Positions 1-43,800 of a stretch of DNA of 43,800 nucleotides are shown here, in pieces. The DNA is taken from positions 4,550 through 48,349 of the forward strand of contig JAUMXZ010000002.1 of the NCBI GenBank assembly GCA_030528905.1. The letters are read 5' to 3'. The first letter of the stretch is position 1. Each line of letters opens with the position of its first letter. The notes beneath the pieces were generated by a model. The model worked only from the letters and a program-made list of their open reading frames with translations. It made no database searches and was not told the DNA's origin. This DNA comes from Clostridia bacterium. Its GTDB lineage: Bacteria; Bacillota; Clostridia; Oscillospirales; Acutalibacteraceae. The position numbers and the translations under genes were made by a program.

Positions 1-187
1 GTCTGCCCTTATTATATATAATTTTTTCTATATAATAATCATTTTTAAAAAGTATATATACCTCATTTCAGTTGAAACATTATAATAGTCAAGAGTTATG
101 CTAAAAATCAGGAAATTCAGCTTAAAATTACACTTATAAAGGTAGCTCAATGAACAAAATGCTTATGGTGAAATTTAGAAAAATCCA

Positions 188-216
188 TTGACAAGCAACA
201 AAATCCGGGATATAAT
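188..216 (+). promoter_or_regulatory. sigma-A promoter of marR-MATE operon
   Basis: A perfect TTGACA (188-193) and a perfect TATAAT (211-216) are separated by exactly 17 bases. The expected transcript starts near 223, just before the ribosome site of the marR gene. This rules out a translation start at 188, which would lie inside the promoter. Bases 1-187 upstream are AT-rich and hold no gene I can support. Confidence 0.85.
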
Positions 217-253
217 ATTGTTCGTTTTAGAACTGTTCAAAGGAGAACTATTT

Positions 254-703
254 ATGAAAAATATTTTTGATCACTTCCTTATGGGCGAATATGTTTATAC
301 CCATAGTATGCTGCCGGTGTGCAAAAAGCATCACATCAATTTTACCGAACTTACTATCATTATGTTTCTTTTTAATAATCCTTCTTTGGATACAGCAAGT
401 GATATAGTTAAATGCCGAAATATTGCTAAATCCCATGTTTCCGTTTCGGTTCGATCATTAGAACAGCGAGGCCTCATTACAAAAATGTATCAAAACGGAA
501 ATCGCAAAAGTGTTCATCTTAAACTAACCAAGCTTGCCTCACAAATTGTTAACGATGGCAGGTCGGCTCAGAATCATTTTATGGAGCTTATCTTTGACGG
601 TGTTACCGAAAATGAAAAATCTACAATTTCAAAGATTTTTCAAAAGATAGACCATAACCTTAGAATATATACCAAAGGAGGAAATAAGATAAATGAAAAG
701 TAA
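254..703 (+). CDS. MarR-family transcriptional regulator
   Basis: A 149-residue winged-helix regulator of the MarR type. The central HTH reads TASDIVKCRNIAKSHVSVSV, then a wing (RGLITKMYQNGNRKSVHL) and a C-terminal dimerisation helix. MarR proteins usually repress a neighbouring efflux gene and let go when bound by small aromatic ligands; that role is known for the family and inferred here. The start at 254 has AAAGGAG about 9 bases upstream. A longer frame from 188 exists but begins within the promoter. The 3' end overlaps the start of the MATE transporter gene by 11 bases, so the two were translationally coupled. That transporter is now split by an insertion, so the regulator may have lost its main target. 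Confidence 0.85.
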   Translation: MKNIFDHFLMGEYVYTHSMLPVCKKHHINFTELTIIMFLFNNPSLDTASDIVKCRNIAKSHVSVSVRSLEQRGLITKMYQNGNRKSVHLKLTKLASQIVNDGRSAQNHFMELIFDGVTENEKSTISKIFQKIDHNLRIYTKGGNKINEK

Positions 704-800
704 CAAAGAATTCCTTGGAACGGAACCTATTGGAAAACTTTTGTTTAAACTAGCATTGCCCACCGTAATAGCACAGCTTATCAAGAGTTACTATATATAG
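693..800 (+). pseudogene. MATE efflux transporter, N-terminal fragment
   Basis: ATG at 693 follows AAAGGAGG at 672-679. The 35-codon frame starts MKSNKEFLGTEPIGKLL and continues through ALPTVIAQLI, the typical N-terminus and first half of helix 1 of MATE (NorM/MepA-like) drug/sodium antiporters. After codon 30 (780-782) the sequence stops resembling MATE and reaches TAG at 798-800. The natural continuation, NMLYNIIDRIYIGHM, is found in the same register from 2450. The fragment alone cannot be functional: it holds one partial membrane helix. See the element at 785-2451 and the C-terminal fragment. Confidence 0.85.
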
Positions 801-895
801 GGTAGTTTCTGCTACCTAATACATAGTGACTGCGGCTCATTTGTGGTGAATGGAAAAGCTGTTATGAGAAAGGAACGATACAGGCATTATAAGCG

Positions 896-936
896 AAAAA
901 CACGCTTTCGGTAAAGGAAACCGAAAGCGTGTTTTT
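896..936 (+). terminator. rho-independent terminator hairpin
   Basis: A perfect 17-bp stem (896-912 with 920-936, AAAAACACGCTTTCGGT arm) and a 7-base loop. It has an A run on one side and a T run on the other, so it could act in both directions. It insulates the truncated marR-MATE transcript from the insert. Confidence 0.75.
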
Positions 937-1133
937 GCTTTTACGAGCCCAAAGAGGAAGTAACCGTTTCGACCTCTGAAAGCCTTGTGCGGCAAGGGGT
1001 TTTTAGGGTAAAATCTGCGTGGGTAATGTGTTTGCTCTGCCTGTCCTGCTTTGAGCCATTCAAGCGTTACGGAGTTTTGAGAAAAGCGGTTTATCAGTTT
1101 CGGCACAGGCCCAAATCCCTTCGTGTAATGATA

Positions 1134-1174
1134 CCAAGGGCGCACTTACTCACCACCCGTAAACGGGCAGTGGT
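1134..1174 (-). other. MOBQ-type origin of transfer (oriT) core
   Basis: Read on the minus strand, 1137-1148 is TAAGTGCGCCCT, the nic core of RSF1010-type (MOBQ) plasmids. The adjoining CCAAGGGCGCAC on the plus strand also matches Ti-plasmid-like oriTs. Directly 5' of it on the same strand is an imperfect inverted repeat (arms at 1152-1160 and 1163-1174), the arrangement a MobA/MobL relaxase recognises. No relaxase gene is present in the window, so mobilisation would need one in trans. Confidence 0.65.
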
Positions 1175-1299
1175 ACTGCTGTTAGCAGCCGTGCGCTCTC
1201 CGAGGGGGATGCGGATGGAAAACGTTGGCAGTTTTCATCTGCCAGCGTTATAAACATACTTATTTTCAAAGGGAGCGTATCCGACAACTTGGAACTTGT

Positions 1300-2064
1300 T
1301 TATCTTTTTTTATATATCACAAGCTCGGGGTTAACTCCGTTTTCTTCATAGGTACAGACGAGAAGAAAGTCCATATTACCGGCAATGCCGAAGCAACGAT
1401 TACCCCCAAATTCACATTCGAGCTGATTGGCAAGATAGGTCGTGTCATCATCAAGGAATTTTACCTTCTGTCCATTCGGGAGAGAGTACTCCATATTGAT
1501 ATAGCCGCCCACAAGGAAATTCAGTGTCTTGACTTCGGGCATTCCTTCAATATGTAAGTCATTAAATTCACAGATGAGCTTTTCTTTGAATTTCTTGAAG
1601 TTCTCATCACCGCCAAGCTCTGCGTATCGTTTCCAATAATTGAGCTTTGGAAGATGCTCTTCAAAATAAGCTCTTGCCTGATCAGTCGGCCAATTTTCAG
1701 TTGACATATGATCTACCAAGAAATCGGTTAGTTCTTCAAGACTTGTATAGCAGAAGTTGCCGTCAGCATAGCACCACTTGCAGTATTCCTCGTTGAAAAA
1801 TCCATCGGGTTCCTTGCTTATATTACCGTCCTCGAGTGGCATACCGCAACATTGACAGACAAGATTTTGCGGTGAGCCGAGAAGCGTATTGATTGAAACG
1901 TCAAACTCTTTCGAGAGAAGTTTCAGCGTTTCTGTGTTCGGTATTGTTTCACCATTCTCCCAACGTGAAACAGCCTGCCTTGTTACAAATATTCTCTCCG
2001 CAAGTTCCTCCTGCGAGAGTTCTTTTTTTATTCTAAGTTCACGGATTATATCCTTAGTTTTCAT
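1300..2064 (-). CDS. HTH (XRE) regulator with zinc-ribbon domain
   Basis: A 254-residue protein. Residues 1-60 are a Cro/CI-type HTH (LSQEELAERIFVTRQAVSRW). Residues about 67-110 hold a cysteine-rich zinc-ribbon-like stretch (CQCCGMPL, then EYCKWCYADGNFCY). The C-terminal third has no domain I can name firmly. HTH/zinc-ribbon fusions of this kind are common Firmicute regulators of unknown ligand. The start at 2064 is chosen because AAAGGTGG precedes it; a frame 28 codons longer lacks a ribosome site. A TATAAT-like box lies on the minus strand at 2095-2100. The gene is the only protein cargo of the insertion that splits the MATE transporter. The proposed regulatory role is inference. Confidence 0.8.
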   Translation of the reverse strand: MKTKDIIRELRIKKELSQEELAERIFVTRQAVSRWENGETIPNTETLKLLSKEFDVSINTLLGSPQNLVCQCCGMPLEDGNISKEPDGFFNEEYCKWCYADGNFCYTSLEELTDFLVDHMSTENWPTDQARAYFEEHLPKLNYWKRYAELGGDENFKKFKEKLICEFNDLHIEGMPEVKTLNFLVGGYINMEYSLPNGQKVKFLDDDTTYLANQLECEFGGNRCFGIAGNMDFLLVCTYEENGVNPELVIYKKR

Positions 2065-2432
2065 AAAATCACCACCTTTTAATTTCGTAATTATATTATA
2101 CCACGGGCTATCAAGGATGAACAGCAACTTGTTGTTGCTGTTTGGCAATCAAATGCTTAGTTTCCGCTCTCTATGTATGGATATAATTTCAAACACAAAG
2201 ATATAAATATTTTCACCATTTGTCCCTCGAATTGCTATGCAAACAACTCCGTATAGCAAAGCCAAGAAAATCCGTCAAGTGTCAAGATGAACGCTATGCG
2301 CCCTTGACGACTTTTCCCGCCTTTGCTGATCGGCAGACAAGAGACGCAAACGGATAAACCGCTTGCGCCTCAAAGAATTATGGGATTACTTGTGTTTGGT
2401 TGATAAACTCTGTTTTTTCGCAAAAAGACCCC

Positions 2433-2462
2433 TTGACAAATCTCGTCTCAATATGCTATATA
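2433..2462 (+). promoter_or_regulatory. possible hybrid promoter at the insertion's right junction
   Basis: TTGACA (2433-2438) lies inside the insert and TATATA (2457-2462), with an extended TG (2454-2455), lies in MATE sequence. The spacer is 18 bases. It could drive the remaining MATE fragment, but no good ribosome site follows closely. Confidence 0.4.
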
Positions 2463-3730
2463 ATATCATTGACCGTATTTATATCGGTCATATGCCTCAA
2501 GACGGAGATCTTGCTCTTACAGGTGTTGGTGTTTGTATGCCCATTATTATGATAGTCTCTGCATTTGCAGCATTAGTTAGCTCAGGTGGAGCTCCAAGAG
2601 CATCAATTTTTATGGGAAAAAAAGATCTAAAAACTGCTGAAGAAATATTAGGCGGCTGCTTTAGCCTGCAAATCATATTATCTGTTATTCTGACTGTTGT
2701 ATTGCTTATTTTCAATCGGGATCTGCTTCTTGCTTTCGGTGCAAGTGAAAATACAATTGGATATTCTACTTCATATATGAACATATATGCAATCGGAACA
2801 ATATTTGTTCAGCTGACCCTGGGTATGAATTCTTTTATCACTGCACAGGGATTTACAAAGATATCTATGCTTTCCGTTTTAATCGGTGCCGTTGCAAACA
2901 TCATTCTTGATCCTGTTTTTATATACGCTTGCAATATGGGCGTTAGTGGAGCTGCACTTGCTACTGTTATCTCGCAGGCACTATCTTGTGTTTGGGTTAT
3001 CTCTTTCTTGTGCGGAAAGAAATCCTTACTTAGAATCAAACTGAAAAATTTATTCGTTCAGCCTAAAATTATCCTACCCTGTCTTGCTTTAGGACTTGCC
3101 ACATTTATAATGCAGTCAAGCGAGAGTATTATCTCTGTTTGTTTTAATTCTTCGCTGCTCAGATACGGAGGAGATGTTGCAGTTGGAGCAATGACAATTC
3201 TTACAAGTGTTATGCAATTTGCAATGCTTCCACTGCAGGGAATCGCACAAGGAGCTCAGCCAATATCCAGTTATAATTACGGTTCTAAAAACAAAGACAG
3301 AGTCAAAAAAACATTCAAACTCCTGCTTATCGTCAGCGTCGTTTATTCATTCGTGCTTTGGATCTGTGTAATGTTATTCCCGAGATCTTTTGCTTTACTT
3401 TTTACTACAGAACCAGCACTGCTTGATTTCACAGAGAATGTCATTCGCATTTATTTCGGAGGTATGTTCTTGTTTGGAGTTCAGATTGCTTGTCAGATGA
3501 CTTTTGTCTCTCTTGGTAATGCGCCAGCTTCTGTAATTGTAGCAATAGTCCGAAAATTTGTTTTGCTTCTTCCTCTTATTTATATTGTACCAAATCTGGT
3601 AACGGACCCTACTCTTGGCGTATATATGGCAGAACCAATTGCTGATATAATTGCAGTAACCTTTACTATCATTCTTTTTAGTTTCCAATTTCGCAAAGCT
3701 CTGAATAAAATAGAAGCGCCATCTATTTAA
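2453..3730 (+). pseudogene. MATE efflux transporter, main C-terminal fragment
   Basis: About 425 residues of a MATE (multidrug and toxin extrusion) transporter, beginning NMLYNIIDRIYIGHM in the second part of helix 1 and running to a normal C-terminus. Hydrophobic segments for roughly eleven further helices are visible, with conserved pieces such as GVCMPIIM, ASIFMG, GQ-type loops and a PLQGIAQGAQPISSYNYG segment, which is typical of the MepA-like branch. With the 30-residue fragment at 693 the gene would encode about 455 residues, the usual MATE length. An open frame starts at 2363 but its first 29 codons are insertion sequence. No frameshift or stop occurs in the 1.28 kb, so the disruption may be recent. 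Activity without the start of helix 1 is doubtful. Confidence 0.85.
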
Positions 3731-4055
3731 GAGAAAATGAAACCATTATTAGTAATGCTATTCTTCTACATAACAAATTCAGTTCATTTTTATTCCACAA
3801 ATTTGTTTTGTCACCAAAAAAGGCAAAGAAAAAGAGTAGTCATAACATAAACCTGTTATGACTACAAAATATGGTGCAAGTGGAGAGCAGACTTACTCAC
3901 ACTCACACAAAATCAATTATTTAACAGACATTTTTATTTGAACACCTCACGCAGCGTATCTTTATAGAATTCACAAAATAGCTATTGTTTTCTTTTTTTT
4001 GAAGATGATACAATAAGTTAAAATACAGGTATCCGTAAGTATGTTAAGGGAGTGA
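3731..4055. other. intergenic region with a 12-bp perfect inverted repeat
   Basis: No gene is seen. The notable item is GTAGTCATAACA (3836-3847) and its exact reverse complement (3854-3865) around a 6-base loop. It lacks a T tract, so it is a weak terminator at best and may be a protein-binding site. The rest is AT-rich leader sequence for the next gene. Confidence 0.4.
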
Positions 4056-4061
4056 ATGTTT

Positions 4062-4361
4062 ATGAAACAACGATTGGCAATTATTTTTGCGGTGCTAGTG
4101 GTACTATCCTTGGTAACAATTAATGTCTTTGCGGCTTCACAAGAAAATAGAGTTAATTATGCAGATCAGAACAATGATGGAATCTGCGATAATGCACAAT
4201 CTGAAGAAATCTGCCCCCAGGATGGGACCGGCAAGAGAAACGGCGCAGGCACAGGATTTGGAAGCGGTATGGGGTTTGTAGATTCTAACGGTAGTGGTGT
4301 TTGCAAAAATAACCCTGAAAGCAACGCCGCCCAATATGGAAAGAAGCACAAAAATCAGTAA
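4062..4361 (+). CDS. small secreted EF-hand-like protein
   Basis: A 99-residue precursor with a clear signal peptide (MKQRLAIIFAVLVVLSLVT, likely cut after NVFA near residue 23). The mature part has two short acidic loops, DQNNDGICD and DSNGSGVC, that resemble calcium-binding EF-hand/dockerin loops. Between them is a Gly-rich linker. Four cysteines could form disulphides or bind metal. The Lys-rich C-terminus (KKHKNQ) may bind wall polymers. The start at 4062 is preferred over 4056 because AAGGGAG (4046-4052) is 9 bases upstream. It stands alone between an intergenic region and a strong terminator. Calcium binding is inferred from the motif; the function is unknown. Confidence 0.7.
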   Translation: MKQRLAIIFAVLVVLSLVTINVFAASQENRVNYADQNNDGICDNAQSEEICPQDGTGKRNGAGTGFGSGMGFVDSNGSGVCKNNPESNAAQYGKKHKNQ

Positions 4362-4370
4362 AAAGGTAAA

Positions 4371-4404
4371 AAATATCCTCGGAACAAGTCCGAGGATATT
4401 TTTC
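4371..4404 (+). terminator. rho-independent terminator
   Basis: A perfect 13-bp stem (4371-4383 with 4389-4401) and loop ACAAG, followed by T residues. It ends the EF-hand-like gene. Confidence 0.85.
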
Positions 4405-4476
4405 TTGGAATATACTCCGTTAGATAATACAATTCACACTTTTCATACGGAGCGTTGCATTTTCATCTTTAAAAGA

Positions 4477-4758
4477 CTACTCCTCAAAATTCAATCCCAT
4501 GAGCGTTTCGAGCATTAATCTTCCGCCGAGCCGGAATCCATAGGCAAATATCTCACGCTCGATAATGCCGTACATTTCGTTAACGCAATCATCGTATTTC
4601 GCCAGGGTTTCCTTCTGCTCTTCAGTGAGCGTTGCGGAAAGGTTGTCTCGGTTCTTCCCCATAAGATTCAGGAGATTTTTGATTTCCCGATTGTTTTCGG
4701 TACTTTGCTCCTGGGGATTGACATTTCCGTACCAAAACTCCTCAAGTATTGTTCTCAT
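4477..4758 (-). CDS. DUF6809-like small protein
   Basis: A 93-residue acidic helical protein beginning MRTILEEFWYGNVNP, with internal LSATLTEEQKETLAKYDDCV and a C-terminal REIFAYGFRLGGRLMLE. This is the pattern of the DUF6809 family, common in Firmicute mobile and accessory regions and without known function. AAGGAGG lies 6 bases before the ATG at 4758. Longer frames from 4764 or 4779 would start at or upstream of that ribosome site. The start lies inside a small upstream open frame (4742-4873) that also has a strong ribosome site, which suggests translational coupling. Confidence 0.75.
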   Translation of the reverse strand: MRTILEEFWYGNVNPQEQSTENNREIKNLLNLMGKNRDNLSATLTEEQKETLAKYDDCVNEMYGIIEREIFAYGFRLGGRLMLETLMGLNFEE

Positions 4759-4873
4759 ACCCATCCTCCTTCCGCACATAACAAAACGACCGCACCTCCG
4801 AGATTATTCCCGGTGATACGGTCGTTTTTTTGTTTTTAGTTGTCTGTTTCGGTTTTGTTTTTATACGTGGCAT
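4742..4873 (-). CDS. tiny basic peptide upstream of and overlapping DUF6809 gene
   Basis: ATG at 4873 is preceded by AAGGAGG at good distance. The frame encodes 43 residues starting MPRIKTKPKQTTKNKKTT, strongly basic, and stops at 4742, about 17 bases inside the DUF6809 gene. It runs through a hairpin that looks like a terminator (4783-4828). The layout suits a leader peptide or coupling ORF. It is too short for homology to be judged by eye, so whether it makes a stable protein is open. Confidence 0.4.
   Translation of the reverse strand: MPRIKTKPKQTTKNKKTTVSPGIISEVRSFCYVRKEDGYENNT
4783..4830. terminator. terminator-like hairpin inside the leader ORF
   Basis: AAAACGACCG (4783-4792) pairs with CGGTCGTTTT (4819-4828). 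On the plus strand a T run follows; on the minus strand GTTTTG follows. In the minus direction it sits between the tiny ORF start and the DUF6809 start, so it could attenuate. Confidence 0.5.
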
Positions 4874-5111
4874 AACGCTGCACCTCCTTGTAGCACAACA
4901 CTATACCGTCATATTCCCGAAAAGTCCAGTTGTTTTCAAACTGTTTTTTCGAACAAAGATGCAAAGTGCCGGGTGGAAGTTTGCATTGTTACCTTGCAAT
5001 GTTGATTGAGAATCTTGAAAAACATGAAATTTAATCACTTTTCAGAAAAAGGTAGAAATATATACAAAAATGTGATATAATAAAATATCTCTCATATGGA
5101 GAAGGATAAAA

Positions 5112-5879
5112 ATGGATAAAAAGTATAGAGACTTAATCGCACAGGAATTCCGTTCGTGTGTCAATGGAACAATTTCACGCATTAGTGAAAGCGAAACTTA
5201 TAGACCGTTTCATACCGCACTCCTTTCAGAAGAGGTGATTTTTTGGAGCCGTTTTGAAAGAAGCTTTAGCACTTCGTTCGGTCAGAGAGTCATTGAGGAA
5301 ATCGCCAAAATCGTTGCCTTGTCCAATGGAGCCGAACAGGCACAGCGTCAGAAAACAACAATTGTCACACTTGACGAAGCGTTAATTAATGGCGTTGATC
5401 AACACATCCAATCATTACGCGATGGCAAATGTACCGACCAAGGTTGGGATACAACTCTTGCTGATTTAAAGAAAATTAAATTAAGTGGTCACACACGTCA
5501 GTTACGCATAATCTCCGACCTGTGGTGGAAAAAAGATGGAATTGACCACTATGCAAGTCTTAAAACTGTAAAGCCGAACATAGACCAAACCGCCGTAGCA
5601 AAGGAAGATTGCTTGCGTTTAACATTAGCAGATCCCCAGTGCAAAGCTTATTTTGGTTTGCCATATAATCCATACGGAGAGTCAAAAACCGATTATAATT
5701 TCAACCCGCCAATGGGTATTTTTGATTTCCATAAAGACCCTGTTGTTTTGATAGGTAAAGAGATGTGGGAAACGATTGGCGGCAATGGCTGTTACGACGA
5801 AATCCTTGCGATTGCAAAAGAGGTCGGCTTAGAAACAAAAAAGAGCATTGCTGAACTTCTCAAAAAGAAAGGCAAATAA
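5112..5879 (+). CDS. type II restriction endonuclease, TdeIII-like
   Basis: A 255-residue protein that fits the TdeIII/MjaII type of type II restriction endonuclease; from memory the family cuts GGNCC. Visible marks are FERSFSTSFGQRVIEEIAKI near residue 55, and a probable PD-(D/E)XK core where ISDLWW (about 140) is followed by ASLKTVKPNIDQ (about 155). The SLK lysine and preceding acidic residue are plausible catalytic residues. Start ATG 5112 follows GGAGAAGG, and a TATAAT at 5076-5081 gives a -10 box with a poor -35. The next gene begins 2 bases after its stop, so it is cotranscribed with the ASCH gene. The partner methylase is the convergent gene at 6311-7723. Endonuclease assignment is fairly sure; site specificity is not established. 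Confidence 0.65.
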   Translation: MDKKYRDLIAQEFRSCVNGTISRISESETYRPFHTALLSEEVIFWSRFERSFSTSFGQRVIEEIAKIVALSNGAEQAQRQKTTIVTLDEALINGVDQHIQSLRDGKCTDQGWDTTLADLKKIKLSGHTRQLRIISDLWWKKDGIDHYASLKTVKPNIDQTAVAKEDCLRLTLADPQCKAYFGLPYNPYGESKTDYNFNPPMGIFDFHKDPVVLIGKEMWETIGGNGCYDEILAIAKEVGLETKKSIAELLKKKGK

Positions 5880-5881
5880 TC

Positions 5882-6289
5882 GTGAAAGTGCTTACCATAA
5901 GAGAGCCGTGGGCCAGTTTGGTTGGTTGCGGTGTGAAAATCATAGAAACACGTAGTTGGCCGACGTCTTACCGTGGAGAATTATACATACACGCAGGTGT
6001 TCATAAAATATCCGAAAAAGATGAAAGAGCTGTTCGGTTAAGCAAACTTATCCCGGATAATCGATTGCATTATGGTGAAATATTTATGAAATGTAATCTT
6101 ATTGATTGTATAAAGATCGATGAAGATTATGCAAAAAGAGTACAAGCTGAAACACCGGAAAACTATGAATGCGGTAACTACACCGCTGGGCGATATGCAT
6201 GGATACTATCAAATGTTGAATACATAGAACCGATATCAGCAAAGGGCAGATTGAGTATATGGAATTATGAGAAAAACGAGCAGTGCTAA
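5882..6289 (+). CDS. ASCH-domain protein
   Basis: A 135-residue single-domain protein with the ASCH (PUA-like) fold signature: MKVLTIREPWASLVGCGVK at the N-terminus, then ETRSWPTSYRGELYIHA and a C-terminal GRYAWILSNVEYIEPI. ASCH domains bind RNA or modified nucleotides, and some (YqfB-like) hydrolyse N4-acetylcytidine. The start is GTG at 5882, two bases after the endonuclease stop; the coupling implies a joint role. Within a restriction island it might sense modified bases or nucleotides, which is inference. It ends 22 bases from the stop of the convergent methyltransferase. Confidence 0.75.
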   Translation: MKVLTIREPWASLVGCGVKIIETRSWPTSYRGELYIHAGVHKISEKDERAVRLSKLIPDNRLHYGEIFMKCNLIDCIKIDEDYAKRVQAETPENYECGNYTAGRYAWILSNVEYIEPISAKGRLSIWNYEKNEQC

Positions 6290-6310
6290 CAACACCGCTC
6301 GTTTTCTTTA

Positions 6311-7723
6311 TTAATCAAATAAGGTTAACTGTTCTGCAGCGTTATTCGTTGCAGAGATTTTTGCCAAAACAGCTTCCATTTGCGAACACCACGTTACATC
6401 ACTGGTGTTTTTATAGCGCGAAAACTCATAACTATTATGATGCTCATCGGGAGTGCCATTCATATCGTTTATAATAGTACGCGCAATTGCTTCTCCTAAT
6501 CTTATAGGAACAGCATTTCCGATTTGCTTATATTGCTCCAATACAGGACCGCAAATTTTCCAATCCAAGGGGAATCCTTGGATACGACTATATTCTTCGA
6601 CACTTAACGGCCTATCTAATGTTGGATGACACAAATCAGTTGCGGGCATGGTGGGGTTTGTCACCAGTGTAGGCGAAGGTCTGTCAAATTTAAGCCTTCT
6701 CAAAAATCCTGTTTTACCGCCACCTAATTGCAATTTGCTTCCCATTGCTTCTACTTGTAAATCTGGAGGTAAATCTTTCCAATACTGACCCTCTTTTAAT
6801 ATACGATAAAAACGAAGGCGTTTTTCAGGAAATTCAATATAATGGTGTTCAGTATTATCCGGCAGTTCATCTAATGCCTCTCTTAAGGTTCTCCAGGGTT
6901 CAAGACCATTGTTTCCGTTTTCCGCGTGTGTAGGCGTGAGATACGCAACCTTTTCCTTGCCTAATTTACCGATCATAACAACTCTTTCTCGGATTTGAGG
7001 AGCACCATAATTCGCTGCGTTATAAAGGTTGAAGCTGACGGTATAACCAAGTTCTTTTAATTTATCCAGTATTACCAACAATGCGCCACCCTTGATTGGT
7101 TCGGAAAATTCTTTGTAAGGATAGGTTGCGGATAATAATCCTCTTACATTTTCTATCACTACATATGTAGGTTTAATTTCCCCGACAATTTCAAGATATC
7201 TCAAAAAAACATTTCCTCGAGCATCTTCAAAGCCCTTTCTGTTACCAGCGGTACTAAAAGCTTGACAAGGGGGGCCACCGAAAATAACATCTACCTTTGT
7301 TCCCTCGGGCAAATTGGCCATTTTCATAATTTCTTTTGAAGAATACTTTTCGATATCGCCAATCAATGCAATGTCAGGGTTGTTTTTTGCTATTGTCATA
7401 CGGCAAAATTTATTAAATTCGCAAGCTAACACTGCATCAATGCCACCGTTTTTCATTCCAATATCAAGGCCCATTGCACCAGAGAAAAAGCTCATAGCGA
7501 CAATTTTGGGCAGCACAAGACTCTCTCTCATTCTATCGTCCGGTTCTATCATAACATCATTATCACTAATGTAGGCTTCAAGTGCACTTTTGGAAATGAG
7601 CCATTGACTTCCGACTCTTTCAGCCGGGAGGTTTTCATTTCTAATAAGCGTTCTTACGTGTTGGGTTGTTACTTTCAGAATACTTGACGCTTCATTTACA
7701 GTAATAAAATCCGACAAAGGCAT
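6311..7723 (-). CDS. DNA (cytosine-5) methyltransferase with N-terminal HTH
   Basis: A 470-residue C5-cytosine methylase that transfers methyl from SAM to DNA. Residues 5-52 are an excisionase/MerR-like HTH (VNEASSILKVTTQHVRTLI). The methylase follows: motif I FSGAMGLDIG (80-89), motif IV GGPPCQAFS with the catalytic Cys (153), motif VI ENV (191-193), motif VIII QIRERVVMIG (243-252), IQGFPLDW (381-388) and motif X QIGNAVP (400-406). The extreme C-terminus QLTLFD resembles a sliding-clamp-binding motif. It has its own promoter (7767-7795) and lies behind a terminator that ends the helicase operon. It could be the partner of the TdeIII-like endonuclease, the DruM of a Druantia type II system, or both. 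Methylase identity is certain; the recognition site cannot be read from sequence. Confidence 0.93.
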   Translation of the reverse strand: MPLSDFITVNEASSILKVTTQHVRTLIRNENLPAERVGSQWLISKSALEAYISDNDVMIEPDDRMRESLVLPKIVAMSFFSGAMGLDIGMKNGGIDAVLACEFNKFCRMTIAKNNPDIALIGDIEKYSSKEIMKMANLPEGTKVDVIFGGPPCQAFSTAGNRKGFEDARGNVFLRYLEIVGEIKPTYVVIENVRGLLSATYPYKEFSEPIKGGALLVILDKLKELGYTVSFNLYNAANYGAPQIRERVVMIGKLGKEKVAYLTPTHAENGNNGLEPWRTLREALDELPDNTEHHYIEFPEKRLRFYRILKEGQYWKDLPPDLQVEAMGSKLQLGGGKTGFLRRLKFDRPSPTLVTNPTMPATDLCHPTLDRPLSVEEYSRIQGFPLDWKICGPVLEQYKQIGNAVPIRLGEAIARTIINDMNGTPDEHHNSYEFSRYKNTSDVTWCSQMEAVLAKISATNNAAEQLTLFD

Positions 7724-7766
7724 AAGGTCTAATCTCCGTTTCGGTCACGAATATTTGTTAAGTACC

Positions 7767-7795
7767 ATTTTAACATATAACCTCAAAATTTGCAA
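7767..7795 (-). promoter_or_regulatory. promoter of the methyltransferase gene
   Basis: On the minus strand TTGCAA (7790-7795), a 17-base spacer and TAAAAT (7767-7772) lie about 45 bases before the ATG at 7723. The methylase can therefore be expressed separately from the helicase operon upstream. Confidence 0.6.
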
Positions 7796-7850
7796 GTGCA
7801 TATCAATATTTCGCCTTGAGTTTTTACATTTAATATTTAGAATTAAAATC

Positions 7851-7887
7851 AAAGGCCAGCCTACCCATTACGAGTAAGCTGGCTTTT
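7851..7887 (-). terminator. terminator of the helicase operon
   Basis: On the minus strand AAAAGCCAGCTTAC pairs, with one wobble and one mismatch, with GTAGGCTGGCCTTT, then T-rich sequence follows. It starts 16 bases after the helicase stop. Confidence 0.6.
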
Positions 7888-7902
7888 GTGAGTTAAGCTG
7901 AC

Positions 7903-10900
7903 TTATTTTTCTACTGCCTCTCGAATTATAGCGTCCACTTGAGGGAGAGCATATTTTATGCTCTTGTCGGATACGGCTATTGCATCTTGAGGTATCGACT
8001 TTGAATACTTATTCCACATTGCCGGATACACATATATTCTGGTTTTTTGTCCGTTGCATTCGACATAGTGATTAGTACCGTCACGAGATATTTGATAGCG
8101 TGGACTCAATCTTCCAAGCGGTTTTAGCAATTCATCTTGCTGCCTATATGTAAGAGGTGCCGCAAGTGCTGAATTTTTACACCACTTCAAAAGTTCCAAA
8201 CCTGCGAAACGATCCAACTGAGTATGAACACGTTGATTCCAGAAATGTTGCAGACAATCATGACAAGCGCTGTCACACTTCTTGGGACAATATTCAAGTA
8301 CTTTTTCTGTTTCTTTTAACAGTTTGGACGTTTGCTCGGAGAGCGTTGCGCAGTAACCAGCTCCGCTCGAAAGGCTGTCAAACAAGAAAACATCGACATA
8401 AACCAATCGCTTATTGTAATCATAACGAATTCTGTAACCACTTTTAATTTCATTAAATTCGATATCCAAAATTCGTCCAGCGGCCAGTACCATAGCCTCT
8501 GCTACAGATTGACCTGCTCTCTTAATCCATAAGCCTGCAGTTTCTGTGTTTACCTTGTATGGATCTAAAGCCATTTCGAACACAAGAAGGTCAGTGCGGA
8601 ATTGGTGTCCAAGATATGTATTGACAATTCTCGTCGATGGATGTCTGCAAATCGTATTGGGATGTAACGGATGGCGATAAGGTTGGTTTACTCTTTGATT
8701 TGTAAATTCAGCTTCATCGTCGCCCGGTACGGCTGCTCCGCAATCTTGACAAACCATAAATCCTTTTTTCTTTGGACCCATATTTAAAATGATAAGCGGG
8801 TCATCAGAACGCTTTGCATAACGTACATTGGCGTAATCGGAAGATGCTATCATTTCATCTTCTTTGGGTGTAATTGAATAGCTGGGAGCCTCTGCGTATG
8901 AAAGATCTGCTTCTGCTTCCGCTTCCTTTGTGGGTCGTCCATTTATAGGAGCGAATCCCCAAGGCTTGAGCATTTTTTGTTCAACAATAGTTTGCTTTCC
9001 GCAGAAAGGACATGATGCAAAATAATCCAATCCCATCCAGTTACAAGAAGAATCACTGCAGTAATATAATGTCTTAAAATAATCCTTACTATCAAAGAAG
9101 GGGCGTGCAGGAGTTTCTTGCTCGCCAGCGCGGAATTTGGAGTGGAAACTATATACACCACCAGATTTATAGGTTGTTTTATTAACAACAACCAATCTTC
9201 CGGGTGCGTATTCACTAATTGCCATTTCCAAAGCTCTGTCTGGCTTTTGATCAACTTTATCACCTTTGAAGTTTTCAATATGGAAGCCAACCACGTCTTT
9301 GGGGAAAGAATATGTTGGGAAAATTCCACTTTCCAAAAGAACGTCAAGAACGCTTTTTTCTGTGTTATCATCTTCCTTGTATTCATCCGGGAAATTTTCA
9401 ACACTTTCTTTTAGCGATTCAATCTCTTCCCAGAATGTACGTTTGTACTTTAGGATATCTATGCTGATATCAGCGGGTAAAAGCGACTTGAGTTCTGCTT
9501 GTGAAAAGTTCTTTCCTTTGATAAAACTTTTAAATCTTTCATACATATCCCGGAAGAATTCCGAAATGCCAACTTTATCTGCACCACAACTAATACTATC
9601 GAAGAATTCTGTAAAGCAAATAACATTAAGATGGCGATATGCTAATTTATGGTTGTTTGCATCAATCCAAGGCGTTCTGGGTTCTCCTGAAATAATGCTT
9701 TCAGGGTGATGAAAATAAAAACTATCGTGCGGTCTATTGTCAGTAAAGGTTACAATAGTTGAAATAGCAGCACTCCTTCGACCGGCTCTACCAGCTCTTT
9801 GTTGGTAGTTCTCTCTCATAGGTGGAATATTGCGTAATCCAACAGCGGTCAAAGATCCTATATCGATACCGACTTCCATCGTTGTTGTACAGCTTAAAAC
9901 ATCAACGGGGCGGTCATTATCGATGTGAACATTTTGGAATCGCATTTCAAAATCTTCAGTAGTAGACCATGTTTTCTGACGTTGATCTTTATGAGAAAGC
10001 TGAGCTGTATGCTCTTCGGTATTGATTCGTGTCATCAACGCCTGTGGATCACCGTGGACAGCACGTATAACCGGGTCTCTCCAGAAGTTTATACCTGCGA
10101 AATCTTTTTCGTTCATAAGCTTAGGCTCGCCTTTGCCACAATGAGCACATTTACCCCATACAGTGAACGAGAAAATGCCACTACATCGAGGGCACTTAAA
10201 CCAGCTATGTTTTTCATCAAAACGCAAAGTTACCATATCTAAGTTTAGATATTTGCAAGGAGTATTTTTACCTTGTTGCAAGAAAAGAGATAGTGCCTCT
10301 GCTACAGCATTAATCTGTTCTGTGCCGTATCCTTGTGCTTTCAACATCTTTTTAATTCTGGGTGGTAATTTCTTGTCATCCTCAACACCCAAACGCTGAT
10401 GATAGGCCGTTATTATTCTTCTGACGTCATCTGTGATTTCTGAACCCAAAGCATATTCCGAGGTCATGATTTCCATCGCCCACGCGGAAAAGAGCACTTT
10501 GAATTCTTCAATGCTCATAGGAACATTTGAATCATCAAATATATCTTCGATTTCTTCAAAAGTATCATCATTATCGTCATAAGGTTCGAGCCAACACATA
10601 CCGACATCTGTGAGAGATCTGAAATTGCTGCACATTTGTCGTAAAAGATGCTCGTAAAACTGATCCGGTACGGTTTTGAACTTGGTATGAGAAACACGTT
10701 CATAGTTAATGTTGTCGCCTTTTTTCTCGTACAGTTTTTGCATTTCCTCCAATGCAGAGAGCAGGTCTGTTTCGTTATTACCATAAAAGAATCGCAACCC
10801 GTTCTTATACGCCACTTTCAGGAAAACCGCATAGAGGAGATTTAATGTTGGAGCTTTGTGCTCACATGCAGCCCACTCCTGAAGTTCTGCAGCCGCTACA

Positions 10901-13167
10901 GTTAAAGCCTTCTTCATAGCATCTTCATCTGCGGCACGCGTTAAATCTTTGGCCAGTACTGCAGCCCTCTGTCTGCTATCAGAAAAGAGAAGAACTTTAC
11001 GACCGGCATTTGGAAGTTTGCTATATTTAGGGACTGGTGGTTGAACATAAAACTGCTCTGATACAAGGTTGAAAAACGGTTCGTTACCCTTGGTTGAAAA
11101 GTCAGTTGCTTCAAAGTGGTTTTTTGCATATTTGGGACAACTTCTAAATGTAAGGATATCCGGGCGGCCTTTAACCTCTTTATTGCAGTAAGCAACAGGA
11201 ATAAAATATGCGTCACCAGAATGATCTTCGATACCGCTGTGCAAACGACCGCTAATTGTATTTAACCAACCTGTTTTTATATCACCCTTCGGTTTCGGAA
11301 AAGAACCGTCGCGGGGCAAAATATAGAAATGTACTTCCTTAAAGTTCTCGTCAGGCTGTACTCCAGGCATAGTCCAAACAAAGGGCTCCTTGGTTTCGGT
11401 TGTGTCAATATATCCGCGCAAGAATAAGGCTCCGCAAGCACGTTCGTTTAACAACTCATATACCATACCACCGCATTTGCAACGTGTTCCCGGATTGTTT
11501 AGGTATATTTTTCCGAGTCCTAACTCGGGATTGTGGTATGTTGTTTCGCTGCAATTTGGGTTCGTGCAGGCATACAACCCCTGTAAGCCACGGAACATCA
11601 TGTGCAGACGTGCAGGATATAACACTTGTCCATTTTCACTTTTTGCCAACGGTGCGATAGCGAGTAAAACACTTACAGCTTTTTCTGCTATTTCAGGATG
11701 AACTCCCGGAAAAACGTGTTCGGACAATTCTTTTAGACTTGTTGCATGACCACGAGTTTTCTCCATAATAGAGAGCATTGGATCCAATGAACCAAGCAAT
11801 TTGTAAAGCCATACACTTACAGAAGTTTCGCTATCAAAATCACAGTCACAGGGAGCCTTTATTAACTCTGCAAATTTGCGAAGTGCGTCGCACTTTTCTG
11901 CCCAATCTTTTTGAAGTTCATCGATATCGTAATCCGCAAATATTGTAGGATCAAATGTGAATTGTGTATGCGTGATAGGCTCGGTTTTGCCAGTAATCAA
12001 CTTAAAAGTATTATTTTCAAAAGCCTGCGCACTTAAATCGCAAGCGAATTTTTTGACTTTTTCCTGTTCTGCTGGTGCAGACGGGATACTTGCACTCGTT
12101 AAAATAAACTGTACTTTTTTTCTGTCAATACCTAATTTATGAAGCACACGCCGAATTAACAAAGATACTTCTCCTCCGGAAGAACCTCTATACATATGAG
12201 CTTCATCTATGATGAATAACAGTTTGTTTTCAGGATTACTGTTAAGCCAAGAAATAGTACTTTCCCATATGTTTTTCTCAATGGGACGCATAAGCATATA
12301 TTCCAGCATTGAATAGTTGGTAATTAAAATATCGGGGCAATGCTGTTGCATTTCTTGACGCATAATAAGCTCGGCGTCATCGACCGCTGTTAAATCGCTT
12401 TCATTATTCTCTAAACGCTCGATAAAGGCAAGCAAATCACTTTTGGAAGGAAACTTGCCCAACTCAACCAATTTTTCTTTTACCTCTTCGGATTGGTTTA
12501 GCAAATCTTTTCGGAGAGTCGCCGCATATTTTTTGTTTTCATCTGCATTGGGGTTTCCAGGATAAGGCGTACGACCGGTGTACGTTCCAAACTGAGGAAC
12601 ACGACTTCCGGGAGCCAAACTCTCTACAAGGTTGTGAAACCCGTTTTCTCCGTTTCCGATCATTCTTCTCAAACGTCCTAATTGGTCAGAAACAAGAGCG
12701 TTCATAGGGTATAGCATAATGGCGCGAACTCCACGAACCTTCCACGTTTGAGGAGAATTCATCTGTTCACGAACAATTTTGCTAACCATCGGCCACATAA
12801 AACATTCCGTCTTACCGGAACCAGTGCCAGTTGCAACAAATAAGTCATTGCCATTATAAAATTCAGTCAATGCATCAACCTGGTGCTTATATGGGTTTGG
12901 AAATACTCCGAGCCCCCTTTGAATCATACCTGTTAAAATTGTTTTTACATCAGCGGGAATCTCACTTTTTGCAATGCCATCAAGCATTGTGAGATACGCC
13001 GGATTTGCTTCAATAAAGGGCTCTTGGCTTAGAACACCGATTTTTTGGAGTTCTTCCTCGCAGGCCTCACGCAAAAAGTCGTTTTTTCCGAGGTACACGG
13101 TATTTATGTAATTAAGCAGTTTGTTTCGCAAAGCATCATATATGCTTTTGACACCGTATTTATCCAT
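7903..13167 (-). CDS. giant DEAH helicase with DUF1998-type C-terminus (DruE-like)
   Basis: A 1,754-residue SF2 helicase. Walker A GTGSGKT is at about 114-120, DEAH at 321-324 and motif III SAS near 358; the second RecA domain has TTTMEVGIDIG and QQRAGRAGRR (about 1130-1170). The long region between and after holds zinc clusters (CPRC...CAHC, CSDSSC...CPFC, CQDC). The C-terminus has the four-Cys DUF1998/MrfA-like pattern CPKKCDSACHDC. Size and layout match DruE of Druantia. ATG 13167 (GGAGG upstream, ATGGATAA overlap with the preceding gene) is preferred over 13185. It is the last gene of the minus-strand operon. DISARM DrmA is an alternative, but no DrmB or DrmC is present. The helicase call is certain; DruE is likely. 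Confidence 0.85.
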   Translation of the reverse strand: MDKYGVKSIYDALRNKLLNYINTVYLGKNDFLREACEEELQKIGVLSQEPFIEANPAYLTMLDGIAKSEIPADVKTILTGMIQRGLGVFPNPYKHQVDALTEFYNGNDLFVATGTGSGKTECFMWPMVSKIVREQMNSPQTWKVRGVRAIMLYPMNALVSDQLGRLRRMIGNGENGFHNLVESLAPGSRVPQFGTYTGRTPYPGNPNADENKKYAATLRKDLLNQSEEVKEKLVELGKFPSKSDLLAFIERLENNESDLTAVDDAELIMRQEMQQHCPDILITNYSMLEYMLMRPIEKNIWESTISWLNSNPENKLLFIIDEAHMYRGSSGGEVSLLIRRVLHKLGIDRKKVQFILTSASIPSAPAEQEKVKKFACDLSAQAFENNTFKLITGKTEPITHTQFTFDPTIFADYDIDELQKDWAEKCDALRKFAELIKAPCDCDFDSETSVSVWLYKLLGSLDPMLSIMEKTRGHATSLKELSEHVFPGVHPEIAEKAVSVLLAIAPLAKSENGQVLYPARLHMMFRGLQGLYACTNPNCSETTYHNPELGLGKIYLNNPGTRCKCGGMVYELLNERACGALFLRGYIDTTETKEPFVWTMPGVQPDENFKEVHFYILPRDGSFPKPKGDIKTGWLNTISGRLHSGIEDHSGDAYFIPVAYCNKEVKGRPDILTFRSCPKYAKNHFEATDFSTKGNEPFFNLVSEQFYVQPPVPKYSKLPNAGRKVLLFSDSRQRAAVLAKDLTRAADEDAMKKALTVAAAELQEWAACEHKAPTLNLLYAVFLKVAYKNGLRFFYGNNETDLLSALEEMQKLYEKKGDNINYERVSHTKFKTVPDQFYEHLLRQMCSNFRSLTDVGMCWLEPYDDNDDTFEEIEDIFDDSNVPMSIEEFKVLFSAWAMEIMTSEYALGSEITDDVRRIITAYHQRLGVEDDKKLPPRIKKMLKAQGYGTEQINAVAEALSLFLQQGKNTPCKYLNLDMVTLRFDEKHSWFKCPRCSGIFSFTVWGKCAHCGKGEPKLMNEKDFAGINFWRDPVIRAVHGDPQALMTRINTEEHTAQLSHKDQRQKTWSTTEDFEMRFQNVHIDNDRPVDVLSCTTTMEVGIDIGSLTAVGLRNIPPMRENYQQRAGRAGRRSAAISTIVTFTDNRPHDSFYFHHPESIISGEPRTPWIDANNHKLAYRHLNVICFTEFFDSISCGADKVGISEFFRDMYERFKSFIKGKNFSQAELKSLLPADISIDILKYKRTFWEEIESLKESVENFPDEYKEDDNTEKSVLDVLLESGIFPTYSFPKDVVGFHIENFKGDKVDQKPDRALEMAISEYAPGRLVVVNKTTYKSGGVYSFHSKFRAGEQETPARPFFDSKDYFKTLYYCSDSSCNWMGLDYFASCPFCGKQTIVEQKMLKPWGFAPINGRPTKEAEAEADLSYAEAPSYSITPKEDEMIASSDYANVRYAKRSDDPLIILNMGPKKKGFMVCQDCGAAVPGDDEAEFTNQRVNQPYRHPLHPNTICRHPSTRIVNTYLGHQFRTDLLVFEMALDPYKVNTETAGLWIKRAGQSVAEAMVLAAGRILDIEFNEIKSGYRIRYDYNKRLVYVDVFLFDSLSSGAGYCATLSEQTSKLLKETEKVLEYCPKKCDSACHDCLQHFWNQRVHTQLDRFAGLELLKWCKNSALAAPLTYRQQDELLKPLGRLSPRYQISRDGTNHYVECNGQKTRIYVYPAMWNKYSKSIPQDAIAVSDKSIKYALPQVDAIIREAVEK

Positions 13168-14179
13168 TATGACCCTCCGTAACACTCATTCCTAAATTAT
13201 TTAATTTCCTCTTGATTTCATCCAGCAAACAAAGAGGAAAATTCCACTCCAAAACATCGTTAATGTTCCGACTTGGCCAAGCATAGGACTCCAGAAAAAC
13301 TCTCATTTCATAAGGCAAATGTGTCCATAAATTTAGAGTAGCGTGGTCATTATGCTTTGTTATTCGAGTCGGTAAAGGTGCGTTAGCTTTCTTGCGAAGA
13401 GCAAACATCATTTTACGGTGTTCTTTGATCTCCAATAAAAATGGATCTATTTTGTGGTGATAAATGTTTTCGCCTTTGACTTTTTCGAGATAATACTCAT
13501 ACATTGTTTTGTTGATTGTTATTCGTATAAGCCGTATATTCTGGAAGAAATCAACTTCATTTTTTTGCCAACAAGAATGTATATTTTTTGCATTTTTAAC
13601 ACAGTTGAAATACTCAATACTATCATTTTTAATGCGCCCATTTTCCCACCAAGCTGTTTTGCAAAACTTATCGAACCAATCAACCGCTGTTTCATCATCG
13701 TTAGCAACATCTTGATTTGTACTTTTCCTAATAGCGGAGAGTCCTGAATAAAAAATGCCACCATCAAAAAACACACCCGTGATTTGCTCGGCCTCCAGAC
13801 CGATTGGATACGTAGCACTCGATGTCGTAATCATATTAGTATCAAAGCCAACATTTATAAGATCTCCGTTTTGAACTAAACGACGGCGAATGATACGAAT
13901 GGGATCTTCGGATTTATCATCCATATAGAACCAATATTTTATCTCAGGGTAGCGTTCTAACATAGCCGATAAAAGTTTCTCGGTTTTTTCGTAAATATGC
14001 TTTTTGCTTACACCTGTATCAATATTCTTATCTCCGATGTTACGATCAAGGGCGGCGGCTTTAATCCAGCAAGCTGTTGCAGAATACAAAATACGTTGCA
14101 CGAACTCTAAATCGGTTTCACTATTATATTTTGCTATATTCATGTCCGTTGCCATTGCTGCGATTATTTCGCCCCTCAT
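13160..14179 (-). CDS. uncharacterised defence-operon protein (339 aa)
   Basis: A 339-residue, probably soluble protein. I recognise no domain. Visible features are a helical N-terminus, an aromatic central part (KYWFYMDDKSEDPIRIIRRR), a Gly/aromatic FFDGGIFYSGLSAI segment and a basic region KEHRKMMFALRKKANAP. ATG 14179 is chosen because GAGGTGA lies 6 bases upstream; a GTG one codon earlier is possible. The gene begins 11 bases after the 689-aa gene and overlaps the helicase gene by 8 bases. Such tight coupling indicates a subunit of the same system, possibly an adaptor for the helicase. No catalytic motif is evident. Confidence 0.7.
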   Translation of the reverse strand: MRGEIIAAMATDMNIAKYNSETDLEFVQRILYSATACWIKAAALDRNIGDKNIDTGVSKKHIYEKTEKLLSAMLERYPEIKYWFYMDDKSEDPIRIIRRRLVQNGDLINVGFDTNMITTSSATYPIGLEAEQITGVFFDGGIFYSGLSAIRKSTNQDVANDDETAVDWFDKFCKTAWWENGRIKNDSIEYFNCVKNAKNIHSCWQKNEVDFFQNIRLIRITINKTMYEYYLEKVKGENIYHHKIDPFLLEIKEHRKMMFALRKKANAPLPTRITKHNDHATLNLWTHLPYEMRVFLESYAWPSRNINDVLEWNFPLCLLDEIKRKLNNLGMSVTEGHNG

Positions 14180-14190
14180 CACATATCACC

Positions 14191-16260
14191 TCACAGGTAG
14201 TTGTTTAGAATATCAATATTTATATTATTCTCACTTAACCAATCTCTCATTTGCTCCGTCTTATAACTTGCTTTAGCTTGAACGCATAGTTGTAATAAAA
14301 GCAACCAATCCTTATGAATATCACATTCAATATCAACCATAAAGCTTGCATATTTGGATGCGGCAACTGCACTGATAATTCCGGCGTCCACAAAAGGATT
14401 CAGTTTTTTCTTTTGTTTACAAAGATCGACTTTGCTGTATACTTTTATGAAAATCGAATGGTGCGCACTATAACAAGTCAATTCTTCACCAGTTGGGAAG
14501 TTGTAACCATAACCGCTGTCTAAAAACATCGCTTTTTCGTACACAGTTTTGGGGATTAGGCTCGTGTCCGCTCCGTCTAACGAGAAAAGAACAACATATC
14601 CGGCGTTTGCAAAATGATACCGGATAGCGTTAAAATGTTCCAATGAAAAGCCGGAGAAAGCTCCATTCACCAATATAACCATATTGTCGTTTTTGTTTTC
14701 GACAATCGAAATATAGTCGGTAGCGTTCATTCCCGAACCTATATTTACAACTGAAACATCCGTGCCATACATTGCGGCAACGCATTTCGCAATTTCATCT
14801 TCATTGGATGTTACCAAAATAGGCAACTGTGCAGAAATGCTATGGGAAATCAACTGTGCCATTGCATCAGCAACAGTATCTTCATACCCAACCGTAATTA
14901 AATTATCCGCCAAAGCTTCCTGGAAATCATCATAGTCATTTATCTGCTCTTTGTCACCAGACGCACCCGTTTCAATAGTGCAAAGATCTATTGATTTTTG
15001 TTTTCCGCTACCGCTACCGATTGCACTTTGAGCTATAGCGCACAAAGCGGTACTATGGACGATATTCTCTTTGAAATTTTTCAGTTCGGTTTCGATATCT
15101 GCTTGAATTTTAATAAGCTCTTCTTTTTTTGTTGCAACAGCGGTTTCGAGAGAAGAAACTTCACTACTAATAGCATCTCTCTGTTCTTTTTTTGTTAGAA
15201 GATCAGCCTCACATTCAGTACACGTCTTTTTAAGTTCGGCTATTTCATCCAATATCTGCTGCTTTTCTTGTGATTTTTCTTCGAGCCAGGCGGTCCTTAC
15301 GAGTTCAACAAAACGCTCGTGCATAGACGGATCCTGTGTCAAGCATCTTTGCAAAATTGCATCGATCGTAGAATCACCTAAAAGACTCTCGACGATAATT
15401 TGCTTATATTTGGGCAACAATTCTTTTAGCTGAGCATCCGTAAAACCAGTAATCGCAAAAAAATCACGAATGTATTCGTTATCATTCAGGATAACTTCGA
15501 GAACATCTGTAATTTTGCGAATGTCATTAAGACTAAACTGAAGAGTGCTTTTGTTTTTCTTGATATAGTTGGATACAAAAGTAGGAACATATTTGCTGAA
15601 TGCAATAGGATGGAAAATGCCAATGCGATCCGGCAAAACAGTAGAGTTGTAAAAATATCTAACCGGTGCTTTATATCTACTCGGCAAGGAAATGTGACAC
15701 GCAGACGAATCGATTATATCAGCGTCTACAATATCATACTCCTCCAAATAATGCACCGAGTGAAGCATATCGCGCGTATTTGAAGACACCGCGAAAACGC
15801 CATCTCGTACCTTCTTTAAGTCGCGTTTTCTGCACAACAGGAAAGCATTATGCGAACCCGATTTACCAATAGCGATAAGAATATTATCGCTTATATTGTC
15901 ATCCATAGAGAATCCTTCGCACAAAATCCTTCGTATCTCGTTTGTATCCGAATAAGGAACTTCGCTCAATTCTTCAGGGAATATCATTTCATAAACAGTT
16001 CCGTCATAACTATAAGAACGAGTTCTTCCTGGGTCTTCTGCATCATATTCCCACTCCCTTAAAGCGGTCATGCCAGGATAAATATCTCTCGGATGTGCAC
16101 CTATGCGTTTAGGTGTTTCACCGTATTCTTCCTCATAAAAAGGAACTGCTAATAGCTTATCATCGTCCGGATAGTAATCCGCAATTCTAAACAGAATGTT
16201 ATAGTCCGGGTTATTATAATTTGGATATGTAAGGCATAACGAAATCTTAGTATCATTCAT
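14191..16260 (-). CDS. uncharacterised coiled-coil defence protein (689 aa; DruF/DruG candidate)
   Basis: A 689-residue protein with an N-terminal mixed domain (1-230), a helical stretch, a long charged coiled coil at about 326-400 (LDEIAELKKTCTECEADLL and onward), and a C-terminal alpha/beta domain (about 440-640). That domain has beta-strand-like hydrophobic runs (ILVTSNEDEI, NMVILVNGAF, YVVLFSLDGA) reminiscent of a P-loop or Rossmann fold, but no Walker A motif is visible. The start at 16260 has GAGGAAC upstream and lies 1 base after the previous stop. In Druantia type II two proteins without known domains (DruF, DruG) accompany DruE and DruM, and this is a candidate for one. That assignment rests on size and context only. 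Confidence 0.7.
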   Translation of the reverse strand: MNDTKISLCLTYPNYNNPDYNILFRIADYYPDDDKLLAVPFYEEEYGETPKRIGAHPRDIYPGMTALREWEYDAEDPGRTRSYSYDGTVYEMIFPEELSEVPYSDTNEIRRILCEGFSMDDNISDNILIAIGKSGSHNAFLLCRKRDLKKVRDGVFAVSSNTRDMLHSVHYLEEYDIVDADIIDSSACHISLPSRYKAPVRYFYNSTVLPDRIGIFHPIAFSKYVPTFVSNYIKKNKSTLQFSLNDIRKITDVLEVILNDNEYIRDFFAITGFTDAQLKELLPKYKQIIVESLLGDSTIDAILQRCLTQDPSMHERFVELVRTAWLEEKSQEKQQILDEIAELKKTCTECEADLLTKKEQRDAISSEVSSLETAVATKKEELIKIQADIETELKNFKENIVHSTALCAIAQSAIGSGSGKQKSIDLCTIETGASGDKEQINDYDDFQEALADNLITVGYEDTVADAMAQLISHSISAQLPILVTSNEDEIAKCVAAMYGTDVSVVNIGSGMNATDYISIVENKNDNMVILVNGAFSGFSLEHFNAIRYHFANAGYVVLFSLDGADTSLIPKTVYEKAMFLDSGYGYNFPTGEELTCYSAHHSIFIKVYSKVDLCKQKKKLNPFVDAGIISAVAASKYASFMVDIECDIHKDWLLLLQLCVQAKASYKTEQMRDWLSENNINIDILNNYL

Positions 16261-16261
16261 T

Positions 16262-17881
16262 TTATAAGTTCCTCCTCAGAGTGCTTAAATAAATCGCAAG
16301 CTGTTCGTTAATTTTTCCGTCTTTGAGTACCTGTTTCAAAAATGCACCCAATTGATGCAAACTATGAATATCACACCAATGAAACAGTTCTTTAATCCAT
16401 AGCGGTGCTGTAATAACAGAGCCTCTTAAATTCTTTTTCGCCTCAGATAACAGTAATTGTTCATCTATATCCAAATCTTTTTGAGGTGCGTTAACAGCAA
16501 AGGAATGAAAAATCACATACCCATATGGAGAGGATTCGTATGAGAAAAACATTCTTTTTAGTCCCTTGTATGGTTCTAAAGTGGTCTGCGTATCAACAAT
16601 CGGTATGGTTTTGAACACGTGATTTGCAGATTCAAAAACGGCAGAAAACTTTGTGTTGGTTCTAATATTTATGCCATCCTGCAATATGTTGGCATCTACA
16701 AACAGTGTTGTGTCAATTGTTTCTTCGTTTTCTGTTGACAAAACAATATTGTGAGATGCCACAGAACGAATAGGGGATGTTTTTCGGATACTAATTTCTC
16801 GACCAGTATATTTTCTGTCGACTGACACAACAGTTGGCTCGAAGCTATACACGCCCAGTTTGACAGTTTTATTATTATGATAATCTTCGTCAACTGGAAT
16901 TTGTCGTACATCTTTTCCGCTGTAAGTGAAAACTTTAGGGGTGCTATTACCGCTTTCCACACCACAATAAACAGTTGCCTTATTCGAGAAAACCAATTGA
17001 TCACCATGATCAATTATGGGCGGCCAAAGAGGTAAAACTGTCGCAGCCTTTTCCAATAGCCAAACCTTAAACCTACTGTAAAAGTAACTGTTAATGCTAT
17101 TGAAACGACTATTTTCAACAGAAACATTTATGCTAAAAATATACACTCCATAATCGCTGTTGTTCAAATGTATACGCCCAATTTTGCGAGTGCGAATTTC
17201 TTGATAAAACGGTCTGAAATCTTTAGCTATTAAATAATACTCTTTTTCGATGGTGATACTGTCACCACGTTTGATTTTTTTACCAAAGTTATTATGTATT
17301 GAAAAAATTGCACCTTCAGAAGAAAACCCGTCAGCATAATCGGACCATTTCTTTTGTATTGCATAAGCTCCAACACCGGATATTTCAATGGTATAATTTT
17401 TTCCATAATACGGAATGAAGTCAATAGGAATAGGCGTTATTTCATCCGCATAGAATTGCGACGGTGTAACTGGAACTGTTAACTTGCCATTAATGGATAC
17501 TGTAAGTTTATTGTTATAAGCCTGCTGAAGGCGTTGTTCTCCAAGCGCTGGGAATGCAATATTGAGATTATATATATCTCCGTATTTGCGTGTGATATAT
17601 ATAGGGAGACCTGTTCTTTCGTAAATATGTAAATCAGAATTCCCGTCTACTCGCTTATCGCACTCGGGAGAAAAATCGGTCTTCTTTTGGTGATAGAAGA
17701 CATCTGGTTGCTGACCTCCGCGGCAACGCCAAAAAACCTTTTCTTGACATTCTGGACAAAAGAAACGATCGTGTTTTCGCGGGATGTATCCACCGCGATA
17801 TTGTTCATATATGTCGGATGCAGAAACTTCAATTTCTTTACCTTCTCGATCATTAACGAAACGGTCAATAGCATATTTCAC
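16262..17881 (-). CDS. uncharacterised defence protein with N-terminal CoiA-like Cys/His cluster (539 aa)
   Basis: A 539-residue protein. Its N-terminus has a putative zinc site: FCPEC (Cys 42 and 45), WRCRGG (Cys 53), VFYH (His 64) and SPEC (Cys 74), followed by LHIYERTGLPI. This resembles the zinc-ribbon module seen before the nuclease domain in CoiA-like proteins. The rest is beta-rich, and I see no PD-(D/E)XK motif. The start is GTG 17881 with GGGAGGTG upstream. It is the first large gene of the operon behind the XRE gene and is followed by the 689-aa gene after 1 base. It is a candidate DruF/DruG equivalent and may sense or bind DNA; that is inference. Confidence 0.7.
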   Translation of the reverse strand: MKYAIDRFVNDREGKEIEVSASDIYEQYRGGYIPRKHDRFFCPECQEKVFWRCRGGQQPDVFYHQKKTDFSPECDKRVDGNSDLHIYERTGLPIYITRKYGDIYNLNIAFPALGEQRLQQAYNNKLTVSINGKLTVPVTPSQFYADEITPIPIDFIPYYGKNYTIEISGVGAYAIQKKWSDYADGFSSEGAIFSIHNNFGKKIKRGDSITIEKEYYLIAKDFRPFYQEIRTRKIGRIHLNNSDYGVYIFSINVSVENSRFNSINSYFYSRFKVWLLEKAATVLPLWPPIIDHGDQLVFSNKATVYCGVESGNSTPKVFTYSGKDVRQIPVDEDYHNNKTVKLGVYSFEPTVVSVDRKYTGREISIRKTSPIRSVASHNIVLSTENEETIDTTLFVDANILQDGINIRTNTKFSAVFESANHVFKTIPIVDTQTTLEPYKGLKRMFFSYESSPYGYVIFHSFAVNAPQKDLDIDEQLLLSEAKKNLRGSVITAPLWIKELFHWCDIHSLHQLGAFLKQVLKDGKINEQLAIYLSTLRRNL

Positions 17882-17913
17882 AGGTTCACCTCCCTTGGAT
17901 TATTCTCAAGCAC

Positions 17914-18123
17914 TTATTTGTTGTCGGGAATTACCTCTACAATATCTCCCATATCGCACTGTAGTGCAGTACAAATACGAACTAAAACTTCAGTATTAAC
18001 ATTTTCATCGTGACCAAGTTTGGCCATAGTTCCTCTGCTAATACCGGTTGCGGCTATTAAATCTTTCTTTTTCATTTTGCGATCAATTAAAAGTTTCCAA
18101 AGTTTATTATAACAAACAGCCAT
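17914..18123 (-). CDS. small XRE-family regulator of the defence operon
   Basis: A 69-residue single-domain Cro/CI-type HTH (KKKDLIAATGISRGTMAKL) with the C-terminal pattern ICTALQCDMGDIVEV typical of the YozG-like group. It has TGAGGTGA before the ATG at 18123. It is the first gene of the minus-strand operon, 32 bases before the 539-aa gene, and probably represses the operon's own promoter. Such controllers often limit expression of toxic defence genes; that role is inferred from position. Confidence 0.85.
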   Translation of the reverse strand: MAVCYNKLWKLLIDRKMKKKDLIAATGISRGTMAKLGHDENVNTEVLVRICTALQCDMGDIVEVIPDNK

Positions 18124-18164
18124 AATTTCACCTCATAATCAAGGAATGTATATTTTCTTTCAAT

Positions 18165-18193
18165 AGTGTATCGCAAAATTCGACATAAAACAA
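18165..18193 (-). promoter_or_regulatory. promoter of the XRE-defence operon
   Basis: On the minus strand TTGTTT (18188-18193), 17 bases, TACACT (18165-18170). The expected transcript begins just upstream of the XRE ribosome site. A GTTC-N8-GAAC inverted repeat further upstream is a possible operator. Confidence 0.5.
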
Positions 18194-18243
18194 GACATTT
18201 TGACCACTAAACAAGTAAAATGTTCTCGTTCTTGAACTTTGGC

Positions 18244-18272
18244 TTGACTTTCTTCCCTGTTAGAGTGATATA
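18244..18272 (+). promoter_or_regulatory. promoter of the DUF4314 gene
   Basis: TTGACT (18244-18249), a 17-base spacer and GATATA (18267-18272), followed by AAAGGAGG and the ATG at 18300. It is divergent from the XRE operon promoter. Confidence 0.5.
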
Positions 18273-18299
18273 TGGTACACCGAATAAAGGAGGAAGGTT

Positions 18300-18530
18300 A
18301 TGTTTAACATTAGAAAAGAAACATTAGAACGCTTACGAAAGGCATACCCCACAGGGGCAAGAGTGGAACTTGTGCAAATGAGCGACCCGTACAAAACCAG
18401 GTTATTTCCAGGTGCGAGAGGGACGGTTGTTTTGGTAGATGATATCGGAACCGTTCACGTTCGGTGGGATTGTGGTTCATCCCTTGGTGTGGTTTATGGT
18501 GAAGACCTATGTCGTGTCATTAAAGAATAA
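18300..18530 (+). CDS. DUF4314 small protein
   Basis: A 76-residue protein with the DUF4314 pattern: GARVELVQMSDPYKTRLFPG, then GTVVLVDDIGTVHVRWDCGS and a C-terminal YGEDLCRVI. It is a small beta-barrel-like domain common on Firmicute mobile elements, with unknown function. AAAGGAGG precedes the ATG. It is divergent from the defence operon and convergent with the XRE gene at 18669-19091, with a shared terminator between, so it may mark the left part of the mobile element. Confidence 0.85.
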   Translation: MFNIRKETLERLRKAYPTGARVELVQMSDPYKTRLFPGARGTVVLVDDIGTVHVRWDCGSSLGVVYGEDLCRVIKE

Positions 18531-18614
18531 TCTACAATAATTTTACCACAGCATTCATTTTGCCGTTGTTATGAATTTACAAAAGGCTGTTATGATTTAG
18601 GCTCTAAAAATGAA

Positions 18615-18655
18615 AAGTTCCTCAGAGCATATTACATGTATGCTCTGAGGAACTT
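18615..18655. terminator. bidirectional terminator
   Basis: A perfect 17-bp stem (18615-18631 with 18639-18655) and a 7-base loop, with T-rich sequence on both strands. It separates the convergent DUF4314 and XRE genes. Confidence 0.85.
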
Positions 18656-18668
18656 ACTTTTTATACTC

Positions 18669-19091
18669 TTATTTACTCTTATTTATGCGAATGCTCAATG
18701 CAATATCTTCCGTGTTACATATGCTCTGCTGCTCATGACAGCGGAGCTTTTCTGCTTTTATAAGGCTTTCGACAGCAGTTTTGCCATACTCATCAAGGGA
18801 AAGATATGCCATTATGATTTCTCTGAATTGATCCTCTACTTCCCAACGACCGAGCTGATCAATGTCTTCTTCGGTAAAACGAGGAGATGATGCATCATTG
18901 GAATAACCCAAAATATAATCGATACGTTTATCAAAAATATCGGAAAGGCGATTTAATGTTTCAAAGTTCGGTTCTCGCTTACCGATCTCCCACATTGCAA
19001 CGGTTCCTTTAGAAACACCCAATGCCTCTGCAAGCTGCACCTGGGTCATGTTTTTATCTTTTCGTAACTCTTTTAATCTTTCAGCAAACAT
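18669..19091 (-). CDS. XRE-family repressor of the mobile element
   Basis: A 140-residue protein. Residues 1-65 are a Cro/CI-type HTH (MTQVQLAEALGVSKGTVAMW, then GKREPNFETLNRLSDIF); the rest is helical with DEYGKTAVESLIKAEKL near the C-terminus. The start at 19091 has GGAGGTG 7 bases upstream; the frame from 19127 would begin within the promoter region. It is transcribed away from the excisionase-primase operon, the usual position of an immunity repressor in temperate elements. Repeated TGTGAG/CTCACA half-sites lie in the shared control region and are likely its operators (inference). Confidence 0.85.
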   Translation of the reverse strand: MFAERLKELRKDKNMTQVQLAEALGVSKGTVAMWEIGKREPNFETLNRLSDIFDKRIDYILGYSNDASSPRFTEEDIDQLGRWEVEDQFREIIMAYLSLDEYGKTAVESLIKAEKLRCHEQQSICNTEDIALSIRINKSK

Positions 19092-19114
19092 AATTTTGCA
19101 CCTCCGATGTATCA

Positions 19115-19143
19115 ATAATACCACCATCTGTGAGTTTTGTCAA
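19115..19143 (-). promoter_or_regulatory. promoter of the XRE repressor with operator half-site
   Basis: On the minus strand TTGACA (19138-19143), a 17-base spacer containing CTCACA, and TATTAT (19115-19120). The half-site in the spacer suggests autorepression. Confidence 0.75.
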
Positions 19144-19206
19144 TGGTTTTCTCACTAAATAAGATACAATACGAAAAAATATTTTAACAAAGTGTGAGAT
19201 TTGCTA

Positions 19207-19262
19207 TTGACAGAGATAACTAAATGTTGTATCATATAGAACGAAATCTCACAGTTAGTGAG
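19207..19262 (+). promoter_or_regulatory. early promoter and operator of the mobile element
   Basis: TTGACA (19207-19212), a 17-base spacer and TATCAT (19230-19235). Just downstream CTCAC-N5-GTGAG (19248-19262) forms a palindrome over the start of the transcript. Further half-sites lie at 19151-19155 (CTCAC) and 19192-19198 (TGTGAGA region). This is a lambda-like divergent switch in miniature. Confidence 0.75.
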
Positions 19263-19440
19263 TTTCGGCATTCCTTGACAACTGAATACCCTACACGCAA
19301 AAGATACACAGAAATTAAATGCCACGACGCTGCAAACGGTCCCACCCGAGCGTATCTGTGCAAACGAGGAGTCCTCGAGCAGGAGGCTACCCCGGAACCA
19401 TAGCGTTGTAGGCCAAAACAAACCAATACTAAAGGAAGGA
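19263..19440 (+). ncRNA. candidate structured RNA leader upstream of excisionase-like gene
   Basis: About 180 bases without a gene lie between the early promoter and the first ORF. CCACGACGCT (19322-19331) can pair with AGCGTTGTAGG (19402-19412) with one wobble and one bulge, enclosing a hairpin CGAGG-AGT-CCTCG (19365-19377) and other GC-rich segments. AGATAC/GTATCT can add another helix. The region is markedly more GC-rich and structured than the other leaders here. I do not recognise a named RNA family. It could be a regulatory leader, a replication primer or a recombination-related RNA. Confidence 0.45.
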
Positions 19441-19451
19441 GTTAAATCATT

Positions 19452-19634
19452 ATGGAAAAATCAACAATGAGCGTTCAGGAGTTATCCGCTCACATGGGTA
19501 TCAGCCTACCGAAGGCATATGAGCTTGTGAAAGAACCAGGATTCCCAACACTCCGTATCGGCACTCGCATCTTGATTCCGGTTGAAGGTTTTAAGGCTTG
19601 ACTCCGATCAAAATCCGAAAGCGGTGATGAATAA
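19452..19634 (+). pseudogene. excisionase/AlpA-like HTH protein with in-frame TGA
   Basis: The frame begins MEKSTMSVQELSAHMGISLP and continues KAYELVKEPGFPTLRIGTRI, an excisionase/AlpA-type helix-turn-helix DNA-binding protein. It reaches TGA at 19599-19601 after FKA, giving 49 residues. Reading on gives LRSKSESGDE and TAA (19632-19634), which overlaps the ATG of the next gene as TAATG. In this family the position is normally Trp (FKAWL-type), so TGG has probably become TGA. The overlap with the next gene supports the longer original frame. AAGGAAGGAG is upstream. The shortened protein keeps most of the HTH and may still work. It would direct excision with the serine recombinases or control the operon. 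Confidence 0.7.
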
Positions 19635-21895
19635 TGAATGAAAGTATCACCGTGTATTACGCCGATGTATGCGGCAACCCACAAAACTGTCAGTATCCCC
19701 ATAAGGGAACGGCATCCGCTCCCGAACAGTTGAAACGCTGTATGGCTCGGGATCACGTGTTCATCCGTTTTGACGGCAACTACCGAAACAGCAAGAACTT
19801 CGAAGAAGCCGTTACCGCTGTTTTTGATTGCGATAACGACTTTACGGAAAATGCTGCGAAGTGGATTTCCCCGGAAGATATCTATCGGCTGTTTCCCGAT
19901 GTTTCGTGTGCGGTCAGCACCAGCTGACACCATATGAAACAGAAAGGTGGCAAATCACCACGTCCCAGGTTTCATGTCATCTTCGCAATCGAACCTATTA
20001 CAGACCCCGCCGAATACACCGCTTTTATGAAGTCGGTACAGCAGATGTATCCCTTTTTCGATGACAACGCCTTGGATGCCGCCAGGTTCTTTTTCGGCAA
20101 TCCCGATACCGAGGTTACATTCTTTGAAGGCAGAACTACCTTAACCGCATTCATTGAAGAGAAGTCTGCGGAGAGGGCGTTTGCCGAGCTGGGCGAAACC
20201 ATTATCGAAGGCAGCCGTAACAACACGATGTCCCTCTTCGCAGGAAAATTGCTTAAGCGGCTCGGAGATACAGATGAGGCACACAATAAATTTCTTGAAC
20301 GCGCCGAATCTTGCACCCCACCTTTGGAGGATGGTGAGCTTGAAACCATATGGCAAAGCGCCAGAAAGTTCTATAAGAAGGTGTGCTCTCAACCGGGATA
20401 CATTGCCCCCGAGGAGTACAACGCACCCTCACCGATGAAGTGGGAAATGCCGATACCTTTTGAAAAAGCAAACCTACCGTCTTTTCCGATAGAGGCTTTG
20501 CCGAAGGTTGTCCGTGATTATGTAACAGCGGTAACAGAAAGCACACAGACTCCCGTGGATATGAGTGCTTCGGCGGCACTTGCCATTCTTGCGCTGTGTG
20601 AACAAGGAAAGTTCCGCATTCGCGGCAAGTCGGATTGGACAGAACCGCTGAACCTTTTTGTGGTAGTGGTAGCGGAGCCTTCAGAACGAAAGAGTGCCGT
20701 CATCAGCTTAATGACCCGTCCCATAAATGCATTTGAAGCGGACTATAACCGACAAAACGCAGCCGAACTTGAAAAAAGCAAAATGAACAAGAGAATCTTG
20801 GAACGTCGGCAAAAAGCCCTGGAGGACAAAGCTGCCAAAGGCAAAGTTGAGGATGGTGAGTTGGAGCAATTCGCACAGCAACTTGCTGCGTATAAGGAAA
20901 AGACACCTCTTCGTTTGTATGTGGATGATGTAACCACCGAAAAGCTCACCGCTGTTTTAGCAGACGGCGGCGGTAAGGCGGCCATCGTATCTGCCGAGGG
21001 TGGTATCTTCGATATGCTTTCGGGCATTTACAGCAAAAACGTCAATATCGACGTTATGCTAAAAGGTCACTCCGGCGACAGTATCCGTGTGGACCGTATC
21101 GGCAGAAACAGCGAAAGTATTATGAATCCTGCGCTGACGGTTCTGCTTATGGTACAGCCGAATGTGTTGTCGGGAATGATGCAAAACGGCACCTTCCGTG
21201 GCAGAGGCCTTACGGCAAGATTTCTCTATTGTATGCCCAAATCCATAGTCGGCAACCGCAGATACAGGATCGAGCCGATTCCGGCAGAGATAGCAAGGCA
21301 ATATGACCTGCTTATTCGCAATCTCCTGGAAGAGGAACAAGGTGAAACTCCCGAGGAAATAACCTTGACCCCGGAAGCGGATGAAATGCTTGAAGCCTTT
21401 TCCTACGAGGTGGAAGCCAAATTGAAGACCGAATATGCGGATATGGCGGATTGGGCAGGTAAGCTTGTCGGTACAGTCCTCCGCATTGCAGGTGTTTTAT
21501 GCCGAGCCTCGGTTTATCGCAACAACGGATTCTTGGAATCTGTCGAACCCTTGATGGTGGATGAACCCACAATGCAAAACGCTATCTCAATCGGCAGATA
21601 TTATACAGAGCATTCCGCTGCGGCATTCTCCCTTATGGGTGCAGATGCCCTGGTAAAGCAAAGCGAGTATATGCTGGATGCCATTTGCAAAAGCGGTCTT
21701 ACGGAATTTACTCGCCGTGACATTATGCGACTTTGTCGCAGTTTCAAAACAGCCGATGAAGTACAGCCGGTACTGAACCACTTAACCGAATACAGATACA
21801 TTGCCCCTAAAGCGATCGACTCCCAAAACAGCAAAGGCAGACCTGCCGGTCAAACCTATCTTGTCAATCCTTATCTCTATGAGAAAGCATCATAA
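19634..21895 (+). pseudogene. DUF3987 primase-helicase, split by in-frame TGA
   Basis: Two frames in the same register, 19634-19927 and 19934-21895, together encode about 753 residues of a replication protein. The N-terminal part (FDCDNDFTENAAKWISPEDI, then PRPRFHVIFAIEPI) is primase-polymerase-like. The C-terminal half is a DUF3987 ATPase with Walker A-like AEPSERKSAV, Walker B-like LYVDDVTTEKL, SAEGGIFDMLSG and RGRGLTARFLYCMP. The break is TGA at 19925-19927 between STS and HHMKQKGGK. A CGA-to-TGA change (Arg in SRHHM) is the simplest explanation. No further stop occurs in 1.9 kb. Reinitiation at ATG 19934 would give a helicase without an intact primase domain. The role is replication of the excised element. 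Confidence 0.75.
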
Positions 21896-21900
21896 ACAAG

Positions 21901-22307
21901 TTTTGTCCTTTATGTCCCTTTGTCACAAAGGTATGGGAATAAATAAAAATATAGAAAAAGTAATCGTTAAACTACTGCTTTCTATATACGGATGTTTACC
22001 CACATTCCCACGCTTACGGACAGCGTGACAAAAAGGACATAAATATTGGAAGGAGAAAAGGATATGGCAGAGATTGATGCAAAGCGGTACACCACTGTAA
22101 AGGTCATACCGCTGAATGAAGGTAGTGCCATCGTGGCATACGGCAATTATACCGCTGATCCAAGGTGGCATTTACTATATGAAAACCAGAGTAAAACATT
22201 TGACAACTTCAGCCAACTTTTCGAGTATTGCAACGCCAGGTTCAAGAAACCCTTCGGAGGTGTCTTATAGTGCGTTGTTCTGATATATGTGACAAAAAAG
22301 GACAACA
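21901..22307 (+). repeat. three copies of a TGACAAAAAGGACA-type motif
   Basis: TGACAAAAAGGACAT (22026-22040) and TGACAAAAAAGGACAACA (22290-22307) are direct copies. A denser inverted block with TTTGTCC/TTTGTCA units spans 21901-21925. All fall in the short gaps around the 68-aa gene, after the primase. They may be iterons of the element's origin or operator sites. A hairpin CACGCT/AGCGTG (22009-22027) adjoins the second copy. Confidence 0.45.
22064..22270 (+). CDS. small hypothetical protein of the mobile element (68 aa)
   Basis: A 68-residue soluble protein (MAEIDAKRYTTVKVIPLNEG at the start; FDNFSQLFEYCNARFKKPFG near the end). I do not recognise a family. AAGGAG lies upstream of ATG 22064; an in-frame TTG at 22046 would sit before the ribosome site. 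It sits between motif copies after the primase and before a 114-aa gene in the same operon. Confidence 0.65.
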   Translation: MAEIDAKRYTTVKVIPLNEGSAIVAYGNYTADPRWHLLYENQSKTFDNFSQLFEYCNARFKKPFGGVL

Positions 22308-22335
22308 GAAACAAATAATAAAAGGAGATGTAAGT

Positions 22336-22680
22336 ATGTATAAAACTAAAAAGGACTATGCCCAGGATAAGCTTTGCCGTGAAATCGGCAATGGATGTCG
22401 TATTCTTCGTGTTGATGGAGAACGGTGCATTTACCGTGACTTCGGTAACGGATTTAATGTGGAGGTCAGCGGAACACACACCACAAGCAAGCGTAGAAAA
22501 GCATTTATCTTTTTGTGGTACGGGAGTGCGTTCACGATTACGTGCATAAAGGAAGTGCCGTTCTCTGAAATCGGTAACGTGATAAACAGGCTCTACGATT
22601 ACACTTGTGAGCTTTGTCGCACCGGTGCCGCCACGGAAAAGAACCTCGGCGAACTTCGATACGAACGTCCGCAGGTTTGA
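22336..22680 (+). CDS. small hypothetical protein of the mobile element (114 aa)
   Basis: A 114-residue basic protein starting MYKTKKDYAQDKLCREIGNG, with a beta-rich middle (CRILRVDGERCIYRDFGNGF) and CELCRT near the end. No domain recognised. AAAGGAGATG precedes ATG 22336. It is followed directly by the GC-rich tandem repeat upstream of the capsid gene, so it ends the replication/control part of the operon. Confidence 0.65.
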   Translation: MYKTKKDYAQDKLCREIGNGCRILRVDGERCIYRDFGNGFNVEVSGTHTTSKRRKAFIFLWYGSAFTITCIKEVPFSEIGNVINRLYDYTCELCRTGAATEKNLGELRYERPQV

Positions 22681-22687
22681 TGCAGAT

Positions 22688-22860
22688 ACCCCCAGGGGGT
22701 CTTAATCTCCGGGACTAAACCCTGTGCAACGGGCCAGGGGTTTTGTGAAGAAATTCGCATAAGTTTTTCGGGGGAATACCCCCGGGGGTGGTCAAATCTC
22801 TACGACCTTTCGCCTGTGCAACGGGCGTGGGGTCTCACGCAAAAAATCGCGAAATCAAAC
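22688..22860 (+). repeat. two-unit GC-rich tandem repeat, possible cos/packaging site
   Basis: Two degenerate units of about 90 bases each begin with a near-perfect palindrome, ACCCCCAGGGGGT (22688-22700) and ACCCCCGGGGGT (22778-22789). Each then has AATCTC and CCTGTGCAACGGGC (22721-22734 and 22813-22826), followed by a GGGGT run and an AT-rich tail with TCGC. This 230-base gap between two co-directional genes holds no convincing gene; an open frame runs through unit 2 in phase with the capsid gene. GC-rich palindromes beside a capsid gene recall phage cos regions. That is inference; a leader control element is another option. Confidence 0.5.
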
Positions 22861-22913
22861 GGGGTATTAACCCCAAAATCAAACAAACCAAAATTATGGA
22901 GGTATTTTATACT

Positions 22914-23930
22914 ATGAAAACAGCAAGAACCTATGAAGAACTCAAAGCATGTCTGGACGAAATGTCCGGCAAAACCGCCGAAAAGCAGGCGGATAAAACT
23001 GCAGAAGCCAAGAAGAAAGCCGAAGCATACAACACTGCTTTCTGGGAAACTATGCACACCGGTATGCCACAGAATGCATTAAAGGAAGGTAGTGACGGCT
23101 CAGGCGGCTACCTTGTTCCCGATACTTATGACGATAGACTTGTGCAGGCATTAAAGCAAAAGAATGTCCTTCGTCAAATTGCCACTGTCGTTCCTACAAC
23201 GCAAAAATTAATTATTCCCATTTCCTTGGGAGAAGAAAACGCAAGCTGGATGCCGGAGAACGAGCCATACACGTTTTGCGAAGCTGAATTCGGTCAAATC
23301 GAGATCGATGCATATAAGCTCGGCAGCTCTATTCTCGTTTCTGATGAACTGCTTGAGGACGGTGGTGTTGACCTTGAAAAACATATCGAGGAAGCCTTTG
23401 CGCACCGAATCGGCAATGCTGAGGAATCTGCCTTTATCCGAGGAGACGGAAACGGAAAGCCGATTGGCCTTATCCATCAGGCGTATGTTGATAAGGTTAC
23501 AGATGAAATCGGAAAAATCAGTGCGGATGATCTGGTCGATATGGAGTTTTCTTTGGCAGAAGCTTATCGCAAAAATGCGGTGTGGGTTATGTCCAACGAT
23601 GCATATTGCAGACTTGGACAGCTGCGCCATTATCGTGGCAATCCTATTTGGAGTAACGGGCTTAATGAGGAAATGCCTATGAAGCTGTTCGGCTATCCCG
23701 TTTACATTTGTAACCATATGGATGATGTCATTCCCGGTGGCATTCCGGTAATGTTCGGTGATTTCAGTTACTACTGGATCGGCGACCGCGGCAAGAGAGT
23801 CATTAAACGCTTGGTAGAATGTTACGCTGATCACGGGCAGGTTGCCTTTATCACCACCGAGCGTGTGGATGCAAAGCTCGTCCTTCCCGAAGCGGTGAAG
23901 ATGCTTAAGGTCAAGAGTGATAAGGAATAA
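22914..23930 (+). CDS. HK97-fold major capsid protein
   Basis: A 338-residue phage major capsid protein. After a short charged helix (TYEELKACLDEMSGKTAEKQ) come the HK97-type core marks: GGYLVPDTYDDRLVQALKQK (about 65), NVLRQIATVVPT, SWMPENEPY, KLGSSILVSDELLED (spine helix), AFIRGDGNGKPIGLI and MFGDFSYYWIGDRG (P domain). Typical HK97 capsid proteins carry about a 100-residue delta domain cut by a protease; here only about 55 residues precede the core and no protease gene is present. The start at 22914 has GGAGGT upstream; an open frame from 22788 runs through the repeat. No portal, terminase or tail gene is next to it. It may build small capsids for a satellite, or be a captured gene. Confidence 0.9.
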   Translation: MKTARTYEELKACLDEMSGKTAEKQADKTAEAKKKAEAYNTAFWETMHTGMPQNALKEGSDGSGGYLVPDTYDDRLVQALKQKNVLRQIATVVPTTQKLIIPISLGEENASWMPENEPYTFCEAEFGQIEIDAYKLGSSILVSDELLEDGGVDLEKHIEEAFAHRIGNAEESAFIRGDGNGKPIGLIHQAYVDKVTDEIGKISADDLVDMEFSLAEAYRKNAVWVMSNDAYCRLGQLRHYRGNPIWSNGLNEEMPMKLFGYPVYICNHMDDVIPGGIPVMFGDFSYYWIGDRGKRVIKRLVECYADHGQVAFITTERVDAKLVLPEAVKMLKVKSDKE

Positions 23931-23938
23931 GGTTAAGT

Positions 23939-23966
23939 GGGAGGGCGGCTTTCGGGTCGCTCTCCC
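23939..23966 (+). terminator. hairpin after the capsid gene
   Basis: GGGAGGGCG (23939-23947) pairs with CGCTCTCCC (23958-23966) with one wobble, loop about 10. There is only a weak T run after it, so it probably reduces rather than stops transcription into the recombinase genes. Confidence 0.5.
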
Positions 23967-23998
23967 TTACCTTTATAGTCATAGGAAGGAGATATGCC

Positions 23999-24373
23999 AT
24001 GACACTACAAAACAAAATCGCCATTAACAATATGCGGCTTGAGGGGCATAACCCTTCCGTGATTGCTGCCACTTTAGGATTGTCTGCCGGGACCGTCCGT
24101 GCTCACATTCACAGATACCCGGAGATACCGAACACCAAGCTTTGCAAGAACTGCGGTAAACCCGTGCTTCAAACAGAAAAGCGCAGAGAGAAAAAGTTTT
24201 GTTCGGACAGTTGCCGAATGATGTGGTGGAACACCCACCGGGACTCGGTCAACCGCAAAGCCTATTATAATCTTACCTGCGAATACTGCGGAAAGGAGTT
24301 TGAGAGCTATGGAAACAAAAACAGAAAATACTGCAGCCGAATCTGCTACGTTGCGTCAAGACAAGCAGGATAA
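23999..24373 (+). CDS. HTH and zinc-finger DNA-binding protein (124 aa)
   Basis: A 124-residue protein. The N-terminal 45 residues form a sigma-region-4-like HTH (GHNPSVIAATLGLSAGTVRA). Two Cys4 zinc motifs follow: CKNCGKP...FCSDSCR and CEYCGKE...YCSRIC. GGAAGGAG precedes ATG 23999. Such proteins are frequent beside serine recombinases in Clostridia elements and may act as directionality or transcription factors; that role is inference. Its 3' end overlaps the next gene by 65 bases. Confidence 0.75.
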   Translation: MTLQNKIAINNMRLEGHNPSVIAATLGLSAGTVRAHIHRYPEIPNTKLCKNCGKPVLQTEKRREKKFCSDSCRMMWWNTHRDSVNRKAYYNLTCEYCGKEFESYGNKNRKYCSRICYVASRQAG

Positions 24374-24536
24374 ATACGCAACCGAAAATATGATGCTGTA
24401 CCGAACCTCCCTGGCTCTTCTCAAGAGCCTTACGGAGGAGGACACTTTTACGGAAAAAGAGTATCGTAAGATATGCACAATACTCACGAAGAAATACGGA
24501 TTATCTTCGGGTAGTATATTTGCGGAATCTGCTTGA
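24309..24536 (+). CDS. SHOCT-like recombinase-associated protein
   Basis: A 75-residue protein with a C-terminal SHOCT-like helical motif (FTEKEYRKICTILTKKYGLS) after YRTSLALLKSL. The start METK at 24309 follows AAAGGAG and lies inside the preceding gene in another frame, so translation is coupled. This small gene regularly precedes large serine recombinases in Firmicute elements, from memory of similar loci; its action is unknown. Confidence 0.7.
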   Translation: METKTENTAAESATLRQDKQDKYATENMMLYRTSLALLKSLTEEDTFTEKEYRKICTILTKKYGLSSGSIFAESA

Positions 24537-24597
24537 TATATCCGCCGTTTAGAGCGAATATGTAGTGACCTTAATTGATACAAAGGAGGTAAATGTA

Positions 24598-25878
24598 TTG
24601 GAAAGGATCGTTACACAGACTCGTTTTGCCAAAACGGAATTGCCGAGAGCAAAACGGGTGGCGGCATACGCCAGAGTATCTTCCGGTAAGGATGCGATGC
24701 TCCACTCGCTTTCCGCCCAGGTGAGTTATTACAGCAAATTGATACAGAATCACGGCGGATGGGAGTACGCAGGCGTGTATGCCGATGAAGCTTTAACCGG
24801 TACAAAAGACAACCGAGAAAACTTTCAAAGGCTCCTTGCGGATTGCCGAAATGGAAAGGTGGATATGATTTTAACCAAGTCCGTTTCGCGCTTTGCAAGG
24901 AATACGCTAACCTTACTCGAAACCGTAAGGGAACTAAAGAATCTGGGTGTGGATGTTTACTTTGAAGAGCAAAATATTCATTCGGCAACCTCGGACGGTG
25001 AGCTGATGCTGACCATCCTCGCAAGCTATGCCCAGGAGGAAAGCCTCTCCGCCAGCGAGAATCAAAAGTGGCGGGTACGGCAACAGTTCCAAAATGGAAA
25101 ACCCTGGCGCGGTTTTATGATGGGTTACCGCTACGATGGAGAGAAATACGTCATCGTTCCTGAAGAAGCCGAGGTGGTTCGTTCCATCTTTCGTGACTAC
25201 CTTGATGGCAAGGGCGTTGTCGCCATTATGAAACGGCTCAATGAAGAAGGAATACTCACACAGCAGGGCTGCACCTGGCATCAAAGCGCCGTGAGCCGAA
25301 TCCTTCGCAACTACGCCTACACGAGCAATCTTCTGCTTCAAACCAAATTCCGTGAGAATCACCTCACAAAACGCACCTTGGTAAATCACGGAGAGCTTCC
25401 GCAGTACCACGCAGAGAACAACCACGAGCCGATCATTGATATCGGCACCTATAACTTGGTACAACTGGAAATGGCAAGACGAGCGGAGCGGTTTTCAAGG
25501 CCACAAACGAAAACAGAATACCCTTTTACGGGACTTATCACCTGCGCCGGATGCGGAAAGCATTACCGCAGAAAAGTAACGAAAATGGGCCCCGTATGGA
25601 TATGTTCGACCTACAACACCCAAGGCAAGAAATATTGCCCATCGAAAGCCATCCCCGAACCTACTTTGATGGCACTTGCCGCTGAGATTGATAATTTCAG
25701 TAAAATAACGGCAATTACAGCCGACAAAGATAACACCTTGATATTCTCCCTTGAAAACGGAGAAACAATCGTTAAACGACGGAAAGACCGCTCCCGCTCG
25801 GAAAGTTGGACTCCCGAGATGAGGGCAGCGGTCGGTAAGAAAACAAAAGAAAGGAGTAAGCAAAATGACAACAGCTAA
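24598..25878 (+). CDS. large serine recombinase 1
   Basis: A 426-residue serine site-specific recombinase. The resolvase domain has AAYARVSS with the nucleophilic serine, DMILTKSVSRFARN and ILASYAQEESLSASEN. The recombinase domain follows (GFMMGYRYDG, VRSIFRDYLDGKGVVAIMKR), then a zinc ribbon CAGC...CS...C (about 320-355). The start is TTG 24598, 8 bases after AAAGGAGG; an in-frame GTG at 24565 lies before that site. It has only a short C-terminal tail and lacks the long coiled coil of the second recombinase. Its 3' end overlaps the next gene by 14 bases. It would cut and join attachment sites through a phosphoserine link. Confidence 0.9.
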   Translation: MERIVTQTRFAKTELPRAKRVAAYARVSSGKDAMLHSLSAQVSYYSKLIQNHGGWEYAGVYADEALTGTKDNRENFQRLLADCRNGKVDMILTKSVSRFARNTLTLLETVRELKNLGVDVYFEEQNIHSATSDGELMLTILASYAQEESLSASENQKWRVRQQFQNGKPWRGFMMGYRYDGEKYVIVPEEAEVVRSIFRDYLDGKGVVAIMKRLNEEGILTQQGCTWHQSAVSRILRNYAYTSNLLLQTKFRENHLTKRTLVNHGELPQYHAENNHEPIIDIGTYNLVQLEMARRAERFSRPQTKTEYPFTGLITCAGCGKHYRRKVTKMGPVWICSTYNTQGKKYCPSKAIPEPTLMALAAEIDNFSKITAITADKDNTLIFSLENGETIVKRRKDRSRSESWTPEMRAAVGKKTKERSKQNDNS

Positions 25879-27454
25879 AAATGTGACCGTAATACCCGCC
25901 ACACGAAACTTGCACACGGGTATCCCTACCACCTCAAAGGCAAAACGCAAGGTCGCAGGTTACGCCCGTGTATCCACCGACAGCGATGAACAGTTCACAA
26001 GCTATGAGGCGCAGGTGGATTACTATACAAACTACATCAAAAGCCGTCCCGAATGGGAATTTGTCGAGGTCTATACGGATGAAGGTATCTCCGCACTCAA
26101 CACCAAAAAGCGTGACGGCTTTAACCGAATGATAGCCGATGCCCTAAACGGCAAAATTGACCTCATCGTAACCAAGAGTGTAAGTCGCTTTGCCCGTAAT
26201 ACCGTGGACAGCCTCACCACCGTCCGCAAACTAAAGGACAAGGGCGTCGAGGTGTATTTTGAAAAGGAAAATATATGGACTATGGATTCCAAGGGAGAGT
26301 TGCTTATCACGATTATGTCATCCCTTGCCCAAGAAGAGAGCCGTTCCATTTCCGAGAATGTAACCTGGGGACAACGCAAACGCTTTGCAGACGGCAAAGT
26401 CAATATGCCGTACAAACAGTTCCTGGGGTACAAAAAAGGTGCAGACGGTCTGCCCGAAATCGTTCCCGAAGAGGCAGAAATCGTTCGCAGCATTTACCGA
26501 ATGTTTGTGGAAGGTATGTCGGCAGGATCTATTGCAAAACACTTGACCGAAAACGGTGTACTCACGCCTTCCGGGAAAACAGTATGGCAACGGCACACGA
26601 TTGAGAGCATTCTTCAAAACGAGAAATACAAAGGCTCGGCACTTTTACAAAAGAAGTACACCGTAGATTTCCTGCAGAAAAAGATGAAGATCAACGAGGG
26701 TGAAGTTCCGCAGTACTATGTGGAACACAGCCATCCCGCTATCATCGCACCGGAAGAATGGGAACGAGTTCAGTTGGAACTGAAACGCAGAAAGGATAGC
26801 GGCAGGCGCACCTTTTCCACCAGCCCCTTTGCCGGGAAACTCCTCTGCGGAGATTGCGGTGAGATCTTCGGCTCAAAGGTGTGGCATTCCAACAGCAAAT
26901 ACCGCCGAACCATATGGCAATGTAATGCAAAATTCAAGGGTGACACCATATGCGATACACCGCATTTGTATGAGGATGATATCAAGGAGCTGTTCGTGGT
27001 AGCATTAAGCAAGTTACTTGTTGACCGAGAAGCGCTTCTTGAGGACGGCAGGCTCATCCGCCACGAGCTGATGGATACCGCTGCGATCGATACAGAATGC
27101 GAGGAACTCCTCCAGGAGATAGACGTGGTCGCGGGTCTCATCCAAAAGTGCATCAACGAAAATGCCGTAAAAGCTATCGACCAAGATGAATATATCAGCC
27201 GATATAACTCCCTGGTGGAACGCCACGAAAAGGCGCAAAACCGCTATGACACCTTGCAGAAAAAACGTGACCGCAGGCTCATCCAGGCAGACATTATGAG
27301 CGGATTTCTTTTCGCCATCACCGAACTGGATACCCTACAGCTTCAATTCAACCCACCCCTCTGGCATACCACCGTTGACCATGTAACCGCATACGCAGAT
27401 GAGCGTTTAGTGTTCCATTTCAAAAACGGCAGCGAGGTTGAGGTGAGGATATAA
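25865..27454 (+). CDS. large serine recombinase 2
   Basis: A 529-residue serine recombinase. The resolvase domain has AGYARVST with the nucleophilic serine, DLIVTKSVSRFARN and SLAQEESRSISEN; the recombinase domain has FLGYKKGADGLPEIVPEEAE; the zinc ribbon has LLCGDCG...WQCNAKFKGDTIC (about 325-365). A coiled-coil insertion (ECEELLQEIDVVAGLIQKCI and onward, about 405-470) is used by such enzymes to control direction. It starts 14 bases inside the first recombinase gene. Two tandem recombinases probably act as a heteromeric integrase, as in other Clostridia elements. A strong terminator ends the operon. Confidence 0.9.
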   Translation: MTTAKNVTVIPATRNLHTGIPTTSKAKRKVAGYARVSTDSDEQFTSYEAQVDYYTNYIKSRPEWEFVEVYTDEGISALNTKKRDGFNRMIADALNGKIDLIVTKSVSRFARNTVDSLTTVRKLKDKGVEVYFEKENIWTMDSKGELLITIMSSLAQEESRSISENVTWGQRKRFADGKVNMPYKQFLGYKKGADGLPEIVPEEAEIVRSIYRMFVEGMSAGSIAKHLTENGVLTPSGKTVWQRHTIESILQNEKYKGSALLQKKYTVDFLQKKMKINEGEVPQYYVEHSHPAIIAPEEWERVQLELKRRKDSGRRTFSTSPFAGKLLCGDCGEIFGSKVWHSNSKYRRTIWQCNAKFKGDTICDTPHLYEDDIKELFVVALSKLLVDREALLEDGRLIRHELMDTAAIDTECEELLQEIDVVAGLIQKCINENAVKAIDQDEYISRYNSLVERHEKAQNRYDTLQKKRDRRLIQADIMSGFLFAITELDTLQLQFNPPLWHTTVDHVTAYADERLVFHFKNGSEVEVRI

Positions 27455-27464
27455 TAAACAAAAC

Positions 27465-27516
27465 AATATCCAACAACTTTGTAGTAATTTAATGCGCTGC
27501 AAAGTTGTTGGATATT
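27465..27516. terminator. terminator after the recombinases
   Basis: A perfect 17-bp stem (AATATCCAACAACTTTG, 27465-27481, with 27500-27516) followed by T-rich sequence on both strands. It lies between the convergent recombinase and PIN genes. Confidence 0.85.
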
Positions 27517-27524
27517 TTCTTTAT

Positions 27525-28659
27525 TTAATGTCTGAAATATTCTTCTAATGCATCTTTCATTTCAGCGTCTGCATCTTCTTCACAATCAGTAAAAGTCGAG
27601 GAGCCTTCGCTTATATCTACACAAACATTGAATCTTACATTCAGTTTAACATCATCCACTTCAACAAAACTCAAATGCTCTTCTGAATCAAATTTAATCA
27701 AAATATCGCATTCAACTTCCGCCAATGCTTCTTCAAAAGACACATTACTATATGCGGTAAAAATGTAAGCTCTATCCTCTTTATCCCAAATAGATCTATC
27801 TTCGTCCAAAATTGTGGCATAACCAGAAATTTCAAATTCCGCTGTTGTTCTTATTAATACACTATCTTCAGTAATTTTTAACGGTATAAACAAATCACTA
27901 ACAGACTTTACTTTAATATTTGAAATTTCAGGATCATCTACTGTTTCATACCCCATTAGTTCAAATGCTTCAAGATCTATTAAAGATAAAATCTGCTTTT
28001 GAATTTCAGGTAAAGCCTCGTTGAAAATAGGCACTAATTCATCGCAATTCTGTAATGTACGAATTCCTTCTCCTATACTTTTTGTGAGGATTGCACGCGA
28101 AATACCAGATAGTGCTTTTTCCCAATCGGGATCATCAGAAATTATTAGCACGCACTTTGATGGATGCGATTGAATGTACTCTTTCAATGCAAGAAGTATG
28201 AAAGCATCAGGGAACTCGCTTTTTTTTGTTTCCACTGGAAGAAAACGGGGGTTCAGTAGCAAAATATTGTTCAAATATTTTTTCAACATCAGGATACGGC
28301 AATTCAACCGCTTTTTTATATTCTAATTCAAAAGCTTCAGTTAATTTGGAATGTAAATTCAAGTCATCAATTGAAGCGGTTATTTCATCGGCAGAGCAGT
28401 TGACCAGAGAAAAAACATCCTTGTATTTTCTCAACAAAACTTTCAAATTGGATAATTTACTAATAAGCTCCGATTCTCCGATATGCTTTTTGATTTCACC
28501 TTGTAACACTGGGTGTGACAAAAGTATTATTTTTCTTTCTTTTAACAAATCGAAAAAAGCGAGAAGAATTTTGTTATAAACCCCGATAAAGTCGCATTGT
28601 TCTTTATGATAAGCAGATGTATCGACAATAACAGCATCGATAGGACTCCAAGCGCCCAT
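27525..28659 (-). pseudogene. PIN-domain protein (DUF4935-like), frameshifted at an A8 run
   Basis: The upstream frame (28207-28659) encodes IDAVIVDTSAYH, ILLSHPVLQGEIKKHI and onward. It is the N-terminal half of a PIN-type RNase domain with the first acidic residue in VDTS. The downstream frame (from about 28227 to 27525) continues SEFPDAFILLALKEY and VLIISDDPDWEKAL, carrying the remaining PIN acidic residues, then about 170 residues of beta-rich sequence. The switch occurs at eight A residues on the minus strand (28220-28227); seven would restore one frame of about 377 residues. It may be a recent mutation, a base error, or a site of transcriptional slippage. PIN proteins usually cut RNA and often act as toxins or in phage defence. 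No antitoxin gene is beside it. Confidence 0.75.
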
Positions 28660-28837
28660 ATAAATTCACCACCAAATTACATCATATTTTTTTATTATTA
28701 TACACTATAAGCTTTTCAAATTCAATAAGTCGAATTGATAAAGCATTTCAGCTGTTTAACGAAATGCGGTTGTTTAACGATAGGTCGGCAGGAATGTTGG
28801 GGTAAGTCCCGGGGCAGGGCAATAAAAACAACGAAAA

Positions 28838-28886
28838 AAGCGTTGCATGATGGGTGGAATACTCCCAAAATGCAACGCTTGTTTTT
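28838..28886. terminator. bidirectional terminator hairpin
   Basis: AAGCGTTGCAT (28838-28848) pairs with ATGCAACGCTT (28870-28880), with GTTTTT after it on plus and TTTTTTCG after it on minus. Confidence 0.7.
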
Positions 28887-28927
28887 ATAAGTGCTTATTC
28901 TATCTATGTTTTTTGCGGTAAAATAAC

Positions 28928-28965
28928 GATACCGCTGTCGACACGATTGTATCAACAGCGGTATC
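28928..28965 (-). terminator. terminator of the initiator tRNA
   Basis: GATACCGCTGT (28928-28938) and its reverse complement (28955-28965) lie directly 3' of the tRNA on the minus strand and are followed by TTATTTT. Confidence 0.7.
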
Positions 28966-28970
28966 TGTTT

Positions 28971-29047
<77 letters not shown>

Positions 29048-29252
29048 ATAAATATGCAACACATTTTCTATGTCTATAAGTTTACCATATATAATTTTAA
29101 ATTTCAACTGTTATTTTCTTTTTCTATGTATTCGCCATATATTTTTTAAAATATCTCTAAAATATGTGCACTCGCAACAATTCCACTGCTAATTTCTCCC
29201 GATTATACTGTCATCTAATCCCACTGCTTTATTTTTTTCGATTATTTATTCC

Positions 29253-29281
29253 TTTACTTTTATCAAAAAAAATTATACAAT
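29253..29281 (+). promoter_or_regulatory. promoter of the coiled-coil/glycosyltransferase operon
   Basis: TTTACT (29253-29258), a 17-base spacer and TACAAT (29276-29281), about 32 bases before the ATG at 29314. The 29048-29252 gap is AT-rich with nothing else recognised. Confidence 0.5.
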
Positions 29282-29313
29282 ATTTCTATTAAATTTATCC
29301 TCGGAGGACAATT

Positions 29314-29745
29314 ATGAATTATGAAGATCAATTAGTTAAACTTAATAACGCTATACTATTACTTAATAAAGATATCGCAAGAAAAAATAATATAATAAAA
29401 AATTTAAAAAAGGATTATTCTGATTTGCAAAATTTTTCTCAATCAGAACTCCTTAACAAGGATAATCATATAAATAATATTTCCGAAATCATTACTACTC
29501 TTAATAACGAGATAAACTCTTTAAGAGATACCGTTTGTAATTTGCAAAATATTATCAATTCTCAGCAACAACAGATTGCCCAGCTAAATGATGTAATTGA
29601 TTCTAAAGATGAGAAAATCCAGACTTTAAACGATTCTATCTCACAAAAAGATACTACGATAGCTTTGCTAAATGAACAAATCACGAAAATTTATGAATAT
29701 CCTCCTATTAAATTAGCCCTGAAATTTCGTAGACTCTTTAAATAG
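29314..29745 (+). CDS. coiled-coil protein
   Basis: A 143-residue, almost wholly coiled-coil protein with repeated heptad-like lines (LNNAILLLNKDIARKNNIIK, then LNNEINSLRDTVCNLQNIIN, ending with a basic LALKFRRLFK). Near-repeats of Q/N/D-rich units (IDSKDEKIQTLNDSISQKDT) suggest a long rod. GGAGG precedes ATG 29314. It is cotranscribed with the glycosyltransferase that starts 15 bases later. Coiled coils next to glycosyltransferases often scaffold polymer assembly or control chain length; that is inference. The sequence is notably AT-rich. Confidence 0.75.
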   Translation: MNYEDQLVKLNNAILLLNKDIARKNNIIKNLKKDYSDLQNFSQSELLNKDNHINNISEIITTLNNEINSLRDTVCNLQNIINSQQQQIAQLNDVIDSKDEKIQTLNDSISQKDTTIALLNEQITKIYEYPPIKLALKFRRLFK

Positions 29746-29760
29746 TAGGAGGTGTGTTGT

Positions 29761-31467
29761 TTGAAAATTCCTTATAATATTTTAGAACAAGAAATATTAA
29801 ATCAAAAACCTGCTGACAAGTATTCTGATGTCAACCTGCTTATCTTTATTCTTTGTGATCTGTCCTCTTTAATCGATATTGACGCTTCTAAGCTTTGTTA
29901 TAGTCTTAATACTCAATCTTATCAAAATTATCAAATAAAGCCTATCAGCAACATCAACGATATTTATAAAACTCTTAACAAGTTAAGCCCTGATTATTTT
30001 ATGATATTAAAACCTGAATTTTCTCTTGCTCCACACGCACTCTCACAATTAACTCTATCCATAAGTAAAAATAAGCCTGATATCATCTTTGCTAATGAGT
30101 ACTACGGAGATTTTCTTTCTGAATCATTCAGCGGAGAGGTTTTTATTTCAAAATCAAATTTTTCCAAAAATAAACTCATTAACAATAATTTTTTTGGATA
30201 TTGCTTTGCTATAAAATCAGACTTCTTTGTTCGTAATCACGCTGTTTTACCTTCTGATATTTCTCATCCGGCAACTTTAGTTTCTTCGCTTTCGGTTTTC
30301 ACTGAAAACATCTTCTTTCTGAATAAGGTTTTGCTTTGCTTAGGCGATAGCTTTAAATGGACATACAATAAAAACAACAGTCTTAGAAAAAATTGTAAAA
30401 ATTTGCTTTTCATTTCACACGAATCTACTCAAACCGGTGCGCCTGTTGCTCTGTTAGCTGTTATACAGGCTCTTGTTAAACTCGATTTCTCTATATTTGT
30501 TATATCTTATCAAGACGGCAAGCTTACAAATGAGTTCTCTTCTTCCGGGATAACTACTCTTCTTACTGATGATAATATGAATACTGTTGAAAGTCTTCCA
30601 AATATTATAAAAGATTTCGATCTCGTGCTTGTAAACACTGCAAAACCCTGTGAGACTATTGATAAACTGTTAAACACCAATGTCCCTGTCTTATGGTGGA
30701 TACACGAATCTTTCCAGTTTTTTGAATATATAAAACCTAAACTGCCACTAACCCTTAGTGACAATATTAACATATATAACATAAGCACACGTTCTCAAAC
30801 AGCGATGAAGAAAACAAAAGATAATTATTTAAGCAAAGGTATATTTAAGCCTATATTTAACGATTTTTCAGAAAATTTTACGCTCGATAGCAATATTACC
30901 TCTGTTATTGACAAAAACAAAATATCATTTCTATGTATCGGTACAGTCTACCCGATAAAAGGTCAGGATATACTCTGTAAAGCAATACTAAGCTTAGATA
31001 AAAGCTATCAGGAAAAATGCCAATTCATTTTTGTTGGCGAAAAATATGATGATGAAATATTTAATAATATAAATTCTCTTTTAAAAACTTTACCTGATAA
31101 TACCACATATATAAATTCTTTGCCGCGGCAACAGCTTTTCAGCCTGATTTCTGACTGCGATTGTCTGATAGTTCCTTCAAGAGACGATAGCCTACCTAAT
31201 GTTGCAATAGAGGCTATGATTTTTTCTACTCCTGTTATATGTTCTGAAAATGCTGGCATCTCAAGTCTTTTAAGTGATGGTATAAGCGGTTTTGTTTACT
31301 GTAATAACGATATTGATAACCTTAAAGATAAAATTATATATGCTGTTGATAATTCTGACTGTTTACCGGATATAGGTAAGAACGCACGAGTTATATACGA
31401 AAACAATTTTACTAAACAGGCTTTTAAAAACAATAGTGTGCCTATTATTCTTGATCTTATTAAATAA
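29761..31467 (+). CDS. glycosyltransferase (N-terminal GT2-like remnant, C-terminal GT4)
   Basis: About 568 residues. Residues 1-200 have a GT2-like arrangement (LLIFILCDLSSL, LSPDYFMILKPEFSLAPHAL, IIFANEYYGDF) but lack a clear DXD motif, so this half may be inactive. Residues 215-565 form a GT4-type glycosyltransferase: FISHESTQTGAPVALLAVIQ, LWWIHESFQ, LCIGTVYPIKGQDILCKAI, and the nucleotide-sugar EX7E-type motif at PSRDDSLPNVAIEAMIFSTP. It likely uses an NDP-sugar to build a cell-surface glycan in the cytoplasm. The start is TTG 29761, with AGGAGG about 9 bases upstream; a GTG at 29752 abuts the ribosome site. It is translationally close to the coiled-coil gene and followed by rnhA. Confidence 0.8.
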   Translation: MKIPYNILEQEILNQKPADKYSDVNLLIFILCDLSSLIDIDASKLCYSLNTQSYQNYQIKPISNINDIYKTLNKLSPDYFMILKPEFSLAPHALSQLTLSISKNKPDIIFANEYYGDFLSESFSGEVFISKSNFSKNKLINNNFFGYCFAIKSDFFVRNHAVLPSDISHPATLVSSLSVFTENIFFLNKVLLCLGDSFKWTYNKNNSLRKNCKNLLFISHESTQTGAPVALLAVIQALVKLDFSIFVISYQDGKLTNEFSSSGITTLLTDDNMNTVESLPNIIKDFDLVLVNTAKPCETIDKLLNTNVPVLWWIHESFQFFEYIKPKLPLTLSDNINIYNISTRSQTAMKKTKDNYLSKGIFKPIFNDFSENFTLDSNITSVIDKNKISFLCIGTVYPIKGQDILCKAILSLDKSYQEKCQFIFVGEKYDDEIFNNINSLLKTLPDNTTYINSLPRQQLFSLISDCDCLIVPSRDDSLPNVAIEAMIFSTPVICSENAGISSLLSDGISGFVYCNNDIDNLKDKIIYAVDNSDCLPDIGKNARVIYENNFTKQAFKNNSVPIILDLIK

Positions 31468-31495
31468 TAATTACTAACTTATTTGAGGTGTTTTT

Positions 31496-31930
31496 ATGAA
31501 AAAAGTTTTCCTGTTCACCGACGGTGCCTGCAGCGGAAATCCCGGTCCCGGCGGCTGGGCTGCTATACTTAAATATAAAGAAAATGAAAAAGAGCTCTTT
31601 GGTGCGGAAGTATTAACAACTAATAATAAAATGGAACTGACTGCTGTTATAAAAGGGCTTCAGGCGCTTAAAGAACCTTGTTTTGTAGAACTATACAGTG
31701 ACTCAAAATATGTGTGTGATTCCATAACAAAAGGCTGGGCTAAAAGTTGGAAGGCTAATAACTGGAAGAAAAAAGACAGAAAACCTGCTTTAAATATAGA
31801 TTTATGGGATGAGCTGTTAACTTTGCTTGATAAACACACTGTATCTGTTAATTGGGTAAAAGGACATTCAGGTCATCCTGAAAACGAAAGATGTGATACG
31901 CTGGCTGTAACTGCTATGAAAAATTTATAA
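31496..31930 (+). CDS. rnhA: ribonuclease HI
   Basis: A 144-residue RNase HI that cuts the RNA strand of RNA:DNA hybrids. The catalytic acids are visible: FTDGACSGNPGPGGWA (Asp 9), KMELTAV (Glu 48), YSDSKYV (Asp near 70) and the C-terminal GHSGHPENERCDTLA (His and Asp). The basic region KSWKANNWKKKDRKP matches the handle of E. coli-type enzymes. The length is standard. GAGGTG precedes ATG 31496. It lies 28 bases after the glycosyltransferase gene and ends before a terminator, so it may be cotranscribed with it. Confidence 0.95.
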   Translation: MKKVFLFTDGACSGNPGPGGWAAILKYKENEKELFGAEVLTTNNKMELTAVIKGLQALKEPCFVELYSDSKYVCDSITKGWAKSWKANNWKKKDRKPALNIDLWDELLTLLDKHTVSVNWVKGHSGHPENERCDTLAVTAMKNL

Positions 31931-31954
31931 TAACTTATTTTAGTTTTATCTTGC

Positions 31955-31990
31955 GGTAGTCCTCACAAAAATTGTGGGGACTACCTTTTT
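31955..31990 (+). terminator. terminator after rnhA
   Basis: GGTAGTCCTCACA (31955-31967) pairs with TGTGGGGACTACC (31973-31985), with one wobble, then TTTTT. Confidence 0.85.
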
Positions 31991-32090
31991 ATCTTAATAC
32001 AATTTTAATGTCAAACAACCGACTCTAATACACATTTTATACTCTGTATGCAATAATTTAAGTAAGAAACTAAGCGTTGGAGGTAATAAT

Positions 32091-33419
32091 ATGAGACGAA
32101 TTGCGAAACAATTATCTTCATCTCAAATTATCATACTTGGCTTTGCATCTGTAATTTTGGCTGGCAGTTTGCTTTTGATGTTACCGTTTTCTACACAGGA
32201 CGGCAGGGGTGCAATTTTCACTGATGCTCTGTTCACAGCAACATCCGCAGTATGTGTTACCGGACTTGTGGTACAAGATACGGCAACCTATTGGAGCACA
32301 TTTGGTCATATGGTAATAATTTCACTTATTCAAATTGGCGGTATGGGTGTTGTCACGATTTCTATTGCCATTTCAAAGGCATCAGGAAAGCAGATTAGTT
32401 TAAAACAGCGAAGCACAATGCAGGAAGCGATATCTGCGCATCAAGTGGGAGGAATAGTTGAGTTAACCGGGTTTATCATCAAGATGACAGTTATAATCGA
32501 GCTTCTCGGAGCGCTCATTATGGCGCCGACATTTTGTCGGGAATTTGGATTTTTTAAAGGATTGTGGTACGCTCTATTTCACTCAATTTCAGCGTTTTGT
32601 AATGCAGGCTTTGATTTGATGGGAGAAAAAGCTGCATTTTCTTCGCTTACACACTATGTAAATGATCCGATTATCAACTTTGCGATTATGGCACTAATCA
32701 TCACAGGTGGTATCGGCTTTATGACTTGGGAGGATATTAAAAAAAATAAGCATCATATCAGAAAATACAGAATGCAGAGTAAAGTTATTTTCACAACAAC
32801 AGCTTTGTTAATTATTATTCCGGCTCTATACTTTTTCTTTTTTGAATTTGGCGACAAACCACTGGGCGAGCGAATCTTGAGTTCTCTATTTCAGTCTGTT
32901 ACGCCCAGAACAGCCGGATTTAACACATCAGACTTAACGCTGATAAGCCAGACAGGTACAGCAATCACTATTATTCTTATGATCATCGGTGGTTCTCCGG
33001 GGTCTACTGCGGGCGGAATGAAGACTACAACTTTAGCTGTATTGTTTTCTACAGCACTCTCTGTGTTCAGACGAAGAGAACATACACATTTTTTCAGACG
33101 CAGAGTAACAGATGAAGCTATAAGAAATGCTGCAACAATTTTAATAATGTACCTGGTTCTGTTTTTAACAGGCGGCTTTTTAATCAGTCGTATCGAAGGA
33201 TTACCATTGCTTAGCTGTCTTTATGAAACAGCATCTGCTGTGGGAACAGTAGGCTTGACTCTTGGAATTACAACTGATTTAGGAATTGCATCACAGGTTA
33301 TTTTGATTATGCTAATGTATACCGGCAGAGTCGGAGGCTTGACATTAATTTTCTCTGCTCTGTCTGCAAAACAGGGTAACACAGCACGACTGCCACAAGA
33401 AAAATTGACTGTAGGATAA
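32091..33419 (+). CDS. ktrB: potassium channel subunit KtrB/TrkH
   Basis: A 442-residue TrkH/KtrB channel that moves K+ (often coupled to Na+) into the cell. Four pore loops carry the selectivity glycines: TSAVCVTGLVVQD, HSISAFCNAGFDL, VTPRTAGFNTSDL and TASAVGTVGLTLG. About eight membrane helices are visible, and the length fits KtrB rather than the longer TrkH. GGAGG precedes the ATG. It is the first gene of a five-gene operon; the 670-base ktrA follows after 11 bases. I see no c-di-AMP riboswitch in the 100-base leader. Confidence 0.92.
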   Translation: MRRIAKQLSSSQIIILGFASVILAGSLLLMLPFSTQDGRGAIFTDALFTATSAVCVTGLVVQDTATYWSTFGHMVIISLIQIGGMGVVTISIAISKASGKQISLKQRSTMQEAISAHQVGGIVELTGFIIKMTVIIELLGALIMAPTFCREFGFFKGLWYALFHSISAFCNAGFDLMGEKAAFSSLTHYVNDPIINFAIMALIITGGIGFMTWEDIKKNKHHIRKYRMQSKVIFTTTALLIIIPALYFFFFEFGDKPLGERILSSLFQSVTPRTAGFNTSDLTLISQTGTAITIILMIIGGSPGSTAGGMKTTTLAVLFSTALSVFRRREHTHFFRRRVTDEAIRNAATILIMYLVLFLTGGFLISRIEGLPLLSCLYETASAVGTVGLTLGITTDLGIASQVILIMLMYTGRVGGLTLIFSALSAKQGNTARLPQEKLTVG

Positions 33420-33430
33420 GGAGAAAAAAT

Positions 33431-34078
33431 ATGGTATCTGTATTATTGATAGGCCTTGGCCGTTTCGGAAGACATATTATTATGAAGCTTAATGACCTTA
33501 ATCATCAGGTTATGGCTGTTGACCTTGACGAAGAAAGGGTAAACGCTACACTGCCGTTTGTTACAAACGCTCAGATTGGTGACAGTACAAATGAAGAGTT
33601 TCTTTCCTCTTTGGGTATCAGTAATTTTGATGTTTGTATTGTTGCAATTGGAGATAATTTTCAAAACTCATTGGAAACAGCATCTTTATTAAAAGAGTTA
33701 GGAGCAAAAAAAGTAATCGCAAGAGCCTCAAGAGACGTACAGGAGAAGTTTCTTCTTCGCAACGGTGCAGATGAGGTAGTATATCCGGAAAAGCAGCTTG
33801 CAGCTTGGACTGCGATTAGATGCTCCTCTGAGCATATTTTAGAGTACATAGAGCTTGATAATGAATACTCCATTTTTGAGGTCGAAATACCATATGATTG
33901 GAGTGGAAAAAGTATTTTAGAACTGGATATACGAAAAAAATTCCGTCTGAATATTCTTGGTATCAGGACAAATGGAAAACTTAATATGAACATTATGCCA
34001 AATACAATATTAAAATACGGCACATCAATGTTAGTGCTTGGGCACGAAAAAGCAATTCATAAATGTTTTCGTATTTGA
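33431..34078 (+). CDS. ktrA: potassium channel gating subunit KtrA/TrkA
   Basis: A 215-residue cytoplasmic RCK protein that forms the gating ring for KtrB. The N-terminal Rossmann domain has LLIGLGRFGRHI and an acidic end of strand 2 (AVDLDEERV) for nucleotide binding (ATP/NAD). The C-terminal RCK_C domain (YSIFEVEIPYDW to the end) is a common c-di-AMP binding site in the family. The length equals KtrA. Start ATG 33431, AGGAGA upstream. Confidence 0.92.
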   Translation: MVSVLLIGLGRFGRHIIMKLNDLNHQVMAVDLDEERVNATLPFVTNAQIGDSTNEEFLSSLGISNFDVCIVAIGDNFQNSLETASLLKELGAKKVIARASRDVQEKFLLRNGADEVVYPEKQLAAWTAIRCSSEHILEYIELDNEYSIFEVEIPYDWSGKSILELDIRKKFRLNILGIRTNGKLNMNIMPNTILKYGTSMLVLGHEKAIHKCFRI

Positions 34079-34118
34079 TTTATAGTTTTTGATGAAAGGT
34101 AAGGGAGGGGTATTCCTA

Positions 34119-34649
34119 ATGAGAGATCTACTGCTTATTTTGGTTCTTTTAGCGGTATTTGCCTTAGGATATTTTATAATGACGAAAGTTGATCTTTTCA
34201 TAGAGGAAAACCGCCGCCTTACTCTTACAGAAAACAGACATAACAGCCCCCATATTCATATTGCGGCAGAATCTCCTATGCTTTTGGATTCTGTTGCAGC
34301 TCAATTAGAAGCATATTCTAACGCAGACCCTTTTGTAGAAATCTTTTTAAGTACAGGAAAAAAAGAACGGATTTTGCAAAAACTTATGGACGGCACTTTA
34401 GATATACTGCTTTTGACAGAAGTAAAAAAGGTCCCTTTAGATGAGCTGTGTGCAATGATTCAAATTCCATATCGTGCAGAAAGTATTGTATCATCTTCGC
34501 TTGGATTATCTTTTGAAAATCTTGATAAGGAAGATTATATTTTCGTTGTATGGAACAAGTTTGTTAAGTCTAAAGCCCGCGACCGAGTATTGTTTGCAAT
34601 TGAATCAGAATATCGCTTACCCAAAAGCGATGCTAAAAAATATTCCTGA
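34119..34649 (+). CDS. membrane-anchored protein of unknown function in the Ktr-Kdp operon
   Basis: A 176-residue protein with an N-terminal membrane helix (LLLILVLLAVFALGYFI) and an extracytoplasmic or cytoplasmic domain of about 145 residues (HIHIAAESPMLLDSVAAQLE, LMDGTLDILLLTE, FVVWNKF). The alternation resembles the ligand-binding domain of LysR regulators or periplasmic binding proteins. The start at 34119 has GGGAGGGG upstream; an ATG at 34089 is less well placed. Its position between ktrA and the sensor kinase suggests an accessory sensor for potassium or cell-envelope state. That is inference; no family is recognised. Confidence 0.7.
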   Translation: MRDLLLILVLLAVFALGYFIMTKVDLFIEENRRLTLTENRHNSPHIHIAAESPMLLDSVAAQLEAYSNADPFVEIFLSTGKKERILQKLMDGTLDILLLTEVKKVPLDELCAMIQIPYRAESIVSSSLGLSFENLDKEDYIFVVWNKFVKSKARDRVLFAIESEYRLPKSDAKKYS

Positions 34650-34721
34650 TAGTTTTAACCTCCGCACTGTAGAAAAAAAATTTTTTATGTGATAGAATAT
34701 AGAAAAACGGAGGTGAGGATA

Positions 34722-36704
34722 ATGACACAAAATAGATATGAGTACCAAATAAAAGAATCTGATGAGCATATCCTTGTCTGTCTTTCTTCTGCACCTTCCA
34801 ATGCCAAAATCATTCGTACTGCGGCTCGAATGGCAAATGTATTTCATAGTCAGTTTACAGCTTTATTCGTGGAAACCCCGGATTTTTCTGTTGCTTCAAA
34901 GGAAAACAAAAACCGCCTGCAAGAGAATCGCAAGCTTGCAGAGCAGCTTGGAGCTAACATTGAAATTGTATACGGAGAAGATATTCCGTATCAAATCGCG
35001 GAGTTTGCACGAATTTCTGATATTACAAGGATTGTACTCGGGCATAGCACAGTTACACGCAGACATCTTTTTGGAAAACCAACTCTGACAGAGCTGCTTT
35101 TGTCCTATGCTCCCGATATTGATATACATATTATCCCGGATAAAACCGTTGATACCTCATATTACCCTAAAAAAGCTAAACAAAAGTTTCATAGTATGCG
35201 TATTTTGAAAAACTCTTTCACAAGTGCGCTTATTTTGCTTTGTGCAACACTGTTGAGCCTGCTTTTTCACGGAATCGGTTTTACAAGTCCAAATATCATT
35301 ATGGTATACATTCTTGGAGTTCTCCTAACCTCTATTGTAACATCACACCAGGTATACAGTTTGATTTCTTCTATTGCCAGTGTTTTTGTTTTTAACTATC
35401 TATTCACCGAGCCGCGCTTTTCTCTGACGGCTTATGAAACCGGCTACCCTATTACTTTTGTTGTTATGTTTTTAACCGCTTATATCACCGGTGCATTTGC
35501 TATTCGTTATAAGGAGCAGGCACGCCAATCGACTAAAATTGCACACCGCACGAAAATTTTGTTTGATACAGATCAGATGCTTTCAAAGGCTCACGGAAGA
35601 AGTGAAATTATAAAGATAGCTGCTGAACAGGTTATGAAATTATTAGGACGAAATATTGTCGTTTTTGAGAACTTGAAGGGGCAATTATCAGAACCTATCT
35701 TATTTTATACTGATTCAAAACCGGAATACGATATAGAAAAAGAGCGCAGGGCCGCTCAATGGGCACTAGAAAACAATTATGCTGCAGATTCTACGAATGA
35801 ATTTTTTCTTGGTATACGCTATTTCTACTGGTCAATTCGCGCTAATGAACGGGTATACGGAGTAATTGGAATTGACTCATCTGCCGGAGAAATTGATGCA
35901 TCTGAACACGATGTGCTTCTTTCAATTCTTGGAGAAACCGCACTTGCTTTAGAAAATGATCGTAATATAAAGGAAAAGGAAGCTGCAGCAGTTTTGGCAG
36001 AAAACGAGCAGCTTAGAGCTAATCTGCTAAGAACAATCTCCCACGACCTGCGAACACCGCTTACTACAATTTCAGGAAATGCAAGTAACCTTCTTAATAA
36101 TGCAGGCTGTTTTGATAAAGAAACAAAACAACAGATTTATGCTGATATTTATAACGATTCCATTTGGCTTGCTGACCTTGTTGAAAATTTGCTATATGCC
36201 ACTCGAATTGAAGATGGATATATGATTTTGCAAACCTCTACAGAGCTTCTTAGTGAAATTATAGAAGTAGCTATTCAGCACATCAGCAGAAAAGCTGTTT
36301 CTCATTCAATTAAGGTTATTTATGAAGGTGATTTTTTGCTCGTCAAAGCAGACGCCAAACTAATTGTTCAGGTTATCACCAATATTATAGACAATGCCCT
36401 TAAATATACGCCTGATGGCACGAAGATCACTTTGAAAGCAGAAAAAACAGATAATATGGCACAGATAATGATTTCAGATACCGGCGATGGTCTTTCTGAT
36501 GAGCAAAAACAAAAAGTCTTTGATAAATTCTACTGTGGTGAAAATAAAATTGCAGATAATCGCCGCAGCCTTGGCTTAGGACTTTTTCTTTGCAAAGCTA
36601 TAGTCGAGGCTCACGGAGGAACAATCTGTGTCAAAGATAATCACCCGAAGGGGACTACCTTTAGCTTTACCCTGCCATTAGAGGAGGTTATTTGTCGTGA
36701 ATAA
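34722..36704 (+). CDS. kdpD: KdpD-like sensor histidine kinase lacking the N-terminal KdpD domain
   Basis: A 660-residue sensor kinase. Residues about 8-130 are a universal-stress-protein-like domain (ILVCLSSAPSNAKIIRTAAR). DUF4118 follows with four helices, then a GAF-like region. HisKA has its phosphorylated His in LRTISHDLRTPLTTISGN and the ATPase has DNALKYTPDG and GLGLFLCKAIVEAHGG. Full KdpD is about 900 residues; the N-terminal KdpD ATPase-like domain is missing. Start ATG 34722 follows GGAGGTGAGG. It partners with the response regulator, which overlaps it by 8 bases. No Kdp ATPase genes are present, so the likely target is ktrAB. Confidence 0.9.
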   Translation: MTQNRYEYQIKESDEHILVCLSSAPSNAKIIRTAARMANVFHSQFTALFVETPDFSVASKENKNRLQENRKLAEQLGANIEIVYGEDIPYQIAEFARISDITRIVLGHSTVTRRHLFGKPTLTELLLSYAPDIDIHIIPDKTVDTSYYPKKAKQKFHSMRILKNSFTSALILLCATLLSLLFHGIGFTSPNIIMVYILGVLLTSIVTSHQVYSLISSIASVFVFNYLFTEPRFSLTAYETGYPITFVVMFLTAYITGAFAIRYKEQARQSTKIAHRTKILFDTDQMLSKAHGRSEIIKIAAEQVMKLLGRNIVVFENLKGQLSEPILFYTDSKPEYDIEKERRAAQWALENNYAADSTNEFFLGIRYFYWSIRANERVYGVIGIDSSAGEIDASEHDVLLSILGETALALENDRNIKEKEAAAVLAENEQLRANLLRTISHDLRTPLTTISGNASNLLNNAGCFDKETKQQIYADIYNDSIWLADLVENLLYATRIEDGYMILQTSTELLSEIIEVAIQHISRKAVSHSIKVIYEGDFLLVKADAKLIVQVITNIIDNALKYTPDGTKITLKAEKTDNMAQIMISDTGDGLSDEQKQKVFDKFYCGENKIADNRRSLGLGLFLCKAIVEAHGGTICVKDNHPKGTTFSFTLPLEEVICRE

Positions 36705-37395
36705 GTTTCAGATATTAGTTGTTGAAGATGATGTACCGGTACTGAATCTGATTACAACCACATTAAAGGCCCATAACTATCGGTTCATTACTGCAGTTAA
36801 CGGTGAATCTGCTGTATCAGAAACCGCATCACATAATCCTGACATAATTTTGTTGGATTTAGGCTTGCCGGATATTGATGGTGTGGAAGTAATCCGTCGG
36901 ATTCGCAGTTGGTCGTATGTACCGATAATAGTCATCAGTGCAAGAAGCGAAGACAGTGATAAAATTGATGCATTGGATGCTGGTGCAGACGATTATCTGA
37001 CAAAGCCGTTCTCTGTTGAAGAGTTGTTAGCTCGTCTTCGTGTTACTCAAAGACGACTTGCATTGATGCATAATATTGGTAATGAACAGGCGATTTATCA
37101 AAACGGTCTTTTGAAGATCGACTATTCAGCCGGCTGTGCGTGGATTGGCAAAGAAGAATTACATATGACGCCGATGGAATATAAGCTCTTGTGTATTCTG
37201 GCAAGAAATACCGGCAGAGTTCTGACGCACAAGTTTATTTTACAAAATGTCTGGGGAAGCAGTTGGGAAAAAGATATTAGCACTCTTCGTGTTTTTATGG
37301 CAACTCTTAGAAAAAAACTTGAATCAGCACCTAATTCACCGCAATATATCCAAACTCATATTGGTGTTGGATATCGTATGAATAAGGTGGAGTAA
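36697..37395 (+). CDS. kdpE: KdpE-like response regulator
   Basis: A 232-residue OmpR/KdpE-type regulator. The receiver has acidic EDD (10-12), phospho-acceptor Asp 54 in ILLDLGLPDIDGVE, and Lys in LTKPFSVEELLARL. The C-terminal winged helix (MTPMEYKLLCILARNTGRVL, then STLRVFMATLRKKLE) binds DNA. The start is GTG 36697 with GAGGAGG upstream, overlapping the kinase gene. It is the last gene of the ktr-kdp operon. No clear terminator follows in the next 100 bases. Confidence 0.93.
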   Translation: MNKFQILVVEDDVPVLNLITTTLKAHNYRFITAVNGESAVSETASHNPDIILLDLGLPDIDGVEVIRRIRSWSYVPIIVISARSEDSDKIDALDAGADDYLTKPFSVEELLARLRVTQRRLALMHNIGNEQAIYQNGLLKIDYSAGCAWIGKEELHMTPMEYKLLCILARNTGRVLTHKFILQNVWGSSWEKDISTLRVFMATLRKKLESAPNSPQYIQTHIGVGYRMNKVE

Positions 37396-37533
37396 TGCTG
37401 TAGGTCTTTATCTTTTATATTCTTAGTTTATTATAATATAAATAATAAACTATTAAAAAAGTTTAATACTCCCCCATTGTTTTCTTTGGACTTAACTGTA
37501 TTGTTTTTTATTTGTTACCATATTTTACTTATG

Positions 37534-37562
37534 TTGACATAATAACATCCATTTGTTAAAAT
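37534..37562 (+). promoter_or_regulatory. promoter of the symporter gene
   Basis: TTGACA (37534-37539), a 17-base spacer and TAAAAT (37557-37562), about 32 bases before the ATG at 37595. Confidence 0.75.
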
Positions 37563-37594
37563 TAACACATAAAATATAAAGGTGAGGTAGTGTA

Positions 37595-38995
37595 ATGTTT
37601 GATAAGATTGTTACATTTTTAAATGATGCACTCTACAGCTATATACTTATTATATTGCTTTTGCTCTGTGGTCTGTATTTTACATTCAAAACAAAGTTTG
37701 TACAGTTTAGGCTATTAGGTGAACAGATTCGTTCTGTTACTGAAAAGCCTGACGGAAAGGGTTTTTCTTCATTTCAGGCTCTGATGGTTTCCACAGCTTC
37801 TCGTGTAGGTACCGGAAACATCGTCGGCGTTTCAACTGCTTTATGTCTTGGCGGATTCGGTTCTGTATTCTGGATGTGGATTATTGCCATCATAGGAAGC
37901 GCATCAGCATTTATTGAAAGTACGCTTGCGCAAATTTACAAAAAGAAAGCTCCTGACGGCAGTAGCTATGGCGGTCCTGCTTATTATATCGAGGCAACTT
38001 TAAAAAATCGTGTAGTATCTGTAATATTTGTAGTGCTGCTTATCATCACTTATGGAGTCGGTTTTAATATGCTCACTTCATATAATTTACAGTCAACTTT
38101 CTCTTCCTATTCTTTCTATGACCCTCAGACTACACCTTTTATTATCGGGGCAATTCTTGCGGTTATTATCGCTTACTGTCTGTTTGGTGGCGGTAAAAGA
38201 ATTATAAAGGCCACAAGCTTAATCGTTCCGATTATGGGTATTACTTATATACTTGTAGCAGTTTTGGTTACCCTTATGAATTTTACTGCTCTTCCTGCGA
38301 TATTTACAAGAATTTTTACTGAAGCTTTTGATTTTAATGCTATATTCGGAGGTCTTAGCGGTTCGTGTTTGATGTACGGTATTAAACGCGGCCTGTTTAG
38401 TAATGAGGCCGGTGTCGGTTCTGCTCCAAATGCCTCTGCTTCTGCTGATGTAAGCCACCCTGTAAAGCAAGGACTTGTTCAGGTTCTCTCTGTTTTTATC
38501 GATACCATCCTTGTTTGCTCGGCTTCTGCATTTATGTGTATGAGCTCAGGTGTCCAGCCTACTGCAGAGCTTTCAGGCGCACCTTATGTACAAAAATCTC
38601 TTGAGGCAACTTTTGGTTCTTTCGGCCCAATATTTATCACAGTGGCTATGATTCTCTTTGCTTTTACTACCCTATTGGGTAATTTATTCTATGTTGACCA
38701 AAGTATGGCTTATTTGCTTGGTAGACTTCCAAGCGAAACTTTTAAAAAAGTTTATTACATAATAGCTTCACTTGTTATTTTCGTTGGATCTATTTTAAGC
38801 GCCGATTTACTTTGGGGTCTTGCTGATATTTTTATGGGCGCTATGGCACTTATCAACTTGCCGGTTATTGTTATCTCCAGTAAATACGCAATCCGTGCTC
38901 TTAACGATTACACAAATCAGCGACAGCTCGGCAAAAACCCTACGCTTTGTGCTAAGGACATAGGTATAAGTGATAAACTCGACTATTGGCAGTAA
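37595..38995 (+). CDS. alsT: sodium:alanine (AGCS) symporter
   Basis: A 466-residue AGCS-family amino acid:cation symporter importing alanine or glycine with Na+. Family marks are FQALMVSTASRVGTGNIVGV in the N-terminal third, GGPAYYIE, and GIKRGLFSNEAGVGSAPNAS, the family's strongest motif. About eleven hydrophobic segments are present, and the length is standard. GGTGAGG precedes the ATG. It is monocistronic, between its own promoter and a terminator. The substrate (alanine or glycine, possibly glutamine) cannot be fixed by eye. Confidence 0.93.
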   Translation: MFDKIVTFLNDALYSYILIILLLLCGLYFTFKTKFVQFRLLGEQIRSVTEKPDGKGFSSFQALMVSTASRVGTGNIVGVSTALCLGGFGSVFWMWIIAIIGSASAFIESTLAQIYKKKAPDGSSYGGPAYYIEATLKNRVVSVIFVVLLIITYGVGFNMLTSYNLQSTFSSYSFYDPQTTPFIIGAILAVIIAYCLFGGGKRIIKATSLIVPIMGITYILVAVLVTLMNFTALPAIFTRIFTEAFDFNAIFGGLSGSCLMYGIKRGLFSNEAGVGSAPNASASADVSHPVKQGLVQVLSVFIDTILVCSASAFMCMSSGVQPTAELSGAPYVQKSLEATFGSFGPIFITVAMILFAFTTLLGNLFYVDQSMAYLLGRLPSETFKKVYYIIASLVIFVGSILSADLLWGLADIFMGAMALINLPVIVISSKYAIRALNDYTNQRQLGKNPTLCAKDIGISDKLDYWQ

Positions 38996-39010
38996 TAAAT
39001 ATATATAATA

Positions 39011-39049
39011 AAATGGGTTGTTTCACAAAAAATGTGATGCAACCCATTT
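39011..39049 (+). terminator. terminator after alsT
   Basis: AAATGGGTTG (39011-39020) pairs with CAACCCATTT (39040-39049), with an inner CACA/TGTG helix, followed by AAAATTTT. Confidence 0.75.
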
Positions 39050-39080
39050 AAAATTTTATAATACATTAAACTCAGATAAA

Positions 39081-39114
39081 AATGCACTGTCCAAAGCAAT
39101 CAGGACAGTGCATT
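39081..39114. terminator. terminator of the peptide-use operon
   Basis: A perfect 12-bp stem AATGCACTGTCC (39081-39092) with its complement (39103-39114), 14 bases after the PqqD-like stop on the minus strand. Confidence 0.75.
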
Positions 39115-39127
39115 TAATACTTTAAAA

Positions 39128-39472
39128 TTATTTTTTCTTGTATTTTATAAAGCTATAGCTTTCTAAAACCTTGAAATATTTTGCAAGTCGTTCATAAAGA
39201 GGTTCAGACTTTTCGCCGAAATGCTCCTTTACAAACTCTCCAATTTCTATTATATCTCTTTTGCCATCAATAAGCGGCCAAACAAAGCTACCCATTTCAT
39301 CAAGATGAATGTAACTGACTTTTGGCTTTTTTAAAAGCTTTTGTGCAATCTTATTAAAAACACCTTTGTTATCAATTTCAAGGGTTATAATCCCATTTTC
39401 ATCAGTTGAATAGCGTTGAATCTGCCTTAATGGCACCTGTTCAAGATAATTTTTACCGTTATTCTTCTTCAT
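39128..39472 (-). CDS. PqqD-like protein
   Basis: A 114-residue PqqD-family protein (RiPP recognition element fold). Marks are YIHLDEMGSFVWPLIDGKRD and a C-terminal winged-helix-like region (REIVEF-type GEFVKEHFGEKSEPLYERLA). In RiPP pathways PqqD holds the leader peptide for a radical SAM enzyme; no such enzyme or precursor peptide is seen here. It begins 14 bases inside the end of the OPT transporter gene, so its translation is coupled to peptide transport. It might bind peptides for, or regulate, the transporter; that is inference. Confidence 0.8.
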   Translation of the reverse strand: MKKNNGKNYLEQVPLRQIQRYSTDENGIITLEIDNKGVFNKIAQKLLKKPKVSYIHLDEMGSFVWPLIDGKRDIIEIGEFVKEHFGEKSEPLYERLAKYFKVLESYSFIKYKKK

Positions 39473-41387
39473 TATTTACAACCACTTTATTTCGTTTTGC
39501 CCAAAGAGTATTTTTAAGGAATACAAGCACTATAATTGCAAACAATGCAATTCCGCCAAGGTCTAAAACAGTCGCCGGAATATTACCTGAAATATCAAGA
39601 ACTTGGTCTAAGCCGAAGACTGCTAAAAGTGCAAGTGCGATGCCTATAAGACCTTCACCAGCTATCATACCTGATGAGAACAAAATGCCGTCATTTATAA
39701 CATTTTCGCGGTTAGTTTTCTTCATTTTCATCTTGTCAAACAACAGACGAATAAGACCACCGACCATAATACAAGCATTAAGCTGAACCGGAAGATATAT
39801 ACCGATTGCGAAAGGCAAAACAGGAATACCAACCATTTCAACAACAACTGCGATTGCAGCACCTGTGAAGACTAAAGCCCACGGCAGATTAGCATCCATA
39901 ACACCTTCAACGATAAGCTTCATAAGTGTTGCCTGAGGTGCAGCGAGCTGTTCAGAGCCAAAGCCCCAAGCCTGGTCAAGAAGATAAAGTGTGCCGCCGA
40001 TAGCCAAAGCAGAAGCCACAACACCAACAATCTCAGCAGTTTGCTGCTTTTTAGGAGTTGATCCTAAAAGATAACCTGTTTTAAGGTCTTGTGAAGTATC
40101 ACCCGAAATTGCCGCAACAATACAGATAATTGAACCAATCGCAATAGCACTTGCCATACCTGCAACACCGTCGCTGCCTGTGAGTTTAAGAATCAAAGTT
40201 GCAATCAGAAGTGTAGCGATTGCCATACCGGAAACAGGGTTATTACTGCTTCCAACAATACCAACCATTCTTGAAGAAACAGTGGCAAAGAAAAAGCCGA
40301 AAACAACAATTATAATAGCGCCGATAAGATTAACAGGAATAGCCGGAACAAGCCAGATAAGAAGTGTTAAAACCAAAACAGCAGCTAAAACGATCTTCAT
40401 ACTTAAATCCTTAGAAGTACGTTCATTTGAAACCGCACCGGATCCCTTAATGCTTCTTAAAGCGCCTGTGAAGGTTTTAACTATAAGCGGTAGAGATTTA
40501 ACAAGACTTATAATACCACCTGCTGCCAAAGCACCTGCGCCTATGTAACGAATGTAGCTGCCCCAGATAGCGCTTGCGCCGCCTTCTGCAAACATCTCGC
40601 CAATGGTTTGGTCTACACCGGGATAAAGAATAGTGTTTTCACCAAAAAGCACTATTAAGGGGATTAGAACCATCCAGCTTAAAACACCGCCCGCAAACAT
40701 ATATGATGAAATACGAGCTCCACAAATATAACCAACTGACATAACAGCAGGATAAATTTGTGTACCGATAGTACCCATAAAGCCCTTTATCGTATAGGAA
40801 ACCTCACCCGAAACAGCTTTAAGACCATCAATAATAAACTTAAAAAGTGCCGCAAAGCCCATACCTGCAAAAACAGTAGAGGCATTAGCTCCACCCTTTT
40901 CACCTGCTAAAAGCACCTCTGCACAAGCGGTGCCTTCAGGATAAGGAAGGGTTGCGTGTTCCTTAACAATTAAGGCATTACGAAGGGGCACCATAAAGAA
41001 AACACCTAAAAGGCCGCCGATTAAAGCGATAAGTGTAATTTCTAAAATTCCGGGCTTATCCATTTTGCCCTCTGCTGCCCACAAAAACAAAGCAGGTAAA
41101 GTAAAAATTGCACCTGCTGCCAAGGATTCACCGGCCGAACCTGCAGTTTGAACGATGTTACTCTCTAAAATAGAGTTCCTGCGCATAATAATGCGAATAA
41201 CACCCATTGCAATAACAGCAGCCGGAATTGATGCTGATACCGTCATACCAACACGAAGACCAAGGTATGCGTTGGCTGCGCCAAAAACTACTGCCAATAA
41301 AACACCCATTATAATAGATGTAACAGTAAGCTCTGCAGTTACCTTTTCGGCGGGAATATACGGCTTAAAATCTTTTTTGTTATCCAT
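39459..41387 (-). CDS. OPT-family oligopeptide transporter
   Basis: A 642-residue OPT transporter with about 16 hydrophobic segments. Family marks are AAVFGAANAYLGLRVGMTVSASIP near the N-terminus, PYPEGTACAEVLLAGEKGG and DTSQDLKTGYLLGSTPKKQQ. OPT proteins import short peptides or metal-peptide complexes by proton coupling. The gene lies 83 bases downstream of pepD and overlaps the PqqD-like gene, forming a peptide-uptake and cleavage operon. Length is typical of the bacterial subfamily. Confidence 0.93.
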   Translation of the reverse strand: MDNKKDFKPYIPAEKVTAELTVTSIIMGVLLAVVFGAANAYLGLRVGMTVSASIPAAVIAMGVIRIIMRRNSILESNIVQTAGSAGESLAAGAIFTLPALFLWAAEGKMDKPGILEITLIALIGGLLGVFFMVPLRNALIVKEHATLPYPEGTACAEVLLAGEKGGANASTVFAGMGFAALFKFIIDGLKAVSGEVSYTIKGFMGTIGTQIYPAVMSVGYICGARISSYMFAGGVLSWMVLIPLIVLFGENTILYPGVDQTIGEMFAEGGASAIWGSYIRYIGAGALAAGGIISLVKSLPLIVKTFTGALRSIKGSGAVSNERTSKDLSMKIVLAAVLVLTLLIWLVPAIPVNLIGAIIIVVFGFFFATVSSRMVGIVGSSNNPVSGMAIATLLIATLILKLTGSDGVAGMASAIAIGSIICIVAAISGDTSQDLKTGYLLGSTPKKQQTAEIVGVVASALAIGGTLYLLDQAWGFGSEQLAAPQATLMKLIVEGVMDANLPWALVFTGAAIAVVVEMVGIPVLPFAIGIYLPVQLNACIMVGGLIRLLFDKMKMKKTNRENVINDGILFSSGMIAGEGLIGIALALLAVFGLDQVLDISGNIPATVLDLGGIALFAIIVLVFLKNTLWAKRNKVVVNNEEE

Positions 41388-41470
41388 ACTCTCTCCATTC
41401 CGTCGAAAAACGACTTTTAAATTTAACAGCCCTTCTATGATACCATAAAATCCGACTTAATACAATAAAT

Positions 41471-42913
41471 TCATTTAATTTTTTTAAGAATTTCTAATAA
41501 GAGGCCATATGTGCGATCGATTGATGAAATACTTGCGCGTTCGTTTACAGTGTGAACATCAAAAAGTGAAGGACCGATTGCAATGCAGTCGATGTCTTTA
41601 ATTTTTGAAGCGAAAACCGCACACTCAAGCCCTGCGTGAATAGCCTCAGCTTTTGGGGTTTCACCAAACAAATCTTGATAAGCTTCAAAATAAATTTCAC
41701 GCAAGCGTGAGTTCTTACGGTATTCCCAAGGAGGATACATTCCGTCAGTTTCATATTCAGCGGTAATTTGCTTTGAAAAACATTCAAGTCTTTCAATTAG
41801 AGCATTTAACGCTGTTATTTTGTTGCTTCTTAATGCAAACTTCATTGTAATATTGCTTTGATTGGTTTTTAAAATGCCAAGATTTAATGAAGTTTCGACC
41901 AAATTCTCAATGTCAGCACTCATATTAACAATTCCGTTAGGAACACAGCTTAAAGCAAAAATAAGGTTTTGTGCAGACTTATTATCAAGCACTTCAAATT
42001 CACCGCTGTTACAAATTTCAACTTCAAATTCAAAGCTCGGCTCGGCTGATTTAATCTCCTGCGAAAGCTCATTAAGACAATAATTGGCAAATTTAGCAAA
42101 CTCGTCACCAACTTGTGTGCAAAGCGTAATTTCGCAACAGTTAGCAATAGCGTTGGTTTTGTCGCCACCGTTTATCGAAATAATACTAAAATCAAATTTG
42201 CGGCCTAATTTATAAAGCAGTCTTCCGCTCAAAAGGTTAGCATTATAACGGTTTTTATTTATATCAATACCTGAATGACCACCCAAAAGCGACGACAGCA
42301 CAATGCTTATCTTCGTGCCGTTTGCACTGCATTTGTTAATTGGCAGCGTTATTTTAAAATCCGCACCGCCCGCACAGGAAACTGTGACGATGCCGTCTTC
42401 CTCAGAATCGAGATTTATCATTCTTTTTGCATTAAGACAAGACATATCCAACACAGCAGCACCCAGCATACCAATCTCCTCATCTGTTGTTAGCACTGCC
42501 TGAATTTCAGGATGAGAGATACTGTCATTTTCTAAAATTGCAAAAATCATCGCAACAGCAATACCGTTATCAGCACCCAAGGTTGTAGCATCAGCCTTTA
42601 TAAAATCACCCTCGATATATGTTTTCAAGGAATCATTTAAAAAGTCAAAATCGCTGTTGGCAGTTTTTTGGCATACCATATCCAAATGTCCCTGCAGTAT
42701 AATCGGCTCAGCTCGTTCAAAGCCTTTAGACGCAGGCTTAAAGATAACCACATTTTTGGCATCGTCAACCAGGTAACGAAGCTTGTTTTTTTGCGCAAAT
42801 TCAACACAATAACGGGAAATCCTATCCATATCGCCTGACCCGTGCGGAATACTGCAAATCTCCCAAAAATAATCAAACACGCGCTTACTCTCATAATTTG
42901 TCTTCACTTGCAT
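41471..42913 (-). CDS. pepD: aminoacyl-histidine dipeptidase (M20 peptidase)
   Basis: A 480-residue PepD/carnosinase-type M20 metallopeptidase that cleaves Xaa-His and other dipeptides in the cytoplasm. Marks are IPHGSGDMDRIS at the N-terminus, LQGHLDMVCQ (metal-binding His and Asp), GADNGIAVAM, LTTDEEIGMLGA (catalytic and metal Glu), LLGGHSGIDI and a C-terminal HAGLECAVF. The length is normal. AGGAGA precedes ATG 42913. It is the first gene of the peptide-use operon. Confidence 0.94.
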   Translation of the reverse strand: MQVKTNYESKRVFDYFWEICSIPHGSGDMDRISRYCVEFAQKNKLRYLVDDAKNVVIFKPASKGFERAEPIILQGHLDMVCQKTANSDFDFLNDSLKTYIEGDFIKADATTLGADNGIAVAMIFAILENDSISHPEIQAVLTTDEEIGMLGAAVLDMSCLNAKRMINLDSEEDGIVTVSCAGGADFKITLPINKCSANGTKISIVLSSLLGGHSGIDINKNRYNANLLSGRLLYKLGRKFDFSIISINGGDKTNAIANCCEITLCTQVGDEFAKFANYCLNELSQEIKSAEPSFEFEVEICNSGEFEVLDNKSAQNLIFALSCVPNGIVNMSADIENLVETSLNLGILKTNQSNITMKFALRSNKITALNALIERLECFSKQITAEYETDGMYPPWEYRKNSRLREIYFEAYQDLFGETPKAEAIHAGLECAVFASKIKDIDCIAIGPSLFDVHTVNERASISSIDRTYGLLLEILKKIK

Positions 42914-42945
42914 AATAACTCATTCTCCTAAAATATATTCACATA

Positions 42946-42974
42946 ATTATATCATAATTTAAAAGCTGTATCAA
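42946..42974 (-). promoter_or_regulatory. promoter of the pepD-OPT-pqqD operon
   Basis: On the minus strand TTGATA (42969-42974), a 17-base spacer and a perfect TATAAT (42946-42951), about 33 bases before the pepD ATG. Confidence 0.8.
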
Positions 42975-43025
42975 CAAGAAACACTTTCTTGTTTTACTGT
43001 CCGAATATATCCAATTAAATCGTAA

Positions 43026-43060
43026 AAGAAGGCTCTGACCATTATAGCCAAAGCCTTCTT
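43026..43060 (-). terminator. terminator of the GW-repeat protein gene
   Basis: AAGAAGGCT (43026-43034) pairs with AGCCTTCTT (43052-43060) around a GC-containing loop, with T residues after it on the minus strand, 30 bases past the stop codon at 43090. Confidence 0.7.
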
Positions 43061-43089
43061 TATTATTCTAACGCCACTTTAACGAAAAA

Positions 43090-43800
43090 TTAGCTTCTCC
43101 AAACTCCGTTTTCGTCTACATAGTAGCCGTCAGGGGTAGTTGTGTTTTTAAGCATTAGGCCACTTTCACTGAAGTAGAACCAATCTGCGCCGTCGGACCA
43201 AGCAATAAACTGCCAGCCTGTTTGCATTACTCCTGACTCGCTTAGATAATAAAACTCGTTTCCGATTTGTAACCAGCCTGTTTGCATTATTCCGGTGCCA
43301 TTTATTGCATCAAAGTAGAACCATTGTCCTTCCCAGCCCGGAATATCGTTTTGCCAGCCTGTTAAGGCTTTTCCGTCTTTATAATACTGCCAGTTGCTTC
43401 CTGCTTTATACCAGCCTTGTTTTGCAGGCTCACCAGGCTCGCTTGGGTCATCTGATGGGGTATCAGGTTCGCTTAATCTTCCGTTTTCATCTACATAGTA
43501 GCCGTCAGGAGTAGTTGTGTTTCTTAACATTATTCCGTTGTCGTCAAAATAGAACCAATCTGTGCCGCCGGACCAGGCAATAAACTGCCAGCCTGTCTGC
43601 ATTACGCCTGATTCGTTTAGGTAATAAAACTCGTTTCCAATTTGTAGCCAGCCTGTTTGCATTACAAAAGTGCCGCTAATTGCATCAAAGTAGAACCATT
43701 GTCCTTCCCAGCCCGGAATGTCATCGTGCCAGCCTGTTAGGGCTATTCCGTCTTTATAATACTGCCAGTTGCTTCCTGCTTTATACCAGCCTTGTTTTGC
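43090..43800 (-). CDS. GW-repeat cell-wall-binding protein, C-terminal part (partial)
   Basis: The frame is open to the right edge of the window, so the start is missing; 236 codons are visible. It consists of choline-binding-like/glucan-binding GW repeats: GWYKAGSNWQYYKDG, ALTGWQNDIPGWEGQWFYFD, MQTGWLQIGNEFYYL, MQTGWQFIAWS and NTTTPDGYYVDENG. The modules are spaced 125 residues apart, joined by an acidic/Pro linker (SEPDTPSDDPSEPGEP). Such domains anchor secreted enzymes or adhesins to wall teichoic acids or glucans; the catalytic or adhesive part lies beyond the window. The two modules are nearly identical in DNA. Confidence 0.85.
   Translation of the reverse strand, partial: AKQGWYKAGSNWQYYKDGIALTGWHDDIPGWEGQWFYFDAISGTFVMQTGWLQIGNEFYYLNESGVMQTGWQFIAWSGGTDWFYFDDNGIMLRNTTTPDGYYVDENGRLSEPDTPSDDPSEPGEPAKQGWYKAGSNWQYYKDGKALTGWQNDIPGWEGQWFYFDAINGTGIMQTGWLQIGNEFYYLSESGVMQTGWQFIAWSDGADWFYFSESGLMLKNTTTPDGYYVDENGVWRS
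43090..43800 (-). repeat. 375-bp tandem coding repeat in the GW protein
   Basis: The AAACAAGGCTGG (KQGW) start of a module recurs 375 bases apart (43797 and 43422, minus strand), and the modules are almost identical at the DNA level. Near-identity suggests recent duplication or gene conversion and makes copy number likely to vary. Confidence 0.8.

Follow-up and report, generated by a model that had tools for sequence, protein, structure and literature searches.

A 43,800-nt stretch of a Clostridia bacterium genome (contig JAUMXZ010000002.1, positions 4,550 to 48,349; hereafter the window) carries a compact set of minus-strand genes around a very large helicase, which raises the questions of which defense system they encode and whether the C5-cytosine methylase lying beside them is part of it. 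The preliminary description took the set for a Druantia type II-like operon. We consider it probable that the locus holds two neighboring DNA-targeting defenses, namely the core operon of Druantia type I without DruA and a self-contained type II restriction-modification (R-M) module, the latter likely with a target of the GGNCC group.

Against PADLOC profiles, the helicase matched DruE1 with 1879 bits (residues 7-1758), compared with 668 bits for DruE2, 619 for DruE4, and 42 (8e-12) for DrmA. Its GTGSGKT (at 120), DEAH (at 327), and QRAGRAGR (at 1129) motifs are intact, and it contains the MrfA zinc-binding domain PF09369 (1.7e-8). The profile search groups it with DruE and not with DISARM or MrfA (YprA), so that its earlier placement in the Druantia family was borne out; it has the DUF1998/MZB helicase superfamily in common with DISARM and MrfA, but its DrmA match is weak and no DrmB or DrmC partner was found among the neighbors scanned. 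The proposed type did not survive the same comparison. Druantia type II (DruM-DruF-DruG-DruE) resembles the window in its large YprA-type helicase and nearby C5 methylase, and the DruE2 score together with a DruM2 score of 265 bits for the methylase would be in keeping with a type II variant. However, the DruE1 score is far higher, no window protein matched the DruF or DruG profiles of PADLOC, the partners are DruB, DruC, and DruD, and the methylase scored best with MTase_II (356 bits) and belongs to a separate R-M module with its own endonuclease. Profile scores and neighborhood tests thus ruled out type II, to which we assign next to no probability. Type IV (DruE-DruF-DruL; PADLOC, PMC8565338) is, like the window, a variant without DruM, but the window lacks DruF and its DruE4 score is only 619 bits.

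The three partners, previously described as having no recognized function and as possible grounds for a new subtype, turned out to belong to the known type I families DruB, DruC, and DruD. The 539-aa DruB had no direct PADLOC match, and other members of its family match DruB1 down to 7e-266; DruC, which matched DruC1 directly, has family members that reach this profile at E=0. On these profile and family relationships, the set is assigned to the Druantia type I families in the canonical order B-C-D-E. Type I (DruA-B-C-D-E; PMC7251935 after Doron et al. 2018) has the DruB, DruC, DruD, and DruE families and their order in common with the window, which differs in that no DruA was found genome-wide, an HTH_26 gene stands at the head of the operon, and an R-M module adjoins it. 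We therefore class the operon as a type I-like variant that lacks DruA and treat the adjoining type II R-M module as a separate system.

DruB carries an N-terminal zinc site in which C42, C45, H64, and C74 are invariant across 57 sequences. In its predicted structure (pLDDT 88.8), residues 278-459 resemble Ig/filamin-like folds with Z of 6-8, a likeness that may reflect a common arrangement only. A nuclease role for DruB was considered and rejected: the weak CoiA_N match spans the zinc part only, and the remainder matched Ig-like folds, subject to the caveat just given. For DruC, a first Foldseek pass returned nothing below 1e-3, and the AAA+ call comes from a second structure comparison, in which the C-terminal domain of the model aligned over 230 residues with 2r44, a putative ATPase (Z 12.2, rmsd 3.8), and with numerous AAA+ chains at Z 9-11. 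Because a Walker A motif is absent from all 50 DruC family sequences inspected, the modeled protein probably serves as a scaffold and not as an ATPase. DruD had no PDB relative by profile search. For type I DruE, a Vsr nuclease domain has been reported that is inactivated (PMC12458937), and no nuclease was recognized in DruB, DruC, or DruD; both points count against the mechanism preferred below.

The reading frames reported earlier all exist on the minus strand near the positions given for them when ORF coordinates were checked (Table 1). The HTH, druB, druC, druD, and druE genes form a tight operon, with intergenic distances of 32, 1, 8, and −26 nt in that order; DruE is 1760 aa long from a GTG start and 1754 aa from an internal ATG. 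The B-C-D-E order on a single strand is kept in most of approximately 80 independent loci, so the block is beyond chance, and the neighbors do co-occur with the helicase. The claim of one tight minus-strand block holds for these five genes and fails for the methylase, which lies farther downstream, separated from druE by 179 nt that contain a terminator-like hairpin and a promoter-like site for the methylase (both consensus matches only). The methylase is convergent with an ASCH-domain gene and a TdeIII-family endonuclease gene, both missing from the preliminary description.

Table 1. Features of the Druantia core operon and the adjoining R-M module (window coordinates).
Feature	Position	Strand	Evidence and remarks
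HTH_26 regulator (putative), 69 aa	17914..18123	-	PF13443 2.2e-22; heads operon
DruB, 539 aa	16262..17881	-	CoiA_N-like zinc-binding N-terminus and Ig-like beta domains; assigned via family members
DruC, 689 aa	14191..16260	-	Long coiled coil and AAA+-like C-terminal domain; DruC1 1.3e-6
DruD, 340 aa	13160..14182	-	PADLOC DruD1 7.3e-23, residues 5-338
DruE type I, YprA/MrfA-family SF2 helicase	7903..13185	-	DruE1 1879 bits, residues 7-1758
Terminator-like hairpin, druE/methylase interval	7855..7883	-	Consensus scan only
Promoter-like site of methylase	7795-7767	-	Consensus match only
C5-cytosine methylase with N-terminal HTH_17	6311..7723	-	PF00145 7.6e-63; R-M module member
ASCH-domain gene	5882..6289	+	PF04266 4.5e-5; same place in L158, 52% identity
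TdeIII-family type II restriction endonuclease	5112..5879	+	PF09520 1.2e-44; L158 enzyme 67% identical

Relatives of the methylase at 69 and 52% identity occur in two viral contigs, L158 and L159. In a 6.8-kb stretch of L158 the same R-M module is present (methylase 69% and endonuclease 67% identical to those of the window) with no Druantia gene in that stretch, ordered as the methylase followed by convergent ASCH, SinI-family, and TdeIII-family endonuclease genes; in L159 the neighbor of the methylase is a SinI-family endonuclease. Since no Druantia gene accompanies the module in the L158 stretch, and the module brings an endonuclease of its own, the methylase is best read as an R-M enzyme and not as the DruM suggested by the earlier reading. 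The methylase, ASCH, and TdeIII-family genes are accordingly predicted to form a self-contained type II R-M module. The ASCH-domain gene is common to both copies of the module (window 5882-6289, L158 1777-2184), and in L158 the SinI-type and TdeIII-type endonucleases (2181-3768) have one methylase in common. No relatives of the window endonuclease were found on the plasmids searched.

The prototype specificities of Eco47II, EcoO109I, TdeIII, and SinI make up the GGNCC/GGWCC group. The window module probably belongs among the type II R-M systems of this group, from which it is set apart by its place next to DruBCDE and by its ASCH gene; the SinI-type gene present in L158 is missing from it. A target of this group is likely from the family prototypes and on sequence grounds: the stretch GG(K/R)xG..RRL...PS.T..T.P in the target-recognition region is common to the three methylase types found beside such endonucleases, and relatives of the methylase adjoin SinI, Eco47II, and EcoO109I enzymes. 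The TdeIII family itself does not fix specificity, because two further genomes of the host family hold TdeIII-family enzymes that are only distantly similar, are paired with amino-methylases, and occur without Druantia.

DruA (PF14236) gave 0 matches in the 1.42-Mb genome that contains the window, with all of the positive control genomes (G300-G302) matched, and no tblastn match at the window locus. Loss of druA could point to a decayed, inactive type I system, yet all reading frames of the operon and the helicase motifs are intact, and the DruA-less BCDE set is stable across diverse relatives: 71 of the 90 entries in a DruE tree form one supported clade, mostly of gut anaerobes, in none of which DruA was found when the flanks were examined. 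Decay is therefore very unlikely. The 12-entry sister set of this clade has DruA in 6 of its loci, and the tree pattern on DruA is matched by eight additional loci taken from separate sets of genomes. L148-L152 are five bare BCDE sets without DruA, L154 holds BCDE with a Dam-like methylase, and L155 belongs to the sister type and has DruA close by; in L153, DruE has an internal stop and DruB, DruC, and DruD were not found. The window is thus atypical for type I in that DruA is missing both here and throughout a large clade. Type I is defined by five genes and most of the relatives sampled lack DruA, so that definitions requiring DruA may misfile or miss them.

Two side observations concern these relatives. 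In G302, the genome of L097, four identically scoring PF14236 matches lie elsewhere in the genome, as expected of a transposable element and not of a defense gene. In L078 (Anaerobiospirillum), BCDE is followed by an additional B-C-D set, suggesting tandem Druantia cores.

Whether the R-M module is more than a neighbor was addressed in 83 related type I loci, 21 in the branch of the window and 62 outside it. A GGNCC-group endonuclease adjoins BCDE in 13 of the 21 branch loci and in 0 of the other 62, counts that refer to related, not independent, loci sampled by DruE similarity. The 13 endonucleases belong to the Eco47II (9), EcoO109I (3), and TdeIII (1, the window) families, and are accompanied in the branch by three methylase subfamilies. 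In most R-M-bearing relatives the genes share a strand in the order M-R-B-C-D-E, and the endonuclease gene ends approximately 15-70 nt before druB. Pairwise identities diverge between modules and cores: L116 and L044 are 53% identical in DruE and 29% in DruB, with 80% for the methylase and 83% for the endonuclease; L116 and L039 are 73% identical in DruE and 46% in DruB, with 37 and 20% for the two R-M enzymes; and L047 and L044 have values of 74% for DruE, 38% for the methylase, and 20% for the endonuclease. These divergences indicate at least three R-M replacements or gains, and on such comparisons the R-M modules and the BCDE core have been exchanged independently.

This pattern bears on two alternatives. 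According to the first, which we regard as unlikely, the genes are chance neighbors in a defense island on a mobile element and the R-M module hitch-hikes. The window does lie in or beside an element with a DUF3987 protein, a phage capsid, and two serine recombinases, and GmrSD, Schlafen, or caspase genes lie close to the cassette in other members of the branch. Mere proximity, however, sits poorly with the finding that, within this clade only, one R-M group was recruited repeatedly to the position directly before druB and on its strand, with the endonuclease replaced. According to the second, the locus would be one integrated system with the methylase and endonuclease as functional parts of Druantia, in which DruBCDE recognizes self by GGNCC methylation or requires ends that the endonuclease produces. 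The clade-limited counts argue for such integration, as do the rarity of these endonuclease families in genomes of the host family (Eco47II 13/300, TdeIII 3/300, EcoO109I 3/290), the M-R-B-C-D-E arrays of relatives such as L037 and L044, which run on a single strand with gaps below 40 nt, the retention of the presumed specificity while the endonuclease family was swapped, and, in the sister clade, a solitary Dam-like methylase that immediately follows druE. Against it, the module of the window occurs without Druantia in the L158 stretch and here lies downstream, apparently as its own transcription unit; 8 of the 21 branch loci lack such a module (at least two of them cut by contig ends), as does the bare BCDE clade; and the amino-methylase partners of TdeIII-family enzymes elsewhere leave the specificity unfixed by family. 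We judge integration unlikely as well.

In the sister clade, the Dam-like D12 methylase directly follows druE in 10 of 17 entries, without these endonucleases. Dam-like D12 methylase loci comprise L081, L082, L084, L085, L087, L091, L092, L099, L112, L113, and L154, and the L081 enzyme is closest to PD-Lambda-5_B of PADLOC (2e-112). No recognized methylase lies within the flanks of the bare BCDE clade, from which it follows that an R-M partner is not obligatory. In the literature found, no pairing of Druantia with these R-M families appears beyond a domain table. What is new here is a BCDE core that lacks DruA and is accompanied by exchangeable methylase or R-M modules, the type I families themselves being known.

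Under the preferred reading of two neighboring defenses, the endonuclease would cleave incoming DNA without cytosine methylation, and host DNA would be protected by the methylase. DruE would be an ATP-driven YprA-family helicase acting with DruB, a putative zinc and Ig-like adaptor, DruC, in which a coiled coil is joined to a presumably ATPase-dead AAA+ scaffold, and DruD; the DruBCDE proteins may target foreign DNA, or intermediates of its replication, and bring replication to a halt, and the HTH protein would repress the operon. Ends cut by the R-M enzyme may feed DruE, or the two systems may act separately. Druantia III DruE engages ssDNA-containing intermediates and shows synergy with another defense system via shared DNA intermediates (PMC13192584), and by analogy with this synergy co-operation of the R-M module and BCDE is plausible. 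The R-M module and the core of the window have the appearance of separate transcription units, unlike the six-gene M-R-B-C-D-E array of relatives. A bolder generalization, which we doubt and offer as a conjecture, is that the DruBCDE set, when DruA is missing, forms a modular core for DNA targeting that is dependent on or potentiated by an exchangeable methylation module. The constant of the branch would then be the GGNCC mark and not the enzymes, with three unrelated or distantly related endonuclease families of the same presumed specificity recruited in turn; the sister branch would use a Dam-type mark, and DruBCDE would read the mark or process cut ends. The repeated pairing of BCDE with one presumed R-M specificity offers a testable handle on how Druantia I discriminates self from foreign DNA.

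The XRE controller of the preliminary description corresponds to the HTH_26 gene, whose ORF spans 17914-18123 and so accounts for the end coordinate given there; its position and its conservation at the head of the operon support the claim. Stand-alone HTH_26 homologues occupy the position directly before druB in bare-clade and Dam-clade loci (L051, L053, L149, L152, L085, L087, L099), and in L047 a stand-alone HTH_26 gene precedes the methylase. The protein is also homologous to the N-terminal HTH of Eco47II-type methylases, to which it is fused there. All of this fits a putative Cro/C1-type regulator of the operon. The 152-aa XRE gene at 18669-19127 was rejected as the controller, being neither conserved with the operon nor on the same side of a strong 18-pair two-way terminator-like hairpin (18615-18655) that divides it from the defense genes.

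Beside the defense genes, positions 18250-27454 hold a mobile element with a small plus-strand gene, an XRE repressor, a DUF3987 primase-like protein, an HK97-type capsid, and two back-to-back serine recombinases. No flanking direct repeats longer than 12 bases were found around it. The element is possibly a capsid-bearing phage satellite or a prophage remnant.

Follow-up and report, generated by a model that had tools for sequence, protein, structure and literature searches.

Why should a mobile element keep a gene for a phage capsid when portal, protease and terminase genes are missing? The question is raised by the interval 18669–27454 of a 43,800-nt stretch of contig JAUMXZ010000002.1 (GCA_030528905.1, Clostridia bacterium), the whole of which is here called the window and supplies all coordinates. 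The genes of the interval run in the series repressor, xis, DUF3987 primase-helicase, HK97-fold capsid, zinc-finger/HTH protein and two large serine recombinases. To judge from its sequence, the interval holds the core of a genuine mobile element that recurs elsewhere, and this core probably belongs to a phage satellite working in the manner of the cos-type PICI SaPIbov5. Gene content, missing head genes, a cos-like motif, the terS genes of relatives, monophyly and purifying selection are the sequence-based part of this reading; excision, the use of a helper and a change in capsid size we infer. The features concerned are these.

5112–7723, no strand assigned: TdeIII-type restriction enzyme, ASCH protein and C5 methyltransferase, left-hand cargo
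7903–17881, minus strand: Druantia type I-like defence genes, left-hand cargo (PADLOC)
18300–18530, plus strand: DUF4314 gene (PF14192, 6e-30)
18669–19127, minus strand: HTH_3 repressor, CI/Stl-like (Pfam HTH_3, 3.6e-17; PHROG transcriptional regulator, 1e-25)
19115–19235, no strand assigned: divergent promoter matches between repressor and xis (consensus matches only)
19452–19628, plus strand: xis-like HTH gene (HTH_17, 1.1e-5), in-frame TGA at codon 50
19634–21895, plus strand: primase-helicase (DUF3987, 7e-106; phrog_1883/2373 DNA helicase), in-frame TGA at 19925–19927
22064–22270, plus strand: small conserved gene o22064, in most relatives at 35–85% identity
22228–22680, plus strand: small conserved gene, similar product in L087 and L004
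22695–22783, plus strand: cos-like packaging motif, copy 1 (nhmmer profile match, E 1.1e-7)
22785–22874, plus strand: cos-like packaging motif, copy 2 (single-sequence nhmmer)
22914–23930, plus strand: HK97-fold capsid with shortened N-terminal scaffold region (PF05065, 3.8e-66; PHROG major head protein)
23999–24373, plus strand: HTH/zinc-finger protein (phrog_2308, 2.6e-38)
24300–24536, plus strand: small protein conserved in relatives, SHOCT-like by eye
24565–25878, plus strand: large serine recombinase 1 (Resolvase, Recombinase and Zn_ribbon_recom)
25865–27454, plus strand: large serine recombinase 2 (the same three domains)
27525–28659, minus strand: PIN_12 gene, right-hand cargo, split over two overlapping frames (PF16289 on both ORFs)
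28905–28970, no strand assigned: conserved right terminal hairpin, putative attR, abutting the 3' end of tRNA-Met

The first-pass annotation had described a repressor with divergent promoters, an excisionase-like gene, a primase and tandem serine recombinases. All are present where it placed them, the recombinase domains being recognised by profile match, but xis and the primase gene are each broken by an in-frame TGA in the window copy. The promoter matches, TTGACA-17-TATCAT and TTGACA-17-TATTAT, agree with sigma-70 at 11 of 12 positions per strand, on consensus match alone. In relatives the xis frame is intact (60 codons in L087 and L209) and the primase-helicase is a single frame of 753–759 codons (L087, L209 and L086); the repressor is 97% identical in L087. 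An alternative genetic code is ruled out, since the relatives have W and R at the positions of the TGA codons. The two nonsense codons suggest that the window copy is decaying and, because they fall in xis and rep, it is probably immobile or defective. The two small genes upstream of the cos-like motif have no match in Pfam or PHROG, and the phrog_2308 protein is kept in all relatives with sequence covering that place.

The interval 18669–27454 had been taken to be the whole element. It does belong to one element, but a larger one: the right limit lies past 27454, at the tRNA-Met gene (28971–29047), and the left limit is probably at about 4.4–5.0 kb, so that the Druantia and restriction-modification cargo lies inside. 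Depending on the host, the terminal hairpin adjoins a tRNA-Met, tRNA-Leu, tRNA-Arg or tmRNA gene. The right end of L082 diverges beyond an incomplete tRNA-like stretch. The left side of the element yielded no tRNA remnant, leaving the exact left end without a marker, nor did an empty insertion site turn up (among the genomes compared, none was of the same genus as the window's, and the genus of G126 was represented by G126 alone). An element of about 24 kb, if it is really that long, may be too large for a capsid of strongly reduced size. The Druantia-like set comprises DruE, DruD, a weak DruC and a CoiA_N protein (PADLOC DruE1 E 0, DruD1 7e-23, DruC1 1e-6), and each of the two PIN_12 ORFs (27528–28307 and 28210–28659) carries PF16289. 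The DUF4314 gene is common to the left flanks of the L002, L087 and L209 elements, with 82–83% DNA identity to L002 and L087. Relatives also carry defence cargo.

The absence of portal, terminase, protease and tail genes, reported from the first reading, is confirmed: nothing anywhere in the window matches the profile HMMs of portal, protease, TerL or TerS, and there is no tail gene in the interval 18669–27454. Protease and portal genes adjoin the capsid gene in 142 of the 160 capsid loci scanned, and those loci that have neither, given adequate upstream sequence, are exactly the clade of element capsids (12 sequences, SH-aLRT 100, identity down to 52%). A search for the same gene order elsewhere, which the first-pass annotation had suggested, found about 13 other loci with this layout in rumen or gut genomes and virus-flagged contigs. 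Portal, protease and TerL are absent from these relatives too, and in several of them a TerS gene lies directly upstream of the capsid gene (L005, L084/85/86, L088, L089 and L256). This conserved layout, with the cos-like site (tandem in the window copy) and the terS genes of several relatives, supports the earlier reading as a phage satellite. The elements appear to form a small, so far undescribed family in several gut bacteria; a literature search for serine-integrase satellites, or for Clostridia satellites with capsids, found nothing relevant among the papers it covered.

The short N-terminal arm that had been noticed in the capsid protein is real, with 61–71 residues (about 63) preceding the GGYLVP motif in the element capsids against a median of 125 in complete prophages. 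The predicted structure (pLDDT 84, built from 49 sequences; an input of 12 gave pLDDT 46) has as its nearest solved folds the RcGTA capsid (Z 22.9) and the capsid of the cf-PICI EcCI2 (9gyi, Z 21.1). The element capsids are under strong purifying selection, dN/dS being mostly 0.07–0.14 across pairs and 0.08–0.10 against the nearest relatives. An encapsulin is ruled out: the sequence is that of a PF05065 phage capsid and PHROG major head protein, the gene has as neighbours a packaging motif of phage type and, in relatives, terS, and encapsulins were only distant fold matches in a structure search with the capsid model.

What such a protein might do is suggested by SaPIbov5, which carries the cos of phi12 and encodes Ccm, a homologue of the capsid protein whose delta domain is 44 residues shorter (PMC8569155, PMC5052747). 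The element's capsid profile reaches entry 7rwz (8e-11), a major capsid protein chain of 402 residues, and gives no match to any chain labelled Ccm. The first-pass annotation had the element forming its own small capsid and borrowing the rest from a helper. The satellite part of this proposal stands. That the capsid protein alone forms a complete small capsid, with portal, protease, terminase and tail borrowed, would suit the strong selection and the complete HK97 fold of the model, near those of RcGTA and EcCI2, but it is rather unlikely: Ccm, the best-studied analogue, cannot form capsids alone and fills only pentamers (PMC8569155), and the halved N-terminal region resembles Ccm. By analogy, a role like that of Ccm seems the likelier: the short protein would co-assemble with the helper capsid or redirect it.

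The second line of evidence for a satellite is a motif of about 90 bp, present in two tandem copies upstream of the capsid gene. Used as a single-sequence nhmmer query, copy 2 has matches in 13 loci of complete prophages, in the DNA that immediately precedes terS (best E 1.4e-9), with 0 finds from 30 shuffles. An exact 22-nt core occurs in only 7 of 2.9 million virus contigs, three of them elements and four phages; in the phage contigs it adjoins terS or HNH genes, and annotated gut phages have the order HNH, motif, next gene. Because the matching DNA is directly upstream of terS in complete HK97-type prophages, the motif is read as a helper-type packaging (cos) site; the homology is observed, and position and conservation suggest that it may be the cut cos site of a helper of the element. 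The motif is not detectable in L004 and L255. One contig (L207/L242) carries it together with TerS, TerL, portal, protease and capsid genes, and is possibly a helper-type phage. In the window's own genome TerL has no match and portal a single sub-threshold one, so a resident HK97 helper is not evident.

In the favoured satellite reading, the repressor would keep the element silent after the serine recombinases had inserted it at the 3' end of a tRNA or tmRNA gene. When a helper HK97-type cos phage was active, the element would excise and be replicated by its own primase-helicase, and the helper terminase would package its DNA, since the element carries the helper's cos-like site; some relatives might contribute a TerS of their own. 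The element's lone capsid protein, whose N-terminal scaffold domain is half as long as usual, would join the helper's portal, protease and terminase to give heads that are either satellite-sized or helper-interfering.

The capsid might instead be kept purely for anti-phage interference, the defence island moving by conjugative mobilisation or by its recombinases only. Ccm alone reduces helper titre (PMC5052747), and Druantia and restriction-modification genes surround the element, with other defence genes in relatives. However, interference alone requires neither the packaging-site motif nor the terS of several copies, and no relaxase was seen among the proteins covered by a general scan, so we consider this improbable. 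Least probable is a cos-region, terS and capsid fragment left by deletion of a prophage and dragged along by an integrative element, for although the cos-like DNA and terS derive from phages and the window copy has its stop codons, a single monophyletic capsid clade retains the reduced layout across deep divergence, with dN/dS about 0.1 and with rep and xis intact in relatives. A lone prophage remnant, which the first-pass annotation had named as fatal to its reading, is ruled out by the clade-wide layout and purifying selection.

A satellite of the SaPIbov5 kind has to be compared with its model. Cos-type SaPIs with Ccm share the order of repressor, xis and primase-rep, a single HK97 capsid homologue with a shortened N-terminal domain (the delta region) and no other head genes, a helper cos in the element (here a putative one, the cos-like motif), the lack of portal, protease and TerL, and variable cargo. 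The likeness to Ccm is one of a short N-terminal region. As in PICIs generally (PMC6092414), the repressor is divergent from xis and then primase/rep on the other strand; in those elements, however, the integrase lies beside the repressor and is co-directional with it, as in SaPIbov5, whereas here the tandem large serine recombinases are at the far end on the opposite strand. Some relatives here also have terS, the hosts are anaerobic gut or rumen Clostridia, and the cargo is for defence rather than virulence. We lean towards regarding these elements as a satellite family in its own right, hitherto undescribed, in gut Clostridia, mobilised by serine recombinases into the 3' ends of many different tRNA and tmRNA genes, with a stolen helper cos with or without TerS, a Ccm-like short capsid and large defence islands, and as a second, independent origin of a lone capsid homologue outside Staphylococcus. 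If so, the range of cos-type satellites that sabotage helper heads by a capsid homologue reaches beyond Staphylococcus into uncultured Clostridia of the rumen and gut, and this strategy is tied to the dissemination of large defence systems (Druantia, DISARM-like genes, restriction-modification). A short capsid without portal, the cos motif, tandem serine recombinases and a tRNA-end hairpin make a searchable signature, and the existence of members with and without terS means that their comparison can address what a satellite TerS does alongside a helper cos.

The layout had been called different from known capsid-forming satellites. This is true of cf-PICIs, which have a full complement of head and packaging genes (PMC10690885): EcCI2 likewise has its own HK97 capsid gene, of similar fold, but the present elements have the capsid only, with or without TerS, whereas in cf-PICIs portal, protease, connectors, TerL, TerS and HNH accompany it. 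It is less true of SaPIbov5 with Ccm, a close precedent. The Gram-negative PICI EcCICFT073 also lacks TerS, carries cosN twice, in copies that resemble those of the helper, and has a putative capsid gene (PMC6092414), but it is Enterobacterial, has AlpA-type control and carries a head decoration protein as well. HK97-type cos prophages of Bacillota (such as L006, L197 and phage contig L207) have a homologous capsid, at about 40% identity, and a Terminase_4 TerS, and in L006, L207 and others the terS gene is preceded by the cos-like motif; they differ in their full head module, with portal and protease beside the capsid gene, and in a capsid of about 400 aa with a long N-terminal region.

The core of the element (18669-27454) opens with a minus-strand HTH repressor gene, separated by a divergent promoter region from a small excisionase-like HTH gene (xis). 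A DUF3987 primase-helicase gene (rep) and two small conserved genes lie between xis and the capsid gene, which is of HK97 type (PF05065, E 3.8e-66). On the 3' side of the capsid gene come a phrog_2308 zinc-finger/HTH gene, another small conserved gene and a pair of large serine recombinase genes. No portal, protease, TerL or TerS was matched anywhere in the window by profiles derived from a complete prophage that had been verified with Pfam, in agreement with the first-pass annotation, which had listed the repressor, excisionase-like, primase, capsid and recombinase genes and reported portal, terminase and protease as absent. The genes are ordered as in the PICIs, apart from the integrase: serine recombinases at the opposite end take its place. 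The element does not belong to the cf-PICIs, since these encode a whole head and packaging set (PMC10690885) and not only a capsid protein, and the earlier claim that the element differs from capsid-forming satellites with more head genes holds for this group. No description of such an element was found in the literature searched, which covered few subscription papers.

The first-pass annotation had proposed looking for the same gene order elsewhere, and tblastn with the element proteins against the fetched capsid loci, part of the relatives being partial contigs, recovered it in 12 (L087, L086, L084, L085, L088, L089, L082, L083, L002, L003, L004 and L005). L209, L240, L255 and L256 are additional members and L258 a partial one; the number of relatives is estimated at about 13, since in some cases overlapping IMG/VR contigs may represent one element. 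Protease and portal genes accompany the capsid gene in 142 of 160 capsid loci, and of the 18 lacking one or both, 12 make up the element clade. The remaining six are little informative because the contig starts near the capsid gene or the protease is still present. In a quick tree of 12 element and 13 prophage representatives, the latter being nearest relatives only, the capsids form two separate groups (SH-aLRT 100). Most pairs of element capsids have dN/dS of 0.07-0.14, and one has 0.18, so the gene has been retained for its protein. The recurring capsid-only order, the separate clade and the low dN/dS thus argue against an isolated prophage remnant.

The capsid is predicted to adopt the HK97 fold (mean pLDDT 84, 49-sequence alignment), the nearest solved folds being the RcGTA capsid (Z 22.9) and the cf-PICI EcCI2 capsid (Z 21.1). 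Only 61-71 residues precede the conserved GGYLVP motif in the element family, against a median of 125 in prophages. In the SaPIbov5 capsid homologue Ccm the delta domain is 44 residues shorter than the helper's; Ccm sits in the pentamers of small capsids and is unable to form capsids alone, and SaPIbov5 carries the helper's cos (PMC5052747, PMC8569155). As first suggested, the element may assemble an entire capsid from its own protein. SaPIbov5 with Ccm is the closest working model, under which the element would be helper-dependent and packaged, with capsid interference.

A motif of ~90 bp is present in tandem upstream of the capsid gene:

22695-22783, cos-like motif, copy 1
22785-22874, cos-like motif, copy 2

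As a single-sequence query, copy 2 matches DNA directly upstream of terS in complete prophages (E 1.4e-9 to 2e-4; L006-L011, L020, L024, L067, L092, L096, L097 and L140 among them), and 30 shuffled queries gave no match. In Streptococcus prophages (L048, L127, L058 and others) the match is weaker and does not directly precede the TerS-profile match but is found 2.5-4.3 kb upstream of it. Only seven virus contigs of the collection contain the exact 22-nt core. Three belong to this element and the other four to phages, with the core at the terS start or next to an HNH gene; annotated gut phages have the order HNH, motif, next gene. In HK97, the HNH protein stimulates cos cleavage and TerS binds directly beside the cut (PMC11331095). 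The motif is named cos-like because of this behaviour and its terS/HNH-adjacent homology, and is a putative packaging site. The capsid gene is immediately preceded by a Terminase_4-type TerS gene in L005, L084, L085, L086, L088, L089 and L256; none was detectable in the window, L087, L002, L003, L004 or L240. The two motif copies form a direct repeat in the window, in L003 and in L240, and an inverted one in L087 (8781-8962) and L209 (5562-5744). In L202 (12454-13147) a second cos-like motif directly precedes the zinc-finger gene, and no capsid gene intervenes; this may be a related element from which the capsid gene was lost or in which it was always lacking.

Judged by its reading frames, the window copy looks decayed and can probably neither excise nor replicate. 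In-frame TGA codons interrupt xis (19599-19601) and rep (19925-19927) where L087 and other relatives have sense codons; the capsid and recombinase genes are intact. TGA recoding does not explain both codons, as the relatives' residues differ between the two sites. In the host genome (99.5% complete, 1.4 Mb, 145 contigs) the element capsid gene is the single PF05065 gene, TerL has no match, and the only portal match is a sub-threshold one on another contig (G000:C8:13516-14289); a resident HK97 helper is thus not evident. This portal-like gene possibly belongs to another phage type.

The limits first assigned, 18669-27454, proved too narrow. On the right the element ends in a conserved hairpin (about 28905-28970) that adjoins a tRNA or tmRNA 3' end: tRNA-Met in the window, L004 and G010, another genome with a related element, tRNA-Leu in L240, tRNA-Arg beside L005 and tmRNA in L089. 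L198 and L182 also have such a hairpin junction. This placement suggests that a recombinase acts on the conserved T-arm/CCA end shared by tRNA-like genes, from which the element would presumably be excised; a search for an empty insertion site found none. Segments common to the G010 element reach 4478-5004, which places the left end probably near 4.4-5.0 kb. The segment at 4477-5004 is about 90% identical to the G010 contig and includes a small gene on the minus strand; it may mark the left end of this element or of a neighbouring one. The cargo comprises:

5112-7723, restriction-modification set, TdeIII-type restriction enzyme and C5 methyltransferase, adjoining the next operon
7903-17881, Druantia type I-like operon, DruE1, DruD1, weak DruC1 and a CoiA_N protein
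27525-28659, PIN_12 gene, divided between two overlapping frames by a probable frameshift

Relatives carry other defence-type cargo, namely DISARM-resembling helicase/MZB genes, methyltransferases and AbiH, and further a Dam-type methyltransferase with a MutH-like nuclease.
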